Source of the DNA: Acinetobacter radioresistens DSM 6976 = NBRC 102413 = CIP 103788
Lineage (GTDB): Bacteria; Pseudomonadota; Gammaproteobacteria; Pseudomonadales; Moraxellaceae
Length of the DNA: 64,000 nt
Assembly (NCBI RefSeq): GCF_006757745.1
Contig: NZ_AP019740.1
Span: forward strand, 1,302,001-1,366,000
Direction of reading: 5' to 3'
The notes under the pieces were generated by a model. That model made no database searches. It was not told where the DNA came from and worked only from the letters and a program-made list of their open reading frames with translations. Shown here piece by piece: positions 1 to 64,000 of this stretch. The translations under genes were made by a program, and so were the position numbers. Each line of letters opens with the position of its first letter. Position 1 is the stretch's first letter.

Positions 1-1273
1 AAGTCGTAAATTCTTGACGGCGAGCTACCGGAATGGGGGTGTTACGCCCAATCAGACGTTCTACCAGTCCACCCATGGTTTCAAGACCAAGCGATAATGG
101 TGTAACATCTAACAATAATGAACCTTCTTGAGTATTACCAATCAGTTGGTTCGCAGTAATAGCTGCACCAATTGCCACAACTTCATCTGGATTAATAGTA
201 CAAAGCGGTTCCTGATTGAATACTTCTGCAACAGCACGCTGGACTGCATAAGAGCGAGTAGATCCCCCAACCAATACAACATTCTGAATATCCGATAATT
301 CAAGTTTAGCATCACGCAAAACACGTTTACAGACGCTAATCGTTTTATCCAGTGCAACTTTAATAATGCTTTCAAAGGTTGGGCGGTCAAGCTGTAAAGT
401 ATGGTCCAATATCGTCAACATGGTCGAATCGGCATTTGTTAACGCTTCTTTTGCCCGACGTGCAGCAAACAATACCTGTGCATATTCCTGATCATTGAAT
501 GTTTCAATATTAAGTTCTTTTTTTGCCCACTTTACAATTAACCGATCCAGATCATCACCACCTAAGGCTGTATGGCCTCCAGTAGCCAGAACTTCAAATA
601 CACCTTGACTGAAACGTAAAATTGAAACGTCAAAAGTGCCGCCACCTAGGTCATAAATCACATAGTTACGATCAGTTGCAAGATTGGTTGCCTGATCTAA
701 ACCATAAGCTACAGCTGCTGCTGTAGGCTCATTTAATAGACGTAAGACATTAAGTCCGGCAAGCTGAGCTGCATCACGGGTAGCCTGACGTTGAGCTTCA
801 TCGAAATAGGCCGGTACGGTAATGACTGCACCATTTACCGGATTTTGTAAGCTTACTTCGGCACGGCTCTTTAATTGCTTTAAAATATCAGCAGAAATTT
901 CAACAGGAGTTTTATGGCCTTGTACAGTTTCAAAGGCAGGCATCTGACTGGCTTCACCCACTAATGTGTATGGGTGCTGAAATTTAATATCTGTCTGTGA
1001 GCGTCCCATGAAGCGCTTAACAGAAATAATGGTGTTTTTGGAGTCACTAGTAACAAAAGGCTTGGCCTCTTCGCCATAGTGAGTCGAATCTAAGCCGTAA
1101 TGCACAATAGATGGGAGTAATACACGACCTTGTTCGTCATTCAGTACTTTGGTTTTTCCTGATAATACGGTCGCGACAAGCGAGTGCGTGGTTCCTAAGT
1201 CAATTCCGATTGCAATACGGTGTTCATGTGGCGCACTTGATTGACCCGGTTCAGCAATTTGCAAGAGAGCCAT
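1..1273 (-). CDS. hscA: Fe-S assembly chaperone HscA (5' part; C-terminus beyond window)
   Basis: Hsp70-type chaperone dedicated to the ISC pathway; it binds the IscU LPPVK motif and, with HscB, drives cluster transfer. About 424 N-terminal residues are present, covering the whole ATPase domain and the start of the substrate-binding domain. The frame runs open off the left edge. Visible motifs are [11 protein letters not shown] near residue 23 (phosphate 1), [13 protein letters not shown] (phosphate 2) and VLVGGSTRS (adenosine). It starts 37 bp downstream of the hscB stop, so it is probably in one operon with iscRSUA-hscB. Family assignment is firm from motifs plus context. Confidence 0.95.
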
Positions 1274-1310
1274 GTATTAAATCCCTTGTAAACAAGTAAT
1301 AAAAATAAAA

Positions 1311-1826
1311 TTAATAGTCATCATCTAAATCAAAGCTGTCATCATCTAATAACTGGTCTTCAGCTTTATCAATGTCATTCAAAACTTTCTGAAAGAAACG
1401 CAATTTACGCACGGTATCACGTGCTTCAGCCCAGTCTTCTTGCTGATAATCAATCTTGAATTCACGGACCAGTCCATCTATCCATTGTCTGACTTCTTCT
1501 TTAAGTGTTTGAAGCTGCTCAGTATCGGTAACTTCATCTAGCTGTTCTCGAATTTCCAGAGCTGACTGCAAGAATTCAAAATCATTAATAGATTGGTCAA
1601 GATGATAGTCCTGCTTTTTTAAGGCCAGCAAATAGGCTGCACGGCTATCAACCTGTGATAAAATTTTGTATGCCTGATTAATTTCACTTGATTTGATCAG
1701 TGCTTGGTCTTTATCTGTGGCTTTATCTGGATGATATTGTTGCTGCAATTTTAAAAACTGATTTTTTAAAATTGCCAAATCAATATCGAGTGCTACAGGA
1801 AGATTGAACAACTCAAAGTGATTCAT
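1311..1826 (-). CDS. hscB: Fe-S assembly co-chaperone HscB (J protein)
   Basis: Stimulates the HscA ATPase and delivers IscU to it. The 171-residue length is normal for HscB. The N-terminal J domain has the essential HPD triad at residues 32-34 (YHPDK), followed by the helical IscU-binding C-terminal domain (about residues 90-160). The last residues are an Asp-rich tail, DDDSFDLDDDY. It lies between iscA and hscA on the same strand. The 79-bp gap from iscA contains a perfect hairpin. Confidence 0.95.
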   Translation of the reverse strand: MNHFELFNLPVALDIDLAILKNQFLKLQQQYHPDKATDKDQALIKSSEINQAYKILSQVDSRAAYLLALKKQDYHLDQSINDFEFLQSALEIREQLDEVTDTEQLQTLKEEVRQWIDGLVREFKIDYQQEDWAEARDTVRKLRFFQKVLNDIDKAEDQLLDDDSFDLDDDY

Positions 1827-1855
1827 GAAAGATGATTTCCAGGCTAGTAAATACA

Positions 1856-1886
1856 GTTAAAACAGTGCTAGAAGCACTGTTTTAAC
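1856..1886. repeat. 14-bp perfect hairpin between iscA and hscB
   Basis: The arms at 1856-1869 (GTTAAAACAGTGCT) and 1873-1886 (AGCACTGTTTTAAC) are perfectly complementary around a 3-nt loop. There is no separate U-run after the stem on the minus strand, so it is not a textbook intrinsic terminator. In the transcript it would separate iscRSUA from hscBA. It could be a partial terminator or an mRNA-stabilising or processing element. The structure is seen directly; the function is inferred. Confidence 0.75.
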
Positions 1887-1908
1887 TTCGATACATGAGA
1901 AAGGTAAT

Positions 1909-2229
1909 TTAGACTGTGAAAGATTCACCACAACCACATTCACCTTTCTGGTTCGGGTTGTTGAACTCAAAGCCTTCATTTAAGCCATTTTTTACATAGT
2001 CCATTTCTAAACCATTCAGGTAAACCAGACTTTTAGGATCTACGAAGACTTTTACACCGGCCTGGTCAAAAACTTGATCATGTTCATTAATATCATCAAC
2101 AAATTCAAGAACATAAGCCAAACCGGAACAACCAGAAGTTTTCACACCAATACGAATGCCTTCACCCTTACCACGGTTCTGCAGGTAATTTCGAATATGA
2201 GTTGCAGCAGTTTCAGTTAAGTGGATCAT
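1909..2229 (-). CDS. iscA: A-type Fe-S carrier IscA
   Basis: A-type scaffold/carrier protein of 106 residues that delivers iron or Fe-S clusters to apo-targets. The three family cysteines are present: Cys34 in the SGCSGLAY motif and Cys98/Cys100 in the C-terminal CGCG motif. The gene is 34 bp downstream of iscU on the same strand, in the standard iscU-iscA-hscB order, which separates it from paralogues such as ErpA. Confidence 0.95.
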
Positions 2230-2263
2230 GAAAACTCCATTAATTTATCTAGGATACGTCTAA

Positions 2264-2650
2264 TCAGGCTTGAGATTTCTTGCTACGATAATCTTCAATA
2301 GCTGCTTTAATCGCATCTTCTGCCAATACAGAGCAGTGAACTTTAACCGGCGGTAATGCGAGTTCAGTCGCAATATCAATATTCTTGATCGCTTGCGCCT
2401 GATCAAGAGTCTTGCCTTTTAACCATTCGGTAACTAGGGAGCTTGAAGCAATAGCAGAACCACAACCATAAGTTTTAAAACGTGCTTCTTCAATTACACC
2501 GCTATCGTTCACTTGAATCTGAAGACGCATAACGTCACCACATGCTGGTGCACCCACCATGCCAGTACCTACATTTTCTGCGTTTTTATCTAACACGCCC
2601 ACATTACGGGGATTTTCGTAATGATCAATTACTTTTTCGCTATAAGCCAT
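2264..2650 (-). CDS. iscU: Fe-S cluster scaffold IscU
   Basis: Scaffold on which IscS-derived sulfur and iron are assembled. It has 128 residues, the usual length. Cluster ligands Cys37 (APACGD), Cys63 (YGCGSA) and Cys106 (VHCSVL) are all present. The HscA recognition motif LPPVK is at residues 99-103. It follows iscS by 68 bp on the same strand. The family call is essentially certain. Confidence 0.97.
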   Translation of the reverse strand: MAYSEKVIDHYENPRNVGVLDKNAENVGTGMVGAPACGDVMRLQIQVNDSGVIEEARFKTYGCGSAIASSSLVTEWLKGKTLDQAQAIKNIDIATELALPPVKVHCSVLAEDAIKAAIEDYRSKKSQA

Positions 2651-2718
2651 GATGCTTCTCCAAACCTCGGGGTCAGCCTTAATATTAATATGAGGGTAAA
2701 AACACTTATTTCAATAAA

Positions 2719-3936
2719 TCAGTGTTCAGCCCATTCAACTGAAGAAAGGTCGATACCTTCTTTATACATATCCCAAAGCGGAGAAAGTTCACGTAATTTC
2801 TCAACAGCAGCTTTGGTAATTTCCAATACGTGATCAATATCTTCTTCAGTTGTATATTTGCCGAAACTGAAGCGGATAGAGCTATGTGCAAGTTCGTCTG
2901 ACAAACCTAGTGCACGCAGTACATATGATGGTTCGAGGGTTGCAGAAGTACAGGCCGAACCACTTGAAACTGCAGCATCTTTAAGTGCCATCATTAAGGA
3001 TTCACCCTCAACGAAATTAAAGCTGACATTTAAATAGTTGGCAACGTTCTGAGTCGGGTGACCATTTAAGAAAACCTGTTCAAGATCTTGCAGGCCATTC
3101 CAGAGCTTGTCACGCAATACACGCAGACGTTGCTGTTCAGCCTGGAGGTTTTTACCTGCCAGTTCGAATGCTTCGCCCATACCAACAATTTGATGTGTTG
3201 GCAGAGTACCAGAACGCATGCCACGCTCATGACCACCACCATGCATCTGAGCCTTTAGACGTACACGTGGAGTGCGGCGTACATAAAGTGCGCCCATACC
3301 TTTAGGACCATAGATTTTATGAGCTGAGAAACTCATCAAATCAATTTTCATGGTAGAAAGATCAATTTCAACCTTACCGGCTGCCTGTGCAGCATCTACA
3401 TGGAAGAAGGTTTTATTGGCACGGGTCAATTCACCAATAGCAGCAACATCAGTAATGGTGCCGATTTCGTTGTTAACCATCATTAAAGATACAAGAATAG
3501 TATCCGGACGAAGAGCTGCCTGAACCATTTCAGGCGTAATTAAACCTGTTTGTGGCTGTGGTTCCAGATAAGTAACTTCAAAACCTTGCTCTTCCAGCTC
3601 ACGGCAGGTATCAAGTACAGCTTTATGTTCAATTTTGCTGGTAATAATGTGTTTGCCTTTGGAAGCATAGAACTGAGCTACACCTTTGAGCGCAAGGTTG
3701 TCAGATTCTGTTGCACCCGAAGTCCAGACAATTTCACGTGGATCAGCTTTAACCAGGTTGGCCACCTGCTCGCGAGCGTATTCAACTTTTTCTTCTGCCT
3801 GCCAGCCATATGCATGTGAGCGAGAAGCTGCATTACCAAAAGTACCATCAAAGGTTAAGCATTCCATCATACGTTCAGCAACCTGTGGGTCAACTGGCGT
3901 AGTTGCTGCATAATCAAGATAAATTGGACGTTTCAT
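2719..3936 (-). CDS. iscS: Cysteine desulfurase IscS
   Basis: PLP enzyme that removes sulfur from cysteine for Fe-S clusters and for tRNA thiolation, including the Tus relay encoded near 40-41.7 kb. It has 405 residues. The PLP lysine is Lys207 in FSAHKIYG, and the catalytic cysteine is Cys329 in SSGSACTS. I chose the ATG at 3936, giving [16 protein letters not shown], which is the family N-terminus. An in-frame upstream extension would run back through the end of iscR. The iscR stop lies one base upstream of this start, suggesting translational coupling. Confidence 0.97.
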
Positions 3937-3937
3937 G

Positions 3938-4411
3938 TCAAATACCTGTAACCGATAAAAGAGCTGAATCAAAACCTGGTGCGTTTTGGCGAATAGCAAC
4001 GGTCTGTACGTTGTCACGGGCTACAAGATCAGCCAGAGTGATTTTCGCAAGATAATCGGCAATGTGATGGGAGAGTTCTTGCCATAAATCGTGAGTCAAG
4101 CACATTGCACCATTTTGACAGTTACCTTTATGGTCGCAGCGTGTTGCATCAACAGTTTCATTTACAGCTTCAATAATTTCTAACACAGTAATTTCATCTG
4201 CAGTTCGTGCAAGGTGATAACCGCCATTAGCACCGCGAACACTGGAAACTAAACCATGACGCTTCAATTTAGCAAATAACTGCTCAAGGTAAGCGACTGA
4301 AATAGTTTGGCGGGCAGCAATTTCTGCTAGCGTGATCGTTTGTTCAGTTGGCTGCAAAGCTAAATCAAGTAGAGCAGTCACTGCGTAGCGACCGCGAGTG
4401 GTTAAGCGCAT
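3938..4411 (-). CDS. iscR: Rrf2-family Fe-S regulator IscR
   Basis: [2Fe-2S]-sensing transcription factor that represses its own operon when clusters are plentiful. From the chosen ATG ([11 protein letters not shown]) it has 157 residues. An N-terminal winged helix-turn-helix is followed by the cluster ligands Cys92, Cys98, Cys104 and His107 ([17 protein letters not shown]), the same numbering as E. coli IscR. A start four codons further upstream is possible but adds a non-family MYRV. It is the first gene of the isc operon, with an IscR-like operator just upstream. Confidence 0.97.
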
Positions 4412-4444
4412 GACTCGATACACATGTTGAGACTAGATATATAG

Positions 4445-4475
4445 ATTTTAAGAATCCCGACTAAAATAGTCAAGT
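4445..4475 (-). promoter_or_regulatory. isc operon promoter with IscR type-1-like operator
   Basis: On the minus strand TTGACT (4473-4468) and TAAAAT (4450-4445) are separated by 17 bp, a near-ideal sigma-70 promoter. The segment TTGACTATTTTAGTCGGGAT overlaps the -35 and spacer. It matches the dyad GACTA-n-TAGTC typical of IscR type 1 sites that bind the [2Fe-2S] form. The sequence match is seen; autorepression is inferred from known IscR biology. Confidence 0.8.
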
Positions 4476-4522
4476 TTTTTTACGGTTAATTGTAATGTTT
4501 TAAAACCTAAGTAAAAATATTT

Positions 4523-5167
4523 TTATTTTGGCCATAAAGTATATATCAATAAAGTAATAAAAAGCAGGCTTATAACCAATAAAGATAGCTTTAAATATTT
4601 GTTTTTTTGCTCAATACGTCGAATACGGCTTTTATGCAATTTTACTTCCACCAAAAGTGAGTTAATTTGTACTCGCTGCTGGTCAATTTTTTCAAGTAGA
4701 GGGGCAATACGTTTTCTTGACGCAATGACTTCATCTTCTTGAGGGGCTTCTTTTAACCACTGACGCCAGTCAGCAAATAGTTTTGGTACACTAAAGTGTA
4801 AAATAAGATCACGAAACTCGTCACGTAATAAAGGATCTCCTGCAATACGCATGGCTTTAATACTACGACGATTACCGAAAATAATGATGCGTAATAAATC
4901 TAGCAGGGTAGAGTTAATCTCTAAATCAACTGGCTTTACAGGAGCACGGCTGTCAAAAAGCAGACCATGAGGACTAAACTGTACATAAAAATCAAAATAG
5001 GGTAGATAACTATTAATTTTAAGTACGATTTGCTTTTCAACAAATTTTTTGGCGTGTACGCGAACGACCCGATCATGCTTCAACACAAAAGAAAAAACCG
5101 TTTCCAGTACGATCATCACAATGGTGAGCAACAAATGATGATTTGTTCTTTGTTGCGACTCGCTCAT
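4523..5167 (-). CDS. Hypothetical membrane protein with two terminal hydrophobic segments
   Basis: I do not recognise this 214-residue protein. Residues about 10-25 (HLLLTIVMIVLETVFSF) and the C-terminal stretch LSLLVISLLFITLLIY are hydrophobic and probably membrane-spanning. Between them lies a basic region and a probable coiled coil (about residues 148-190, rich in Arg/Lys/Glu/Leu). It lies alone on the minus strand between isc and the phasin gene. The start ATG at 5167 is the first in frame. The length and helical layout suggest a structural membrane protein, but no function is inferred. Confidence 0.8.
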   Translation of the reverse strand: MSESQQRTNHHLLLTIVMIVLETVFSFVLKHDRVVRVHAKKFVEKQIVLKINSYLPYFDFYVQFSPHGLLFDSRAPVKPVDLEINSTLLDLLRIIIFGNRRSIKAMRIAGDPLLRDEFRDLILHFSVPKLFADWRQWLKEAPQEDEVIASRKRIAPLLEKIDQQRVQINSLLVEVKLHKSRIRRIEQKNKYLKLSLLVISLLFITLLIYTLWPK

Positions 5168-5369
5168 ATATCTTCATCCTTTAGTATTTAATAGAGCGTC
5201 CCGTCTCTAACCCGAACTGAGACTGCTGCATACTCTTAATAATTTACTGATTTAATGTGCTTTGTAGAACAGTTTAATCAAACGATCAAGCCCGGGCGTT
5301 GTTATTATAGGGCTATTTTTGTAGCTAAATGCAGTATAATGTTTATAAAATATTCAGGAGATTGTTTAA

Positions 5370-5846
5370 ATGGATAATACCAAAACGGATCTGGTTGAAG
5401 AAACAACATTAAATAGAAAAATTCCTGGAACCAAGAACAGTACAAGAAGCGGCCGAAAGTCTGCTCTGGATTTCAGAAAATATACTAAACAGATTTGGCT
5501 GGCTGGCTTGGGTGCATTTTCTCGTGCTGAAGAAGAAGGAAATAAATTATTTGACTCACTGGTCAAGGTTGGAGAAGAGCTGGAATCTAAGACATCAGAT
5601 TCTGCTGAAGCTGGTAGTAAAATAACTGAACCCTCTCGAAATCCGGTTCATGAAATCAAGGATGGCGTAGAAAAATCTATAGATCACAGTATTCAGAATT
5701 CATTAAGCAGGATCGGACTGGCTACTACTAAAGATATTCAACATCTGGAACAGTTAATATTACAATTACATCATAAGGTTGACGTTTTAGTAAAAGAAAA
5801 CCAGATATTGAAAGAACAAGAGTTGAAAAAGCAGTCTGAATCTTAA
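5370..5846 (+). CDS. Phasin / polyhydroxyalkanoate granule-associated protein
   Basis: This 158-residue protein resembles the PHA granule-associated (PhaI/PhaF-type) phasins. It has the conserved WLAGLGAFSRAEEEG stretch near residues 44-58, then an amphipathic helical core and a C-terminal leucine-zipper-like coiled coil (LEQLILQLHHKVDVLVKENQ). Phasins coat polyester granules or act as stress-related amphipathic proteins. No PHA synthase gene is in the window. An SD-like AGGAGA lies upstream of the ATG. The family call is good; the physiological role here is inferred. Confidence 0.85.
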   Translation: MDNTKTDLVEETTLNRKIPGTKNSTRSGRKSALDFRKYTKQIWLAGLGAFSRAEEEGNKLFDSLVKVGEELESKTSDSAEAGSKITEPSRNPVHEIKDGVEKSIDHSIQNSLSRIGLATTKDIQHLEQLILQLHHKVDVLVKENQILKEQELKKQSES

Positions 5847-6003
5847 CTTTCCTAATTTTTCAACATTTTTTTAGCATTAATTTTTGCGAAATCTTATTTT
5901 TCAGTATTGCGTTTTCCCCTAAAGCATTGCTATAAAGGCGTCATGGCCTTTTAAACTACAGCCTTGGTTCTTAAACAAACGATATCAAGAGGACGTTATC
6001 TTC

Positions 6004-6276
6004 ATGAATAAATCAGAATTAATTGATGCGATTGCAGAAAAAGGGGGATTGTCTAAAACTGATGCTGGTAAGGCATTGGATGCGACTATTGCTTCAATTA
6101 CAGAAGCGCTTAAACAGGGTGATACTGTAACTCTAGTGGGTTTCGGTACTTTTGGCGTGAAAGAACGCGCGGCTCGTACTGGCCGTAATCCTAAAACTGG
6201 TGAAGAATTACAAATTAAAGCAAGCAAAGTGCCTAGCTTTAAAGCAGGTAAAGGCTTAAAAGATTCTGTAGCTTAA
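6004..6276 (+). CDS. hupB: DNA-binding protein HU-beta
   Basis: Nucleoid protein of 90 residues, exactly the usual HU length. It begins [18 protein letters not shown]. The DNA-binding arm has [12 protein letters not shown] and the C-terminal [12 protein letters not shown] signature. The gene sits immediately upstream of ppiD, the same hupB-ppiD order seen in other gammaproteobacteria. A strong terminator separates the two here. AGAGGA upstream of the ATG is a usable ribosome-binding site. Confidence 0.97.
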
Positions 6277-6292
6277 TCTTTTGTGGCTCAAG

Positions 6293-6318
6293 AACGCGCC
6301 AGAAGGCGCGTTTTTTAT
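6293..6318 (+). terminator. Intrinsic terminator after hupB
   Basis: The 8-bp stem AACGCGCC (6293-6300) / GGCGCGTT (6305-6312), with loop AGAA, is followed by a T run. It separates hupB from ppiD. Confidence 0.92.
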
Positions 6319-6404
6319 TAAAATGAAGAAAAGCCTGGCTTTATACATTCATTCACTTGTGTTTTTCAGTTAAAATCCCTTCGAAATAAAATATTGGAAT
6401 ACTT

Positions 6405-8276
6405 ATGGAATCTTTTCGTAAAGTCATAAAGGGTTGGCTTGGTATCGTCCTGCTAATTTTGTTTTTGACCCCTTTAGCATTTGTAGGTATTGAAGGATAT
6501 TTTAGCGGGGGTAATAAAGAAAATGTCGCTGCTACAGTAAACGGGCAAGAGATCTCCAAAAAAGAACTAGAGTCACTGACTAAATCTTATAAAGAACAAT
6601 ATTTAAACTTTGTAAATGGCGATGAGACCTTGCTGAATCAGCCTTTTATTCAGCAAACGGCACTGGATCATCTGATTGCACAGAATCTGATTTTACAGCA
6701 GGCTGAAAAACTGGGTATTTCTTTAAGTGATGCACAAATTGAACAGATGCTGGCCCAACAGCCAAGCTTCCAGCAAAATGGACAATTTTCTCAGACATTA
6801 TATGAAAACTACTTGCGTTCTGTCGGGCTAACCAGTCAGGGCCTGATTGCAAACTTGCGACAAGACCATGCTTTAAAAATGTTAAATAGTACATTTGTAG
6901 ATTATACGCTGGTCAGCAAAGTTGACATGAATCAGATTGCTAACTTGCAGACTGAGCAACGTACATTATTCCTGTCCAGCATTCCGCTAGATGAATATAA
7001 AAAGAATATTCAAGTTAGCCAGCATGACATTGCTAACTATTATCAGAAGCATAAAAACAGTTTTAAGCAGACCGCCCATGTAGATGTGGATTATATTGTC
7101 TTGTCACCCGAACAGGTAAATGCTAAAGCAGCACCTGTTACGGGTGCTGAATTGCAGCAGGCTTATGCAAATTTTGTCGAAGCTCAAAATAAGAATGCAC
7201 AGCGTGAAGTTAAGCATATTCTTATTGCAACTTCTGATACCCGAAACGAAACCCAAGCGCAGAAACTCGCTAACGAGGTTTATGCAAAGATTCAAGGAGG
7301 GATGAATTTCGCACAGGCAGCTGCACAATATTCAGATGATACGGACTCTAAAACGAAAGGTGGTCTGATTGAAAGTTACCAGACAGGAGTTTATTCTGAA
7401 GCTTTTGATAAAGCTGTTCTGGGTTTAAAAGCAAATCAGATATCTCAACCCGTAAAGACCCAATATGGTTATCATATTATTCAGGCACAAACACTTGCGC
7501 AGAATATTCCTTCGTTTGAAACTGAAAAGAGCCATCTCGCTGCTGAAATTCAAAAGTCTAAAGTTGCAAACCTGTTTACTGATACGGTAAACAGTTTAAA
7601 TGAAATGGTTGTTAGTAGCGATTCACTTGATGTGGTGCCTCAAGAAATCAAAGGTACACGTATAGAAACAGTTAAAAATGTTGGTTTAAATACTCGTCAT
7701 CCAGTATTAAATGACCCAAGTGTGAAAACCCGTATTTTTAATGAAGATGTTAAAAATGGCGATCGTAATGTAACTAGCAATCTGCAACTTGCTACAGGGG
7801 AAGCAGTTTGGGTTAAAGTACGTGACTATCAGCCTGAAGGAGTTCAGTCGCTAGCTCAAGCTACTCCTGCAATTAAAACTAAAATAATTGACGAAAAGGC
7901 TGCTGGTTTAGCTGCCGCGAAGCTTAAAACTATGCTGGATGAATTTAAAACTCAACCAGCTCAACAGGTTTTAGCTAAACATAAAGTAGCTTTCCAGAGC
8001 GCTGGTACATTTACCCGTTCTCAAGGCTTAAAGCGCGAAGTCGAACGTGCTGCTTTTAGTGTAGCAGCCCCAAAAGCAGGTATGTGGTCTGTAACTACAG
8101 CAGCCTTGCCTAATGAGCTGGTATTGGTTGCTGTGGCAAATGTTAATAAAACCACTTCTAATGCTTTAACACCGGAACAGCTTCAGGAGCTAAGTAAGCT
8201 CTATCAGCAGTTACGTGGGCAGCAGGAGCTGGAAGATTACACCCAATATCTAAAATCTAAAGCTAAAATTAAATAG
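6405..8276 (+). CDS. ppiD: Periplasmic folding chaperone PpiD (SurA-N/parvulin)
   Basis: Membrane-anchored peptidyl-prolyl isomerase-like chaperone acting at the periplasmic side of the Sec translocon. Its 623 residues match the family length. A single N-terminal transmembrane helix (about residues 11-33) is followed by a SurA-N-like chaperone region. The parvulin domain is at about residues 267-365 (REVKHILIATSD ... KTQYGYHIIQAQ), and a C-terminal chaperone segment follows. It lies downstream of hupB and ends in a strong terminator. Confidence 0.93.
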   Translation: MESFRKVIKGWLGIVLLILFLTPLAFVGIEGYFSGGNKENVAATVNGQEISKKELESLTKSYKEQYLNFVNGDETLLNQPFIQQTALDHLIAQNLILQQAEKLGISLSDAQIEQMLAQQPSFQQNGQFSQTLYENYLRSVGLTSQGLIANLRQDHALKMLNSTFVDYTLVSKVDMNQIANLQTEQRTLFLSSIPLDEYKKNIQVSQHDIANYYQKHKNSFKQTAHVDVDYIVLSPEQVNAKAAPVTGAELQQAYANFVEAQNKNAQREVKHILIATSDTRNETQAQKLANEVYAKIQGGMNFAQAAAQYSDDTDSKTKGGLIESYQTGVYSEAFDKAVLGLKANQISQPVKTQYGYHIIQAQTLAQNIPSFETEKSHLAAEIQKSKVANLFTDTVNSLNEMVVSSDSLDVVPQEIKGTRIETVKNVGLNTRHPVLNDPSVKTRIFNEDVKNGDRNVTSNLQLATGEAVWVKVRDYQPEGVQSLAQATPAIKTKIIDEKAAGLAAAKLKTMLDEFKTQPAQQVLAKHKVAFQSAGTFTRSQGLKREVERAAFSVAAPKAGMWSVTTAALPNELVLVAVANVNKTTSNALTPEQLQELSKLYQQLRGQQELEDYTQYLKSKAKIK

Positions 8277-8288
8277 CCTTTAAAATAA

Positions 8289-8314
8289 AAAAAGCACTTC
8301 GGTGCTTTTTTTTA
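8289..8314 (+). terminator. Intrinsic terminator after ppiD
   Basis: Stem AAAGCAC (8291-8297) / GTGCTTT (8302-8308) with a stable TTCG tetraloop and a following T tract. The A-tract on the other side may make it work for the convergent GNAT gene too. Confidence 0.92.
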
Positions 8315-8331
8315 TTGATCAGCTTTTTATA

Positions 8332-8823
8332 TTAATAAGCCAGTTTTTTCGCCATCCATATTTCACAAGCATTACTATGTCCTGTATTACCTAAAGGCTG
8401 ATCAAGACGTTCGAATCCTAGTCGTTCATAAAGTTTGACAGCTTGATATAAGGTGGCAGTTGTTTCCAGATATATTTTCTGGAAGTTTTGCTGTTGTGCA
8501 AATTCAAAACATTGTTGTAAAAGCTGTTTGGCCAAACCGTATCCTCGAGTTTCAGGAAGAAAATACATTTTCTGGATTTCCAGAATTGAAATATCTCCCT
8601 GTAGCGGTGCAATACCGCCACCTCCTACTATTTTTCCCTGTGTGCTCTCTACTATCCAATAGCGACTGTTGGGTTCTTGATAAATCTGATATAGATCATC
8701 CAAGATGGGATCGGAGACTGCAAAACCTGCATCACTGGCAAGGCCGAATTCCTGAGAGACAGTACGGATAATTTGGGCAATAGATGGATTATCTTTAGAT
8801 TGAATAAGTCTTAAATTAAACAT
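8332..8823 (-). CDS. GNAT family N-acetyltransferase
   Basis: A 163-residue GNAT-fold acetyltransferase of unknown substrate. The acetyl-CoA binding motif A is visible as MYFLPETRGYGLAKQLLQQC, with the R-x-x-G-x-A pattern in place of R-x-x-G-x-G. The C-terminal half has YERLGFERL, the motif B strand-helix typical of the family. It is monocistronic and convergent to ppiD. The superfamily is clear; the substrate cannot be told from sequence. Confidence 0.85.
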   Translation of the reverse strand: MFNLRLIQSKDNPSIAQIIRTVSQEFGLASDAGFAVSDPILDDLYQIYQEPNSRYWIVESTQGKIVGGGGIAPLQGDISILEIQKMYFLPETRGYGLAKQLLQQCFEFAQQQNFQKIYLETTATLYQAVKLYERLGFERLDQPLGNTGHSNACEIWMAKKLAY

Positions 8824-8914
8824 ATTGGAATTAGTCAGAACTTAAAAAGAAGACAGACTGTTATAACAAAAAATCAGTTAGTTGTAAGTCTGTCTCTCTA
8901 TAAGCGGATCTTTG

Positions 8915-10114
8915 CTATTTAAGTTCGCTGGAAGTTTTTCCTAACTCGCGCCGGGCAATAATCAGCTGTTGAATCTGCTGAGTACCTTCAAAAATATCCA
9001 GAATCTTTGAGTCACGTGCCCATTTTTCTAACAGTTCGTCTTCCCCATAACCTACGCTACCTGCAAGCTCTACACATTTTAGTGTAATTTCATTACCAAT
9101 TCGACCTGCTTTAGCTTTGGCAATTGATGCTTCTTTTGAATTCGGTTTCTTGTTGTCTGCCATCCAGGCAGCTTTTAATGTGAGTAAACGTGCTGCTTCC
9201 CACTCCGCCTCCATTCTATAAATCTGTGCAGCGAGATATGAAGTTTGTAAATAAGGTGTAGCATAGTTCTGGTCAAGCTGTTCTTTAAAAATTTCCTTGA
9301 TACGTTCCAGAGAAGCCCGGGCACAACCTACTGCCATAGCAGCCACCAGCGGACGTGTATTGTCAAAAGTTTCCATCACTCCAGCAAAACCTTTCGCTAT
9401 ATCAATATCCGGATTTCCAAGTAAGTTTTCAGCTGGTACACGGCAATTAATAAAACTGAAAGCCGCTGTATCTGAAGCTTTTATTCCTAATTTATGCTCT
9501 AGTCGTTCTACTTTCATACCCGCTGTACCTTTCGGTACCACAAAAGATTTGATTGCTGCACGGCCGAGCTTAGGGTCAAGCGTAGCCCAAACTACAATTG
9601 AATCAGCACGCTGGCCTGATGTTACAAAGATTTTTTCACCGTTCAGTATATAATCTGTTCCGTCTTTAATTGCTGTAGTTCGGATTGCTGCAGAGTCAGA
9701 ACCACAGTCCGGTTCGGTAATTGCCATTGCAGCCCACATCCCTTTAAAGCGTTCTAACTGTGAGTCATTGGCCACTGCTGCGATGGCAGAATTTCCCAAA
9801 CCCTGACGAGGCATACTGAGCAATAGTCCTGTATCGCCGTAACACATTTCCATAATGCCCAGAGCTGTGGACATATTTACACCATTTTTATTACCCTGTA
9901 TGTCGGCGCCACGTTTTCCGACTGCTGCACCTGCATTCAGTCCTTCGCCCCCTTCATTCATTCCATCGATGAGAGAGGCAATCATATCCAGTTCTTTAGG
10001 GTAGCTGTGTTCAGCTTTGTCATACTTACGAGAAATAGGACGTAATACATGTAAAGCAACCTCTCGAGCTTGCTGTACCATCAGCTTATACTTTTTTGGA
10101 TTCTGCAAATTCAT
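8915..10114 (-). CDS. Acyl-CoA dehydrogenase
   Basis: FAD-dependent acyl-CoA alpha,beta-dehydrogenase of 399 residues. Visible are the FAD/substrate loop AITEPDCGSDSAAIRTTA, the beta-domain FVTSGQRADSIVVWA, and the C-terminal DIFEGTQQIQQLIIARRELG segment with the Glu-Gly-Thr usually holding the catalytic glutamate. It lies 31 bp downstream of another ACAD-like gene on the same strand, so the two are probably one transcript. Chain length specificity is not readable. Confidence 0.9.
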   Translation of the reverse strand: MNLQNPKKYKLMVQQAREVALHVLRPISRKYDKAEHSYPKELDMIASLIDGMNEGGEGLNAGAAVGKRGADIQGNKNGVNMSTALGIMEMCYGDTGLLLSMPRQGLGNSAIAAVANDSQLERFKGMWAAMAITEPDCGSDSAAIRTTAIKDGTDYILNGEKIFVTSGQRADSIVVWATLDPKLGRAAIKSFVVPKGTAGMKVERLEHKLGIKASDTAAFSFINCRVPAENLLGNPDIDIAKGFAGVMETFDNTRPLVAAMAVGCARASLERIKEIFKEQLDQNYATPYLQTSYLAAQIYRMEAEWEAARLLTLKAAWMADNKKPNSKEASIAKAKAGRIGNEITLKCVELAGSVGYGEDELLEKWARDSKILDIFEGTQQIQQLIIARRELGKTSSELK

Positions 10115-10145
10115 TTTTTAACCTTTTTTATAATAATGGGCTGAT

Positions 10146-11438
10146 TTAAGCGTGTAAGCCAGAATACAAAATCGCTGTGGCTCGCAAGTCCCGATACCAG
10201 CGCTCTACCGGATATTCCTTGGTAAAACCGTGGCCTCCTAAAATCTGTACACCATCAGTACCAATTTTCATGGATTTTTCTGCACATAAAAGCTTTGCCA
10301 GATAAGCCTCCCGGTGAAAGGGTTCTCCTGCTTCTGCAAGGCTGGCGGCATTCCAGAGCATCATGCGCATTGCCTCAATCTCAATGGCCATATCTGCAAT
10401 TATAAAAGCGATACTCTGACGATGCGAAATAGGCTCACCAAATGCCATACGCTCATTTGCATAACGAACACAGTAATTTTTTACAGCCTCACAAGTGCCG
10501 ATAGCCAGTGCGCACCACATCAGCTGGCCTAAATCTAGAAAAGCGCTATAGTCAAAGTCTTCATCTCCCAGCCGCTCAGCAGGAGTTTGATTAAACTTTA
10601 ATGTGACAGTTTCACAGGCTTTAAGTCCCATGGCAGGACATTTTTTATAACTTACCGTACTATCGCGTATTGCTACGAATACATCAGCTTGTCCATTATA
10701 GTCAGCACTCACAAGGAGCAGATCAGCGGTTTCACCTAAGAGGACCAAGGTTTTTTCTCCAGTAATATAAAACTGCTGATCTTTAAAAACAGCCTGAGTA
10801 TCTAGCTGAAAAGGGTTAAACGCCGAAGAGTTTTCTTGAGTTGCAAAAGTAGCCTTAAGATCATTGAGGTGGTTAAAAGCGGTCAGGTATTTAGCCTGAA
10901 CCTGTTCAGAACCCCAGCGACTCAAGGCATTAATTGCACTAAAACCAGAAAGTAGCCCAGCAGCCAGACTGAAATCTCCTCGACCAAGCTGTTCTGTAAT
11001 CAGAATATTGCTAACAATATTTAAATGGTCTGCTACTCCTCCAAGTGCTTCAGGCAAAGCATATTCATTAAGTCCTAGGTCTTTCGCGTGTTGCCAGATT
11101 TCTTGAGGAAAAGTCTCATTATGATCAGCGCGGGCTGCCAGAGGGTAAAGTATCTCCTGTGCAAATTGGTGCATACTTTCAACGAGCATCTGTTGTTCTT
11201 CACTCAAGTTTAAATCAAACAGGTTTTTTCCTTGAGGTGATAAGCGCTGTTTTTTTAGTGACTGACTTTTAAAAAACTTTTGTGATTGGCTTAAACTTTT
11301 AAAACCAGCTTTAGAGCCTTGGTAAAGTGACTTTTCAATGAGCTTTCTCAAGTTAAACTGATCAATTACTTCACTACCTGCAATTCGGGTAATCAGTGAT
11401 AGGCCTAGCCCTTGTGCTTTATTCATCATTTTTGTCAT
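10146..11438 (-). CDS. Acyl-CoA dehydrogenase-like protein with N-terminal extension
   Basis: 430 residues, upstream partner of the preceding ACAD. The first 75 or so residues are an unusual basic extension (SLSQSQKFFKSQSLKKQRLSP) before the alpha domain LNLSEEQQMLVESMHQFAQE. The C-terminal signature QILGGHGFTKEYPVERWYRD is present. The protein ends RATAILYSGLHA, where active members usually have the EGT glutamate motif. It may therefore be a non-catalytic or altered partner subunit working with the neighbouring enzyme. This last point is inference. Confidence 0.85.
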   Translation of the reverse strand: MTKMMNKAQGLGLSLITRIAGSEVIDQFNLRKLIEKSLYQGSKAGFKSLSQSQKFFKSQSLKKQRLSPQGKNLFDLNLSEEQQMLVESMHQFAQEILYPLAARADHNETFPQEIWQHAKDLGLNEYALPEALGGVADHLNIVSNILITEQLGRGDFSLAAGLLSGFSAINALSRWGSEQVQAKYLTAFNHLNDLKATFATQENSSAFNPFQLDTQAVFKDQQFYITGEKTLVLLGETADLLLVSADYNGQADVFVAIRDSTVSYKKCPAMGLKACETVTLKFNQTPAERLGDEDFDYSAFLDLGQLMWCALAIGTCEAVKNYCVRYANERMAFGEPISHRQSIAFIIADMAIEIEAMRMMLWNAASLAEAGEPFHREAYLAKLLCAEKSMKIGTDGVQILGGHGFTKEYPVERWYRDLRATAILYSGLHA

Positions 11439-11660
11439 ATATTTTCCAGCAGTTTTTTATCGTTATGCGGGATATGCTGACATAGCTTATGATAAAACAC
11501 CATGTCAGATATGACAGAAGTTGATTGGCTCTATTAGAGTATAATGATTATAGTATTTAAAAATTAAATATTTGAAATTTATTATTTATTTTTATAGATT
11601 TTATGGTGAAAAAAGCAAAGAATTGACCGGATTGACATGAAGTCATCCGGCCGGCTGTAT

Positions 11661-13034
11661 TTAAAGGTGGTCACGAATCATTTTGCGCACATTGGTTTTA
11701 GCATTAATCACAGTCATAAAGGTATAGGCCCCGATAAATTTACGGCTGATAAACATAAACTCTTTTGGCGGTACGCTAAAATAGCGTGATGCCATTGATC
11801 TTGATGCCTGTTGCATTACGCGTGCATGAAGCTGGCTTTTCTTCCAGTCATAACGTTCCTGCTCATCCATAACATCTGGTGGTAAGTCAGGATTATTTTC
11901 TGTACTGCTGAAGGCTTCTGTAGCCAGCAGAAAAACTTTTGCCATATCAGGTTTGATACTTTGTGGAATAGAGTCAAAAAACTCATAACCTGTCATCGCC
12001 TCTACCATAGCTGTCGAGTCATGGTTATAACCTGCCTGGATCAGATTGCGCGCTACACTTAGCAGGTGCTCATCAAACTGCCGAATTGCCCCAAAATCGA
12101 GTAAAATAATCTTGTCTGCAATATCTGCGCCATTGCCGAGACGGACCAGATAGTTTCCAAAATTTGGATCAGTCTGCATCTCGCCCCATTCAAAAATTTC
12201 ACGTACTGCAATTTCTAGCGAAGCTTCACCCAGTCTGTTACGACGCTCTTGGGGTAATGACAGCATAACTGGGCTGTTAATGGGTACACCACGTTCAAAT
12301 GTCATGCAAAGGACTTGGGGAGCACAAAACTCATCTACAATTTGAGGAACAATATAACGTGGATCATCTTTAAGCCGCTCAGCAAAGCGCTGAGTGGTAG
12401 CCGCTTCTATACTGTAATTTACTTCGCGATGCATCATGTCCCGGACTTCATCAAACCACTGATCAAATTCACGGGTTTGCGGTACCATCCGGGTCAGTTT
12501 AAGCATGTTTTTAAAAAGGCTCATATCCGAGTCAATCGCGTCAGCCACTCCGGGATACTGAATTTTTAATACCAGCTCTTGACCATCAGATTTTCTTATT
12601 GCCCGATGCACCTGAGCTAATGAGGCTGTACCTATAGGCTCATGGTCAATCGTAAGCTGATCCAATTTAGAGCCTAATTGGTCTTGAAGATGGGCTTTAA
12701 TAGCAGGCCAAGCTAAAGCAACAGTCTGGTTATTTAAGGTATTTAAAGCCTGTGTAATCTCTTCAGGCAAAAAGTGTTCACCATAAAGTGCCATCATTTG
12801 GCCAATTTTAACAATTGATCCCTTTAGCTTGCCAATTTCAGAAACCAGATAGTTCGCCTGATCTGTCATGGCTTTTTTACGTTTCTTTTCTTTTTCTTCA
12901 TCACTGGCAAAGAAGGAGCCGGCATTAGCTGTTGCCCAGCGGGTACCAGCAAGTAATGAGGCTTTCGCAATCGATAAGCGTCGGTCCATAGAGGAAGTTT
13001 TTAAATTCTTAAGCTTATCGTTTTGATGTGTCAT
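11661..13034 (-). CDS. ABC1/AarF (UbiB-type) atypical kinase family protein
   Basis: 457 residues of the ABC1/ADCK/UbiB family. The signature KGSIVKIGQMM (KxGQ motif) is near residue 75, followed by the Ala-rich loop EPIGTASLAQVHRA. LVLKIQYPG carries the catalytic-type lysine, and KIILLDFGAIRQ supplies the DFG metal site. No C-terminal membrane helices like those of UbiB are seen, so it is an AarF-like soluble paralogue rather than UbiB itself. Family members are linked to quinone or lipid metabolism. The gene is isolated, and its role here is unknown. Confidence 0.85.
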   Translation of the reverse strand: MTHQNDKLKNLKTSSMDRRLSIAKASLLAGTRWATANAGSFFASDEEKEKKRKKAMTDQANYLVSEIGKLKGSIVKIGQMMALYGEHFLPEEITQALNTLNNQTVALAWPAIKAHLQDQLGSKLDQLTIDHEPIGTASLAQVHRAIRKSDGQELVLKIQYPGVADAIDSDMSLFKNMLKLTRMVPQTREFDQWFDEVRDMMHREVNYSIEAATTQRFAERLKDDPRYIVPQIVDEFCAPQVLCMTFERGVPINSPVMLSLPQERRNRLGEASLEIAVREIFEWGEMQTDPNFGNYLVRLGNGADIADKIILLDFGAIRQFDEHLLSVARNLIQAGYNHDSTAMVEAMTGYEFFDSIPQSIKPDMAKVFLLATEAFSSTENNPDLPPDVMDEQERYDWKKSQLHARVMQQASRSMASRYFSVPPKEFMFISRKFIGAYTFMTVINAKTNVRKMIRDHL

Positions 13035-13251
13035 GAAAGTAAAATCCTTTAGGAGTCGGCCTGATGAGCAATTTTAACCAATATTAACCGTTATCCGCGT
13101 ATTAAAACAGTTGGACTTAAGGAACGGAGAGTTAAAAAATGCTAATAGCGGAACAAAACATACTTAAGTCACTAAATAGCCTAAGCATATACTTATATAA
13201 TGATATTCAATGAAAAAGTAAATCTGGCACTCTATTTCAAAAGTAGAGCAA

Positions 13252-13554
13252 TTATCGATATTGAACTTTTAGGGGATGGCGCTGGTTCAGTAAAGTTTTA
13301 TTACGTATCAAATGCTGTATGATCAAAGCTTTTACACTCTCATGCATAAACCCTAAAGCATAACCTTTTACAATGATTATACTGGGTAAAGTAAAGAAAA
13401 AATAACGTGCATCTTCTAAATTGGGCTCTGTAAATACATGATATTCAGCCAAAACTTGCTGAAAGAACAGTTTTTCATGTTGGACTTTGACCGACTGCTC
13501 GTCATTCCAGTAGGACTGACGCATAGCCAGTAAATTATTATGCTTGTAACTCAT
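13252..13554 (-). CDS. Hypothetical protein (100 aa)
   Basis: I do not recognise this 100-residue protein. The start MSYKHNNLLAMRQSYWNDEQ and a hydrophobic centre (ARYFFFTLPSIIIVKGYALGFMH) give it a plausible globular or peripheral-membrane character. It is monocistronic. Codon use resembles flanking core genes. Confidence 0.65.
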   Translation of the reverse strand: MSYKHNNLLAMRQSYWNDEQSVKVQHEKLFFQQVLAEYHVFTEPNLEDARYFFFTLPSIIIVKGYALGFMHESVKALIIQHLIRNKTLLNQRHPLKVQYR

Positions 13555-13741
13555 GGTAGAAATATAACAGAAGAACGTATAATAAAATATGAGGACAGTT
13601 CTTTAAGATTCAATATGGAGAGTGATAAATTGCAAAAGCAGAATTTCCCGATATATTTTTAAATTTTTATATCGAACTTAAAGAATTTTATGAAAAATCA
13701 AAACTAAGCGTTGCAACTGGTATTTAGTTTGGGGAACAAAG

Positions 13742-14116
13742 ATGCGATTAATATTAGGGTCAGGACTTATCTTGATTTCAGCTCAGGCAGCTGCCATTGC
13801 TCAGCAAGGTTACTCTGAAACTTATACGCGCTGTATAAACCATGCGTATGGACAAACTGAAGTATTGCAGAAGTGCGTCGATCAGGAGTTAAAGCAACAT
13901 AAAAAACGATTAAAGAAAAGTTATCGTGACTATTACAAGGTAAGTGGTCAGCACCAGGCAAATGTGATCCAGCAATATGAGCTTTGGGAGCGCCGTGTTC
14001 AAAGCCAATGTTATACAGCTATGGATAATCAGTTTGGTCGTCTACAACAATCACGTTGTATATTGGCGCAGGTGATTGAGCAGGCTAACTACTATGGGAC
14101 CAGATATATTCCTTAA
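13742..14116 (+). CDS. Secreted LprI/DUF1311-like protein
   Basis: A 124-residue exported protein with an N-terminal signal segment (MRLILGSGLILISAQAAAIA). The mature part has spaced cysteines (TRCINHAYG, QKCVDQEL, SQCYTAMD, SRCILAQ) and the charged helical spacing seen in DUF1311/LprI-type lysozyme-inhibitor proteins. This assignment rests on the cysteine pattern and helix layout and is tentative. It is monocistronic, upstream of prmB. Confidence 0.65.
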   Translation: MRLILGSGLILISAQAAAIAQQGYSETYTRCINHAYGQTEVLQKCVDQELKQHKKRLKKSYRDYYKVSGQHQANVIQQYELWERRVQSQCYTAMDNQFGRLQQSRCILAQVIEQANYYGTRYIP

Positions 14117-14245
14117 GCTATACTTCTATAACAGATAAAAATAGCCTCCCAAAAATACCGCTTTTACTGAGACAAGCATTATAAAAGCCCGCAAAAAACG
14201 GTATCATAAGGCCATTTTTGAAAAGTTGAACTTGGAGAGCCCTGA

Positions 14246-15256
14246 GTGGAGCGATCGACCATTAGCCCTGAACATTTACAGGAAGCTGCTGAAAATTTAA
14301 CAACAATTCGTGATTTCATTCGTTTTGGTGTCTCTGCCCTGCGTCAATATGATGCACATCTGGGACAGGGGACTGAGGATTATTTTGCAGAAAGTTCAGC
14401 ATTGGTATTACAAACACTCTCTCTAGAATGGGCAGCCAATCCTGAAATCCTGGATGCAAAACTTTTACCGAGTGAAAAAGAAGAGTTTTTAAATCTGTTG
14501 GCGCGTCGTGTTAATGAGCGTATTCCTACTTCATACTTGTTAAATCTGGCTTATTTTTTTAATAAACCTTTTTATGTTGATGAACGGGTCTTAATTCCAC
14601 GTTCACCGATTGCAGAATTGATTGAGAACCGCTTTGCTCCATATTGTCTTGATGAACACGGCCAGTTACGGGAAGCTCATAATAATCTTCCAGTAAATTC
14701 AGATCCGCAAACGCCGCGGCGTATTTTAGATATGTGCACAGGTTCTGGTTGCATTGCCATCGCACTGGCTTATGCGTTCCCTGAAGCAGAGGTTGATGCA
14801 ACCGATATTTCCAAAGAAGCACTTGAAGTGGCTGCCATTAACACTGAGCACCATAATATGCAATATCAGGTTGCCTTGATGGAATCTGACCTTTTCTCAA
14901 AAATTCCAGCAGAAAATCAATATGACCTGATTGTTTCTAATCCGCCATATGTTGATGCTGAGGACATGGCTGATCTGCCTGAAGAGTTTCTGCATGAACC
15001 TGAGCTTGCCTTGGCTGCCGGTCAGGACGGCTTGGACCTGGTCCGTAAGATGCTGTCTCAGGCTGCAGATTATCTGACTGAAGATGGTCTGATTGTGATT
15101 GAAGTGGGGAACTCAGAATGGGCAATGAAGCAGAATTTTAATACGGTAGATTTCCACTGGCTCGAGTTTAAAAAAGGCGGCTCAGGTATTTTTGCACTGA
15201 CTGCCGAGCAGTGCCGTCGCTATCAGCAACTGTTTCAAGAATCTGTTGAAGTATAA
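14246..15256 (+). CDS. prmB: Ribosomal protein L3 glutamine methyltransferase PrmB
   Basis: N5-glutamine methyltransferase that modifies ribosomal protein L3, using S-adenosylmethionine. It has 336 residues. The SAM-binding motif I is ILDMCTGSGCIAIALA, and the glutamine-recognition NPPY motif is SNPPYVDAED. The N-terminal helical domain is the PrmB type, longer than in PrmC/HemK. The start is GTG at 14246, preceded by TTGGAGAG. It is followed after 12 bp by aroC, the conserved prmB-aroC pairing. Confidence 0.93.
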   Translation: MERSTISPEHLQEAAENLTTIRDFIRFGVSALRQYDAHLGQGTEDYFAESSALVLQTLSLEWAANPEILDAKLLPSEKEEFLNLLARRVNERIPTSYLLNLAYFFNKPFYVDERVLIPRSPIAELIENRFAPYCLDEHGQLREAHNNLPVNSDPQTPRRILDMCTGSGCIAIALAYAFPEAEVDATDISKEALEVAAINTEHHNMQYQVALMESDLFSKIPAENQYDLIVSNPPYVDAEDMADLPEEFLHEPELALAAGQDGLDLVRKMLSQAADYLTEDGLIVIEVGNSEWAMKQNFNTVDFHWLEFKKGGSGIFALTAEQCRRYQQLFQESVEV

Positions 15257-15268
15257 GGAAGATGAAGC

Positions 15269-16360
15269 ATGGCGGGTAATAGTATTGGGCAACTCTTTCG
15301 TGTAACCACCTGTGGTGAGTCCCATGGAGTTGGCCTCATGGCAATTATAGATGGTGTGCCTCCAGGTATTGAGCTATGTGAAGCAGATTTGCAAAAAGAT
15401 CTCGACCGCCGTAAGCCAGGAACTTCAAAGTTTGCCACCCAACGTAAAGAGCCTGATCAGGTTGAAATTGTTTCGGGCGTCTTTGAGGGTAAAACAACAG
15501 GTACATCGATTGGTTTGCTGATCCGTAACACTGACCAGAAGTCTAAAGACTATGGCAACATTGCTCAAACTTTTCGTCCTGGTCATGCCGATTATACTTA
15601 TACTCATAAGTATGGTTTTCGAGATTATCGGGGCGGTGGGCGTTCTAGCGCACGCGAAACAGCAATGCGTGTGGCTGCCGGTGCAATTGCCAAAAAATAC
15701 TTGGCAGAAAAATTTGGTATTGTGATCCGTGGCCATGTAACCCAGATTGGGCATGAAAAAGCTGAAAAACTGGACTGGAATGAAGTTGCTAATAATCCGT
15801 TTTTTTGTGGTGACATAGAAGCAGTTCCACGTTTCGAGGCGCTGGTAACCTCTTTACGTGAACAGGGAACCAGTTGTGGGGCGAAATTGGAAATTATTGC
15901 TGAGAACGTTCCGGTAGGCTGGGGGGAACCAGTATTTGACCGTTTAGATGCAGATATTGCCCATGCCATGATGAGTATTAATGCTGTAAAAGGTGTTGAA
16001 ATTGGTGATGGTTTTGCCGTAGCTGGACAGTTTGGGCACGAGACTCGTGATGAACTGACTACAGAAGGATTTCTGGCAAACCATGCAGGCGGAATTTTAG
16101 GCGGGATTTCTAGCGGCCAGCATATCCGGGTAGCAATCGCACTAAAACCTACCGCCAGTATTACGACGCCAGGTAAAACGATCAATCTGAACCGTGAAGA
16201 TACCGATGTGCTGACCAAGGGTCGCCATGACCCATGTGTGGGCGTACGTGCAACACCAATTGCAGAAGCAATGCTAGCTATTGTGCTAATGGATCACTAT
16301 CTCAGACATCGTGCACAAAATGCAGATGTGATCCCTCCCTTTAAACCAATTGCCCCATAA
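15269..16360 (+). CDS. aroC: Chorismate synthase
   Basis: Converts EPSP to chorismate, the last common step of the shikimate pathway, using reduced FMN. It has 363 residues. The conserved stretches [50 protein letters not shown] and [16 protein letters not shown] are all seen. It is cotranscribed with prmB (12-bp gap, SD-like AAGGAAG), and a terminator follows. Confidence 0.98.
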
Positions 16361-16370
16361 ACTTTAAATA

Positions 16371-16397
16371 AAGAGCCCCAATTACGGGGCTTTTTTA
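16371..16397 (+). terminator. Intrinsic terminator after aroC
   Basis: Stem AGCCCC (16374-16379) / GGGGCT (16386-16391) and a T6 run. The convergent CinA-like gene ends within it. Confidence 0.88.
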
Positions 16398-16874
16398 TCG
16401 TTGAATGATTTGTATGATCTCTTGAGCAACCAGCTGGGTAAGTTGGTTCAATTTTGCTGTTGGCGTACCTTCCAGAAAGTATTTAAACTCATAAAGATGA
16501 TTGTGATCAGAAATTGCAATAAAAAATGTACCCACCGGTTTTTCAGATGAAGCACTACCGCCTGGTTTTAGAAGTCCTGTACAAGCAATAATTATATTGG
16601 CGCCTTTAAATAATTTATGACCTTGGATTGCCATGGCAGCTGTAACTTCTGCCGATTCAGCTGTGTATTGTTCAATAAGCATAGAATCAACTTTTAAAAC
16701 TTCAATCTTGATACTTGGGTCATAACTGACTAATCCTCCTAACAGGATATCTGCGCCGCTATTTTTAAAAATAGAAAACTGACTGGCCAGATAGCCAGAG
16801 CTGGCACTTTCAATAAATGCGATTTTTAATGCCTGTGTTTCAAGTAATGCGCAACATTTTTGAATTATGACCAT
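16395..16874 (-). CDS. Stand-alone CinA C-terminal domain / nicotinamide-nucleotide amidohydrolase-like
   Basis: A 159-residue protein of the CinA C-terminal (PncC) family. That family hydrolyses nicotinamide mononucleotide to nicotinate mononucleotide in NAD recycling. The usual ESCTGG active-site motif reads ESASSGY here. The downstream ACTGLLKPGGSASSEKPVGTFFIAI segment matches the TG-A-GP-G-P-KPVG family signature only loosely. It is therefore probably a diverged member, and activity is uncertain. Confidence 0.75.
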   Translation of the reverse strand: MVIIQKCCALLETQALKIAFIESASSGYLASQFSIFKNSGADILLGGLVSYDPSIKIEVLKVDSMLIEQYTAESAEVTAAMAIQGHKLFKGANIIIACTGLLKPGGSASSEKPVGTFFIAISDHNHLYEFKYFLEGTPTAKLNQLTQLVAQEIIQIIQR

Positions 16875-17138
16875 GCTTATAGCTCTAGTTCTTATTTATT
16901 CTTAATTACTATATCTGAAAAACCACCTGATTCCACATTAAAGGAAACTGGCTTTAATTGAGTAATTTAGGTCGTAGAACTTGAATCATAAAGTCTTTTT
17001 AATGACCTTTAAAGGATTCTGTTGGGTTTTATAGCTTAGTTGTTGCTTTAACAGGCACTAACTACTAAAGATGCATTTCTTAAAGGAAGAAAACCTGTTA
17101 AAACTAAAAATAAAGTGTGTAAAGAAGACAGGCCTTTT

Positions 17139-17372
17139 ATGAAAACAATAGTAAAGTACATTGTGTTAAAAAGTAAGGAGTATCAATTAGGCACGCCGTT
17201 ATTTGAAGAAGAACTAGATGTGGGGAGCCAGTATTTTGACCAGATTCCAAAAATTATTAACTATCAGAATCATGACTTTTGTGTAAAGTCTAAAGAGCTC
17301 AGCCGTAAACAAATTTTTGATGATTTTGAAGAATCACAAGTTATTATTGTTAAAGTAATTGCATTAAATTGA
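17139..17372 (+). CDS. Hypothetical small protein (77 aa)
   Basis: Unrecognised. I prefer ATG 17139 (MKTIVKYIVLKSKEYQLG), with AGG eight bases upstream, over an in-frame ATG eight codons earlier. Mixed charged and beta-type sequence with one cysteine. It lies at the start of the AT-rich accessory region. Confidence 0.55.
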   Translation: MKTIVKYIVLKSKEYQLGTPLFEEELDVGSQYFDQIPKIINYQNHDFCVKSKELSRKQIFDDFEESQVIIVKVIALN

Positions 17373-17606
17373 AATTGTATAAGGCAACAGTAATGTTGCC
17401 TTTTAACTTCTATTACTGAAAAAATTATTAATAGTTTTAAGAAGGTAAATATAAATTTTCATCGCTGCAATCTTTAAATTTGTAGTAACTGAAACATGAA
17501 AAGAACAAATTATACTCATATTAAAGATTAGTAGACCAAACAAGAGTACTTAGTTGATATAAAAACATCAAAAATATATATCCCTTCTCTGCTTATAGGG
17601 AATATC

Positions 17607-18050
17607 ATGAAATTTAAAGAAATACTTGATCTGCTGATCGATCCGGAACGTACTGGATGGATAGGCGTAAAAAAAACCAATAAATTTTTTAAATATGAAA
17701 ATATCTATTTAGGTATTCATATCGGTGATAAAGCCATTATTGATATGAGTCTGGTACCTCATGGAGTAAGAGAATGTTATTGTCATTTTGAAAAAACAGG
17801 CTTCAAGCTAAAGATTATTTACACTTTTGAAGCAGACTTGGAATATGATCATAGAATACTCTCTAAGCTTAATATTTTTTGTTTTGATGGCGTAGGAGGA
17901 CAGCAAGCGATTATTCCTGATCTTGACACTGAGCAGGCGCCTATTGAGTTTAAAAAAGCTTTAATAGAACTCTTAAATACAGATAAAAAAATAAGGAAAT
18001 ATATCTTGAATCATATTGATTTTCATCCAAAAAAAGCTTGTACAAACTAA
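17607..18050 (+). CDS. Hypothetical protein (147 aa)
   Basis: I do not recognise this protein. The ATG is preceded by a good SD (AGGGAATATC). It is a soluble-looking sequence beginning [20 protein letters not shown], with a central [20 protein letters not shown] and a C-terminal Lys-rich end. Its 3' end is 14 bp before the chosen start of the M23 peptidase lipoprotein, so the two may share a transcript. Confidence 0.6.
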
Positions 18051-18064
18051 CTTTTTGTAGATAT

Positions 18065-18616
18065 ATGAGAAAATATATACCCTGTTTAAGTATACTTATA
18101 TTAATCGCTAGTTTAGGGCTGATTTCCGGATGCCAGCCACCTGCCTCTGGAGAGTCCGCTGGTTTTCGTTATCCTTTTCTTTATAGTCAGCTCATGAACA
18201 AAAAGTTATCTGGCCAACTTCCTGTGCCTGTAGAAGGGGTAACAAGGAAACAACTGCAAGATACTTGGGGAGCTGCTCGAAGTGAAGGTAGAAAACATGA
18301 AGGAATCGATATATTCGCTAAACGGGGGACACCTGTGCTTAGTACAACTGAAGGTATAGTTAGGCAGGTGGGTACTAACAATCTTGGTGGACAGGTAGTC
18401 TGGGTAACTGGTCCTGATTTAACTCATCATTATTATGCCCATTTAGAGAATTATGCTGAAAATATCACTGCGGGGGATTGGATCGAAGCAGGTGAAGTGA
18501 TTGGCTATGTGGGAAATACAGGGAATGCGCGCGGAACACCGCCACATTTACATTATGGAATTTATATAAATGGGCAGGGAGCAATTAACCCTTATCCTTA
18601 TTTAGAACCAAACTGA
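18065..18616 (+). CDS. M23 (LytM) family peptidase lipoprotein
   Basis: 183 residues from ATG 18065; a TTG nine codons earlier is an alternative. The signal peptide ends in the lipobox LISGC at about residue 23. The LytM/M23 zinc peptidase domain keeps the HxxxD motif (HEGIDIF), HYYAHL and the HxH motif (PPHLHYG), so all zinc ligands appear intact. It probably cleaves peptidoglycan cross-bridges or activates an amidase at the envelope. It is an outer- or inner-membrane-anchored lipoprotein. Confidence 0.88.
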
Positions 18617-18714
18617 AAAATGAAGTCAAACAGAGAAATTTAAAATTAATTCGCTTAAAATGGTGTCTATAGATACACTTATTAAGTGATTTTTCATTGA
18701 AAAGAGATGATAAA

Positions 18715-18909
18715 ATGGAAAGTGGATTAGTTCAGCTTGTGGATTCTTTAAAACTTGAAAAGGAAGGGTGCGAGCCTATACTGTTAGAGCTGGGCACTGT
18801 CCTGAAAGTAGTCTATCGTACTTCTGATATTTATCTAGTCAGTACAGACGATGGCTTTACTTTTACACTTGCAGCGAGTCAAGAAGAAAAGGTGTGGAAA
18901 AAAGTATAA
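18715..18909 (+). CDS. Hypothetical small protein (64 aa)
   Basis: Unrecognised. ATG 18715 (MESGLVQLVDSLKLEKEG) has AAGAGA upstream and is preferred over an in-frame TTG six codons earlier. An acidic beta-rich stretch ILLELGTVLKVVYRTSDIYLVSTDDGFTF suggests a small beta domain. It lies just before the tRNA gene. Confidence 0.55.
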   Translation: MESGLVQLVDSLKLEKEGCEPILLELGTVLKVVYRTSDIYLVSTDDGFTFTLAASQEEKVWKKV

Positions 18910-18995
18910 AAGTCAAATAAACCTACGATATTTTATAATAATTAAAATATAAATTGACCTATACCAATTTAAGGCGTATAAAGCTAACTCATTGA

Positions 18996-19072
<77 letters not shown>

Positions 19073-19092
19073 ATAAAAATTTAAGGTTTATA

Positions 19093-19122
19093 GCCCAGTC
19101 TTCTATGATTGGGTTTTTTTAT
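19093..19122 (+). terminator. Terminator after tRNA-fMet
   Basis: The inverted repeat CCCAGTC / GATTGGG (one G-U pair) is followed by T7, 20-odd bp downstream of the tRNA. Confidence 0.8.
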
Positions 19123-19136
19123 TTTTAAAATATGGG

Positions 19137-19164
19137 TTGCTAATCTAAAGGAAACCTGTATAAT
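19137..19164 (+). promoter_or_regulatory. Candidate promoter of the cold-shock gene with long leader
   Basis: TTGCTA (19137-19142), a 16-bp spacer and TATAAT (19159-19164) lie about 155 bp upstream of the csp ATG. A long 5' UTR is typical of CspA-type genes, whose leader RNA is stabilised in the cold. The boxes are seen; cold regulation is inferred. Confidence 0.55.
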
Positions 19165-19321
19165 TGCCGCATAACTAGAAATATAGTTTTGTTTCAATAA
19201 TCTCTCAGCTCGCAGTTTTTTATTAAATCCTTCGTCTTTATCAGATTTTAGTCTCATATATTATTTTCAAGTTATCCTAAGAGTTAAAGACTCTATTTAT
19301 TTAAAAATTCAGGATTATATT

Positions 19322-19531
19322 ATGTCTAATGTCGTAAAAGGTACAGTGAAGTGGTTCAACGAGACTAAAGGTTTTGGCTTTATTCAACAAGAATCAGGTC
19401 CAGATGTATTTGCTCACTATAGCGAAATCACTAACCAGGGTTTCAAAACTTTATATGAAGGCCAGCAAGTGCAATTTACTGTAGTTGACGGTAAAAAAGG
19501 CCCTCAAGCAAGCAACATTACTTTAGTGTAA
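19322..19531 (+). CDS. Cold-shock domain protein (CspA family)
   Basis: RNA/ssDNA-binding OB-fold protein of 69 residues. The RNP1 and RNP2 motifs are seen as KGFGFIQQ and VFAHYSEI. It begins [20 protein letters not shown]. It has a long leader and its own terminator. The paralogue (cold-induced or constitutive) cannot be told. Confidence 0.95.
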
Positions 19532-19553
19532 TAGCTCGTCTGCCTTAAATAAT

Positions 19554-19581
19554 AAAAACCCATCTTTTGATGGGTTTTTTT
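19554..19581 (+). terminator. Intrinsic terminator after csp
   Basis: 10-bp stem AAAACCCATC (19555-19564) / GATGGGTTTT (19569-19578), TTTT loop, followed by more T. Confidence 0.9.
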
Positions 19582-19606
19582 ATACAACCAACTTTACTTT
19601 AAAATA

Positions 19607-20287
19607 TTAAACTGACGTGCGACTCGTTCTTAAAGATTCCGCCCAGTCACTATGGTGACAACGTGGACAACTCTGATCTATCTTGGTCAACATTCTGGTT
19701 TCTCCGCATTTCATGCAAGAGTAAAAAGTATTTTCTTTAAGAAGTGTAGCTTTTTGATAAGCCTTTGGAAAAATTGGAAGTCCCCATTTTATATCCTTCT
19801 TCTCAAAGAAAAGTAAGCTTAATGCTCCATCTGATTCTAATAGGGCAGTTCTGATCTGACCTAAATGTTCTACATTCTGCTGGCGCATTTCGGCAAAAAA
19901 TTCATCATGAGAGAAAGTCTCTTTTTCCAAATCCTTAAAAACTAGTTTGCCATCTTCTACTACACAAAGGGGTAAGCCTTCTAGCAATGCTTCTATTTTT
20001 TTATTTTTTACCATACTCCAAGTCGTAATCCGATATAGCAGTAGAATAGTAACGACTACTGTAAACGTTTGTATAATCGGCAGTTCCTCCATAAACATCG
20101 GATCACCAGCTGCCGAACCCAAACACAAGATTATTGCAACTTCAAAGATTGAGAGTTGCCGTATGCCACGTTTGCCTGATAACCGCAGGAATATAATAAT
20201 AATTAGATACATCACTACGCAGCGAATGATGATTTCTAAAATAAATTTCCAAGACGTATCTCGTATAAAGATATCTGCAAAATCCAT
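19607..20287 (-). CDS. YetF/DUF421 membrane protein with C-terminal zinc ribbon
   Basis: 226 residues. The first 90 or so residues contain two to three transmembrane helices, including YLIIIIFLRLSGKRGIRQLS and IEALLEGLPLCVVEDGKLV, typical of YetF (DUF421) proteins. The C-terminal tail carries CMKCG and CPRCHH, 16 residues apart, which looks like a rubredoxin-type zinc ribbon not found in most family members. The function is not established. It is convergent with the cold-shock gene. Confidence 0.85.
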   Translation of the reverse strand: MDFADIFIRDTSWKFILEIIIRCVVMYLIIIIFLRLSGKRGIRQLSIFEVAIILCLGSAAGDPMFMEELPIIQTFTVVVTILLLYRITTWSMVKNKKIEALLEGLPLCVVEDGKLVFKDLEKETFSHDEFFAEMRQQNVEHLGQIRTALLESDGALSLLFFEKKDIKWGLPIFPKAYQKATLLKENTFYSCMKCGETRMLTKIDQSCPRCHHSDWAESLRTSRTSV

Positions 20288-20522
20288 TTTAATTTTTGCC
20301 TACCTATATGATAAAAAATCTTAATAAATAATGAGTTAATTGAACAATAACTAAATTAGAGCACGAGAATGTATGGTTTTGAGACACATTTGGTTAGATT
20401 AGTTTAAATCTTGCAAGCTGATGAGGTTTAAATTTTTATACATAAATCTAGTTAGTGCTCCTTTCTTTATTTATTAAATATGTCAGTATCATGACCGTAA
20501 TAATTTTATATATGCCCAGCTT

Positions 20523-21119
20523 ATGTCTTTGGAAACCTTTAACTTAAATTTATTCAAATTAATTAATGCGTCTGAGAATGCAACTGATTTGAGTATTAAT
20601 GTGGCCATCTTTATTGCTAATGACTTGCTCTATATTATGCTAGTAATATTTCTGGTTTTATGGTTTAAAGGAAATTTTGCTAATAAAAAACAAATATTTA
20701 AAGCTTTTATTTTCACCAGTATTGCCATTGCAATCAGCCAGATTATTTCTCAGCTTTTTTATCATCCGCGCCCCTTTGTAATGGAAGTGGGAAGAACAAT
20801 TATCTTTCATGTGCCTAATGGCTCATTTCCAAGCGATCATATGCTCATTTTTAGTACAATTGCCTTTTCATACTTTTTCTCTAAACAACGTATTATTGGT
20901 CTAGGACTGATTGGATTAGCTTGGCTGGTTGCTTGGTCTAGAATATATCTTGGAGTACATTTTCCTTTGGATATGTTAGGAGCATTTTTTATTGCCTTGG
21001 CAATCAATATACTAGGTTTAACCTTATGGAAAAACTATAGTAATATATTAATGCAATTTATATTAAAAATATATTATTTTTTATTTAAGAAAATAATAGA
21101 TAAGGGCTATATACGATAG
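20523..21119 (+). CDS. PAP2-family phosphatase (undecaprenyl-diphosphatase-like)
   Basis: 198-residue integral membrane phosphatase. The PAP2 motifs are seen in order: HPRPF (motif 1), PNGSFPSDHM (motif 2) and SRIYLGVHFPLDMLG (motif 3, with its His and Asp). Several hydrophobic helices flank them, as in BcrC-type undecaprenyl-diphosphate phosphatases that recycle the cell-wall lipid carrier. Other lipid phosphatases share this fold, so the substrate is inferred. Confidence 0.85.
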   Translation: MSLETFNLNLFKLINASENATDLSINVAIFIANDLLYIMLVIFLVLWFKGNFANKKQIFKAFIFTSIAIAISQIISQLFYHPRPFVMEVGRTIIFHVPNGSFPSDHMLIFSTIAFSYFFSKQRIIGLGLIGLAWLVAWSRIYLGVHFPLDMLGAFFIALAINILGLTLWKNYSNILMQFILKIYYFLFKKIIDKGYIR

Positions 21120-21381
21120 ATTAATTTTTATTATCTTAAGATTAAATTATATAGAAATTTAATGTTCTGAATCTAGTGAAATAGAATGAATTTTTGATAA
21201 ATATATAACTTATATATTTAATTTTTAATATGATATTAAAGTAGTATGATAATATATAAATCAAGACATAATATAGTTTTATTATATTTTAATTAAATTA
21301 ATAAAATACTACGGAAGGTTATGGGAGATTAATTTTTTAATATCAAGTTTATATCTGACTAATTGTGGTAGAGGAAATAGA

Positions 21382-21858
21382 ATGCTTATTCAACTTTGCT
21401 ATGCAAGTGAAAGAATAGAACGCTTAAATAGTGATCTTTTGGAGGATTTAAGTAATATTTTAACTAAATCAAAACTGTTTAATCAGGAACAGCAGATCTT
21501 TGGGGTTCTTTATTATGCTAATGGTTTTTTCTTTCAGTGTCTTGAGGGAGAAAAATCTCAAGTAGAGGCTCTTTTTGTAAAAATACAAGATGATAAGCGG
21601 CATCATAAAATTAAGTTATATAGAACTGTTATTATAGATGAGATTAATTTTAAAAGTTGGTCTATGAAATATGTTGAAAAAAATACTTGTATAGAACGCT
21701 TCTTTCATAAGCGTGGTAAAAAAAAGTTTCAGCCTTTAGAGCTTTTACAAGAGGATATTACTTCCTTGTTAGAGGTATTAATTGATTCTGTAGAGTCGGA
21801 ATTGCCTAAGCGAACAAGACAAGGACTTAAATATCGTGGAGTGAACCGATTTCTATAA
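21382..21858 (+). CDS. BLUF-domain blue-light photoreceptor (BlsA-like), copy 1
   Basis: 158 residues. The N-terminal BLUF flavin domain has Tyr7 (LCYAS), Asn34, Gln52 (FFQCLEGE), and Trp93 and Met95 (WSMKY), close to BlsA Tyr7/Gln51/Trp92. The photocycle residues are therefore intact. The C-terminal part is a short basic helical tail with no output enzyme domain, as in BlsA, which signals by binding a partner. It is the most diverged of the three BLUF proteins here. It lies in AT-rich DNA with no obvious operon partner. Confidence 0.9.
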   Translation: MLIQLCYASERIERLNSDLLEDLSNILTKSKLFNQEQQIFGVLYYANGFFFQCLEGEKSQVEALFVKIQDDKRHHKIKLYRTVIIDEINFKSWSMKYVEKNTCIERFFHKRGKKKFQPLELLQEDITSLLEVLIDSVESELPKRTRQGLKYRGVNRFL

Positions 21859-21950
21859 CTTAGCCCTTCTTAGAGAGAATATATCTATTCTCAACCTAAT
21901 AGTTTAATTTTATAAAGGTTTAATGCACAAAATATTTAATGGTTTTTATT

Positions 21951-21969
21951 GATAATGATTATTAATTAA
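21951..21969 (+). promoter_or_regulatory. Candidate Fur box upstream of esterase gene
   Basis: GATAATGATTATTAATTAA matches the 19-bp Fur consensus at 13 of 19 positions by my count, with a perfect first half-site. It lies 42 bp upstream of the esterase ATG. AT-rich DNA raises the chance of a false match. Confidence 0.45.
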
Positions 21970-22010
21970 AGTAGGGTGGATAATAATTTTTAATCCGCTT
22001 TTTATCAAAT

Positions 22011-22934
22011 ATGGCTAAAATCTTTTTTTTGGGCAAAAAAATCTTAGAAATATTTCTTGTTTTAGGCACGGCTAGTACGGTTGCAATAACTGTTCATGCT
22101 AAACCTGATCTCAAACCCTTAGGTAAAAACATTGCAGATACAGGTTCACAAGTTTATAACTTTCAAATTAAAAAATTCATCTCTAAAGATCAAAAGCGAA
22201 TTTACAAGGTTTGGTTAGGGATTCCTAAGCAAAAAAAGAATCTATCAACTGGAAGTACTGCTATTTTTATGCTGGATGGTAATTCCGTAATGTCCCGCCT
22301 GAATGAACATCTACTTCAAAGTATGGCCGGACAGGATGCACCAGTTTTAGTTGCGATTGGTTATGAGACTAATCTGCCTTTTGACTCTAAGGCGCGTTCC
22401 CTAGACTATACACCTGCAGATGAAACAGGTGAGCTGGCAGCTGACCCTCGAAACCCTGAACGATTGAGTGGTGGAAGTAAGGCATTTCGAAAAATTATTA
22501 TACAAGAAATAGCACCGTGGGCAGAACAGCAGGTCAAATTAGACCCTAAAAGAAAAATACTCTGGGGACATTCATACGGCGGATTATTTGTATTGGACAG
22601 TTTAGTAGCTGGACAGTATTTCAGTCATTACTTTGCGGCAAGTCCTTCGTTATCATGGGCGGATCAACGTATAATGAAAAAATTAAGGAGTACAAAAGAA
22701 CCTTTTGCTGAGTCTAAACAGCTTATACTTATTATGGAAGGAGATATTACTCCTCAAAAAAATCAAAAAGTTAGTCCAAATTTTAACAAAGATATGATTA
22801 TGAATAATCGTGAGCTACTTTCCTATGTACATAGTCAAGGAGTAAGTGCCAAATTAATAATTTATCCGGAATTAAGCCACGGTGAGGTATTTGGGGCATC
22901 ATTAAAGGATATATTACTGAATAAGCTTTTTTAA
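22011..22934 (+). CDS. Exported alpha/beta-hydrolase, Fes/IroE-like esterase
   Basis: 307 residues with an N-terminal signal segment (IFFLGKKILEIFLVLGTASTVAITVHA). The nucleophile elbow GHSYGG and the late His in SHGEVF support a Ser-His-Asp hydrolase. ALDGNSV- and VLVAIGYETN-type stretches resemble the putative esterase family (IroE/BesA-type ferric-siderophore esterases). With a candidate Fur box upstream, periplasmic cleavage of a siderophore is plausible. No siderophore genes are nearby, so the substrate is uncertain. Confidence 0.75.
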   Translation: MAKIFFLGKKILEIFLVLGTASTVAITVHAKPDLKPLGKNIADTGSQVYNFQIKKFISKDQKRIYKVWLGIPKQKKNLSTGSTAIFMLDGNSVMSRLNEHLLQSMAGQDAPVLVAIGYETNLPFDSKARSLDYTPADETGELAADPRNPERLSGGSKAFRKIIIQEIAPWAEQQVKLDPKRKILWGHSYGGLFVLDSLVAGQYFSHYFAASPSLSWADQRIMKKLRSTKEPFAESKQLILIMEGDITPQKNQKVSPNFNKDMIMNNRELLSYVHSQGVSAKLIIYPELSHGEVFGASLKDILLNKLF

Positions 22935-23291
22935 TTTATATGGCTTAATCAATCTAATAGAACTGATTAAGATTTAGTGAAATAATTAATTTTACTTAAA
23001 AGTAATTAATAAAATTTAAAAATTTTTACTAAAAGGTAGACTGGAAAAATATAAAAGGAAGATTTGAAGTCTTTGCTCAAAATTTCTAAGGAGAAAATAT
23101 TGATACTGCTAATTTTAAATACATTATACGGCATTCTATGTATATGAAAGGTCTACCAGCACCCTAAAAATTATCTAGATGGGCATAGCAAAATATATCA
23201 GTTTATTCAAATGCCAGCCCTCTAGAGATTTAAGCCTCAATTAAGCTTAATTATGGCTGAAAAATAAGAAATTCCCAAAAAATAGGGTTAA
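22935..23291. other. AT-rich intergenic region
   Basis: No intact gene is seen. It has an 8-bp inverted repeat CTTAATCA / TGATTAAG just after the esterase, without a T run. A short open stretch near 23100-23160 looks weakly coding but lacks a start and ends at a stop. Confidence 0.5.
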
Positions 23292-23657
23292 TCAACGAAG
23301 TATCTCTATTTTTGCTACGTCGATATCAGTAGGTTTATAGCGGTGGGTGTCTACTTCACCCATTATCCGTATTTTTGTGCCTGGTTTAAGTTGGGAAGGA
23401 GTCGCCAGATCATCATCAATTTCAACATTTATGGTACCGGTTAAATCTTTAAACTCATAATGATCACTCTTAATATGGCGAGTTATTTTTCCAGTCAATG
23501 TAATAGCTGTTTCATCTTTTGCGTTAATTGCCTGAGCCACGGTTACCTTATTTTTAATAGCTGCATTTATAAGTTTTTGATCATTAGTATCTGCAAATAT
23601 TTGAGTAGATAATACGAAAATTAAACCAGTTACTATAATTTTGCCAATTTTTATCAT
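23292..23657 (-). CDS. BOF (YgiW/YdeI) family periplasmic stress protein
   Basis: 121 residues with a signal peptide cleaved after about IFADT, then a small OB-fold domain. ITLTGKITRHIKSDHYEFKDLTGTINVEID is the recognisable family core, and KPGTKIRIMGEVDTH follows. Family members are periplasmic and linked to stress or metal tolerance. It has no co-oriented neighbour. The family call is good; the role is inferred. Confidence 0.88.
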   Translation of the reverse strand: MIKIGKIIVTGLIFVLSTQIFADTNDQKLINAAIKNKVTVAQAINAKDETAITLTGKITRHIKSDHYEFKDLTGTINVEIDDDLATPSQLKPGTKIRIMGEVDTHRYKPTDIDVAKIEILR

Positions 23658-23972
23658 GAATTATTCCTTTCATTATTAAAATAAATTTATAAAAAATTTA
23701 GCTTAAATTTAAAATATCTATATTATTAAATTGTTATTTAATTTATAGGTGGTTGAAGTTAAATAAAATTTAAATTTTTATAAAGATATTAAGATTATAA
23801 TTTTTGATACTTTTAGTAATTTTTAATTTACTTTTAAATTTATAGGATTAATTTGTTTATTGTAAGTATTAATAATTTTAAATAAATTCAGGAGATATCT
23901 TGAAAAAAAATAACCTTAAGCTAAGACTTTAAATCTTTCATATATTTTTATCTACAGGAGAAGAACAAGAAA
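23658..23972. other. AT-rich intergenic region
   Basis: Divergent upstream region of the BOF gene and the SDR gene. Very AT-rich, with no gene, hairpin or clear box seen. Confidence 0.4.
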
Positions 23973-24746
23973 ATGTATCAGTCCCTATTAGATTTATCCG
24001 GCAAAATGGCATTAGTTACAGGCGGAGCCGCAGGCATAGGCCGGGCCTGTGCTTCATTATTAGCTAAAGCAGGAGCTAATGTGATGATAGCTGATCTGAA
24101 TTTAGAGGCTGCTCAACAGACTGCTGAGTACATTAAAGAACAGACAGGAGGTGATATACGCAGTATCGCATGTAATATTCTCAAGGATAGTGAGCTAGTA
24201 GGAGCTGTTGAAAGTACATTAGAAGCATTTGGGCATATCCATATACTGGTCAATAATGCTGGCGGAGGCGGAGGCGGTCATGAAGCGCCTGATCAGATTA
24301 GTCTAGATGATTTTGTTCGTGACTTTCAGCTGAATGTATTTGCTGCTTGGCGTCTCTGTCAACTTGTGGTTCCGCATATGAATATAGCCGGCTACGGTTC
24401 AATAGTTAATATTACTTCTATGAGTTCTGTTAATAAGAGTCCTGCTATGAGCGGCTATGCTGCTTCTAAGGCTGCGTTAAATCATATGGGTGCTAATTTA
24501 GCACATGACTTTGGGCCTATAGTACGCATTAATGCTGTAGGACCAGGGGCTATTCGCACAGCTGCACTGGCAAAAGTTCTCACTCCTGAAATTGAAAAAC
24601 GCATGCTGGCTCATACCCCATTGCAGCGTTTAGGTGAACCTGAAGATATTGCTAAAGCAGTCTTATTCTTTGCTGCTCCTATCTCTTCATGGATCAGTGG
24701 TCAAACCTTATTTGTAAATGGCGGCGGAGTACAAACCCTTGATTAA
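23973..24746 (+). CDS. Short-chain dehydrogenase/reductase, hydroxysteroid dehydrogenase-like
   Basis: 257-residue classical SDR. The NAD-binding TGGAAGIGRA is near the N-terminus. Also seen are NNAGG, the catalytic Ser in NITSMSS, and the YAASK motif (YGYAASKAAL region). The C-terminal QTLFVNGG is typical. It resembles 7-alpha-hydroxysteroid dehydrogenases, but the substrate is not provable. It overlaps or touches the next gene's start, suggesting a two-gene operon with an exported hydrolase. Confidence 0.85.
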   Translation: MYQSLLDLSGKMALVTGGAAGIGRACASLLAKAGANVMIADLNLEAAQQTAEYIKEQTGGDIRSIACNILKDSELVGAVESTLEAFGHIHILVNNAGGGGGGHEAPDQISLDDFVRDFQLNVFAAWRLCQLVVPHMNIAGYGSIVNITSMSSVNKSPAMSGYAASKAALNHMGANLAHDFGPIVRINAVGPGAIRTAALAKVLTPEIEKRMLAHTPLQRLGEPEDIAKAVLFFAAPISSWISGQTLFVNGGGVQTLD

Positions 24747-25941
24747 ATTATCTCATCCTTTAAAATTTCTAATCGCAGCCCTTACCTTTGGCTGTACAAC
24801 TTTAGCTGTTAGCCAAACTAACACTACTGTAGCTTCTAAAAATTATCATATTTCCAGTACTAAACCTGGCACAATTTTATCTGCTCAGGTACAGCAGCCT
24901 GGAGCGGACTATGCACATGCAGGACAACGGTTTCTGATTAATTATCGTAGTCGGGGAGTATATGGGGAGCCTATTGTTGCCTCAGGCTTTATTATTCTCC
25001 CTAAAGGCAAAGCACCAAGACAGGGCTGGCCAGTACTTGCCTGGGCACATGGTACTACAGGGGTTGCAGACACATGTGCACCTTCAGAGGATTATGCAGG
25101 CGGGCCAGTCCATAGTTATCAACAAGTCGCTGATGCTGCTTTAGATACTTGGTTAGCACGCGGTTATGCGATAGTTGCACCTGATTATCAAGGTTTAGGC
25201 ACTCCAGGCGGACATCCTTATATGAATGCTACTAGCCAATTACATACAGTAGTTGATGCAGTGCGTGCACTACATGTTTTAATGCCAGGCCAGATTAACA
25301 AGCAATGGTTAGTAATGGGTCATAGTCAGGGAGGAGCAGCTGCATTAGCGGTAGCTGCATATGGACAAAAAGATGCACCTGAGCTTAATCTGAAGGCGGC
25401 ACTGGCTCTTGCACCAGGCGGATATCAGTATGAGGGTATTGCTGAGTATGCCCAAACTCATCCTAAACCTGACACCAACGTTGCTGCTTTTTTTCCAATA
25501 GTTCTACTCGGCGCTCAAGCTGCTGACCCTGCTATAAATCCTGATAATCTGGTAAGTCCAGAAATGCAGCTTTTACTTGATCAAGGACGTAAACGCTGTC
25601 TGAGTGAAATGCAAACAGAGCTAAAGCAGTCGCCAGATCGTATATTTAAGCCAGAAGCCAATTTAAAACCATTGCTTGATTACCTTAAATTGCAGTCTAT
25701 TGAGCGTATGACTCCTACTGTACCTCTCATGCTTGTACAAGGCACGAATGATCAGCTGGTAGATCCACGCGGAACCTATGCTTATTATCAGCAAGTTTGT
25801 AAAGCTCATAAACCAGTTGTATACCATTCTATTAATGGAGGTGACCACCGAGATGCAGTACGTCAAAGTCCAAATTTTTCAGCAGAGTTTTTAAAGACTC
25901 TCAATAATGGAAAAATACCAACTTCTTGTTCGGCAAAATAA
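24718..25941 (+). CDS. Secreted lipase-like alpha/beta-hydrolase
   Basis: Up to 407 residues. An N-terminal signal (LKFLIAALTFGCTTLAVSQ) leads to an alpha/beta-hydrolase resembling secretory lipases, with the oxyanion region WAHGTTGVADTCAPS, nucleophile elbow GHSQGG, APDYQGLGTPG, and a late Asp/His in VDPRGT and GGDHRDA. ATG 24718 lies inside the upstream SDR gene. A TTG at 24739, preceded by GGCGGAG and overlapping the SDR stop, is an equally good start and gives 400 residues. Translational coupling is likely. Confidence 0.85.
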   Translation: MAAEYKPLIKLSHPLKFLIAALTFGCTTLAVSQTNTTVASKNYHISSTKPGTILSAQVQQPGADYAHAGQRFLINYRSRGVYGEPIVASGFIILPKGKAPRQGWPVLAWAHGTTGVADTCAPSEDYAGGPVHSYQQVADAALDTWLARGYAIVAPDYQGLGTPGGHPYMNATSQLHTVVDAVRALHVLMPGQINKQWLVMGHSQGGAAALAVAAYGQKDAPELNLKAALALAPGGYQYEGIAEYAQTHPKPDTNVAAFFPIVLLGAQAADPAINPDNLVSPEMQLLLDQGRKRCLSEMQTELKQSPDRIFKPEANLKPLLDYLKLQSIERMTPTVPLMLVQGTNDQLVDPRGTYAYYQQVCKAHKPVVYHSINGGDHRDAVRQSPNFSAEFLKTLNNGKIPTSCSAK

Positions 25942-26008
25942 TAGTTAACTTAATAAAAAATTATTTCGAGAGAGATAGTTTGAAATAGTATAATTGTATT
26001 AGTGATGA

Positions 26009-26042
26009 GACACTGAAATTAAGATTATTTCAGTGTCTTTAT
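26009..26042 (+). terminator. Terminator after SDR-hydrolase operon
   Basis: 11-bp stem GACACTGAAAT (26009-26019) / ATTTCAGTGTC (26027-26037) followed by T-rich sequence. Confidence 0.82.
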
Positions 26043-26339
26043 AATAATTGGGAATTAAAAATATATTCTAATAGAATATATTTTATTAAATTAAGAGGAT
26101 TTAAATTCCCGAGCTTGAGTATGGAATCTCTAACCTATAAAAATAATTTTAAGTAATTTATGTAAATAAGCAACTTTATAAATTTAATAAATATAAGGCC
26201 TTATTTTTAAGGAGTATAATTTTAAATTACATTTATATTATTTGATACATTCTTGGAATATATATTTAAAAGAAAGGTGTATGTTAATAGAACTAGATAG
26301 GAATCTAGCCACTCTATTAAGATTATGAGGAATTTTAAA
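26043..26339. other. AT-rich leader upstream of Q/N-rich gene
   Basis: No gene seen. A palindromic TATTCTAATAGAATATA lies near 26061-26080. GATTATGAGGAATTTT just before the next gene supplies its SD. Confidence 0.4.
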
Positions 26340-26564
26340 ATGTCAAATCAACAAAATCAGCAAAATGATCAACAACATCAACAGGGCCAACAGAATCAGC
26401 AAAGTGGTCAACAAGGTCAGCAGAGCAGTCAACAAGGCCAGCAGAATCAGCAAAATGATCAACAACGCCAGCAGGGTCAGCAGAGCAATAATGACCAGCA
26501 GAATCAGCAAAATGATCAGCAGCGTCAACAGAATGATCAAAATCAGAATGATCAGCATATGTAA
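26340..26564 (+). CDS. Low-complexity Gln/Asn-rich repeat protein (74 aa)
   Basis: 74 residues built almost only from Q, N, G, D, S, with a few H and R, in imperfect repeats of NQQNDQQ / QGQQ / SQQGQQ units. No Cys, aromatic or hydrophobic core is present, so it must be disordered, and the composition is prion-like. ATG 26340 has GAGG about nine bases upstream. An in-frame ATG at 26325 overlaps that SD. A terminator follows, which supports a real transcription unit. No function is inferred. Confidence 0.75.
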   Translation: MSNQQNQQNDQQHQQGQQNQQSGQQGQQSSQQGQQNQQNDQQRQQGQQSNNDQQNQQNDQQRQQNDQNQNDQHM

Positions 26565-26598
26565 TAGTAAATATCGGCAAGCTGAACTCTTGCCTGTT

Positions 26599-26632
26599 AA
26601 AAAAGCCCTCTCTTAAAGTCTGGGCTTTTTTA
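26599..26632 (+). terminator. Terminator after Q/N-rich gene
   Basis: Stem AAAAAGCCC (26600-26608) / GGGCTTTTT (26622-26630) with a T run. Confidence 0.85.
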
Positions 26633-26817
26633 TTTTAATATAAAAAATTATTTAACTATAATTACTAAAACAATCTTAACTTAAACTTCTTAATGTTTTA
26701 GCCTGAAATAATTAAAACTTTAGTTTTATAAAAACAAATCTATTAACTAATGTTACGTTTTTACATCTTTTTTAAAAATACTAGTATTTAAAATAATTAA
26801 AAATTTTTATTGAAAAG

Positions 26818-27396
26818 ATGATTATAATGAAAAAGAAGTTAATAGAGAGTAGCAGGAAATCTTATAAATTATGGTTTAACTCTATGTCTGATGAGGAAAG
26901 AGAAGAATTAAGTGCAATAGGTATACAATGCAGAGCCGATGCTCAATTTTTTAAACAGGAAATTTTAGATATTCATAGTCACTTAAATAATCCCAAGTTA
27001 AAAGAGAATAGACTATTATTCAATAAATTTATTAATAGATTTCTTGCACTTATTCCAAAAAATATCCATTCTTATATTGATAGGGAATCTTTAGAAGCAG
27101 ACTCTGATTATCGGGCTTGGCTAATTAATCGGCAAATGTTTGTATTTAACTATCTTATTGCAAAAAGTAATTTCGATTTAAGTAAAGGTGAGAACTATAG
27201 TCATATTTTATGGTCTCCTGTGATTGATAGTGCTACTCCTCAACAATGTTATGACTTCAATAATAAAATTTTTAAAATTACTGATATAGAATTTCAAAGA
27301 TCAGCTACAGAACACTGGAGTAAACCAAAAAAAGGCTGTAAATGTAGTTTGATATCTATAAATAATCGTCAAGCTGAAAAATATATAAGTTTATAG
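26818..27396 (+). CDS. Hypothetical protein with possible phage head-morphogenesis-like tail
   Basis: 192 residues, not firmly recognised. The C-terminal part (DSATPQQCYDFNNKIFKI ... KPKKGCKCSLISI) resembles the Cys-x-Cys ending of Mu gpF/SPP1 gp7-type domains (Cys, Gly-Lys-Val-Phe, then Pro-Lys/His and CxCxL). The N-terminal 120 residues are helical and charged. It is isolated, with no phage genes around it, so a domesticated or stranded phage gene is one reading. Start ATG 26818 or the in-frame ATG three codons later. Confidence 0.55.
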   Translation: MIIMKKKLIESSRKSYKLWFNSMSDEEREELSAIGIQCRADAQFFKQEILDIHSHLNNPKLKENRLLFNKFINRFLALIPKNIHSYIDRESLEADSDYRAWLINRQMFVFNYLIAKSNFDLSKGENYSHILWSPVIDSATPQQCYDFNNKIFKITDIEFQRSATEHWSKPKKGCKCSLISINNRQAEKYISL

Positions 27397-27899
27397 ATTA
27401 CAAGATAGGCTAATAAAATTTGCAGATGGTCCTGATATATTTTATCTTATAGACTCTAACTAAAAGTATATTATTATTTAGTACTCGTAAAATATAAAAA
27501 TAGAGTAAGAATAAAATAATTATCTTTACGTAGGTATTGCATTATCCATATGGAGCACCTCATATCTCTAAACTCTCAACATTAGCAAGTAACTTTAAGT
27601 ACTTCTGTACCAGAGGCATTCGAAGAAATGATTTCGTTATTATTTTAGTAAAATACCAGATTAGATACATAAATTTTAAGTCATCTTCGTGGTCTCTTTC
27701 AGAAAACGCGGTAGTTCAAACAGCGGGTGTTTTAATTAAGCCTGTTAAGGTTTATATAAGAAAATTTTATATGAGACTTCGAATATCTTTAGAAGAAGTA
27801 GTTCATTAAAACCATAGAGTCTTTAGCGAATCAAAGATAAAAAGCCACTCAATTACTCAATATTTGTTCATATATAGTAGTAAATATTTCTTATGATAC
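27397..27899. other. AT-rich region without a confident gene
   Basis: An open frame of about 90 codons (27537-27809, plus) begins at TTG without a clear SD and has no recognisable features. A stretch near 27680-27730 is unusually GC-rich for its surroundings. I do not call a gene here. Confidence 0.35.
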
Positions 27900-28310
27900 A
27901 TTTTTTGGATTATCATCAGGCTTCATTAAAAAGGTTAACTGTTGAAAGTAAAAATAGTTTTTTGTTAATTTGGTTCCATAGTTCTTCAAATAGTGTGCTA
28001 TGACATTGCTGTTGTAGAGAGCTAATGAGTATTATTCTTTATGGTTTAACTTTGCATAAAGCTTGCAAGATCCTTAGCGTATTGATTTATGTTACGACTT
28101 TCCCAAAATCGGGAAGAATGATCATGATAGCCGTAGCTAGATGTAAGAAAACTATAGGTTGCCGGATAAGCCGTTTCACTTTTAAATGCATGATGACAAA
28201 ATGGCCAACGATGTAACAGGCCAATAGGTGTGTCTTCATCTTAATCTTCATAAGAAAGATAAGTAGCATCACTGATGTTAATAGAGTTGTGGTTCATCAT
28301 TTGTTCATAC
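27900..28310 (-). pseudogene. Decayed coding sequence of unknown family
   Basis: On the minus strand, two frames read like protein but are broken. One contains SYED, an in-frame TAA, then DEDTPIGLLHRWPF and ends ...YAKDLASFMQS. The following one, in another frame, ends LTFLMKPDDNPKNVS. One in-frame stop and a frame change lie between these parts. Together they look like the C-terminal half of a lost gene. I cannot name the family. Confidence 0.45.
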
Positions 28311-28388
28311 AGGAAAAAGATAATTTATATAAGGTCGGTTTTTAAAGTTTTCTATGTGGGTTTTTATATGTCTGGTTTGGAGGTGAAC

Positions 28389-28832
28389 GTGAGTGATGTA
28401 AGATTGTTGTATGTAAGTAAGTTAAAAGACTGTGCCAATCCAATGAATGAATTATTCAACATTCTTACAGAAGCATTAGATTTTAATAACCCTAATCAAA
28501 TTTATGGAGCCCTTTACTACGGTAATAATTATTTTGTTCAGTGTCTTGAAGGAAACAAAGAAAAAGTAGAACATTTATTTTATAATAAAATTTTAAGAGA
28601 CATACGTCATGAACAATGTGAAATTATGTCTTTTGAGAATATAAATGAACGTTTATTTTCAAATTGGCATATGAAATATGCAATTTTCCATAAGGATATA
28701 TTAAGATTTTTTTGTGAACATCACCTTGATGAGTTTAATCCATATTTACTTAATACTGGAACTATACCTAATTTTATAGATCTTCTAGCTAAACAGCCAG
28801 ATAGCTACTATAGCTTAAAGCAAAACTGCTAA
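28389..28832 (+). CDS. BLUF-domain blue-light photoreceptor (BlsA-like), copy 2
   Basis: 147 residues from a GTG at 28389, chosen because a strong SD (GGAGG, 28379-28383) sits five bases upstream. An ATG at 28368 would place that SD inside the gene. BLUF residues Tyr8 (LLYVS), Asn33/34, Gln51 (FVQCLEG), Trp93 and Met95 (WHMKY) are all present. By hand count it is identical to copy 3 at 66 of the first 100 residues, so the two are recent paralogues. It is a stand-alone domain; output must be through a partner. Confidence 0.9.
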   Translation: MSDVRLLYVSKLKDCANPMNELFNILTEALDFNNPNQIYGALYYGNNYFVQCLEGNKEKVEHLFYNKILRDIRHEQCEIMSFENINERLFSNWHMKYAIFHKDILRFFCEHHLDEFNPYLLNTGTIPNFIDLLAKQPDSYYSLKQNC

Positions 28833-28840
28833 CAGCAAAT

Positions 28841-28871
28841 AGACTATATAGCTTTAGAAGCTATATAGTCT
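28841..28871. repeat. 14-bp perfect hairpin after BLUF copy 2
   Basis: Arms AGACTATATAGCTT (28841-28854) and AAGCTATATAGTCT (28858-28871), loop TAG, no T run. It may act as a 3' end stabiliser or weak terminator. Confidence 0.7.
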
Positions 28872-29038
28872 AACAACTTGTATTAAAAAATAAGCTATAA
28901 AATATTTATAACTAGAAGATTATATTAAATATATTTATGTCGATAAAAATAATATTAAAACTTACAATATGCTTACCAGATTTTGAATAAGATAATGTTA
29001 TAAATAAATTCTTCTAATGATATTAGGTTCTAAAGTTT

Positions 29039-29347
29039 TTGATAAAGCATCATGAAAATTTCTGTCCAGACTTATATGATTACCTTTATAGCCAGACTTT
29101 AAAGGCATATAAACCTGTAAAGTCGAAAGAACGAAATAAGATTTTATTCTTGGCTAAAGTCATAGAAGTTTTTTCAAACCTAGAAGCGATAGACTATGAT
29201 TTAGAAATTGGAGCTATTAGTATAACATTAGAAATTAATCTTAAGTTCTATACCTTTTGGAGTGTAGAGATGCCGAGGATTGAAAATAAAACACAATTTG
29301 TAAAATACCTTGGCTCTCAACTGGAAAATATTTTTTTAAAAACTTAA
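29039..29347 (+). CDS. Hypothetical protein (102 aa), TTG start
   Basis: Unrecognised. It starts at TTG 29039 because an in-frame stop lies just upstream (29024-29026) and no ATG is available near the 5' end. The SD is poor. It has a helical, charged sequence and lies between two BLUF genes. The weak start makes it possible that this is a remnant. Confidence 0.45.
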   Translation: MIKHHENFCPDLYDYLYSQTLKAYKPVKSKERNKILFLAKVIEVFSNLEAIDYDLEIGAISITLEINLKFYTFWSVEMPRIENKTQFVKYLGSQLENIFLKT

Positions 29348-29481
29348 ATAATGAGTTTTTATATTTAATTATATAGCATCATTATTCCCTGTTAAATTAA
29401 CAAACATTAACATAAAAATTTATTTTAGATCAACTGATTATTAAACTAAATGAATTTATAAAAATTAATTTTTTGAGGTTA

Positions 29482-29922
29482 CTATTTTAACCTTAGAGTA
29501 CTAATACCGTCTTTTTGTTTAGCCAGTAAATTAATAAAAGGAGAGATAGTATGGTTCGTTAATAAATAAGGATTAAAAGCTTCTAGATGATGATCTTTAA
29601 AAAAGTGCATGACTTCCTTGTTAAAAGCTGCATATTTCATATGCCAATTTGCAAATAGGCGACTTTTGATCGGTTCAAAGTAAATAACTTCACATTGCTC
29701 ATGTCGAGGATCTCTAATGATTTTTTTATAAAAAAGATGCTCAAGCTTATCTCTTTCGCCTTCAAGACATTGTACGAAGTATCCATTTCCAAAATATAAT
29801 GCTCCATAAATCTCATGGGGACTATTATATGTTATAGCTTCTGTAAGTATATCCATTAAATCTTTAACGGCATTTTTATTTTTTTTAAGCTTACTTACGT
29901 ATAGCAGCCTCACCAGATTCAT
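29482..29922 (-). CDS. BLUF-domain blue-light photoreceptor (BlsA-like), copy 3
   Basis: 146 residues. Tyr8 (LLYVS), Asn33, Gln51 (FVQCLEG), Trp93 and Met95 (WHMKY) are in place. The paralogue on the opposite strand is almost the same length (147). It ends with a short helical tail (HHLEAFNPYLLTNHTISPFINLLAKQ) like copy 2, also without an output domain. The next gene on the same strand, about 400 bp upstream, is a diguanylate cyclase, which is a plausible but unproven signalling partner. Confidence 0.92.
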   Translation of the reverse strand: MNLVRLLYVSKLKKNKNAVKDLMDILTEAITYNSPHEIYGALYFGNGYFVQCLEGERDKLEHLFYKKIIRDPRHEQCEVIYFEPIKSRLFANWHMKYAAFNKEVMHFFKDHHLEAFNPYLLTNHTISPFINLLAKQKDGISTLRLK

Positions 29923-30319
29923 ATATATTTGCTCAAGGTAATGATTTTAGTTCCTCGGTTTATTTTATAGAATTTTTAATAAAAAAATAGTTATTTCAAC
30001 AAGTTGCATAAAATCCAAAAATCGGTTTTTAAAAATTAAATTTATAAAAAACAAAGAGTTAATTTTTTAATCAGGTTTTAAATAACTTGTTTTTTTGTAT
30101 GAAAAATGTGATAACCCTATGATATTTTTAATTTTATATAATAATTTTTATTTTATAGTTTTAAGGGGATGGTACAATATATTTAGATAAAAACAAAACA
30201 TTAGTCTCTTATATTGATATAAGGTCAGCATTTTACTTTACATTTAAATATTATATAATTTTATTAAATGAAATAATTAAATACTTATTATACAGATTAT
30301 TTCTGTCGTTTTATTATAA
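29923..30319. other. AT-rich intergenic region
   Basis: About 400 bp between BLUF copy 3 and the diguanylate cyclase gene. Very AT-rich; no gene or hairpin with a T run is seen. Confidence 0.4.
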
Positions 30320-31902
30320 TTAGCTATATTTAATCTGATTACGGCCATTGTTCTTTACATAGTAAAGATTATTATCAGCAATCTTTAAAACTTGTGCAAA
30401 TTCTTCTGCACTGTCTGGCCAAGATGCGATACCTATAGAAATGGTAATTCTACCTACATTATTAATTTCAAATGCTTCTACAATACGTCGAAATCTCTCT
30501 GCACTTTCATAAATTTCCTGCTTATTATTATTTGGAATAACCACAATAAACTCTTCACCTCCGTAACGACAGCACAGATCTTCTTTACGAAAATTTTCCT
30601 GTATAAGTTTCGCTAGAATTTTTAATACCTCATCTCCTATATCATGGCCATAAGTATCATTAACGCGTTTGAAACGGTCTATATCTATAAGTAATATAGA
30701 AAAATGTATATCAGAATCTATCATTTCTTTAACAAAAATTTCCATACCTCTACGGTTAAAGAGTTGAGTAAGGGCGTCAGAATTAATATGAAAGTTCATT
30801 TCATCAATTTTACTGCTAAATTTTTCAATACTAGAAAGTAATAAAAATTTGAATTTTTGTACTTCGTAATACCATGGCTTAATTTTCTTAATTTTCTTAA
30901 TTTTTGTTTTAGTCTCAGGTTGATTCAAAGCACTCGCCATCTTGGCAAGCTCATGGAGAGGTGAGGCTATAAAAGCAGATGCTCTCCAGACAATATAGAA
31001 AATTAATAGATAAAATATAAAGATTACACCACTTAATCTAAAAATAATTGATTTGGTTTCATCAATTAAATCGGCCAATGGTTCTTGTGAAACAACAATC
31101 CATCCGGTTGTAGGTATGTAGGCGAAACCAGCTATATATTTTGTTCCTATATCATTGATTAATTCAGTTTTTCCACTTTTTCTATACTCTATAGAGGCCA
31201 TACTACTATTCTGGGCTACGAGACCCCCGATTTTTTTCCTATTCGGATCAAATACAATTTTTCCATTTCTATCAATGATATAGATATTGTTATTTTTATA
31301 GTTATATTCCAGTGGCAGTAATTCATTAATCATGTTAGTTTCTTTTAAATGAATTAAAGTGCCTACATACCCCTTATAGATATGTTTATTATCAAAGATT
31401 GGCTGTGAGATAAAGATTACCAAATTATTTCTGACTGAATAATAGGGCGGTGAGATATAAGCATGCTTACTTCGTAAAGATCCCTGAACTCCCAGTGAGG
31501 TAGACACTTGTCTTTGATCAAGATTAAGCTGCTTTAATGTGTATTCAGTAACCGATCCTTGGCTATTACCTATAATTAAAGTGTCAAAGTGATGAGAAAG
31601 ATTTTTAAGTCGCTCAACTTCATGTTCTTTAAATGTACGCTGATCAAAGCCCTGACCTATTATATCTGCGCTGTATTTCAGTTCGTTTAAAGTAACTTGA
31701 AGTTTCCTGTCAGTATTCGAAGCAATTTTAGAAGCATATTCATAGTTGAGAAAAGTGATTTCTTGACTAATTCTTTCTTAAAAAGGATATAACTTGCTAC
31801 TAAGGAGATAACAAATAAAAATGAGACTGCTAAAGCAGTTAAAATTAGAATTAATTTTCTTAAATTAAGTTTAAAAATTTTTCTTTGGTAAGTATTTGGC
31901 AT
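30320..31902 (-). pseudogene. Frameshifted membrane diguanylate cyclase (CACHE-like sensor plus GGDEF)
   Basis: Minus-strand gene that would encode about 527 residues but has a one-base frame change near 31778. The N-terminal part (from ATG 31902) has a transmembrane helix (LILILTALAVSFLFVISLVASYILF) and then leaves frame. The main frame continues as ERISQEITFLNYEYASKIASN and runs through a periplasmic CACHE-like sensor, a second transmembrane helix (about 31055-30955) and a GGDEF domain. The A-site is GGEEF and the I-site RKED lies five residues before it, so catalysis and product inhibition look intact. The GTG/ATG region at 31507 could start a shorter product. A sequencing error could also explain the shift. 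Confidence 0.8.
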
Positions 31903-32201
31903 GCCAGAAAGTTAGCCAGCTATTAATTCTATTAAATATACACTACGATATGAGTATCCAGGTAGTAATTTGTTTTTGTAAATTCTATCACAAGAGTAAA
32001 AAAATTATATAAATAGATAATTAAAATGAATCATTTTTTACTTAAATATATATGTAGTTTACAGGAGAAAAGATAAATTTTATATATTTTCAAAGACAAA
32101 TTTTTATACGTATTTATAACATTTGTACTATATAAGTAGAAAGAATTAGTAATTTATATCTTCTATAATAACGAACTAGGTAATGAAAAGTTAGGAAAAA
32201 T

Positions 32202-32330
32202 ATGAAAAATTTAACTATAACTGGTGTTATTTTAGCTGTAACTCTTAGTCTAACTGCTTGTGCGAACAAGAAAGAAGAAAGTGATAAAAACCAACCTGAG
32301 TCTCCTCATACATTAGAGCAGGATTCATAA
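32202..32330 (+). CDS. Small lipoprotein (42 aa)
   Basis: 42 residues. Signal peptide with lipobox LTAC, then a short charged tail ending TLEQDS. ATG 32202 has AGGAAAA upstream. A 13-nt stretch (TAGAGCAGGATTC) at its 3' end recurs in the gene at 32688. Confidence 0.65.
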   Translation: MKNLTITGVILAVTLSLTACANKKEESDKNQPESPHTLEQDS

Positions 32331-32454
32331 AAATTTATTTATGAAGTTAAGTAAATTATCAAAATATCTATTTTAGTTAATAGTAGCTCATTTATTAAAT
32401 ATTAGAGTTTATTTAAAAAATAGACTACTTAATTTATATGTAGGCTCTTGTTAG

Positions 32455-32610
32455 ATGAATTTATTTTTCATGATTTTGGGTCTAATTTTATTATGTGTTC
32501 TGTATGTTTTAATAAATATAGAGCTTTTTAGAAAGAAGAGCAAAAATGAATCCTATAACAATAGATATCCAAAAGATAATAATTCTGCGTCAGATAATAA
32601 TTCAACCTAA
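32455..32610 (+). CDS. Small single-pass membrane protein (51 aa)
   Basis: 51 residues: a hydrophobic helix (LFFMILGLILLCVLYVLINI) followed by a Lys/Asn/Ser-rich polar tail. It is in the same orientation as the two neighbours, so a small co-transcribed group is possible. Not recognised. Confidence 0.55.
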   Translation: MNLFFMILGLILLCVLYVLINIELFRKKSKNESYNNRYPKDNNSASDNNST

Positions 32611-32687
32611 TACGAATAACAAAATATTTAATATATTAACCTCTAAGCTTTAAAAGTAAGTTATACGTTAACAACAGAGTAATTATT

Positions 32688-32981
32688 ATGCTTTATGTAA
32701 TCTCTGGTTCAATTATATTACTCTTAATTTTTATAGGCTATAAAAAATTTAGGCATCGAAAAATTAAAAGTTTACGCTACTGCGAACCAATTAAAAACTC
32801 ATTTCATGAAATTACTTGTAGTTATCATTATATAAGCACCCTAGAGCAGGATTCCTCATCAAAGCATACAGAATATACAGGGAATAATGGTTCATTTAGT
32901 GGAGGTGGAGCTACTGGCTCTTGGGGTAATACTAATAACGATACATCTTCAAGCTCTGATGGTAGTAGTTCGAATGACTAG
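32688..32981 (+). CDS. Membrane protein with Ser/Gly/Asn-rich tail (97 aa)
   Basis: 97 residues. An N-terminal helix (MLYVISGSIILLLIFIGY) precedes a polar region with two cysteines and a low-complexity C-terminus (GGGATGSWGNTNNDTSSSS). It shares TLEQDS with the small lipoprotein 360 bp upstream. Not recognised. Confidence 0.6.
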   Translation: MLYVISGSIILLLIFIGYKKFRHRKIKSLRYCEPIKNSFHEITCSYHYISTLEQDSSSKHTEYTGNNGSFSGGGATGSWGNTNNDTSSSSDGSSSND

Positions 32982-33067
32982 TTAATTCTACAAACGAACT
33001 ATATATATTTATTGATTATAAGAATACTTTTTTGTTAGGGTTGTTTTTTTGAAGAAGGGTAGTAAAG

Positions 33068-33376
33068 ATGATGAAAAAAATTACTTATTTAGCTTTAACG
33101 CTGGTAGCTACAGGATTAACTGCTTGTGCAAACTCTCCAGAAAATGGAGTATCCAATAATACTAATATGGGTCAGGCTCAGTGTCTTCCGGCAGAAGCTA
33201 AAAAACTGGTTGGACATACTGGTTTAAGTGATGAGCAAATTAAACAGAAAACTGGTTCTAAAATTGTTCGCACTCTCACTCCTAATCAGCCAGCTACGAT
33301 GGACTATCGTATTGAGCGCATTACAGTAATTATAGATCCTGTAACTAACCAGATTAAAGATGCTTCATGTGGTTAA
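33068..33376 (+). CDS. Peptidase-inhibitor I78-like lipoprotein
   Basis: 102 residues. Lipobox LTAC leads into CLPAEAKKLVGHTG and KIVRTLTPNQPATMDYRIERITVIID, ending with DASCG. That pattern matches the I78 serine-protease inhibitor family (elastase or subtilisin inhibitor type). It is probably anchored to the envelope and protects against host or competing proteases. ATG 33068 or 33071. A terminator follows. Confidence 0.8.
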   Translation: MMKKITYLALTLVATGLTACANSPENGVSNNTNMGQAQCLPAEAKKLVGHTGLSDEQIKQKTGSKIVRTLTPNQPATMDYRIERITVIIDPVTNQIKDASCG

Positions 33377-33490
33377 AGAGTTTAAATCATAACTACAATA
33401 TAGTTACATCTTGTGGGTAGTATGTTTTTTGATTAAAAAAGAGTCTACTACAGGGATGAAGATTTATTAAGTTTACTCTATGAATATGCA

Positions 33491-33522
33491 AAAAAAGCTT
33501 GTCATTTGACAAGCTTTTTTTA
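33491..33522 (+). terminator. Terminator after I78 gene
   Basis: 13-bp stem AAAAAAGCTTGTC / GACAAGCTTTTTT with ATTT loop and T run. Confidence 0.88.
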
Positions 33523-33630
33523 TATACATCCTTTTACATGAGGTACAGAAAGTAAGAGAAAATGGGTTGGAAGGCTACATATTAAGATGATAGTTTTATA
33601 TTCAGTCAGTTAAATAATTTGAGGTGAGCA

Positions 33631-33771
33631 ATGAAATTGTTGACTTTATTTGGTATGAGTATGGCAGTTAGCTATTGCTATAAAAATTTAAAACATAATA
33701 AGCTAAACTTTTCACAAGCTAATTTTGATGAAACTATTAAACAGTTTATATTAAGGGATTTTCATAGTTAA
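33631..33771 (+). CDS. Hypothetical small protein (46 aa)
   Basis: 46 residues. A short hydrophobic start (MKLLTLFGMSMAVSYCY), then a charged tail. GAGGTGAG just upstream is a strong SD and a terminator follows, which supports expression. Unrecognised. Confidence 0.55.
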   Translation: MKLLTLFGMSMAVSYCYKNLKHNKLNFSQANFDETIKQFILRDFHS

Positions 33772-33805
33772 AGTAACTAATAAAACTCATATGTGAATAC
33801 AATTT

Positions 33806-33835
33806 AAAAAGCTCATTGAAAGATGAGCTTTTTAA
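33806..33835 (+). terminator. Terminator after 46-aa gene
   Basis: Stem AAAAAGCTCAT / ATGAGCTTTTT around TGAAAG. Confidence 0.85.
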
Positions 33836-33838
33836 TTG

Positions 33839-34176
33839 TCTATAATATATTAAAATATTAATATAATAATGCTAAAAAAGACATCTAAATTTCTAGCTTA
33901 TTATTCATTTTTTAATACAAGAGACCTGGGACCTGTTTCTTAGTTAAAAATAGTTTAATATCCATTGAGCAAATAAAGTCACTTTTAGTTTTTTCAATCC
34001 AGACATTAGGCTGCATAAAGTTAAATCAAGATATATTAAAAACCATAAAATTTTTAATTAATTCTAGTTAAAACAATGAACTTTCAATATATATTTGAAT
34101 CTAATAAAGAGTAAATTCATCTTTTAGTCATAAAAATAGAAGAAAATTGAGTCTTAACTTTTTGAGTAGCTCAATT
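33839..34176. other. Intergenic region with a possible coding fragment
   Basis: Largely AT-rich. On the minus strand, 33912-34016 reads MQPNVWIEKTKSDF... for 34 residues without an SD. It looks like a remnant rather than a gene. Confidence 0.35.
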
Positions 34177-34413
34177 ATGCCAAATATCAATGTTAAAAAT
34201 CTAGACAATATGCTTGCTAGAATTAAGGAAGAAAATCAGTCGCCAGAAAAAATATTGATTGGTTATAAGGCTTATGGGGAATTAATGAATGATAGAGCCT
34301 TTTTTGAAGAGGTAGCAGGCTCTGCTATAGACCCTAATAAAAGAAGATATAAAAAGATTAAAATTAAAGTTACTCAAGATGAGTATCAGATTGAAGTAAA
34401 GTGTAAGAACTAA
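34177..34413 (+). CDS. Hypothetical protein (78 aa)
   Basis: Unrecognised, charged and helical (MPNINVKNLDNMLARIKEEN...). ATG 34177 is preferred over an in-frame TTG ten codons upstream. No clear neighbour link. Confidence 0.5.
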   Translation: MPNINVKNLDNMLARIKEENQSPEKILIGYKAYGELMNDRAFFEEVAGSAIDPNKRRYKKIKIKVTQDEYQIEVKCKN

Positions 34414-34743
34414 AGCGACTTATTTGGGATAACTTCACACCCAGGCAGCAAGCAAAGTCGGGATCAGGCATTAGATAGTACTTATATGGGGATGAGGTAT
34501 AGCATCAGACAATGCACTGGAAGGCTATTACTGGCAGATCTTGGAGGGGTAGACTGTTTTTATGATTACAAGCGCGTCAAGGTCAAGCGAATATTAATCT
34601 TTGTATAGAATTCGACAAATCATTCTGAAAAAATATTAGAGTCTTAATTTATAATTTTATATATAAACTGCGCTTATATATAAAATCGCTGAGGTTTCAT
34701 ACCAACTGGAATGAAGCCTGTGTGATAACAGGCTTTTATAGAG
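34414..34743. other. Intergenic region with open coding-like fragment and inverted repeat
   Basis: A 58-codon plus-strand open stretch (about 34428-34605) has higher GC than its surroundings but no start or recognisable family. AAGCCTGT (34714-34721) / ACAGGCTT (34728-34735) with a T run on the plus side forms a terminator-like hairpin at the amidase gene's end. Confidence 0.45.
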
Positions 34744-36234
34744 CTAGACCTTAATTTCTTGATACTTGCTTATCCATGGTTGAGCCTGTTCTAACTGAGC
34801 AGCCAATTGGAAGAGGAGGTCTTCACGGGCAAACGGTGCAATAAATTGCGAACCTAGTGGGAGATTTTCCTTGTTCCAATATAGTGGAACTGACATTGCT
34901 GGAAGTCCAGTAATATTTGCCAGCTGGGTAAAGGGTACCCATTTCAGATTTTCACGAATAATTTGTTCGACCAGTTTTCCGCGTACAAGATAATGTGCTT
35001 TACCTAATTTAATTAACATTTTCAGGATCGGTTTTTGCCAGCTTGGTGTGGTAACCTCTCCATTTCTAGGGGCTACTGAAGCAGTAGCTGGTATTAAATA
35101 AAGATCATACTGATCAAAAAAATAATTCATTTGTCTGACATAATCGCCCCAGTTATTGAGATTATGAATATACTCATTAGCACTAGTTTGTGCTCCAAAA
35201 GCAGCCAAGGCTAGAGAATCCAGTTCAAAATCCTGATCTTTAGCATGAGTCTGCTGCTTGATCTGTGCCAACATATAAGAGAACTGGCTAAACCATGTCG
35301 TAATAAAATCTTTGGCTAAGGCCATACCATCGATTGCGGGCTGGTCTTCTATAACAATATGCCCTAAAGACTCTAAAATTTTAGCAGTATGCTGAATTGC
35401 ATTAACAGCATCTTTAGAAACTGGTGTACCAATAGGTGAAACAGTAGAAAAAGCTATTTTTAATTGCTTGGGTGGCTGCTGAATAACTTCACTATAAGGC
35501 TGTAAAGGAGCCTCAATTTTAAAGAGCGAGCTAGATTCAAATCCTTGTGTTGCATCAAGCATAGCTGCACTATCTCGTACTGTTCGTGTCAGAACATGCT
35601 GCATAGCTGCGCCGTGCATGGCCTCACTCATACCAGGGCCCCATGGCGTACGACCACGACTAGGTTTAAGTCCGAACAAACCACAATAGGATGCAGGAAT
35701 CCGGATAGAACCTCCACCATCTCCTGCACCTGCTACCGGTACAATACCTGCTGCTACAGCTGAGGCAGAACCACCAGAAGAACCGCCACTGTTGTGTTTT
35801 AAATGCCATGGGTTAGCACAGCTCCCCCATGCATCTGGTTCAGTAATTCCTTTGATACCAAATTCAGGTGTATTGGTGCGGCCTAATGTAATAATACCTG
35901 TATTCTCCCAGCGATTTACAATCTCCGCATTAAACTCGGGAATGTAGGGGAGCTTTTTTAATGCCTGACAGCCATAACTGGTCGGTATGCCTTTGTATTC
36001 TTGAAACAGGTCTTTTACTAAAAAAGGTACACCGGCAAATGGACCATTTAAATCCAGTTTTGTCCGCTTTTGAGCATACTCATACATAGGAATAATAATT
36101 GCATTGAGCTCAGGGTTTGCAATTTCTACGCGTTGTATAGCAAGTTCTAAAAGTTCGGAAGCCTGTACCTGTTTATTCTTAACAAGATGAGCTAGTCCCA
36201 AGCCATCATATTGCATATATTCTTGAATTTTCAT
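34744..36234 (-). CDS. Amidase (amidase signature family)
   Basis: 496 residues. The Lys-Ser-Ser triad is visible: Lys74 (VPFLVKDLF), Ser152 ([10 protein letters not shown]) and the nucleophile Ser176 (GGGSIRIP). The family hydrolyses carboxamides or acts in transamidation. Its sequence resembles stand-alone amidases more than GatA, and no gatCB partners are here. The substrate is unknown. It is monocistronic. Confidence 0.9.
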
Positions 36235-36470
36235 TATTTAAATATTTCCTATGTATTTTTATATCTTTGATCTTTTATTTCTGGGATGTACACGTATATT
36301 ATGATACGGAGCAATTTAGCTTAGCTGATTTTTATAATATTACCTAATTGTAAAACCCCTCTGCAATAAATCAAGAGTGAAGATAAATATTGTTTTATAA
36401 CGTTATTCAAACAAGTTTTTTTACAAATTTATGCTAACTTAAATTTTATGGGGACAAGGTTAAAAAATTC

Positions 36471-36959
36471 ATGAAAAAACTATATCTTACAGCTCTTATT
36501 ACACTTTGTTCAGGTTGGGTATGGGCAGAACAGCAACCAGTATCAACATCTTCTGCGCAAACTGAAGCCCAGTCAGAAAAATTATCTGCTAATACGATCC
36601 GTATTTTTACTCGTCCTGAAATTATGGGTCTATGGGGCATGGAAATTCCTAACAATAAAAAATGTGTAGAATATTATAATTTTCGAAATGACAATGAAGT
36701 AATGATTAAAAGTGGTCAAGAGTGGTCGTATGCACTTTATGATTATCAACCTTCAGATGACTTAAAAGACAAGTTGCCTGCGTTAATCATGCAGGTAAGA
36801 TACGATAATAATCAGACGGATTGCTCTGGTCGACGAGAAGACCAGACGGGTGAGATTTCTCAGTACTTTGTCCAATGGAAAAATACTCATACGATCAATT
36901 TTTGTGCTACAGAAAAAGGGCAGGAGTGTTTTGCTACATTAAAGCGAATTTTGCCTTAA
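36471..36959 (+). CDS. Hypothetical exported protein (162 aa)
   Basis: Unrecognised. A signal peptide MKKLYLTALITLCSGWVWA precedes the mature protein, which has four cysteines (KKCVEY, TDCSGR, NFCATEKGQECF) that could form disulfides. It is monocistronic, ending in a shared terminator with accC. Confidence 0.7.
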   Translation: MKKLYLTALITLCSGWVWAEQQPVSTSSAQTEAQSEKLSANTIRIFTRPEIMGLWGMEIPNNKKCVEYYNFRNDNEVMIKSGQEWSYALYDYQPSDDLKDKLPALIMQVRYDNNQTDCSGRREDQTGEISQYFVQWKNTHTINFCATEKGQECFATLKRILP

Positions 36960-37013
36960 ACTTCTTTGTACTATTTAACTTTAGTTTTCATAAACCATAA
37001 AAAATCAGGTAAT

Positions 37014-37043
37014 AAAAAGCCTCTTGAATCAAAAGGCTTTTTT
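37014..37043. terminator. Bidirectional-looking terminator
   Basis: Stem AAAAAGCCT (37014-37022) / AGGCTTTTT (37034-37042). A and T tracts on both sides suit both converging genes. Confidence 0.85.
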
Positions 37044-37057
37044 ATCATGATACATCA

Positions 37058-38431
37058 CTAGCTGGCTTTGGTGGCCTCTTGCTGACCTTCAAGCTGTTTA
37101 AGTAAATGCTTTTCCAGATAGTGAATATCCATAGCTTGGCTACAGAAATTCTTATCTTGTAAAATAAGATCTTTATGCAATGGAATATTGGTTTTAATTC
37201 CAGAAAGAATCATTTCATCTAGTGCCTGTTTCATCCGGGCAATTGCAGTTTCACGATCTTTACCGTGTGAAATCAGCTTGGCAATCATAGAGTCATAATA
37301 AGGTGGAATACTGTAGCCTGGATATATGTGTGAATCTAAGCGGATACCTGCGCCACCTGGAGCATAAAATTGCTCGATTTTACCTGGTGACGGCATAAAG
37401 GTTGAAGGATCTTCTGCATTGATTCGACATTCGATTGCATGGCCGCGTACTTTAATATCTTCCTGTTGAAGATCAAGCCCGATACCTGCTGCAATACGCA
37501 ACTGCTGTTCAATAATATCTACACCCGTTACCATTTCAGTCACCGGATGTTCAACCTGAACTCGCGTATTCATTTCAATAAAGAAGAACTCACCATCTTC
37601 AAATAAAAACTCGAATGTTCCTGCGCCACGGTATTGCATTAATTTGCAAGCATTCACACATGCTTCAAGAATATCTGCACGTGCCTGTTCTGGCAGAAAT
37701 GGTGCAGGTGCTTCTTCTAGAACTTTCTGATGACGGCGCTGTAAAGAGCAGTCACGGTCATAAAGATGAATGGCATGACCATTGCCATCACCCAAAATCT
37801 GAACTTCTACATGACGAGGTTTTTGCAGAAAACGCTCCATATAAACCGTGTCATCACCAAACCACATTTCAGCATCACGCTGGGCAGCTTGGACAGATTC
37901 AAGCAGAGTGTCTACACGCTCGACAATACGCATACCACGGCCACCACCGCCTGAGGCAGCTTTAACAATCAGCGGAAAACCGATTTCTTTTGCTTCAGCA
38001 AGAGCATTATTGGTCGTTACAGCATGAGCTGAACCAGGTACGGTCGGTACACCAGATTTTTTCATCGCCATGATTGCTGAAACTTTATTACCCATCAGGC
38101 GAATATGTTCAGGACGTGGACCAATAAAAATGAATCCTGAACTTTCTACGATTTCTGCAAATTCAGCATTTTCAGATAAAAAACCATAACCCGGATGAAT
38201 TGCATCTGCACCGGTAATCTCTGCTGCTGTAATAATAGCCGGAATATTTAGATAGCTTTCACTGCTGGTACCAGGCCCTATACATACTGCTTCATCACAA
38301 AAGCGTAGATGCATCAGATCCTTGTCGGCATCGGAATAAATACCAACGGTTTTAATTCCTAAAGTTTTACAAGCCCGGGTGATGCGCAAGGCAATCTCAC
38401 CTCGGTTTGCAATTAAAACTTTCTGCAACAT
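37058..38431 (-). CDS. accC: Acetyl-CoA carboxylase biotin carboxylase subunit
   Basis: Biotin carboxylase of 457 residues that carboxylates the biotin on AccB using ATP and bicarbonate, the first step of fatty-acid synthesis. The ATP-grasp region has [14 protein letters not shown] and the active-site [14 protein letters not shown]. It begins [17 protein letters not shown]. accB lies 15 bp upstream in the same operon, with aroQ before it. Confidence 0.97.
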
Positions 38432-38446
38432 ATGAATCCCCGGGTA

Positions 38447-38866
38447 TTAAGCGCGATAGCGGAATAATGGTTGACCAAACTGGATGACTTCACCATTTTT
38501 GACCAGAATTTCTTCAATTACACCGCTTTGAGTGGCTTCAATCGGATTCATGATTTTCATTGCTTCAATAATACCTAACGTATCACCGGCAGAAACAGTC
38601 TGGCCAATTTTAACAAATGGCGCTTCACCTGGGCTTGGTGCTGCATAGAACACGCCGACCATTGGAGACGTTTCTACTGCACCACGTGGTGCTTTAGCTG
38701 CAGGGGCTGATGCAGCTGGAGTTGGCATCGCAGGAGTAGCCGCCGCTGCAACGACCGGCATACGGCGTGTCAGGGCGATAGACTGATCGCCTTCTTTGAC
38801 TTCAATCGCCTGCAGGTCGGATTCAATCATCAAGTCGATGAGTTTCTTGGTTTTGCGGATATCCAT
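38447..38866 (-). CDS. accB: Biotin carboxyl carrier protein
   Basis: 139 residues. The Ala/Pro-rich linker (AAAATPAMPTPAASAPAAKAP) joins an N-terminal helix pair to the biotinyl domain. The biotin-accepting Lys104 lies in EAMKIMNPIEA. It is the carrier between AccC and the carboxyltransferase. It lies between aroQ and accC. Confidence 0.97.
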   Translation of the reverse strand: MDIRKTKKLIDLMIESDLQAIEVKEGDQSIALTRRMPVVAAAATPAMPTPAASAPAAKAPRGAVETSPMVGVFYAAPSPGEAPFVKIGQTVSAGDTLGIIEAMKIMNPIEATQSGVIEEILVKNGEVIQFGQPLFRYRA

Positions 38867-38882
38867 GGATGAGTCTTCCTAA

Positions 38883-39341
38883 TTATGATTGGTGAGAAGA
38901 GGGTTTAATTTTTTCGATCGCATAGTCCAGAGCAAAATGATAGCCTTTTGCTCCTAAACCACAGATCACACCGACTGCTTTGTCGGATAAATAAGAATGA
39001 TGACGAAAAGTTTCGCGGGCATGCACATTAGAAAGATGGACTTCAATATAAGGAAGCGCAACGCCAAGCAAGGCATCGCGTAAAGCTACTGAAGTGTGCG
39101 TCAGTGCAGCAGGGTTGATAATAATAAACTGTGTACCATCATCTTGAGCCTGATGAATCCGGTCAACAATTGCACCTTCCCAATTGCTTTGAAAAGTATT
39201 CAGAGAAAATCCTGCTTTTTGAGCATGTAAAGTCAGACTTTGATTGATATCCTGAAGGCTAAGACGACCATATACTTCCGGTTCACGTTTACCTAGCAAA
39301 TTTAAATTCGGTCCATGAATAACCAAAATGGTTGAACTCAT
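38883..39341 (-). CDS. aroQ: Type II 3-dehydroquinate dehydratase
   Basis: 152-residue class II dehydroquinase. It converts 3-dehydroquinate to 3-dehydroshikimate in the pathway that AroC finishes. [32 protein letters not shown] and [20 protein letters not shown] are seen. The common GAYTHT motif reads AALTHT. It is the first gene of aroQ-accB-accC. Confidence 0.95.
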
Positions 39342-40001
39342 CCAGCCTGCTCCAATATCAAAAATATATGCATTCTTTGCAAGATGTCAGCAAAGTTTGC
39401 GTATTATGGCATATTATTCTGCAAATTCTTTATAATTTGTATTAATTGAAACAGAAGATCAATGCCAAAATTGAGCTATATATTGAAAACTTTGCAGGGA
39501 ATTGGCAATGTTAAAAAATGACAAATTTATAATTTTTTTAAATTTTAAAAGATATCATGAACTGGCTAGATGTATTAAAATTTCTAGTAATGGGTTAAAA
39601 GTTTACTTATTGCTCTTCTAAAATATTTTTATTTACGAATTTTATCATTAAGTTTTCTGTAAATATTTTTTTATAGATTTAAAAATTATTACATAAATTT
39701 TTAAATCTAATTAAATGTTTGATTTATGCAGAAATTCGAGGATTCTATTTTTTGATTTAATATCTTAACTGAATGAGAAATAAAAAATTTATTTTTAATG
39801 ATATATAATTAAAATATTGAAATTAAATAAATATTTTAAAAAAATGAGGATCTTAACGAGAGTCCTATTAAAGAAGGTTTGCATACATAAAGTTGGGTTT
39901 TTCTTCATTTACTCATGAATCTATTTAAAAATTTTTAATTGAAAAATTTACTAAAGGTGAATTTATAGTTATTAAGTAGCCAATAGATCTAAATGAAATA
40001 A
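39342..40001. other. Long AT-rich noncoding stretch
   Basis: About 660 bp upstream of aroQ with no credible gene, terminator or RNA. The aroQ promoter should lie in its first 100-150 bp. Confidence 0.4.
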
Positions 40002-40217
40002 ATAGGTGATTTACTTAATCTAAATAAATTTTCAGTAAAAATATATAGTATAAATATCATACAGCAAGTTGACCTTTTTGTTCATACTAGCTGGAACTTG
40101 ATCTCATCCCAGTCTGAATATTCAGCAAGTCATATTGGCAAAATCTTAATTACCAGTAAGTTTCCTGTTTATATCTTGAGCAAAAAGAAGAGGAAACAAG
40201 AAGTTATTCTATTTTAA
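40002..40217 (+). pseudogene. Coding-like remnant, possibly universal-stress-protein C-terminus
   Basis: A 71-codon stop-free frame without a start codon. It reads QVDLFVHTSW...HIGKILITSKFPVYILSKK, which loosely follows the end of a universal stress protein (ADLIVMG ... GSVSEKVL ... CPVLVV). The similarity is a pattern impression only. Confidence 0.3.
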
Positions 40218-40254
40218 TTGGCTTCATCTTGCTCATTTCCTATTTAAAATACTC

Positions 40255-40569
40255 TTAAAGGCAGTTAGCAGGTTTAGGAATACCAGCAAGACGGCTCAAG
40301 TGCCGAGCAACTAGGCCGGTATTAAATTTTTCCTGTAAAAGGGCATTATCAATTAATGGATCATCCAGAGTCTTGATCAGATACTTAATTAGCGGGCGGG
40401 TGGCAGGAGAATGCCCATACTGATGGTAAAACTGACGTACGGCTTGTAAGACTCTGAAGTGCCAAGGAGTTAATTCAAGCTCCAGTGATTTTGCCAGTTG
40501 CTGAGCAACCTCTTCATTCCACAACGTATAATCGACCAGATGGCCGTCCTGATCCAGTTTAAGATTCAT
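40255..40569 (-). CDS. tusE: Sulfurtransferase TusE (DsrC-type)
   Basis: 104 residues of the DsrC/TusE family. It receives sulfur from TusBCD and passes it to MnmA for 2-thiouridine in tRNA. The start DGHLVDYTLWNEEVAQQLA and the C-terminal GIPKPANCL, with the penultimate cysteine, are family signatures. It follows tusB in the tusDCBE operon, and the sulfur originates from IscS (2.7-3.9 kb). Confidence 0.92.
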   Translation of the reverse strand: MNLKLDQDGHLVDYTLWNEEVAQQLAKSLELELTPWHFRVLQAVRQFYHQYGHSPATRPLIKYLIKTLDDPLIDNALLQEKFNTGLVARHLSRLAGIPKPANCL

Positions 40570-40585
40570 AAAAATAGCCTAAGTA

Positions 40586-40870
40586 TTATTTCAAGCGAAT
40601 ACAACGATTGAATTGCAAAATAATATCTGCAAATTTTAAATAATCAATTAGATCAATAAAATCAGGGAGTTTTTCTATTAAAAGTTCTGTATCAGTTCTT
40701 AATATGTAAAGGGAGGCACACTCTTTTAACCACTCGACAGAAAAATACAGCACTGCTTCACCCATAAGGACTATGGTATCTTCAGGACTATAAATTTTCT
40801 GTAATTTGCTTAATGCCTGAGGAGCGGAGGAGTAATCTGACTGTACAAGAAAAAGGGTTTTATCTGTCAT
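40586..40870 (-). CDS. tusB: Sulfur relay subunit TusB (DsrH-like)
   Basis: 94 residues, DsrH/TusB fold, beginning MTDKTLFLVQSDYSSAPQALSKLQKI, with EDTIVLMGEAVLYFSVEWL. The similarity is modest but the position between tusC and tusE is decisive. It is a structural subunit of the TusBCD hexamer. Confidence 0.85.
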   Translation of the reverse strand: MTDKTLFLVQSDYSSAPQALSKLQKIYSPEDTIVLMGEAVLYFSVEWLKECASLYILRTDTELLIEKLPDFIDLIDYLKFADIILQFNRCIRLK

Positions 40871-40888
40871 ATATATTACTCGTGAAAA

Positions 40889-41248
40889 TTACCAATACAG
40901 AACATGATCAAAAGAGCGGATGAATTCCGCATCAAACTTTACAATTTGAATTTCCTGCTGTGTATTTTTTACAAAAGAAGAGTTTTGGTCTTCTTCCTCT
41001 ATAAGTACAGGTGTTAAATCATAAAATTCAAAACTATCTAACAGATTTGAAGCAATCTTGAAGGCATGGCGTAACTGGTCAAATTCTAATTTGGAGCGTA
41101 ATAGAGTGAGAGCTGCATCTTGCAGTAACACTTTGACTTGACAGCCAAAAGTCGCCAAAACCATTGTGGCTGAAAGGCTTTCATGTATCTGTAAACTACC
41201 AAGGTTAGGCTGGGTTAATATAACAAGTACAGTTCTCACACAATTCAC
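40889..41248 (-). CDS. tusC: Sulfur relay subunit TusC (DsrF-like)
   Basis: 119 residues, DsrE/F fold: RTVLVILTQPNLGSLQIHESLSATMVLATFGCQVKVLLQDAA is the characteristic N-terminal half. It lies between tusD and tusB. The longer AT-type leader and short gaps are typical of this operon. Confidence 0.87.
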   Translation of the reverse strand: MNCVRTVLVILTQPNLGSLQIHESLSATMVLATFGCQVKVLLQDAALTLLRSKLEFDQLRHAFKIASNLLDSFEFYDLTPVLIEEEDQNSSFVKNTQQEIQIVKFDAEFIRSFDHVLYW

Positions 41249-41282
41249 CTTTTAAAAGCAACAATCTATTGAAAATAACAAC

Positions 41283-41651
41283 TTAGAATTGAATTAAACG
41301 TTGAGCAGACTGTACGGCATCTGCCAGTTCACCTAATCCAACCAGTTCAAATCCCTGAGCAAGGTTGTATTGACTGATCTGATGACGCTGTGCATTCTGC
41401 TCATCAGTAATGCCACGTGCTAGTGCTGCACTGACACATACCGGTAAGCGAATATTTAGTTTTTGCCACTCGTGAGTCAAACTGCGCTGATCATCTGGTA
41501 ACCATTGCAAGCTATTGGCTACCATTACACCATCTTGGTAAAAAAATACACGAAAGTTTTCATCTTTAGTTTTTAAGGCCTGAGCAAGACCAAGTGCATG
41601 CCAGGCATATATTGAAGTCGGAGCAGAGGTAATTAGTAGTAAGGTACTCAT
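41283..41651 (-). CDS. tusD: Sulfurtransferase TusD (DsrE-like)
   Basis: 122 residues. It starts STLLLITSAPTSIYAWHALGLAQAL, and the sulfur-accepting Cys72 is in PVCVSAALARGI, as in E. coli TusD. It is the first gene of the operon and divergent from galE (87 bp). Confidence 0.9.
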   Translation of the reverse strand: MSTLLLITSAPTSIYAWHALGLAQALKTKDENFRVFFYQDGVMVANSLQWLPDDQRSLTHEWQKLNIRLPVCVSAALARGITDEQNAQRHQISQYNLAQGFELVGLGELADAVQSAQRLIQF

Positions 41652-41738
41652 TAAATATTCATTCGGTTTAGATCAGTGATTTGTTTCGATCAGGGTTATG
41701 ACGGAGCAATACGCATTATCATTTAAGGGTAGTATACA

Positions 41739-42746
41739 ATGATTTTAGTGACTGGTGGTTTAGGCTTTATCGGCTCGCATGTAGTTTTAAACTTGCTAGC
41801 TCAAGGGCAAGAGGTCATTATTGTTGATAATCTGGCCAATGCTAATTTGCAAACTCTGGAAAGACTTGAATACATTTTTGGAATGTATGTGCCATTTGTA
41901 AAAATTGATGTACGTAATACGCCTGCCCTGAATAAAGTTTTTGAACAGTATTCAGTTGATGCTGTGATTCATGCTGCTGCATTCAAGTCTCTTGAAGAAT
42001 CTAGATTAAAACCACTTGAATATTACAATGATAATGTCAGTTGTATTATGAGTCTGTTACGTTCAATGCAGCGCACAGGTGTCCGCTCTCTAGTACATTT
42101 ATCTTCTTTGGCCGTATATGGTAAATCCGGTTTGGATCTCACAGAAGATGAGCCATTTAACTATACCTATCCAAATCCTTATGTTAAATCTCAACAGATG
42201 GTTGAAGAGATTATTTATGATACTTATAAAACAGATAATGAATGGAAAATAGCTATTTTAAGGCTGGGTAATGTGGCGGGAGCTTTTGAACACGGAGTTT
42301 TAGGTGAATATGTGACACCTTTACCAAAAAACATTATGCCGATGGCTATGCAGGCCGCAGCAATGCAACGGGAATATATTGAATTACAGCGTCATGCAAA
42401 TACAGAGGATCAGACTGTAGAGCGAAGTTTTTTACATGTACTTGATGCATGTGATGCAATAATTTCTAGTTTGCTCTGGCTGCAAAATCAATATCATTGT
42501 TGTGAAGCATTTAATATTGCCGGAGAGAAAGTAGTTTCTATACAAGCTCTATTAGATCAGGTAGCGACTTATACTCAATCAGACATTCGTACCATCGATG
42601 CAACCCATAAACTCGATGAGCTTGAACAGTTAGGTGCTAATTTGAATAAAGCTAGAATTCAGCTTCAGTGGGGACCTAAACGCACCTTGAAACAGATGAT
42701 TGAGGATGAGTGGCGTTTTTATCAGAATACACTACAAGGGCAATAA
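41739..42746 (+). CDS. galE: UDP-glucose 4-epimerase-like (GalE family), altered YxxxK
   Basis: 335-residue extended SDR. The N-terminal GGLGFIGSHVV nucleotide motif and DNLANANLQTLERLE are GalE-like. The catalytic Ser/Tyr region is HLSSLAVYGKSG ... NPYVKSQQM. In GalE the expected motif is NPYGxxK, with Lys four residues after Tyr. Here that position is Gln, while a Lys lies two residues after the Tyr. It is therefore a GalE homologue with a possibly changed reaction or compensated site. The symbol is given for family only. Confidence 0.8.
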   Translation: MILVTGGLGFIGSHVVLNLLAQGQEVIIVDNLANANLQTLERLEYIFGMYVPFVKIDVRNTPALNKVFEQYSVDAVIHAAAFKSLEESRLKPLEYYNDNVSCIMSLLRSMQRTGVRSLVHLSSLAVYGKSGLDLTEDEPFNYTYPNPYVKSQQMVEEIIYDTYKTDNEWKIAILRLGNVAGAFEHGVLGEYVTPLPKNIMPMAMQAAAMQREYIELQRHANTEDQTVERSFLHVLDACDAIISSLLWLQNQYHCCEAFNIAGEKVVSIQALLDQVATYTQSDIRTIDATHKLDELEQLGANLNKARIQLQWGPKRTLKQMIEDEWRFYQNTLQGQ

Positions 42747-42756
42747 TTAATTTAAT

Positions 42757-42775
42757 AAAAATGATTATTATTTAC
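42757..42775 (+). promoter_or_regulatory. Candidate Fur box upstream of fumC
   Basis: AAAAATGATTATTATTTAC matches the 19-bp Fur consensus at 13 of 19 positions by my count, about 95 bp upstream of the fumC start. In Pseudomonas the iron-independent fumarase FumC is Fur-repressed. AT-rich DNA makes this only a candidate. Confidence 0.45.
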
Positions 42776-42870
42776 ATAAAGGTGATTATTGCTTAGCATA
42801 ATAGATTACGAGCAGTTTTAAATGATTGAACCAATATATTCTTAATTCAGTACAAAGATAGAGGACGTTT

Positions 42871-44265
42871 ATGCAAACTCGAATCGAACACGACACTATG
42901 GGTGAGGTTGAAGTCTCGAATGAAGCTTTATGGGGAGCTCAAACACAGCGCAGTTTGCAGAACTTTAAAATTGGACAGGAACGTCTGCCGCGTCCTATGA
43001 TTCGTGCAATGGGGCTGGTTAAAAAGGCGGCAGCAATGACCAATGCCGAACTTGGCCAGATCACAGATGAAATTTCTGGTTATATCGTTGGTGCTGCTGA
43101 AGAGGTGATTGAAGGTAAATGGGATGCCCAGTTTCCGCTAGTTGTATGGCAAACTGGCTCAGGCACCCAGAGTAATATGAACTGTAATGAGGTAATTGCC
43201 AATATTGCCAACCAGAAATTGGGAAATGCTTTAGGTTCACAAAAGCCGGTTCATCCAAACGATCATGTAAATCGGGCCCAATCTACTAATGATTCATTTC
43301 CGACTGCAATTCATGTAGCAGCCAGTTTGCAAATTAATGAACTTCTTATACCGGCGGTCACCAGATTAAAAGATACCTTAGAACGAAAATCTGAAGAATT
43401 TAAAGATATTGTTAAGATTGGTCGTACCCATTTGCAGGATGCAACCCCCTTAACGTTAGGTCAAGAATTTAGTGGCTATGTATCACAGTTAGATCATGGA
43501 TTAAAACGTCTGAATCAGGCTCTTGAAGGATTGTACGAATTGCCACTAGGGGGTACGGCAGTAGGAACAGGTTTAAATGCTCATCCCCAATATGCTGAAA
43601 AAGCTGCAACGCGACTGTCACAGTTCACCGGCTTGCCTTTTATCACAGCCCCTAACAAATTTGAGGCTTTGGCAGGCCGTGATGCAGCTGTATTTGCATC
43701 AGGTGCTTTAAAGACGCTTGCTACAAGCCTAAACAAGATTGCTAATGATATTCGCTGGCTGGCAAGTGGGCCACGTTGTGGCTTGGGAGAGTTATATATT
43801 CCTGAAAATGAACCGGGCTCAAGTATTATGCCTGGAAAAGTGAACCCGACCCAAAGTGAAGCTATGACTATGGTGGTTGCTCAGGTATTGGGCAATGACA
43901 CTACAATTAATATTGCTGGAGCTTCAGGGAACTTTGAGTTAAATGTTTTTATGCCAGTGATTGCATTCAATTTATTACAATCAATCCAGCTTCTAGGTGA
44001 TGCATGTAATAGTTTTAATGATAACTGTGCACTAGGTATAGAGCCAAATCGTGAAAAAATAGATTATTTCTTGCATAACTCGCTTATGCTTGTGACGGCT
44101 TTAAATCCAGTGATTGGATATGAAAATGCGGCCAAAGTAGCTAAAACAGCTTATAAACAAGGAAAGACACTAAAGCAGGTTGCTGTAGAACTTAATCTGG
44201 TCACTGAACAGCAATTTGATGAAGTGGTCAGACCGGAAAAAATGGTTTCACCAAATACTAAGTAA
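42871..44265 (+). CDS. fumC: Class II fumarase
   Basis: Iron-independent fumarate hydratase of 464 residues. The signature [13 protein letters not shown] is near residue 317, and [18 protein letters not shown] and [15 protein letters not shown] carry active-site regions. As a member that needs no Fe-S cluster, it fits induction under iron limitation, in line with the candidate Fur site. Confidence 0.95.
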
Positions 44266-44561
44266 TCCAGATAGGATTATTTTCTAGCCAATTAAACATC
44301 GGCAGTTTTTACAGGCGAATAAATTCGTCCAATAGGTATTAACTGCTAATGATGATTTTTTTGGATATATATTAATTTCCAAGAAAGATATAACAGCTAT
44401 TTTTCATAATATTTATATGATTAATTTTACTTAAAAATTTGCTCAAATCGCTACTTGGGAACCTATATAAAATAAATGATTATGATCTGGCTTTGCTGGC
44501 TACTTTCCTGTTATTTTAGCCAATAAATAAGCTATAAGAATAAGAGCGGGCTTATTTTTTT

Positions 44562-44750
44562 ATTCATATCAAAGGGAAGATCAATCCCAATATCTGCATC
44601 ATTTCAGATAAGTTTATGCCTTGAAGTATATATTTCTGTCATTTTTTTGGTTGTATGGCCTGCGAGAGTTTGGACTAATTTTCCAGCTTTCTTATACAAG
44701 GGAATGGAAGTATAGGTATTTCATGAAAGCTTGGTAAGTGCCGACTACTT
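44562..44750 (-). pseudogene. Decayed tyrosine recombinase (integrase) C-terminus
   Basis: Minus-strand frames read LGLSSRHLPSFHEI, then, after a frame change, SIPLYKKAGKLVQTLAGHTTKKMTEIYTSRHK, and further on IDLPFD. These follow the end of lambda-type integrases (PTFHEIRSL ... LYKKAGxxVQ.LLGHTxxxMTExY), with the catalytic Tyr in TEIYT. Stops and frame changes show it is dead. No intact integrase or att repeat is seen. Confidence 0.65.
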
Positions 44751-44934
44751 AATCCAAGATATACAATGACTTGCTTAATCGCTGTTAAAAATGTTCTTGA
44801 TAGATATTGTGTCGTGTGAAGCAGAATTCTTGCTAGATTTAAGGCTTAAAATCCCCAACTTATGTTCGAAGCTTGATAACTCTGCTCAATGTTACCAGCA
44901 ATTTCTACACTCAGATCATTACACCAATGCCTGT

Positions 44935-45120
44935 CTAGATGGTGTAAGCCGTACCAAGGGAAAGGGTGCGCATTGAATAGGCAAGCACACCAAAACTAAG
45001 AACCATAAAGAAAAGGGTAATAATGCTAGGGGTGAGTTTAATAAAAACTGCTGATAGCTTCATTGAATACACCCAGACAATCTCAGAGATACCTGCAAGA
45101 ATCAGAATAACCCATGCCAT
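44935..45120 (-). pseudogene. Truncated SMR-family guanidinium/quaternary ammonium exporter (sugE/gdx-like)
   Basis: Residues MAWVILILAGISEIVWVYSM...SLGTAYTI match the first 60 or so residues of SugE/Gdx transporters. In intact homologues the next codon is Trp (GTAYxIWTGIG); here it is TAG, and the following codons continue as TGIGV before further stops. The gene is thus ended by a Trp-to-stop change and its 3' half is lost. Confidence 0.7.
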
Positions 45121-45166
45121 AATCGCTAACTTTAAATAGTGATCAGCTCGTCCCGACAAGTGTAAA

Positions 45167-45195
45167 CTGGTGCAGCTTAGTTTAAAATGCACCAG
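45167..45195. repeat. 8-bp inverted repeat
   Basis: CTGGTGCA (45167-45174) / TGCACCAG (45188-45195), upstream of the sugE remnant. No T run. It might be a remnant operator or element end. Confidence 0.45.
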
Positions 45196-45512
45196 TAGAA
45201 GTCGTCTACTTTGAATATAATAAGTGGACCTTAAAGTAAAACTAATAAGAGAATAGTAAAAGGGGTATTGCTTACTCAATATATGCTTGAATAAAAATAA
45301 TAAAAACACAGGACTAGTATGGATATAATAACAAGATAATTGAGTTTAGTTAGCCCTAATTTTACTGTTATCTATCCTCTTAACGAAAAGAAAGGTGAGG
45401 GTTATTTTTTCATCTAAATTTACTTTTAATTAAAACCGGATAGACACTGTGTCAAATGGCTATGTACAATCTGGGTTGTTGAGATTATTCATGCCACCAT
45501 TGGATACTTATA
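45196..45512. other. Intergenic region
   Basis: Nothing credible is seen besides AT-rich DNA. TATAAT-like strings near 45320-45335 could be a promoter. Confidence 0.35.
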
Positions 45513-45989
45513 ATGCTAAGGATAGAACGTATTGATCCCCAATCGAAAGCGTGGCAGGATTTTATTGTATTGTGCTGTGAATATTTTCAGCGTCACTGGC
45601 CGACTGTCTACACTAATAATAGTGAAACCAAAATTCAAGAACTGATCTCATCCGATTTGAAGCAACGATTTAGGCAGGGAGATCGAGGATTTTTTATTAT
45701 GTATCTCAACGATGAACCTGTTGCCATTGCTAATGCCTGGCTTGGCAAAGATGATGATATTATCCTAAATGTTGCAGAGTTTTATGTCCGTGATGAATAC
45801 CATCGGCATGGTTTTGGAAAAGCGCTATGGCGGAATGTAATAAGTTGGGGGCAGAGTCTTGGCGCCGTTCTTGTCGAACTTGAAACCGATGAGCTTAAAC
45901 CCGCAAATTTTTTCTGGAAATCTCTAGGACTTACTGTGACTCATACCGCTCCAAGGCTTCGCTATAGCTTGACCCTCGTTAATAAGTAA
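45513..45989 (+). CDS. GNAT family N-acetyltransferase
   Basis: 158 residues. The acetyl-CoA motif is EFYVRDEYHRHGFGKALWRNVISWG, with the R/H-x-x-G-x-G/A pattern, followed by VELETDELKPANFFWKSLGL, the motif B region. It is isolated next to the integrase/sugE scar, and the substrate is unknown. The start ATG is preceded by no strong SD. Confidence 0.8.
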   Translation: MLRIERIDPQSKAWQDFIVLCCEYFQRHWPTVYTNNSETKIQELISSDLKQRFRQGDRGFFIMYLNDEPVAIANAWLGKDDDIILNVAEFYVRDEYHRHGFGKALWRNVISWGQSLGAVLVELETDELKPANFFWKSLGLTVTHTAPRLRYSLTLVNK

Positions 45990-46171
45990 TAGATTAATTA
46001 TTAACTGTTTATTAGCTCTTAGTTACCTGTATTTGTAAAGCTGAGGTGGCATCCTCATAAATTACAGTTTATTCTATAATCCTTAAAATAGTGCTTATAA
46101 GTGTAAATAAAATAGATTTGGTTCAACGCTAGCTAGAAGATCAGCTAATTAACGAATAAGCGAGTCTGGTA

Positions 46172-46528
46172 TTACTCGTTACAGATTACCTTATCTTTCT
46201 GAACATAATAGTTTAAGGCAATCTTCATATCTTGAAGGAGTTTAGGCTCAGTATACTCATTTGGTGAGAGCTTTAGTAAAGCCGGTATATACTCATTTTT
46301 ATAAACAGCAGGGTAGTCTTTACAGATGATCTGGGTGCGCTGTTCCTGTGATGTATTAGGATGATCAAGCTGGTCCAGAAAGTCTGTGATTTTTTTATCT
46401 GCCTGATCAAATTCTGTTGTTACTGCAGGTTCATTCGAAGGCTCAGCAGCCATAGGCTGTTCTGGTTGTTTTTGACATGCAGTAATGGTTAAAGTGAAAA
46501 GAAGGATAAGGACTACTTCTGTTTTCAT
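46172..46528 (-). CDS. Putative lipoprotein (118 aa)
   Basis: 118 residues with a lipobox ITAC after an N-terminal hydrophobic stretch (VVLILLFTLTI). A Pro/Glu-rich linker precedes a helical domain with two cysteines (IICKDY, KVICNE). Unrecognised. It is monocistronic. Confidence 0.7.
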   Translation of the reverse strand: MKTEVVLILLFTLTITACQKQPEQPMAAEPSNEPAVTTEFDQADKKITDFLDQLDHPNTSQEQRTQIICKDYPAVYKNEYIPALLKLSPNEYTEPKLLQDMKIALNYYVQKDKVICNE

Positions 46529-47098
46529 CGAGGTTTGTCTTTAATTAAAGCTTGCTAATTATAAATTTTAGTTTGTAAAAAAGAAACTTTAAAAAAATTT
46601 ATTCTTTGATTTAAAATAAAAATATAGAATTGAATGTGTAAGCTTTTACTGAGATGATTTTTGGACCTCATATCCTGCATAATAAAATCAGAAATCATAT
46701 GGATGCAAGAGGTGCGGGTTTCTTGAGTATGTTGCTAAGTATCTTTTTATTTAATTTTTCAGAATTCTATTTAAAAGAAAAACCTACCGTTGAAGGTGGA
46801 AAGTATTAAGAATATTCAACTTGCTAGAAATTTAGATAGAGGCTGAACCTTATTATAACCAGAAAAAATCATCTATTCTGATTTAGACTAATCATTCTCT
46901 AAATCATCAATAATCTTATTGAATGAAATATCACTATTAAGGTTTTTAGTCTCAATCATTTTCTGGATTGAGCATTCTTCTTATTTTATCCGCTTTAATA
47001 TAATCAATAAATGTCGCATGGTGAGCAAAGTTGAAATCATATTTCTATCCTAAATGTCCTATAAGTTTAGGACTAACTTCAATAGATGAAAACTTTCT
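46529..47098. other. Region with coding remnants
   Basis: Plus strand 46654-46809 could encode 51 residues (MIFGPHILHNKIRNHMDARG...), but the SD is weak. Minus strand 46880-47020 has two out-of-frame coding-like stretches (HHATFIDYIKADKIRRMLNPEND and MIETKNLNSDISFNKIIDDLEND), suggesting another decayed gene. Confidence 0.4.
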
Positions 47099-47470
47099 TT
47101 AAAAAACCACTCTTATAGAAGTTAAAATATCCTCTATAGCTTGAAGTCTTCTAGACCTATATTGGTAATTAATTAGTTTACTAAGAAGTTCAGTATACTC
47201 AATAACTTTAAAGTCGAGTTGTTTAATGGAGAATCCTGCCATTAGATAACCATTTTCAATAAATGTAGATTTGTGTGATTTACAGAAATATTTAATCTTA
47301 TCTAGAGCATTAAACTTATCAAAATATAAAGATTCTTCAAAGAGGAAAAAATTAGAGAAAAAGTAAAGCCGCAACTCCCCCGCAAGCGGTTCTATTAGAC
47401 CATTTGACCTGGTTTACAAATTGATATTTTTAGCAAAAAGTTGAAGCCAATTTTGCCATTTATCAAATTC
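47099..47470 (-). pseudogene. Broken gene of unknown family
   Basis: The frame 47099-47470 reads EFDKWQNWLQLFAKNIN, a TAA (47414-47416), then NGLIEPLAGELRLYFFSNFF... and continues to SIRVVF. Only a TTG preceded by GGGGGAG could restart it, giving 91 residues. The readthrough continuity suggests a gene interrupted by a stop. No family is recognised. Confidence 0.45.
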
Positions 47471-47610
47471 TCTGCTAATTCATAAATATCAATACTTAAC
47501 TCTTATAAAAAACTGACTTGTATTCCTTTTTTAGGAAAATCTAAGCAGCATTACTAGAGTACTGTGTCTAACACGCTCTCTTATTTAGTTATTTTCTATC
47601 CTAATATTCG

Positions 47611-47823
47611 TCATTCTCTATCATCCATCAGCTTTCTAAAGTCTGAGTCCGGAAACTCAATCACATGTAGGCACTTACCATATAGACGTAAATAATATTC
47701 GCGTACAGTAGGCTTATGGTACTTTTCCTGGTCTTCTGAGGCTTCGACCTCGGCTATGTACTTCATAAGCTCAAAAGCCACTTGTTCTTTTGCCGTATGG
47801 CAAATTTCAGATTTGGTGGTCAT
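47611..47823 (-). CDS. Hypothetical small protein (70 aa)
   Basis: Unrecognised, charged, 70 residues (MTTKSEICHTAKEQVAFELMK...). A good SD (GGAG about nine bases upstream) supports translation. It is in the remnant-rich region. Confidence 0.55.
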   Translation of the reverse strand: MTTKSEICHTAKEQVAFELMKYIAEVEASEDQEKYHKPTVREYYLRLYGKCLHVIEFPDSDFRKLMDDRE

Positions 47824-47898
47824 TCTTTTTATTCTCCATAAATATTGAAATAGTATAGCTTCACAATTAACAGGTTTTATTGACTATTTATATGTCGA

Positions 47899-48123
47899 TT
47901 ATAATTTTATTATGCCGAATATTTGAACATTTAACACCCGAAATTTAACTACCATCTTTATAGATGAGATTTGCCAAACCCCGCCAATCACCTTGAATTG
48001 TTGTTCTTCTATTTCCTCAGCAGTTAATAAAACTTCTAGTACTTCGTAATAGTATCCGAAACAATCCTGACTGCACTCATCGGCAGAGGTTGTAAAGCCC
48101 AACATGACTAAATTTGCGCACAT
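47899..48123 (-). CDS. Doubtful hypothetical protein (74 aa)
   Basis: Open frame MCANLVMLGFTTSADECSQDC... with acidic helix LTAEEIEEQQ. No clear SD. It may be a remnant or a random open frame. Confidence 0.3.
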   Translation of the reverse strand: MCANLVMLGFTTSADECSQDCFGYYYEVLEVLLTAEEIEEQQFKVIGGVWQISSIKMVVKFRVLNVQIFGIIKL

Positions 48124-48375
48124 TGATCATAAAAAGAGAATGATGTGAGATGTCTAGCTAATTAATAAACACTAGAGCGTAATACATGCAAGAGTAACCC
48201 CCCCAACTGAGGGCTTTTTATAAGTTCAATCATTGGCCAAATAACATTGAATTAGTTGGCATAATTGCTAAAATGCAAACTGCTTTTTAACACTGTTTTG
48301 CAATTATTTTGCTAAAGTTTTGCTGGGTAAAATTTAAGCCATTATAAAACAGTAACTTATTTGTGGAAATTTTTA

Positions 48376-48867
48376 ATGCTCGATATTTATTTAACAGATG
48401 TTCAGAAACAAGTGCAATTTAAGGATTATCCAGGTGAACATCCAGTTAAATTTATTCTGAATTTTAAAAAGATCTTTCCTAGCGTGATGGAGCTGATTTT
48501 ACCCGTTTTACCGGATGATGAAGATCTGGAAAAAATGACTTGGGAATCAACAACCCAGGATTTTGAACTATTCAAGAAACTTTTGAATGGCTGGGGAATC
48601 ATTGAGCTGCGTTTAGGTGCTATTGCCAAATTTAAAGATAAAAAATTTGCAGATCAGTTAGTTAAAAAGACCCAAGCAAAACGTAAAGCTTTATCATTAG
48701 AGCATCCTGATTTATCAGATATAGATTTAGATTATCTATTTATGCATGAAATCCATGCTTTGATTGATGCCGAATTGGTAGAAGTGGGTGAAAAATTTTA
48801 TTTACCTGTTTTACGTGATAGCTGGAAATCACTTGTTTCAGACCGGGTTTTAATGGCAAAGCTATAA
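48376..48867 (+). CDS. Hypothetical protein (163 aa)
   Basis: Not recognised. ATG 48376 (MLDIYLTDVQKQVQFKDYPG) is preferred, with GTGGAAA upstream, over an in-frame TTG five codons earlier. It is a soluble, charged sequence with a Leu/Asp-rich middle (PVLPDDEDLEKMTWEST) and a C-terminal Lys/Leu segment. It is the first intact gene after the scar region. Confidence 0.75.
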   Translation: MLDIYLTDVQKQVQFKDYPGEHPVKFILNFKKIFPSVMELILPVLPDDEDLEKMTWESTTQDFELFKKLLNGWGIIELRLGAIAKFKDKKFADQLVKKTQAKRKALSLEHPDLSDIDLDYLFMHEIHALIDAELVEVGEKFYLPVLRDSWKSLVSDRVLMAKL

Positions 48868-48952
48868 TTTAAAAATGATTGAGAAAGGATAGCAACAGCT
48901 ATCCTTCTTATTTAAAGATAATTTATTCTTAAAATCAGAATAGAAAAATATT

Positions 48953-50155
48953 CTATAAGTTTACTGTTTTAAATGGTGCGCGTACCTTGCGATCATGCAG
49001 CAGATAATATAGGACAACACAAATAAGGGCCAGAAGACTACTTATAAAATATAACTGCGAGTAGTTTATATATTCCAGTAATTTTCCGAGTATATAAGGC
49101 CCAAATCCCAACCCTGCATCCAGAAAAATGAAAAAGGTTGAGGTAGCAAGCCCCATGCGGTCTAAACTGGTACTTTTAACAGCAATGGTCTGACACACTG
49201 ACTGAATATTTCCAAAACCTAATCCTAGTAAAACCGCACAAATTAGCAGCATACTTGCAGTTTGAACTTGGCTCAGCAAGAACAAGCCGAATGCTAAAAT
49301 TAAAATAGCCGGATACATGATGATATTTTCACCTCTTCGGTCCATTAAAGGGCCAGTAAAAGGACGAGAAAATAGTATCGCTAATGCATACATCAGGAAA
49401 AAAATAGAAGCCGCCTTAGCCAGATCTAAACTTTTTGCATAAAAATTAATAAAGGAAAGAACACCTGAATAGCAGACTGATGTTAATAGTACAATAATGG
49501 CAATCGGCACAGCACGCGGCTCAATAAACTGTGTAATCCAGCTAGATTTTGGAGGTGGAGCTGTTGCTGTTTCCTGTCTGCTTACTAAGTTGGGCATTTT
49601 TATACCTAGAGCAGTAAACAGGCAGCAGAATGCAATTATGCTTGAGAATATAAAAATTACATTATAATCAAAATTTAAACTAAGCCAGATTCCTAGAAAT
49701 GGTCCGATAGCAGTGCCCAAGGTGCTGCTCATACTATAATAACCAATACCTTCACCACGGCGAGACACTGGTAAAATCTGTGCAATCAGGGTTCCTAGAA
49801 CAGTAGAAGCTACACCCATTGTGAAACCATGAATAGCACGTACAAATAGTAAAAAGCCAATACCATATTCTATAAAATAAAGGCCAGAAAACAGGAAAAA
49901 TCCACTCAGGCCAGTAAGCAAAGTAAGCCTGTGTCCAAATCGAGATAAAAATTTTCCAATCAGCAGGCGCCCAAATAAGGTTCCTACAATATAAAGACCA
50001 GAAATCAGACCTGCCTGTGCGGTGGAAGCACCTAGTTCAGCGACTGCATAACCTACAATAACCACTATTAGAAGATAGAAAACCAGAATAAGCTGAAAGT
50101 TAATAGCACTGGCCAGAATAAAATTTCGGGTCCATAAGGGAGCACTGTCTTTCAT
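48953..50155 (-). CDS. MFS transporter (drug efflux-like)
   Basis: 400 residues with about 12 transmembrane helices. MFS signatures are GRLLIGKFLSRFGHR between helices 2 and 3, and SRPFTGPLMDRRGENIIMYP in the second half. Its ATG overlaps the MarR stop by 4 bp. The MarR-MFS pair suggests an exporter controlled by a local repressor. The substrate is unknown. Confidence 0.88.
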   Translation of the reverse strand: MKDSAPLWTRNFILASAINFQLILVFYLLIVVIVGYAVAELGASTAQAGLISGLYIVGTLFGRLLIGKFLSRFGHRLTLLTGLSGFFLFSGLYFIEYGIGFLLFVRAIHGFTMGVASTVLGTLIAQILPVSRRGEGIGYYSMSSTLGTAIGPFLGIWLSLNFDYNVIFIFSSIIAFCCLFTALGIKMPNLVSRQETATAPPPKSSWITQFIEPRAVPIAIIVLLTSVCYSGVLSFINFYAKSLDLAKAASIFFLMYALAILFSRPFTGPLMDRRGENIIMYPAILILAFGLFLLSQVQTASMLLICAVLLGLGFGNIQSVCQTIAVKSTSLDRMGLATSTFFIFLDAGLGFGPYILGKLLEYINYSQLYFISSLLALICVVLYYLLHDRKVRAPFKTVNL

Positions 50156-50589
50156 ATTGCACCTCTTTTGGAGTCTTGAAGTTGCTTCAACACTAATTCC
50201 AACGTGGCTCTTACAAGGGCCAGTTGTTCTGGTTCAATGTGCCGAATTAATGAATATTCAAATTGATCAATACAACTGCTGCATTGTTCAAACAGGGATA
50301 AGCCTTTTGAAGATAAAGTTAGCATTTTTTGCCGTTTATCTTCTGTATCAATTTGCTCCAGAAGCTCAAGCTCTATCAATATATGTATTCGCTTTGCAAC
50401 AGCAGGCTTGGAGATATTTAAATATTCAGCAATATCAATTGAGGTACATGAATGTTTAAAGTGAATGGTATGTAGTACCTGCCATAATGAATAATTCAAG
50501 CTGTAAGGTTCAAGAATGGTATTAATCTGATCACTCATCAATCTAGCCGAAACCAGAAGTGCAGAACGAAAAGTAGGAAGATTAGACAT
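50152..50589 (-). CDS. MarR family transcriptional regulator
   Basis: 145 residues, winged helix. The recognition region is SIDIAEYLNISKPAVAKRIHILIELELLEQIDTEDKRQKMLTLSSKG, with the typical DxRxxxxxLT pattern of MarR wings. It overlaps the MFS gene by 4 bp, so translation is coupled. It probably represses this operon. Confidence 0.88.
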   Translation of the reverse strand: MSNLPTFRSALLVSARLMSDQINTILEPYSLNYSLWQVLHTIHFKHSCTSIDIAEYLNISKPAVAKRIHILIELELLEQIDTEDKRQKMLTLSSKGLSLFEQCSSCIDQFEYSLIRHIEPEQLALVRATLELVLKQLQDSKRGAI

Positions 50590-50857
50590 ATAGTTAACTA
50601 GGGTAACTAAAATCTGATAATATAGTTCCGAGTTCAGTAAGAATCAAGGTCCTACTACATATCTGTTATAAGTTGTGTTTGGAAAGGTATTAAAAACAGA
50701 CCACATTAAGTTTTTAACTCAGGCCACTTTTAAAATATGTTTTTATAAACTATAGTAAGGAAAGAGTGAAAGCATACACAAAAAGTTGGAATTATTTTTC
50801 AATGTTTTTCATGCTTTAGCTTATCAATCGGAAACCCGTTCAGGTCGAGATTAAGCT

Positions 50858-51292
50858 TTGCTATTACGTGCTGGATTGTTGCTGGCCTTGGCAACAGTAT
50901 GTTTACAGATTGCAGTATTCTTGCAGCCATTATTACCGCAGCGATATCAGGTTGCGCCAGTCTGTGAGAAAATTACTCATGTATTACTTGCGCCTCCGCA
51001 CCAGCATGAGCTGTATTTTTCTTTGGATGACACATCACAGCACCGGTTTCTCTCTGATTCCTCAGTTTATGATCATGACAGCAGTCACCATGATCCTAAT
51101 CATCAATGCCAGTACTGTACAGTCTATGGAAATCTAGTTCTTCCCCCTTATTTAGATTTTAAAGAAATCCTGATTCGTATACAGATTCGTCTCATTACAC
51201 TTGAACAATTATTTCGGCATATCTATTTTAGTCTGCAAAGACTGTTCCTGCTTCCGCAGGGACGAGCGCCTCCTTTATATATTCCTGTCTAA
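50858..51292 (+). CDS. DUF2946-like small protein with CxxC and His-rich segment
   Basis: 144 residues from TTG 50858, the only early start since a stop lies two codons upstream; AGGTCGAG may be the SD. There is an N-terminal hydrophobic segment, then a His/Asp-rich stretch (DHDSSHHDPNHQCQYC) with a CxxC motif, then a C-terminal GRAPPLYIPV. This layout fits DUF2946 proteins, seen in metal-related contexts. The start is uncertain. Confidence 0.7.
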   Translation: MLLRAGLLLALATVCLQIAVFLQPLLPQRYQVAPVCEKITHVLLAPPHQHELYFSLDDTSQHRFLSDSSVYDHDSSHHDPNHQCQYCTVYGNLVLPPYLDFKEILIRIQIRLITLEQLFRHIYFSLQRLFLLPQGRAPPLYIPV

Positions 51293-51575
51293 ATCATTAA
51301 CTTAAACTTTAGGGTAATCATTACTCTAGACCAGTTTTATCTAAATTTAGAAAGAGAATAGTTATGTTATTACTATCTTCAGACGATACAGTACGGCAAG
51401 TTAAATCTATCGCATGGATTATTACCAATATCTTGCGTACAAAACAAAACATAAAGCCACATGCTTCTTTTGAACAATCTCAGTACTGTGAATTGATAAG
51501 CTTCTTTAAGCTCCAACCTCAACTTGTGCTTAACAATAACAATACAGTGCTCTGTAGAATAATATAGGTGAAGTA

Positions 51576-53021
51576 ATGGACTTAGGTTTAACAGCGCTTG
51601 AGCTTGCACGAATACAATTTGCCTTTACGGTTTCTTTTCATATCATTTTCCCCTCAATTACCATTGGGCTGGCAAGCTTTCTTGCTGTACTCGAATGGAG
51701 ATGGTTGAGAACCCGAAATCCAATTTTTCAAGATCTTTACAAGTTCTGGATTAAGATTTTTGCTGTAGCATTCGGTATGGGCGTAGTGTCCGGTATCGTA
51801 ATGAGTTATCAATTTGGTACCAACTGGAGTGAATTCTCACGTTTTGCAGGTGGTGTCACCGGGCCATTGCTGACCTATGAAGTGTTAACCGCATTTTTCC
51901 TTGAAGCTGGTTTCTTGGGTATTATGTTGTTTGGCTGGGGCAGGGTTGGTCCTAAAGCCCATTTCTTTGCCACTCTTATGGTCGCTCTAGGTACCTGTAT
52001 CTCAATGTTCTGGATTCTGTCTTCCAATAGCTGGATGCAGACACCTGCGGGCTATGCTATTGAAAATGGCATCATTGTACCGCAAGACTGGCTAGCGATT
52101 ATATTTAACCCCTCATTTCCATACCGTTTATTCCATATGGGAATGGCAGCTTTTCTGGTCTCAGCTTTACTGGTCTGTGCAACTGCAGCATGGCATCTGT
52201 TAAAGGGCCGTCGCGATGCTATGGTAAAAACTTCTTTCTCTATGGCACTCTGGATGTTGCTGGTGCTTGCCCCATTACAGATTTTCATTGGCGATATGCA
52301 CGGTCTGAATACTTTGAAGCATCAGCCAGCAAAGATTGCCGCAATGGAAGGACATTGGGAAACCAACCATAATGAAGGCATGCCACTTTACCTGTTCGGT
52401 ATTCCAGACATGGCAGCAGAAGAAACCAAATATGCGGTCGGTATTCCCAACCTAGGTAGCTTAATCCTGACTCACAGTATGGATGGTACCGTAAAAGGCC
52501 TCAAGGATTTTGCTCCAGAAGATCGTCCAAATTCTCTGATTGTATTTTGGAGTTTCCGGATTATGGTCGGTCTGGGCATATTAATGCTGTTACTGGCTTT
52601 AGGAGGGCTACTGCTACGTAAAGGTGGTCGTTTATATGAAAATAGAGGGCTACAATATTTTGCTTTAGTAATGGGACCGGCGGGATTTATAGCGCTGCTT
52701 GCTGGCTGGTTTACAACAGAAGTAGGGCGTCAGCCTTGGGTAGTATATGGCGTTATGCGGACTGCAGATGGCTTGTCGCCTGTACCGGCAAGTCAAGTGG
52801 GTCTGACACTAATCATTTTTGTAGTGGTTTATACGGTGGTATTTGGAATCGGCATTTATTATATGCTGCGTCTGATGCATAAAGGTCCGGAATTTGTTCA
52901 TGCAGATCCTGTCGATCATGGCGGACCGGGTCATTTTAAAACACCAATGCGCCCACTTAGTGCGGCTACTGAAAAAACAGACACAACCGATCAAGATACA
53001 AAGGAGAAACATCATGATTGA
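51576..53021 (+). CDS. cydA: Cytochrome bd-type ubiquinol oxidase subunit I
   Basis: 481 residues. An axial-heme His lies in VSFHIIFPSITIG and another in RLFHMGMAAF. GRQPWVVYGVMRTADGLSP is the conserved C-terminal signature. It is a membrane quinol oxidase that reduces oxygen to water. The length is that of the short Q-loop, CioA-like type. It is followed by cydB, whose start lies inside its 3' end. Confidence 0.95.
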   Translation: MDLGLTALELARIQFAFTVSFHIIFPSITIGLASFLAVLEWRWLRTRNPIFQDLYKFWIKIFAVAFGMGVVSGIVMSYQFGTNWSEFSRFAGGVTGPLLTYEVLTAFFLEAGFLGIMLFGWGRVGPKAHFFATLMVALGTCISMFWILSSNSWMQTPAGYAIENGIIVPQDWLAIIFNPSFPYRLFHMGMAAFLVSALLVCATAAWHLLKGRRDAMVKTSFSMALWMLLVLAPLQIFIGDMHGLNTLKHQPAKIAAMEGHWETNHNEGMPLYLFGIPDMAAEETKYAVGIPNLGSLILTHSMDGTVKGLKDFAPEDRPNSLIVFWSFRIMVGLGILMLLLALGGLLLRKGGRLYENRGLQYFALVMGPAGFIALLAGWFTTEVGRQPWVVYGVMRTADGLSPVPASQVGLTLIIFVVVYTVVFGIGIYYMLRLMHKGPEFVHADPVDHGGPGHFKTPMRPLSAATEKTDTTDQDTKEKHHD

Positions 53022-54018
53022 TTTATCTCTGATCTGGGTAGCCATTATTGGCTTGGGTGTATTGATGTATGTAGTAATGGATGGATTCGATCTGGGCATT
53101 GGTATCATGTTTCCCTTTATTCAAGGGGAACAGGAACGCGATGTAATGATGAATACCGTAGCTCCCGTTTGGGATGGCAATGAAACCTGGATGGTGCTCG
53201 GTGGTGCCGGGTTATTCGCAGCATTTCCAATAGTCTATTCCGCCGTGCTGTCTGCATTATATATGCCCATAATTTTGATGGTTGTGTTTTTGGTTTTTCG
53301 CGGAGTGGCATTCGAGTTTCGCTTTAAAGCTAACCGGACAAAACATTTTTGGGACAAATCATTCATTTTAGGCTCTTTGCTGTCAAGTTTTTTCCAGGGT
53401 GTGATCTTGGGTGCGTACATTCAGGGAATTAAAATTGCAGATGGCCGATATATAGGTGGTGCATTAGACTGGCTAACGCCATTTTCTCTGTTCACTGGAG
53501 TAGGTGTGGTCGTAATGTACGCAACTCTGGGCTGCGGTTGGCTCATTATGAAAACTGATCATGATCTACAGCAGAAAATGTTTCATTTAATGCCAAAAAT
53601 GCTAATCGCTTTACTGGTTATCTTTGCAGCTATTAGTTTATATACACCTTTTGCTCAGCCACTTATAGCAGAGCGCTGGTTTACTCAGCCGTATTTAACC
53701 TACTTCAGTCCGGTACCAATTCTTGTAGTAATCTTCACAGTTCTTGCTTTACGTGCTGTCAAGAAACAAAATGAACATAAGCCATTTATTTTTACTCTAG
53801 CGCTGGTTTTTCTGGCTTTCACTGGCTTCCTGATCAGTCTATGGCCTTACATTATTCCTTATGACGTAACGATCTGGCAGGCAGCAGCCCCACATAGCAG
53901 CCAGCTGTTTACATTGGTGGGCGCTGTAATTCTTATTCCGATTATTCTGGCTTATACCGGCTTGGCATATTGGGTATTCCGCCATAAAGTTCGGGTAGGA
54001 GATGAAGGCTACCACTAA
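53014..54018 (+). CDS. cydB: Cytochrome bd-type ubiquinol oxidase subunit II
   Basis: 334 residues from ATG 53014, which has AAGGAG upstream and overlaps the cydA stop by 8 bp. In-frame upstream codons lie within cydA and are not used. DLSLIWVAIIGLGVLMYVVMDGFDLGIG is the family N-terminus, and FRGVAFEFRFK is conserved. It is the partner of CydA. Confidence 0.95.
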   Translation: MIDLSLIWVAIIGLGVLMYVVMDGFDLGIGIMFPFIQGEQERDVMMNTVAPVWDGNETWMVLGGAGLFAAFPIVYSAVLSALYMPIILMVVFLVFRGVAFEFRFKANRTKHFWDKSFILGSLLSSFFQGVILGAYIQGIKIADGRYIGGALDWLTPFSLFTGVGVVVMYATLGCGWLIMKTDHDLQQKMFHLMPKMLIALLVIFAAISLYTPFAQPLIAERWFTQPYLTYFSPVPILVVIFTVLALRAVKKQNEHKPFIFTLALVFLAFTGFLISLWPYIIPYDVTIWQAAAPHSSQLFTLVGAVILIPIILAYTGLAYWVFRHKVRVGDEGYH

Positions 54019-54034
54019 CTAGAAGGAGGTTATA

Positions 54035-54142
54035 ATGAAGCTTTCAGAAAAGCAGTGGTTTGCAGTGTTATGGCTGGCGGGATTTTTCAGTCTGGTTTTA
54101 GTGGCCGGTCTATTTCGTGTCTTAATACAGCTTGCCTATTAA
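54035..54142 (+). CDS. Small cytochrome bd-associated subunit (DUF2474/CydX-like)
   Basis: 35 residues: MKLSEKQWFAVLWLAGFFSL then VLVAGLFRVLIQLAY, a single membrane helix. It starts 16 bp after the cydB stop with a strong AGAAGGAGG SD. Small third subunits of this size (CydX in E. coli, DUF2474 after cioAB) stabilise bd oxidases. Sequence and context point to the DUF2474 type. Confidence 0.75.
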   Translation: MKLSEKQWFAVLWLAGFFSLVLVAGLFRVLIQLAY

Positions 54143-54169
54143 TTGTACAGTTGGCAGTATGGTATTAAA

Positions 54170-54219
54170 AAGTGGTCTGTTTAAAACAGACCACTTCCAT
54201 TTAGTGCTTCAGACCACTT
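54170..54219. repeat. Repeated CAGACCACTT motif (inverted plus direct)
   Basis: AAGTGGTCTG (54170-54179) is inverted to CAGACCACTT (54187-54196), and a further direct copy lies at 54210-54219, 23 bp from the second. It sits between cydX and the next gene, possibly an operator or a hairpin terminator. Confidence 0.6.
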
Positions 54220-54280
54220 TCCCAGCAGTCTTCTCTATAGTGAAGCAGTAATATTTAAGGCCGATATTTTTGGAATAAGT

Positions 54281-55093
54281 ATGACTCCTTTGCTTGACCG
54301 AATTCTTCAGACGTTTCAAGCTACAGCTTCCGATCTTGATACTGTACTTCCTTTTTTTAATACCACTTCTGGCCAGATGATGGAGCAGAGTTTAGGCTAT
54401 GCTATCTATCAGCGCCAGAATTTTCCTGAATCTTGTGAATATGTACATATAGCCCAAATTGAAAATAAGCAGGAAAATATAGCTTATCTTTTTTCTCCAT
54501 TTATTCTTGCTGTTCTCCAGTACAAGACAAGTTGTTATTTACCTGTAAGCTCCGAGTTATGGTTAGGTCATTATTTAAATATAGATAATCTTCATTTTAT
54601 AAAACAAGAAAAATCTCTGGATGAAATGGGACTTTTTATTCAGATAGCACCACAGCAGTTAAACAGTGTGCAAACCAAGCTATACAGCCTATTAAGAGCT
54701 TTTCTTGATCCGAAACTTAGACAGCTGATTTTTATTGACCTTCAAAATTACGATGATAAAAATCTGAAAATGTTAGAGCAATCTCTGCATGCGAAGATTA
54801 TCTATCTGCCGTTTTCTAGTAGTAAACTGCAAATAACCAGGTCAAGCTTAGCTGGCTTATTAGGTAAGAAAAAAACTCAGTCGGCGGCAGAAATATGTGA
54901 GCTCATTGCTGAGACCAATGCAGAATTACTTAGTACCTTAAATAATAGCCTAAGTATTAATAATAATTTAAAGCTTATTCAAGACCTACTATATAGCGAA
55001 CATATTCTGGAAAAAATATCTGTTTATGAAGAATTTATAGACACTATTTTTAAACATAAAACCGAATTAACCAAGAGAGCCTCTTATGTCTAA
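54281..55093 (+). CDS. Hypothetical protein (270 aa)
   Basis: Unrecognised, mostly soluble and helical with no clear signal peptide. It reads MTPLLDRILQTFQATASDLDTVLPFFNTTSG, and a basic RSSLAGLLGKKKTQSAAEI follows in the last third. Its stop overlaps the next small gene by 8 bp (coupled translation). It lies upstream of the MocR regulator. Confidence 0.7.
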   Translation: MTPLLDRILQTFQATASDLDTVLPFFNTTSGQMMEQSLGYAIYQRQNFPESCEYVHIAQIENKQENIAYLFSPFILAVLQYKTSCYLPVSSELWLGHYLNIDNLHFIKQEKSLDEMGLFIQIAPQQLNSVQTKLYSLLRAFLDPKLRQLIFIDLQNYDDKNLKMLEQSLHAKIIYLPFSSSKLQITRSSLAGLLGKKKTQSAAEICELIAETNAELLSTLNNSLSINNNLKLIQDLLYSEHILEKISVYEEFIDTIFKHKTELTKRASYV

Positions 55094-55235
55094 AAAATCC
55101 TCCTCCAAGTTTCCTATTATTACAGTACTGATCAGTATTTTACTTGGCTGTATGTTTTTAGGATTCTTTTATCTGGCTGTTACTCAGGAACCGGAATATA
55201 TGCCTTCATATCAGAAAAAAATGGCGAATCAGTGA
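55086..55235 (+). CDS. Small single-pass membrane protein (49 aa)
   Basis: 49 residues. The helix PIITVLISILLGCMFLGFFYLAV is flanked by a Lys/Ser-rich N-terminus and a polar tail. It starts inside the preceding gene's end (8-bp overlap), so the two are probably translated together. Unrecognised. Confidence 0.6.
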   Translation: MSKKSSSKFPIITVLISILLGCMFLGFFYLAVTQEPEYMPSYQKKMANQ

Positions 55236-55288
55236 TAGCATTATAAAATAGTAGCCTCAGTAAATCTGGGGCTTGTTTCAGGTGACTA

Positions 55289-56761
55289 ATGAATAATAAT
55301 GAGTTTCTCCAGCGCGTTAAAAATGGGCTCAAACATAGCTCCGAAAGGCAGCTTACTCTTAAAGTCTTTCAGGTCATTAAGAATTTTTTACAAGAATCAG
55401 ATTATATTCAGGAATTTAAGTTTCCCTCTAGCCGCTTCCTTTCTGAAAGTTTGGGGATTTTACGGGATACTATTGAAAAAGCGTACGAACTTTTAGAAAA
55501 CGAAAAGCTGGTATATCGGGTCAAGGGTAAAGGGACTTTTAGTATTCCTTCTCAAATTCCACGTACTATTCAGGAAGAAAGCAACTTCAGCTTGCCTGAA
55601 CAATTGATTCAACTGGAGACTCTATTTTTTGACCAAAATCTGGATTTTTTCGCAGATGGTATGCCAGAGGTACGAAATTTTCCGTTTAAAAAATGGTATG
55701 ACACCGAAAAACTGGCTTTAGAGCAGAACGGATTAAATATCTTTTTAAAAGATAATACTCAAGGTCTTCCATTACTCAGACAGGAAATCGCCAATCTGGT
55801 TAATACACAGCGTCATAGCCGGGTACAACCAGAAAATATACTGATCGTAAATAGTACACAGCAGGCATTATATTTATGCGGACGAGTATTATTTCACCCT
55901 AATGACCGGGTGATCATGGAAAATCCTTACTATTCCAATGCCAGTCATCTTTTTAAAATGATGGGGCTAAATATACACTATTGTGATATTGATGCCCAAG
56001 GTTTAATGATTGAGCGGTGCCATCATTTAACTGATATTAAAGCTATTTATGTGACACCGGCAAGCCAGTATCCCACTGGAATACAAATGAGTATGCAGCG
56101 CAAAAAAGAAATTGTGGCATACGCCCGGCAGCAGAATAGTTTTATTATTGAAGATGATTATGATGCCCTACTTTTAAATAGATCTGAAAATGATGCAATA
56201 CTGGGTCTGGATTCCTGTCAGCGCACTATTTATATCGGGTCTTTTAGCAAATATATATTACCAAGCCTGCGTATGTCTTACATGATTTTGCCCAGTGCAC
56301 TGGTAGATGCCTTTACTCGTTATCGGAACTATATAGATGGCAGTGCACCTTCCCAGTATTTTCAAACCATTCTTGGGAAATTTATGCAGCGGGGTTATTA
56401 CGCTGAATACCTTACTCAAATGCAGCGGATCTATCACGAGCGTTATGAAGCCTTTATTTTTTATTTTCATCAGTATTTAAGTGAATTTTGTTTTATCCAT
56501 GAGAATTCGCCTGCAATGCAGGTTGCCTGTTACTTTAAAGAAAATTTACCTGATGAACTTGAGGAAAGTCTTGTCCAGGCGGCAGCACTCAAGAATATTA
56601 GTTTGACTCGTTTAAGTCAGTTTTATGCACAGCATCCGAGCTATGGGTTTGTACTGGGATTCAGCTCACTGAACCCGACAGAAATTAAGTCATGTATGCT
56701 GCAACTGCATGGCCTGATTACGACAGAACTGAAGCGAGTGAATAATATTATTGTTCCCTAG
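55289..56761 (+). CDS. MocR/PdxR-type GntR regulator with aminotransferase domain
   Basis: 490 residues. The N-terminal winged HTH (about residues 10-90, SSRFLSESLGILRDTIEKAYELLENEKLVYRVKGKGTFSI) is followed by an aminotransferase class I fold. The PLP lysine appears in GSFSKYILPSLRMSYM. MocR proteins sense PLP or amino compounds. Its end overlaps the LysR gene's end by 4 bp. The target is unknown. Confidence 0.87.
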   Translation: MNNNEFLQRVKNGLKHSSERQLTLKVFQVIKNFLQESDYIQEFKFPSSRFLSESLGILRDTIEKAYELLENEKLVYRVKGKGTFSIPSQIPRTIQEESNFSLPEQLIQLETLFFDQNLDFFADGMPEVRNFPFKKWYDTEKLALEQNGLNIFLKDNTQGLPLLRQEIANLVNTQRHSRVQPENILIVNSTQQALYLCGRVLFHPNDRVIMENPYYSNASHLFKMMGLNIHYCDIDAQGLMIERCHHLTDIKAIYVTPASQYPTGIQMSMQRKKEIVAYARQQNSFIIEDDYDALLLNRSENDAILGLDSCQRTIYIGSFSKYILPSLRMSYMILPSALVDAFTRYRNYIDGSAPSQYFQTILGKFMQRGYYAEYLTQMQRIYHERYEAFIFYFHQYLSEFCFIHENSPAMQVACYFKENLPDELEESLVQAAALKNISLTRLSQFYAQHPSYGFVLGFSSLNPTEIKSCMLQLHGLITTELKRVNNIIVP

Positions 56762-57678
56762 GAAAACAGATTAAAAATTTCATTCCTTAAAAACTGATGT
56801 CTTATATTTTTATCTAGATCTTTATGCCAATACATTGCCAGATTTAAGGCTGGCAGTTCAAAAGGTAACTCATATACCTGCACCTGTTTTGAGTAGTGAA
56901 GATTGTCTAATATATTTTTTGGAATAGTTAATATGAACTGATCACTCTGTTCCAAAACCTGTAAGGCAGTAGAATAATGCTGGCAGCGCAGAAAAATTTT
57001 ACGGACCAGTTCCTGACGGTTTAAATAAATATCTTCCAGCAATACACCACTACGCCGTGATGACACACCAATATGCTGGGCCGAAAAGTATAACTCTTTA
57101 GACATTTCAGGTAGCTGTGTACACACTACAAAGCGGTCTTCAACCAGCCTTTTATTGCAAAGTTTTTGTCCAAAATCCTGTTCGAGATCAATGACAAAAT
57201 CAGTTTGTTGTGTAGCAAGATCACTAATAATCATTTTTCGGTCAAGTTTACTGCTCAAAAATTCAATATCACTGTTCAGCTTCTGAAAATGATGAATCAG
57301 TTTGGGGAAAATTAATGGCTCGATTTCATCGTGAATAGCGATCTTTAAATTGTGAACCATGCCGACATCAAAATTTTGATGCTGAAGGACTGAAATTCCC
57401 TGAAGCACCAGTAAGGCATGTTTGACAGGTAAATAGATTTGTTCGGCAAAAGGAGTAGGCCGCATCCTCGCTCCGCTACGTATAAACAGTTCATTTTTTA
57501 AATGTAATCGTAACCGTTGCAAGGCATGGCTTGCTGCAGACTGGCTGATGCATAGAACTTGGGCTGCCTTGGAGATACTTTTTTGCTCATAAACTGCAAT
57601 GAAAAGAGGATATAAGTTGATATCAATATGATGAAAAATGGCAATGTCGAGATAGTTTTCTTTATGAATTTCATGCAT
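56758..57678 (-). CDS. LysR-type transcriptional regulator
   Basis: 306 residues. N-terminal HTH: LYPLFIAVYEQKSISKAAQVLCISQSAASHALQRLRLHLKNELFIRS. The effector-binding domain follows. It is divergent from the ACAD-kinase operon (about 90 bp apart), so it is the likely regulator of that operon. A few codons' uncertainty in the start remains. Confidence 0.9.
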   Translation of the reverse strand: MHEIHKENYLDIAIFHHIDINLYPLFIAVYEQKSISKAAQVLCISQSAASHALQRLRLHLKNELFIRSGARMRPTPFAEQIYLPVKHALLVLQGISVLQHQNFDVGMVHNLKIAIHDEIEPLIFPKLIHHFQKLNSDIEFLSSKLDRKMIISDLATQQTDFVIDLEQDFGQKLCNKRLVEDRFVVCTQLPEMSKELYFSAQHIGVSSRRSGVLLEDIYLNRQELVRKIFLRCQHYSTALQVLEQSDQFILTIPKNILDNLHYSKQVQVYELPFELPALNLAMYWHKDLDKNIRHQFLRNEIFNLFS

Positions 57679-57769
57679 ATTTAAGTATTGAATAAAATCA
57701 TTTGGTTCATATTAAGGTTTGGGCTATGGTAATGTAAATAGAAAATAAGATGATTTCTAAGGATAAAAA

Positions 57770-59011
57770 ATGTTTGAGCTCTCTTCACGTGCACAAGATT
57801 TTGTTCAACGTACCCGTAAATTTATAGAAACAGAAATTGAACCTGTAGAAAAAGTGTTCTGGGAAGAAGTACATCAACTTAATCCCGATGGAAACTGGAA
57901 GAGCTGGCAATGGCCTGAACAGTTGACGGTATTAAAAGAAAAAGCTAAGGCTGCTGGCCTGTGGAATATGTTTTTACCAGATGCTGAGCTTGGTGCAGGG
58001 CTTTCTGTACAGGAGTATGCTCATATAGCTGAACTGACCGGCCGTAGTCTGCTGGCGCCTACTGTATTTAACTGTAATGCGCCAGATAGTGGCAACATGG
58101 AGCTACTCTGGCGTTATGGTAGTGAAGAGCAAAAGCAGCAGTGGCTCAGTCCATTGCTGGCAGGCGAAATCCGGTCAGTATTTTGTATGACTGAACCTGC
58201 TGTGGCTTCTAGTGATGCTACCAATATGCAGGCAACAGCAGTCATTGAAGGTGATGAGATTGTACTTAATGGCCGTAAATGGTGGTCATCAGGTTTAGGG
58301 GATCCAAATGCTAAAGTTATTATTTTTATGGCCCATACGCCAGATGAGAGTAAAGACCGGCATCACCAGCATTCTATGGTTTTAGTACCCATTGATACAG
58401 CAGGCGTGACTATTGAGCGTATGTTACCTGTTTTTGGTGATTATGATGCTCCGCATGGACATGGTGAAATCAGCTTTAATAATGTACGAGTACCACTCAG
58501 TCATTTTATTGGCGGGGCAGGTCAAGGGTTTGAAATTGCCCAGGGACGTTTGGGACCAGGCCGTATACATCATTGCATGCGATGTATTGGAGCTGCGGAA
58601 AAATCATTAGATTTAATGATTGAGCGTGGTATGTCCAGAACTGCATTTGGTAAGGAAATTCTAAAACTGGGAGGCAATCTCGAGCGGGTTGCAGAAGCAC
58701 GTGTAGCCATTGATCAGGCCCGACTTTTAACCTTGTATGCTGCCTATAAAATGGATACTTTAGGAAATATGGCAGCTTTAACGGAGATTTCTGCAATTAA
58801 AGTGGTGGCGCCTAGTGTACTTGAGAAAGTTGTAGATATGGCTATCCAGATTCACGGTGGCGCTGGTATGTCACGTGATACGGTATTAACAGGTTTCTTT
58901 GCACAGGCACGCAGTCTGCGTCTGGCAGATGGCCCTGATGAAGTACATAAGGGTATGATCGCCAAACTAGAACTGGCAAAACGTGGTTATAGTACCCGAA
59001 GAAAAGCTTAA
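57770..59011 (+). CDS. Acyl-CoA dehydrogenase, ACAD10/11-type (LvaC-like)
   Basis: 413 residues. The flavin loop (CMTEPAVASSDATNMQATAV), the W-S-G type stretch LNGRKWWSSGLGDP and the C-terminal HGGAGMSRDTVL ... RSLRLADGPDEVHKGMIAKLEL are characteristic of the ACAD10/11 subgroup. In LvaC of Pseudomonas putida a protein of this type turns 4-phosphoacyl-CoA into 3-hydroxyacyl-CoA. It is the first gene of a four-gene operon with a kinase. Confidence 0.87.
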   Translation: MFELSSRAQDFVQRTRKFIETEIEPVEKVFWEEVHQLNPDGNWKSWQWPEQLTVLKEKAKAAGLWNMFLPDAELGAGLSVQEYAHIAELTGRSLLAPTVFNCNAPDSGNMELLWRYGSEEQKQQWLSPLLAGEIRSVFCMTEPAVASSDATNMQATAVIEGDEIVLNGRKWWSSGLGDPNAKVIIFMAHTPDESKDRHHQHSMVLVPIDTAGVTIERMLPVFGDYDAPHGHGEISFNNVRVPLSHFIGGAGQGFEIAQGRLGPGRIHHCMRCIGAAEKSLDLMIERGMSRTAFGKEILKLGGNLERVAEARVAIDQARLLTLYAAYKMDTLGNMAALTEISAIKVVAPSVLEKVVDMAIQIHGGAGMSRDTVLTGFFAQARSLRLADGPDEVHKGMIAKLELAKRGYSTRRKA

Positions 59012-59031
59012 AAATTCCAGGAATAGAATAA

Positions 59032-60153
59032 ATGACGGTAATTGATGTTGGTGGACAGATCAAAAAAGGCGAAGAACTAGATATTGAAGCTGTAGAACAA
59101 TGGCTAAAACAGCAGGGTATTGATCTGCAGGGTAAGGTTGAAGTAACTCAGTATTCGGGAGGGGCTTCAAATTGGACTTACCGCTTGAACTATGAAAATC
59201 TGGATCTGATACTACGTCGTCCACCTAAAGGGACTAAAGCCAAATCTGCACATGATATGGTTCGTGAATATACAGTACAGAAAAATCTGGCACCTTATTA
59301 TCCGGTAGTACCACAAATGGTCGCCCTTTGTGAGGATGAGTCTGTCATCGGTTGCGACTTTTATGTGATGAAGCGTATAGAGGGAATTATTCCACGTGCC
59401 AAACTGCCGCCAGAGCTTCAGTTGGGTGAAGCACAAGTACATGAGCTATGTATTAATGTCATTGATAAGCTCATTGAATTACATCAAGTACCTTATCAGG
59501 GAACTGAGCTGGAAAAACTTGGTAAAGGCGAAGGCTATTGCCGGCGTCAGGTAGAAGGTTGGGACAAACGCTATGAAAAGGCCAGAACCATCAATGTACC
59601 TTCTTTTAAGTATGTCCGAAAATGGCTGCTGGATAACATACCAGAGGATTCAGAGACCTGCTTAATTCATAACGACTGGCGTTTTGACAATGTAGTGTTG
59701 AGTCCGCAGCAGCCCACACAAGTTATTGGTGTTTTAGACTGGGAAATGGCCACCTTGGGTGATCCATTAATGGATCTGGGCAGCGCCTTGGCTTACTGGG
59801 TAGAACCAACTGATAATATGATCTTCCGTTCTACCCGACGTCAACCAACTCATTTACCGGGTATGTTTAGCCGCAAACAAGTGGTTGAATATTATCTGGA
59901 TAAAACTGGCCTGAAACCTGATAACTGGACCTTTTATGAGGTATTCGGTATTTTTCGTTTAGCGGTCATTGCCCAACAGATTTATTATCGTTATTTTCAT
60001 AGGCAAACTCGAAATCCAGCCTTTAAAAACTTCTGGATCATAATTCAGGCCTTGCATGTACGTGCATTGAAACTGATTGCTCAGCAGAAAATTCATGAAA
60101 ACCCGCTGGCCCAGAAATATGTACATAAGTTGCAGGAGATCCTGAAAAAATGA
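59032..60153 (+). CDS. APH-family kinase (LvaA-like 4-hydroxyacyl-CoA kinase candidate)
   Basis: 373 residues. The aminoglycoside-phosphotransferase fold is shown by IHNDWRFDNVVL (catalytic Brenner HxDxxxxN motif) and VLDWEMATLGDPLMDLGSALAYW (DWE, metal site). It is 20 bp after the ACAD gene. In LvaA and human ACAD10/11 such a domain phosphorylates 4-hydroxyacyl-CoA. The parallel is inferred from the pairing. Confidence 0.87.
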   Translation: MTVIDVGGQIKKGEELDIEAVEQWLKQQGIDLQGKVEVTQYSGGASNWTYRLNYENLDLILRRPPKGTKAKSAHDMVREYTVQKNLAPYYPVVPQMVALCEDESVIGCDFYVMKRIEGIIPRAKLPPELQLGEAQVHELCINVIDKLIELHQVPYQGTELEKLGKGEGYCRRQVEGWDKRYEKARTINVPSFKYVRKWLLDNIPEDSETCLIHNDWRFDNVVLSPQQPTQVIGVLDWEMATLGDPLMDLGSALAYWVEPTDNMIFRSTRRQPTHLPGMFSRKQVVEYYLDKTGLKPDNWTFYEVFGIFRLAVIAQQIYYRYFHRQTRNPAFKNFWIIIQALHVRALKLIAQQKIHENPLAQKYVHKLQEILKK

Positions 60154-60848
60154 CTACAATATATCTGGTTAGACATGGTCAGGCTTCGTTTGGCGCCACT
60201 AGTTATGACCAGCTATCTCCTAATGGAGAACTGCAGGCTAAACTTCTAGGTCAGTACTTCAATAAGATTCTAAAAGATGAACCTTATGTAGTAGCAGGAA
60301 GCATGCGGCGTCATCAGCAGACCGCTCAACTGGCACTTGCAGAATACTTTCCTGAAGTTCCGGTCCAGACATTGAGCGAATGGAATGAGTTTAACCATCA
60401 GCAGGTTTTCTCTCGCTATGAACCCCGTTTTAATGAGCCTGCACTGCTCAAGCAGGATGTTGCCAAAGAAAGCAATCCACGCGCTTACCTGGCTAAAATC
60501 TTCGAAGGTGCCATTCAGCGTTGGACAGGAGGTGATTATCATCATGAATATGATGAATCATGGCCTCACTTCAAGCAACGTGTAGAAACAGCACTCGTAA
60601 ACCTGTGTAATGAGCTAGAAAAATCTAAACCACGTTATGCAATTGTTTTCACTTCAGGAGGGGTTATATCGGTAGCAGTCGGCAAACTTCTGGAGCTTAA
60701 TCCTGACCGGACTTTTGCGCTTAACTGGGCAATCGCCAATACCAGTCTAACTACTATGCGTCTGGTAGGTAATGAGCCACAATTGCTCAGCCTAAATGAA
60801 CATCATTTTATCAAGGCTACTCACCCTGAATTACTTACATGGATATAA
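60150..60848 (+). CDS. Histidine phosphatase family protein (PGM-like)
   Basis: 232 residues. N-terminal YLVRHGQASFG carries the phospho-His motif (RHG), and SMRRHQQTAQLA fits the branch. It overlaps the kinase stop by 4 bp. It might remove a phosphate from a pathway intermediate or a side product. The substrate is unknown. Confidence 0.83.
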   Translation: MTTIYLVRHGQASFGATSYDQLSPNGELQAKLLGQYFNKILKDEPYVVAGSMRRHQQTAQLALAEYFPEVPVQTLSEWNEFNHQQVFSRYEPRFNEPALLKQDVAKESNPRAYLAKIFEGAIQRWTGGDYHHEYDESWPHFKQRVETALVNLCNELEKSKPRYAIVFTSGGVISVAVGKLLELNPDRTFALNWAIANTSLTTMRLVGNEPQLLSLNEHHFIKATHPELLTWI

Positions 60849-60860
60849 AAGGAATAAACC

Positions 60861-61604
60861 ATGGCTAAAACAATCTTAATTACTGGCGCCAGTTCTGGGT
60901 TAGGCGCGGGTATGGCACGCGAATTTGCACAAAAAGGCTATAATCTCGCAATTTGTGCGCGACGGATGGAGCGCTTGGAGCAGCTGAAGCAGGAGCTGGA
61001 GGTTCAATACGGTATTAGAGTTATTGCAAAAACTCTGGATGTAACGCATTACAATGAAGTTTTTGAAGTATTTAAGGCGTTTAAGCAAGAGTTCGGAAAA
61101 ATTGATCGAATTATTGTAAATGCAGGAGTGGGTGAAGGCCGCCGTATTGGTAAGGGAAATTTTGAAGTTAACCGTGCTACAGCAGAAACTAACTTTATTT
61201 CTGCTTTAGCCCAGTGTGAAGCAGCTGTGGAAATTTTCCGTGCACAAAATGCCGGTCATCTTGTCGTAATCTCATCCATGAGTGCTATGCGTGGCTTGCC
61301 AAAGCACCTTTCTACCTATGCTGCCAGTAAAGCGGCTGTAGCGCATCTGGCAGAAGGAATCCGTGCTGAACTTTTAAATACTCCCATCAAGGTTTCAACA
61401 ATTTTCCCTGGTTATATTCGAACCGAACTGAATGAAGGGGCTAAAAAACTTCCATTTGAAGTGGATGAAAAAACCGGTAGCAAAGCACTCGTCGAAGCCA
61501 TTGAAAGAGAGCCCGTTAAAGCTTATGTTCCAAAATGGCCATGGTTACCCATGGGTATCGCAATGAAGATATTGCCTTTAAAACTGGTGAATAAACTTAG
61601 CTAG
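60861..61604 (+). CDS. Short-chain dehydrogenase/reductase
   Basis: 247 residues. TGASSGLGAGMAREFA nucleotide motif, NAGVGEGR, the Ser in VVISSMS and YAASKAA catalytic motif. It is 12 bp downstream of the phosphatase gene, so it is in the operon. It could oxidise the 3-hydroxyacyl product. A strong terminator follows. Confidence 0.85.
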   Translation: MAKTILITGASSGLGAGMAREFAQKGYNLAICARRMERLEQLKQELEVQYGIRVIAKTLDVTHYNEVFEVFKAFKQEFGKIDRIIVNAGVGEGRRIGKGNFEVNRATAETNFISALAQCEAAVEIFRAQNAGHLVVISSMSAMRGLPKHLSTYAASKAAVAHLAEGIRAELLNTPIKVSTIFPGYIRTELNEGAKKLPFEVDEKTGSKALVEAIEREPVKAYVPKWPWLPMGIAMKILPLKLVNKLS

Positions 61605-61608
61605 TACC

Positions 61609-61632
61609 AAGACTCTCCGGAGTCTTTTTTTG
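61609..61632 (+). terminator. Terminator after SDR operon
   Basis: Stem AAGACTC (61609-61615) / GAGTCTT (61620-61626), TCCG loop, T run. Confidence 0.9.
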
Positions 61633-61790
61633 AACAGAATTAAAAAGAAATGTAGGTACTGTTTACCGAAATTAACAGCCTGAACAAAGTATGCATGGAA
61701 CTATATCTGAAACTAAAGTAATTTTTATAAAGATTAGATTTTGAAAACCAAAAAATCAAAGTGCACACGTGATTCAGGAAATTAGTCAGT

Positions 61791-62381
61791 ATGCTTGAAA
61801 ACCAGATTGAAACTCATCCTTTTACACCTTTTTTACCAGAAAATGCAAAGCTGTTGATGTTAGGAAGTTTTCCACCATCGCGTGAGCGCTGGAAAATGGA
61901 GTTTTACTATCCGAACTTTCAAAATGATATGTGGCGAATCTTCGGTCTTATTTTTTTTGAAAATAAAAACTATTTTCTTGATATTGATAAAAAAAGCTTT
62001 AATGAAACTTTAATTTGTGAGTTTCTGGTAGATAAAGGTATAGCCATTTATGATGTTGCGGAAAAAGTAATTCGTCTAAAGGGCAATGCTTCAGATAAAT
62101 TCTTGCAAATCGTGACTACAGTCAAGCTTGAAGAGCTGCTTATGCCGATTCCTGAATGTCATACTCTAATGACCACAGGAGATAAAGCAACAGAAACACT
62201 AATTTCCCTTTTACCTGAAGGAACTGAAAAACCCACTATTGCCATGCCGAGCCATACCCATTTTATGGGCAGAGACCTGAATCTATACCGTATGCCATCT
62301 TCATCACGTGCATATCCATTAGCACTTGAAAAAAAAGCAGAATTATATGGGAACTTTTTTCAGGAAATTGGCCTGATTTAA
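61791..62381 (+). CDS. Uracil-DNA glycosylase superfamily-like protein
   Basis: 196 residues. The motif LMLGSFPPSRERWKMEFYYPNFQNDMWRIFG resembles the active-site region of family 6 (hypoxanthine) or MUG-type glycosylases, and AMPSHTH in the second half is a plausible motif 2. Whether it excises a base is not proven. It is monocistronic. Confidence 0.7.
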   Translation: MLENQIETHPFTPFLPENAKLLMLGSFPPSRERWKMEFYYPNFQNDMWRIFGLIFFENKNYFLDIDKKSFNETLICEFLVDKGIAIYDVAEKVIRLKGNASDKFLQIVTTVKLEELLMPIPECHTLMTTGDKATETLISLLPEGTEKPTIAMPSHTHFMGRDLNLYRMPSSSRAYPLALEKKAELYGNFFQEIGLI

Positions 62382-62412
62382 TGAATATGATCATTTCAAA
62401 AGGATCCATATT

Positions 62413-62446
62413 AAAAAAGCGGCCTATATAGACCGCCTTTTTGTTA
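62413..62446. terminator. Terminator between glycosylase-like gene and putA
   Basis: GCGG (62419-62422) / CCGC with A and T tracts and one bulge, between converging genes. Confidence 0.75.
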
Positions 62447-62462
62447 GACTTTTATAGCCAGC

Positions 62463-64000
62463 TTATACCAGCGTCATCAGGCTGGCATTACCACCTGCAG
62501 CAGCAGTGTTAATACTGATTGCACGTTCAATAACTAAACGCTCAACCGGAATCTGTAACTGTTGCGGCTCTAAGTGAGTAATTCCAACAATTGCACCTTC
62601 GCGCTGTGCGATCTGTTTCTGCAGATTCATGAGTTGGTTCTGACTACCATGATGTAACACAGCATCAAAATCACCAGTTTGAATATTTTCAATGATGTGG
62701 AATTGCTGACGTATAACTTCAGGTAACCTGGCTGCATGTTTTTGATAGAAGTCATTACCTTTAAGTAAAACTGGTTGACTACCTACCGAGAAAATTGCAA
62801 TAAGTTGAGCAATCTGTTCCTGCTCACTCTCTGCCAGACTTAAAGTTCTTTTACGTGGTAACACAGCATACTGATTTGATTCCCCGGTTGGTCCCTGCAA
62901 TTCAAATACTTTCCCTGCAAAGAAGCTTTGCTCTTGGCCCAAAGTATATTGTGGCAGATTCTGTTTTACCCAAGCCAGAAAATCGACATATAACGGATTA
63001 GCACTTGTATGGTTCACCGTCTGTACTGCAAACGGCTGTTCCAGTTTTTTAGGCTGACAATCTTGCATCAAGCGGTATAAATAGAGCGGACCGCCCGCTT
63101 TTGGCCCTGTACCAGATAAACCTTCTCCGCCAAAAGGCTGTACACCTACCACGGCACCTACAATATTACGGTTAATGTAAAGGTTGCCTACTTCTGCATG
63201 TTGAATAACCGTTTGAACTGTTTCATCAATGCGTGTATGTAAACCCATAGTCAAGCCATAGCCTTTAGCATGAATGGCATCAAGTAACTGTGCAAGCTGG
63301 CCCTGTTTGTAGGTAATTACATGCAATACCGGTCCAAAGACTTCACGTTTGAGTTCATTAAGGTTTGGTAACTCAATAAGTGTTGGAAGAATAAAAGTCC
63401 CATCTTTGAACTGGTTTTGCTCCGGATTATGCGCAAACTGGTATACCGGGTAACCTTGTTTCTGCATTTTCTGGATGTGATTTTCTATATTGGTTTTTGC
63501 TTCCTGATCAATTACCGGTCCGATATCTGTATTCAGATAAACCGGATTGCCAACCCGTAACTGCTGCATGCCACCTTTTAGCATATGTAAAAGCGGTTTT
63601 GCATTATCTTCCTGCACACATAAAATACGTAGTGCGGAACAGCGTTGGCCGGCACTATCAAAGGCTGAGCTCAAGACATCGAGCACCACTTGTTCAGTTA
63701 GGGCAGAGGAGTCCACAATCATCGCATTCTGACCGCCTGTTTCAGCAATGAATACCACTGGCTGACCATGACGGGTTACACGACCTGATACAGTTTTTTG
63801 CAGAATCTTGGCAACTTCAGTTGAGCCGGTAAACATGATGCCCTGGATACGTGCATCCTGGCTAAGTAATGCCCCTACAATTTCACCACGGCCTGGCATA
63901 AGCTGTAGCACACTATGAGGAACACCAGCCTCCCATAGCAGTTCAACAGCAAGAGCAGCAATGAGAGGAGTTTGTTCTGCCGGTTTTGCAACTACACAAT
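62463..64000 (-). CDS. putA: Proline utilisation protein PutA, C-terminal part (5' end beyond window)
   Basis: The minus-strand frame runs open off the right edge; over 510 residues are present. The aldehyde dehydrogenase (P5C dehydrogenase) domain shows FIAETGGQNAMIVDS and DSAGQRCSALR (catalytic Cys), and GTGPKAGGPLYLYRL follows. The C-terminal region is the extra domain of long PutA proteins. Proline oxidase and DNA-binding parts would be outside. It oxidises proline to glutamate. Confidence 0.93.
   Translation of the reverse strand, partial: CVVAKPAEQTPLIAALAVELLWEAGVPHSVLQLMPGRGEIVGALLSQDARIQGIMFTGSTEVAKILQKTVSGRVTRHGQPVVFIAETGGQNAMIVDSSALTEQVVLDVLSSAFDSAGQRCSALRILCVQEDNAKPLLHMLKGGMQQLRVGNPVYLNTDIGPVIDQEAKTNIENHIQKMQKQGYPVYQFAHNPEQNQFKDGTFILPTLIELPNLNELKREVFGPVLHVITYKQGQLAQLLDAIHAKGYGLTMGLHTRIDETVQTVIQHAEVGNLYINRNIVGAVVGVQPFGGEGLSGTGPKAGGPLYLYRLMQDCQPKKLEQPFAVQTVNHTSANPLYVDFLAWVKQNLPQYTLGQEQSFFAGKVFELQGPTGESNQYAVLPRKRTLSLAESEQEQIAQLIAIFSVGSQPVLLKGNDFYQKHAARLPEVIRQQFHIIENIQTGDFDAVLHHGSQNQLMNLQKQIAQREGAIVGITHLEPQQLQIPVERLVIERAISINTAAAGGNASLMTLV

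Follow-up and report, generated by a model that had tools for sequence, protein, structure and literature searches.

Three short BLUF photoreceptor genes clustered beside a likely unrelated diguanylate cyclase gene in Acinetobacter radioresistens

Introduction

Among the closest described systems is BlsA of Acinetobacter baumannii (PDB 6w6z), a short BLUF protein without an output domain, whose partner is Fur in darkness and AcoN under blue light (PMC6712483). Several BLUF genes (4 to 6) per strain have already been published for A. radioresistens, with four in strain SH164 and six in SK8, all described as encoding short proteins (PMC3554667). A. nosocomialis likewise encodes three short BLUF proteins per genome (AnBLUF65, AnBLUF46 and AnBLUF85), of which, according to the available part of the source, only AnBLUF65 is expressed in motility plates, whilst AnBLUF85 is found in identical form in A. 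nosocomialis, on plasmids and in two A. radioresistens strains (PMC9020721). A. baylyi has four such genes (ACIAD1499, ACIAD2110, ACIAD2125 and ACIAD2129), and an additive effect of three A. baylyi BLUF proteins on twitching has been reported (cited in PMC9020721). In BlrP1 and the photoactivated adenylyl cyclases, by contrast, the same light-sensing domain is joined to an output domain within a single protein, whereas the proteins discussed here are unfused.

The subject of this study is a 64,000-nucleotide stretch of the A. radioresistens DSM 6976 chromosome (contig NZ_AP019740.1, positions 1,302,001 to 1,366,000; hereafter the window), in which three BLUF genes lie close to a gene for a GGDEF-domain diguanylate cyclase. 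The genome resembles SH164 and SK8 in having several short BLUF proteins, but the three-gene cluster and its flanks are absent from the available part of the description of those two sets (PMC3554667); the three A. nosocomialis genes stand in different contexts (PMC9020721). We consider it probable (roughly 0.7) that the three proteins are ordinary BlsA-type photoreceptors, gained laterally and by old duplication and acting on separate regulators, and that the GGDEF gene is an unrelated neighbour.

The three BLUF proteins

All three genes are matched by the Pfam BLUF family (PF04940) far above its curated cut-off of 25 bits (Table 1), which bears out the original prediction of three BLUF genes within 9 kb. 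The genome as a whole contains four BLUF matches, the fourth lying ~200 kb from the cluster. The frame of copy 2 opens at 28275 and its score was computed with a start at 28368; we place the start at the GTG listed in the table because GGAG stands before it.

Table 1. Features in and around the aroC–accC interval (positions in the window)
Feature	Positions	Strand	Remarks
aroC (chorismate synthase), left core flank	15269..16360	+	PF01264, 451.6 bits; match in 174/175 genus genomes
BLUF copy 1	21382..21858	+	158 aa, BlsA-like C-terminal tail; Pfam BLUF 91.5 bits
Low-GC stretch with copies 2 and 3 and cyclase	26000..34000		GC 0.279, against 0.394 in the window outside the aroC–accC interval
Phage-family ORF upstream of copy 2	26818..27396	+	phrog_17297, E 1.8e-54; no Pfam match
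BLUF copy 2	28389..28832	+	147 aa from GTG at 28389; Pfam BLUF 84.7 bits
Inverted repeat directly after copy 2	28840..28872		15 pairs; terminator-like by pattern only
Phage-family ORF between copies 2 and 3	29039..29347	+	phrog_38421, E 1.1e-7
BLUF copy 3	29482..29922	-	146 aa, convergent with copy 2; Pfam BLUF 88.6 bits
Cache–GGDEF diguanylate cyclase gene	30320..31902	-	frame change near 31,750; 395-aa ORF left at 30320-31507
Phage-family ORF beyond cyclase	34147..34413	+	phrog_3631, E 9.8e-31
accC (biotin carboxylase), right core flank	37058..38431	-	biotin carboxylase domains; match in 175/175 genus genomes

In a 175-row BLUF alignment the residues Y7, N33, Q51, H73, W92 and M94 (BlsA numbering), the photocycle residues of BlsA among them, are kept in all three copies; Tyr, Gln, Trp and Met occur together in 158 of the rows. 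Aligned with AppA, copy 3 places its Asn, Gln, Trp and Met on AppA residues 45, 63, 104 and 106 (counted from the start of the printed alignment). The original prediction had listed Tyr, Asn, Gln, Trp and Met of the flavin site as conserved from BlsA, and comparison with BlsA and, for copy 3, with AppA upholds this, with no loss among the residues checked. It had also held that no output domain is fused to the BLUF proteins, and rightly so: the Pfam search found no domain besides BLUF above its own cut-off in any of the three (the single Prp3_C match, in copy 3, lies under the Prp3_C cut-off), and a search of NCBIfam with the three proteins gave no match. Judged by their sequences, copies 1–3 are short BLUF photoreceptors of 146–158 amino acids that lack an output domain, and their residues predict flavin binding and a photocycle.

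Residues 2–157 of copy 1 align with the BlsA chain of 6w6z (E 2.8e-40), and copies 2 and 3 align over most of BlsA (E about 1e-22). None of the three falls within the BlsA clade of our tree, however, which speaks against BlsA orthologues, in a tree where many forks are weak and the branch of copy 1 is long. Copy 1 belongs to a 23-row group (support 92) in a separate part of the tree, apart from the group that holds BlsA and with copies 2 and 3 far off. The latter two fall into a clade of 12 rows that also contains genes from A. albensis, A. soli, A. baylyi (one group of its BLUF genes) and A. variabilis, in which copy 3 branches first. The tree omits rows of loci L100–L154, identical domains and domains of fewer than 90 residues. 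Copies 2 and 3 are 61% identical, which together with the tree rules out a recent tandem duplication for this pair; with copy 1 elsewhere in the tree, one recent duplication does not account for all three genes.

By analogy with BlsA, each copy is predicted to bind FAD and would relay the light signal through direct contact with separate regulators: blue light would rearrange the Tyr–Gln–Trp network that surrounds the flavin, after which the C-terminus, which is variable, would bind or release transcription regulators, as suggested by the behaviour of BlsA towards Fur and AcoN. Here the copies differ from one another. Copy 1 retains the RGVN-F tail of BlsA, albeit with T and R in place of K144 and K145 (the alignment is loose in this region), whereas the tail is missing from copies 2 and 3; we propose, on this ground, that copy 1 has different partners from copies 2 and 3.

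The neighbouring diguanylate cyclase gene

The GGDEF domain of the cyclase is complete (154.4 bits in Pfam), with GGEEF as its A-site and an RxxD I-site five residues ahead of it. The original prediction of a membrane GGDEF gene with intact A- and I-sites is thus correct for the sites but not for the gene as a whole, which is broken near 31,750. The frame change, which had itself been pointed out, is real in the sequence: the first 51 residues are in one frame and the remainder in another (a strain variant or an assembly error), no single frame spans both the hydrophobic segment at the N-terminus and the Cache domain, and the ORF covers only positions 114–239 of the 240 of dCache_1. The relatives P0001 and P0002 are continuous proteins of 524 amino acids, and continuous relatives are present in A. 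radioresistens. The cyclase is one of four close paralogues among the 14 GGDEF matches of the 3.43-Mb genome.

Could this cyclase be under the control of at least one BLUF protein, by contact or through transcription, if only in strains that have it intact? The gene lies on one strand with copy 3, ~400 bases from it, both catalytic-domain sites are kept, the species has continuous cyclase relatives, and GGDEF ORFs are found near BLUF genes at a few other loci. The arrangement is not repeated across the genus, however. A homologue of the cyclase (E ≤ 1e-60) is present in 64 of 175 genus genomes; among the 45 of these for which BLUF positions were listed, only the genome of the window has a BLUF gene within 60 kb of it, the next-smallest distances being 65 and 86 kb. 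No GGDEF ORF was seen near the BLUF genes of other genus genomes in 38 stretches of 15–20 kb, and among 78 other named loci just three (L092, L093 and L120) have one within ~10 kb of BLUF, L092 and L093 being Moraxellaceae loci of identical layout; L111, with two GGDEF ORFs, and L133 were not counted, the BLUF gene of each having been missed by the ORF filter. Three loci in 78 is no more than chance, the expectation being ~8% per 20 kb from the number of GGDEF matches in the genome. The 20-kb A. baylyi stretch L199, unlike the window, shows no GGDEF ORF.

On these counts we reject a light-controlled cyclase as a conserved module, and they lend no support to the suggestion in the original prediction that blue light could feed, or could once have fed, c-di-GMP signalling through the neighbouring gene. 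The broken frame also speaks against such control, as does a literature search, which listed no report of a BLUF–GGDEF pair in Acinetobacter. Moreover, a Cache domain by itself senses small molecules. We therefore regard control of the cyclase by the BLUF proteins as highly improbable and the GGDEF gene as likely a chance neighbour rather than a BLUF partner, although an interaction in trans may occur where a strain has the cyclase intact.

Clustering and origin of the BLUF genes

BLUF genes cluster more often than expected of scattered genes. Two or more lie within 10 kb of each other in 18 of 175 genus genomes (positions were listed for 127 of the 136 genomes that have BLUF), a figure reduced from 20 by dropping G124 and G161, in each of which the two matches are overlapping pieces of a single gene; G005 is included although the ORF remaining for its second match is just 63 aa long. 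Comparison of gene order across Acinetobacter thus shows the clustering to recur, with three BLUF genes within 10 kb, among the positions listed, in the genome of the window only (1/175).

The three genes lie between aroC and accC, two genes found almost throughout the genus. Here, we suggest, lateral gain together with old duplication brought them into an interval of low GC content. In addition to the conserved BLUF residues and the BLUF–GGDEF neighbourhood that is not repeated elsewhere, we count in favour of our preferred reading the low GC of the stretch, the three phage-family ORFs (all in PHROG families without known function) and the plasmid relatives of copy 2. These are BLUF genes of the A. 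lwoffii plasmids pAVAci119 and pAVAci116, whose products show identities of 65% and 61% with copy 2 and of 55% and 58% with P0083, which is the database counterpart of copy 3, with the residues kept; the plasmids are small, mobilizable and encode a relaxase and RepM, whereas the window copies are chromosomal. Around copies 2 and 3 the flanking GC content is 0.277 and 0.275, under the lowest of the other BLUF flanks (0.300), with that of copy 1 (0.318) above it. Against our preferred reading we set the expression of just one of the three A. nosocomialis genes in motility plates (PMC9020721) and the fact that BLUF genes commonly have low GC (51 from other stretches have a mean of 0.332 and their 2.5-kb flanks 0.359). 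In addition, no integrase, transposase or plasmid gene adjoining the copies was identified, and the protein clusters to which copies 2 and 3 belong are large (91 and 52 sequences), so neither gene is a strain-specific rarity. We would venture, tentatively and as something possible rather than probable, that the copy-2/copy-3 lineage is mobile light-sensing cargo carried from one Acinetobacter species to another by plasmids and phage-derived DNA, with the aroC–accC interval of A. radioresistens as a landing site for all three genes and the blue-light response as an accessory trait that varies from strain to strain.

Pattern searches showed 26 promoter-like sites against 26.6 expected, and these were set aside for that reason; terminator-like sites number three against 1.1 expected. 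In the neighbour-family check no gene family recurred next to BLUF in most stretches, and the recurring families listed come mainly from one location common to related genomes. Two partial agreements were seen among families neighbouring BLUF genes.

The cluster could instead be an ancestral BLUF neighbourhood near aroC that is complete only here, other species having lost or moved their copies. A BLUF gene lies between aroC and accC in genome G030 as well; three of the four A. baylyi genes are within 20 kb of one another in G007 (matched to A. baylyi), albeit spaced otherwise than here; and at least 15 genomes have a BLUF gene of the copy-2/3 type at a distance of between 12 and ~20 kb from aroC (distances to aroC and accC were read by eye among the matches listed). 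In all 15, however, BLUF is upstream of aroC and not downstream as in the window, the tree does not make the G030 gene the closest relative of copy 1, BLUF is missing from 39 of 175 genus genomes, and BLUF number varies among strains of a single species (PMC3554667). On balance we find an ancestral neighbourhood rather unlikely.

Less likely still is that the three genes, once gained, are now decaying and have fallen out of use. The cyclase alongside is broken, a single one of the three A. nosocomialis genes is expressed in motility plates (PMC9020721) and, in the available part of the report, photoregulation was not detected in A. radioresistens (PMC3554667). Yet all three frames are full-length with every checked residue kept, and copies 2 and 3 are full-length members of their large protein clusters.

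Significance

The tempting link from BLUF to c-di-GMP, which was suggested by adjacency only, is removed by this analysis. What the locus offers is three divergent BLUF receptors that a single organism carries naturally as a compact set. Should their pile-up reflect lateral gain, the ability of Acinetobacter to sense light would be partly an accessory trait, which could help explain both the strain-to-strain variation in BLUF numbers and the species that have many BLUF genes but show no light response in published motility and biofilm tests.

The BLUF proteins

The cluster of three BLUF genes in the original prediction is confirmed (see table), as is its statement that no output domain is fused to them: the three proteins are 146–158 amino acids long and a Pfam scan found no further domain over the cut-off in any of them. 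Copy 2 is likely to begin at a GTG codon preceded by GGAG; its frame is open from 28275. A fourth BLUF gene lies at contig position 1118715, approximately 200 kb from the cluster.

Across 175 aligned BLUF rows, among them BlsA, the short BLUF photoreceptor of Acinetobacter baumannii, residues Y7, N33, Q51, H73, W92 and M94 (BlsA numbering) are kept in copies 1–3 and in the fourth gene, in line with the predicted conservation of the flavin site; Tyr, Gln, Trp and Met are jointly kept in 158 of the 175 rows. Solved structures matching by sequence include 6w6z, Tll0078, AppA, Slr1694 and photoactivated adenylyl cyclases, 6w6z (labelled ‘BLUF domain-containing protein’ in its source) being one that we take to be BlsA. 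Flavin binding by the copies is predicted from sequence.

Six other Acinetobacter genomes carry BLUF-like genes in which His replaces the photoactive Gln, each directly adjoining an intact BLUF gene, and a 441 amino acid double-BLUF ORF of Alkanindiges illinoisensis (L097) also has one such domain. These arrangements could possibly represent sensors that work in pairs, one partner being insensitive to light.

Features in the window and in stretches of other genomes (L numbers)
Feature	Location	Strand	Remark
aroC	15269–16360	+	
BLUF copy 1	21382–21858	+	Pfam BLUF, far over cut-off
BLUF copy 2	28389–28832	+	Pfam BLUF, far over cut-off
BLUF copy 3	29482–29922	-	Pfam BLUF, far over cut-off
Cyclase (Cache-GGDEF)	30320–31902	-	
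accC	37058–38431	-	
BLUF-like	L204 10253–10699		Gln to His
BLUF-like	L211 9596–10021		Gln to His
BLUF-like	L232 9485–9958		Gln to His
BLUF-like	L246 2070–2576		Gln to His
BLUF-like	L247 2172–2696		Gln to His
BLUF-like	L248 2047–2520		Gln to His

Clustering and genomic setting

That A. radioresistens genomes hold several BLUF genes has been known since 2013, when the available part of one report gives four and six in two strains, short like others of the genus (PMC3554667); the same text states that photoregulation of motility or biofilm was not detected in strains of this species (PMC3554667). BLUF matches occur in 136 of 175 genus genomes and two or more in 73. At least two genes within 10 kb were found in 18 of the 175, mostly as tandem pairs with 200–330 bases separating the domain matches, and three within 10 kb in the window's genome only; a limit of 20 kb adds one further genome, G007. 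Incomplete assemblies can hide clusters. The layout here is no tandem array, copy 1 standing apart and copies 2 and 3 being convergent.

All three copies lie between aroC and accC. Among the matches listed, inspected by eye, no more than 40 kb separates the two in at least 10 genomes (6–38 kb apart). Two of the 10, the window's genome and G030, have a BLUF gene in the interval (for G004, also among the 10, the BLUF position is not listed). Genes of the copy 2/3 type are found by eye 12 to ~20 kb upstream of aroC in at least 15 genomes (for example G025, G074, G089 and G132), unlike the window's copies, which are downstream. Partial agreements in surroundings are seen elsewhere: SDR and lipase genes (window 23973–25941; 79% and 62%) recur near the BLUF gene of genome G049 (L203), and accC-side genes (36471–39341) near those of G071 and G077 (L214, L215). 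A short repetitive stretch at 26335–26616 is open on both strands, with HFADSAG/VDHFADS-like repeats on the minus strand.

Origin of the copies

In a tree with few columns and many weak forks, copies 2 and 3 belong to a 12-row clade (support 99) that also contains A. albensis, A. soli, A. baylyi and A. variabilis genes and has copy 3 as its first branch. Copy 1 is long-branched and falls elsewhere, within a 23-row group (support 92) separate from BlsA. A single recent duplication as the source of all three is ruled out by this placement of copy 1. Relatives of copy 2 are found on mobilizable A. lwoffii plasmids, and three ORFs (26818, 29039 and 34147) have matches in phage protein families without known function; no integrase, transposase or plasmid genes were identified beside the copies among the proteins scanned. 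GC content is 0.279 at 26–34 kb versus 0.394 outside the aroC–accC interval. Low GC is also seen in BLUF genes elsewhere (n = 51, mean 0.332; flanks 0.359), and the DNA flanking copies 2 and 3 lies below that of every one of these 51. Lateral gain is the likely history of the copies.

The neighbouring cyclase gene

The cyclase ORF shares 97% identity with P0001, a protein labelled A. radioresistens by its source and representing 128 sequences; the window therefore probably derives from this species or a very close one. The GGDEF domain of the ORF is complete with both A-site and I-site, as originally described. Near 31,750 the frame changes, residues 1–51 of P0001 matching one frame and the remainder another, whereas P0001 and a second database relative, P0002, are continuous (524 amino acids each). 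Missing from the remaining ORF of 395 amino acids are the first hydrophobic segment and roughly half the Cache domain. The frame change may be genuine variation in this strain or an error of assembly. The genome has 14 GGDEF matches in all, and three paralogues of the cyclase (60, 60 and 53% identity). Three of its GGDEF matches lie within 6 kb at contig C1 1388445–1394234 (L218), ~58 kb away from the BLUF cluster; of these, one has an internal stop and one encodes a 60% paralogue of the window's cyclase.

The proposal that blue light might feed c-di-GMP signalling through this neighbour is not supported by comparison across genomes. Cyclase homologues (E ≤ 1e-60) are present in 64 of the 175 genomes; among the 45 of these with listed BLUF positions, the window's genome alone has the two within 60 kb, the next-nearest distances being 65 kb (G049) and 86 kb (G142). 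No GGDEF ORF was found in 38 BLUF stretches (15–20 kb) of other genomes using a profile made from 82 cyclase relatives, and 3 of 78 other named BLUF loci contain one, against a chance expectation of ~8% per 20 kb from the genome's own GGDEF density. The BLUF–GGDEF adjacency is therefore no more than would occasionally arise by chance. The literature searched, at the level of titles and abstract openings, describes no BLUF–cyclase pair in Acinetobacter.

Predicted signalling by the BLUF copies

According to the accessible portion of one study, BlsA acts as an antagonist by binding, its target being Fur in the dark and AcoN in blue light (PMC6712483). Another, in the text available, reports that changes to K144 or K145 at the BlsA C-terminus alter light-regulated motility while leaving flavin binding largely unaffected (PMC6695109). 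The C-terminus of copy 1 resembles that of BlsA in having a tail with RGVN-F, with T/R at the two lysine sites, whereas copies 2 and 3 stop without such a tail. Expression of all three should not be assumed, since motility plates showed expression of only one out of the three A. nosocomialis BLUF genes, as given in the available part of that report (PMC9020721). By analogy with BlsA, the copies would signal by protein contact, and the partners of copy 1 would differ from those of copies 2 and 3.
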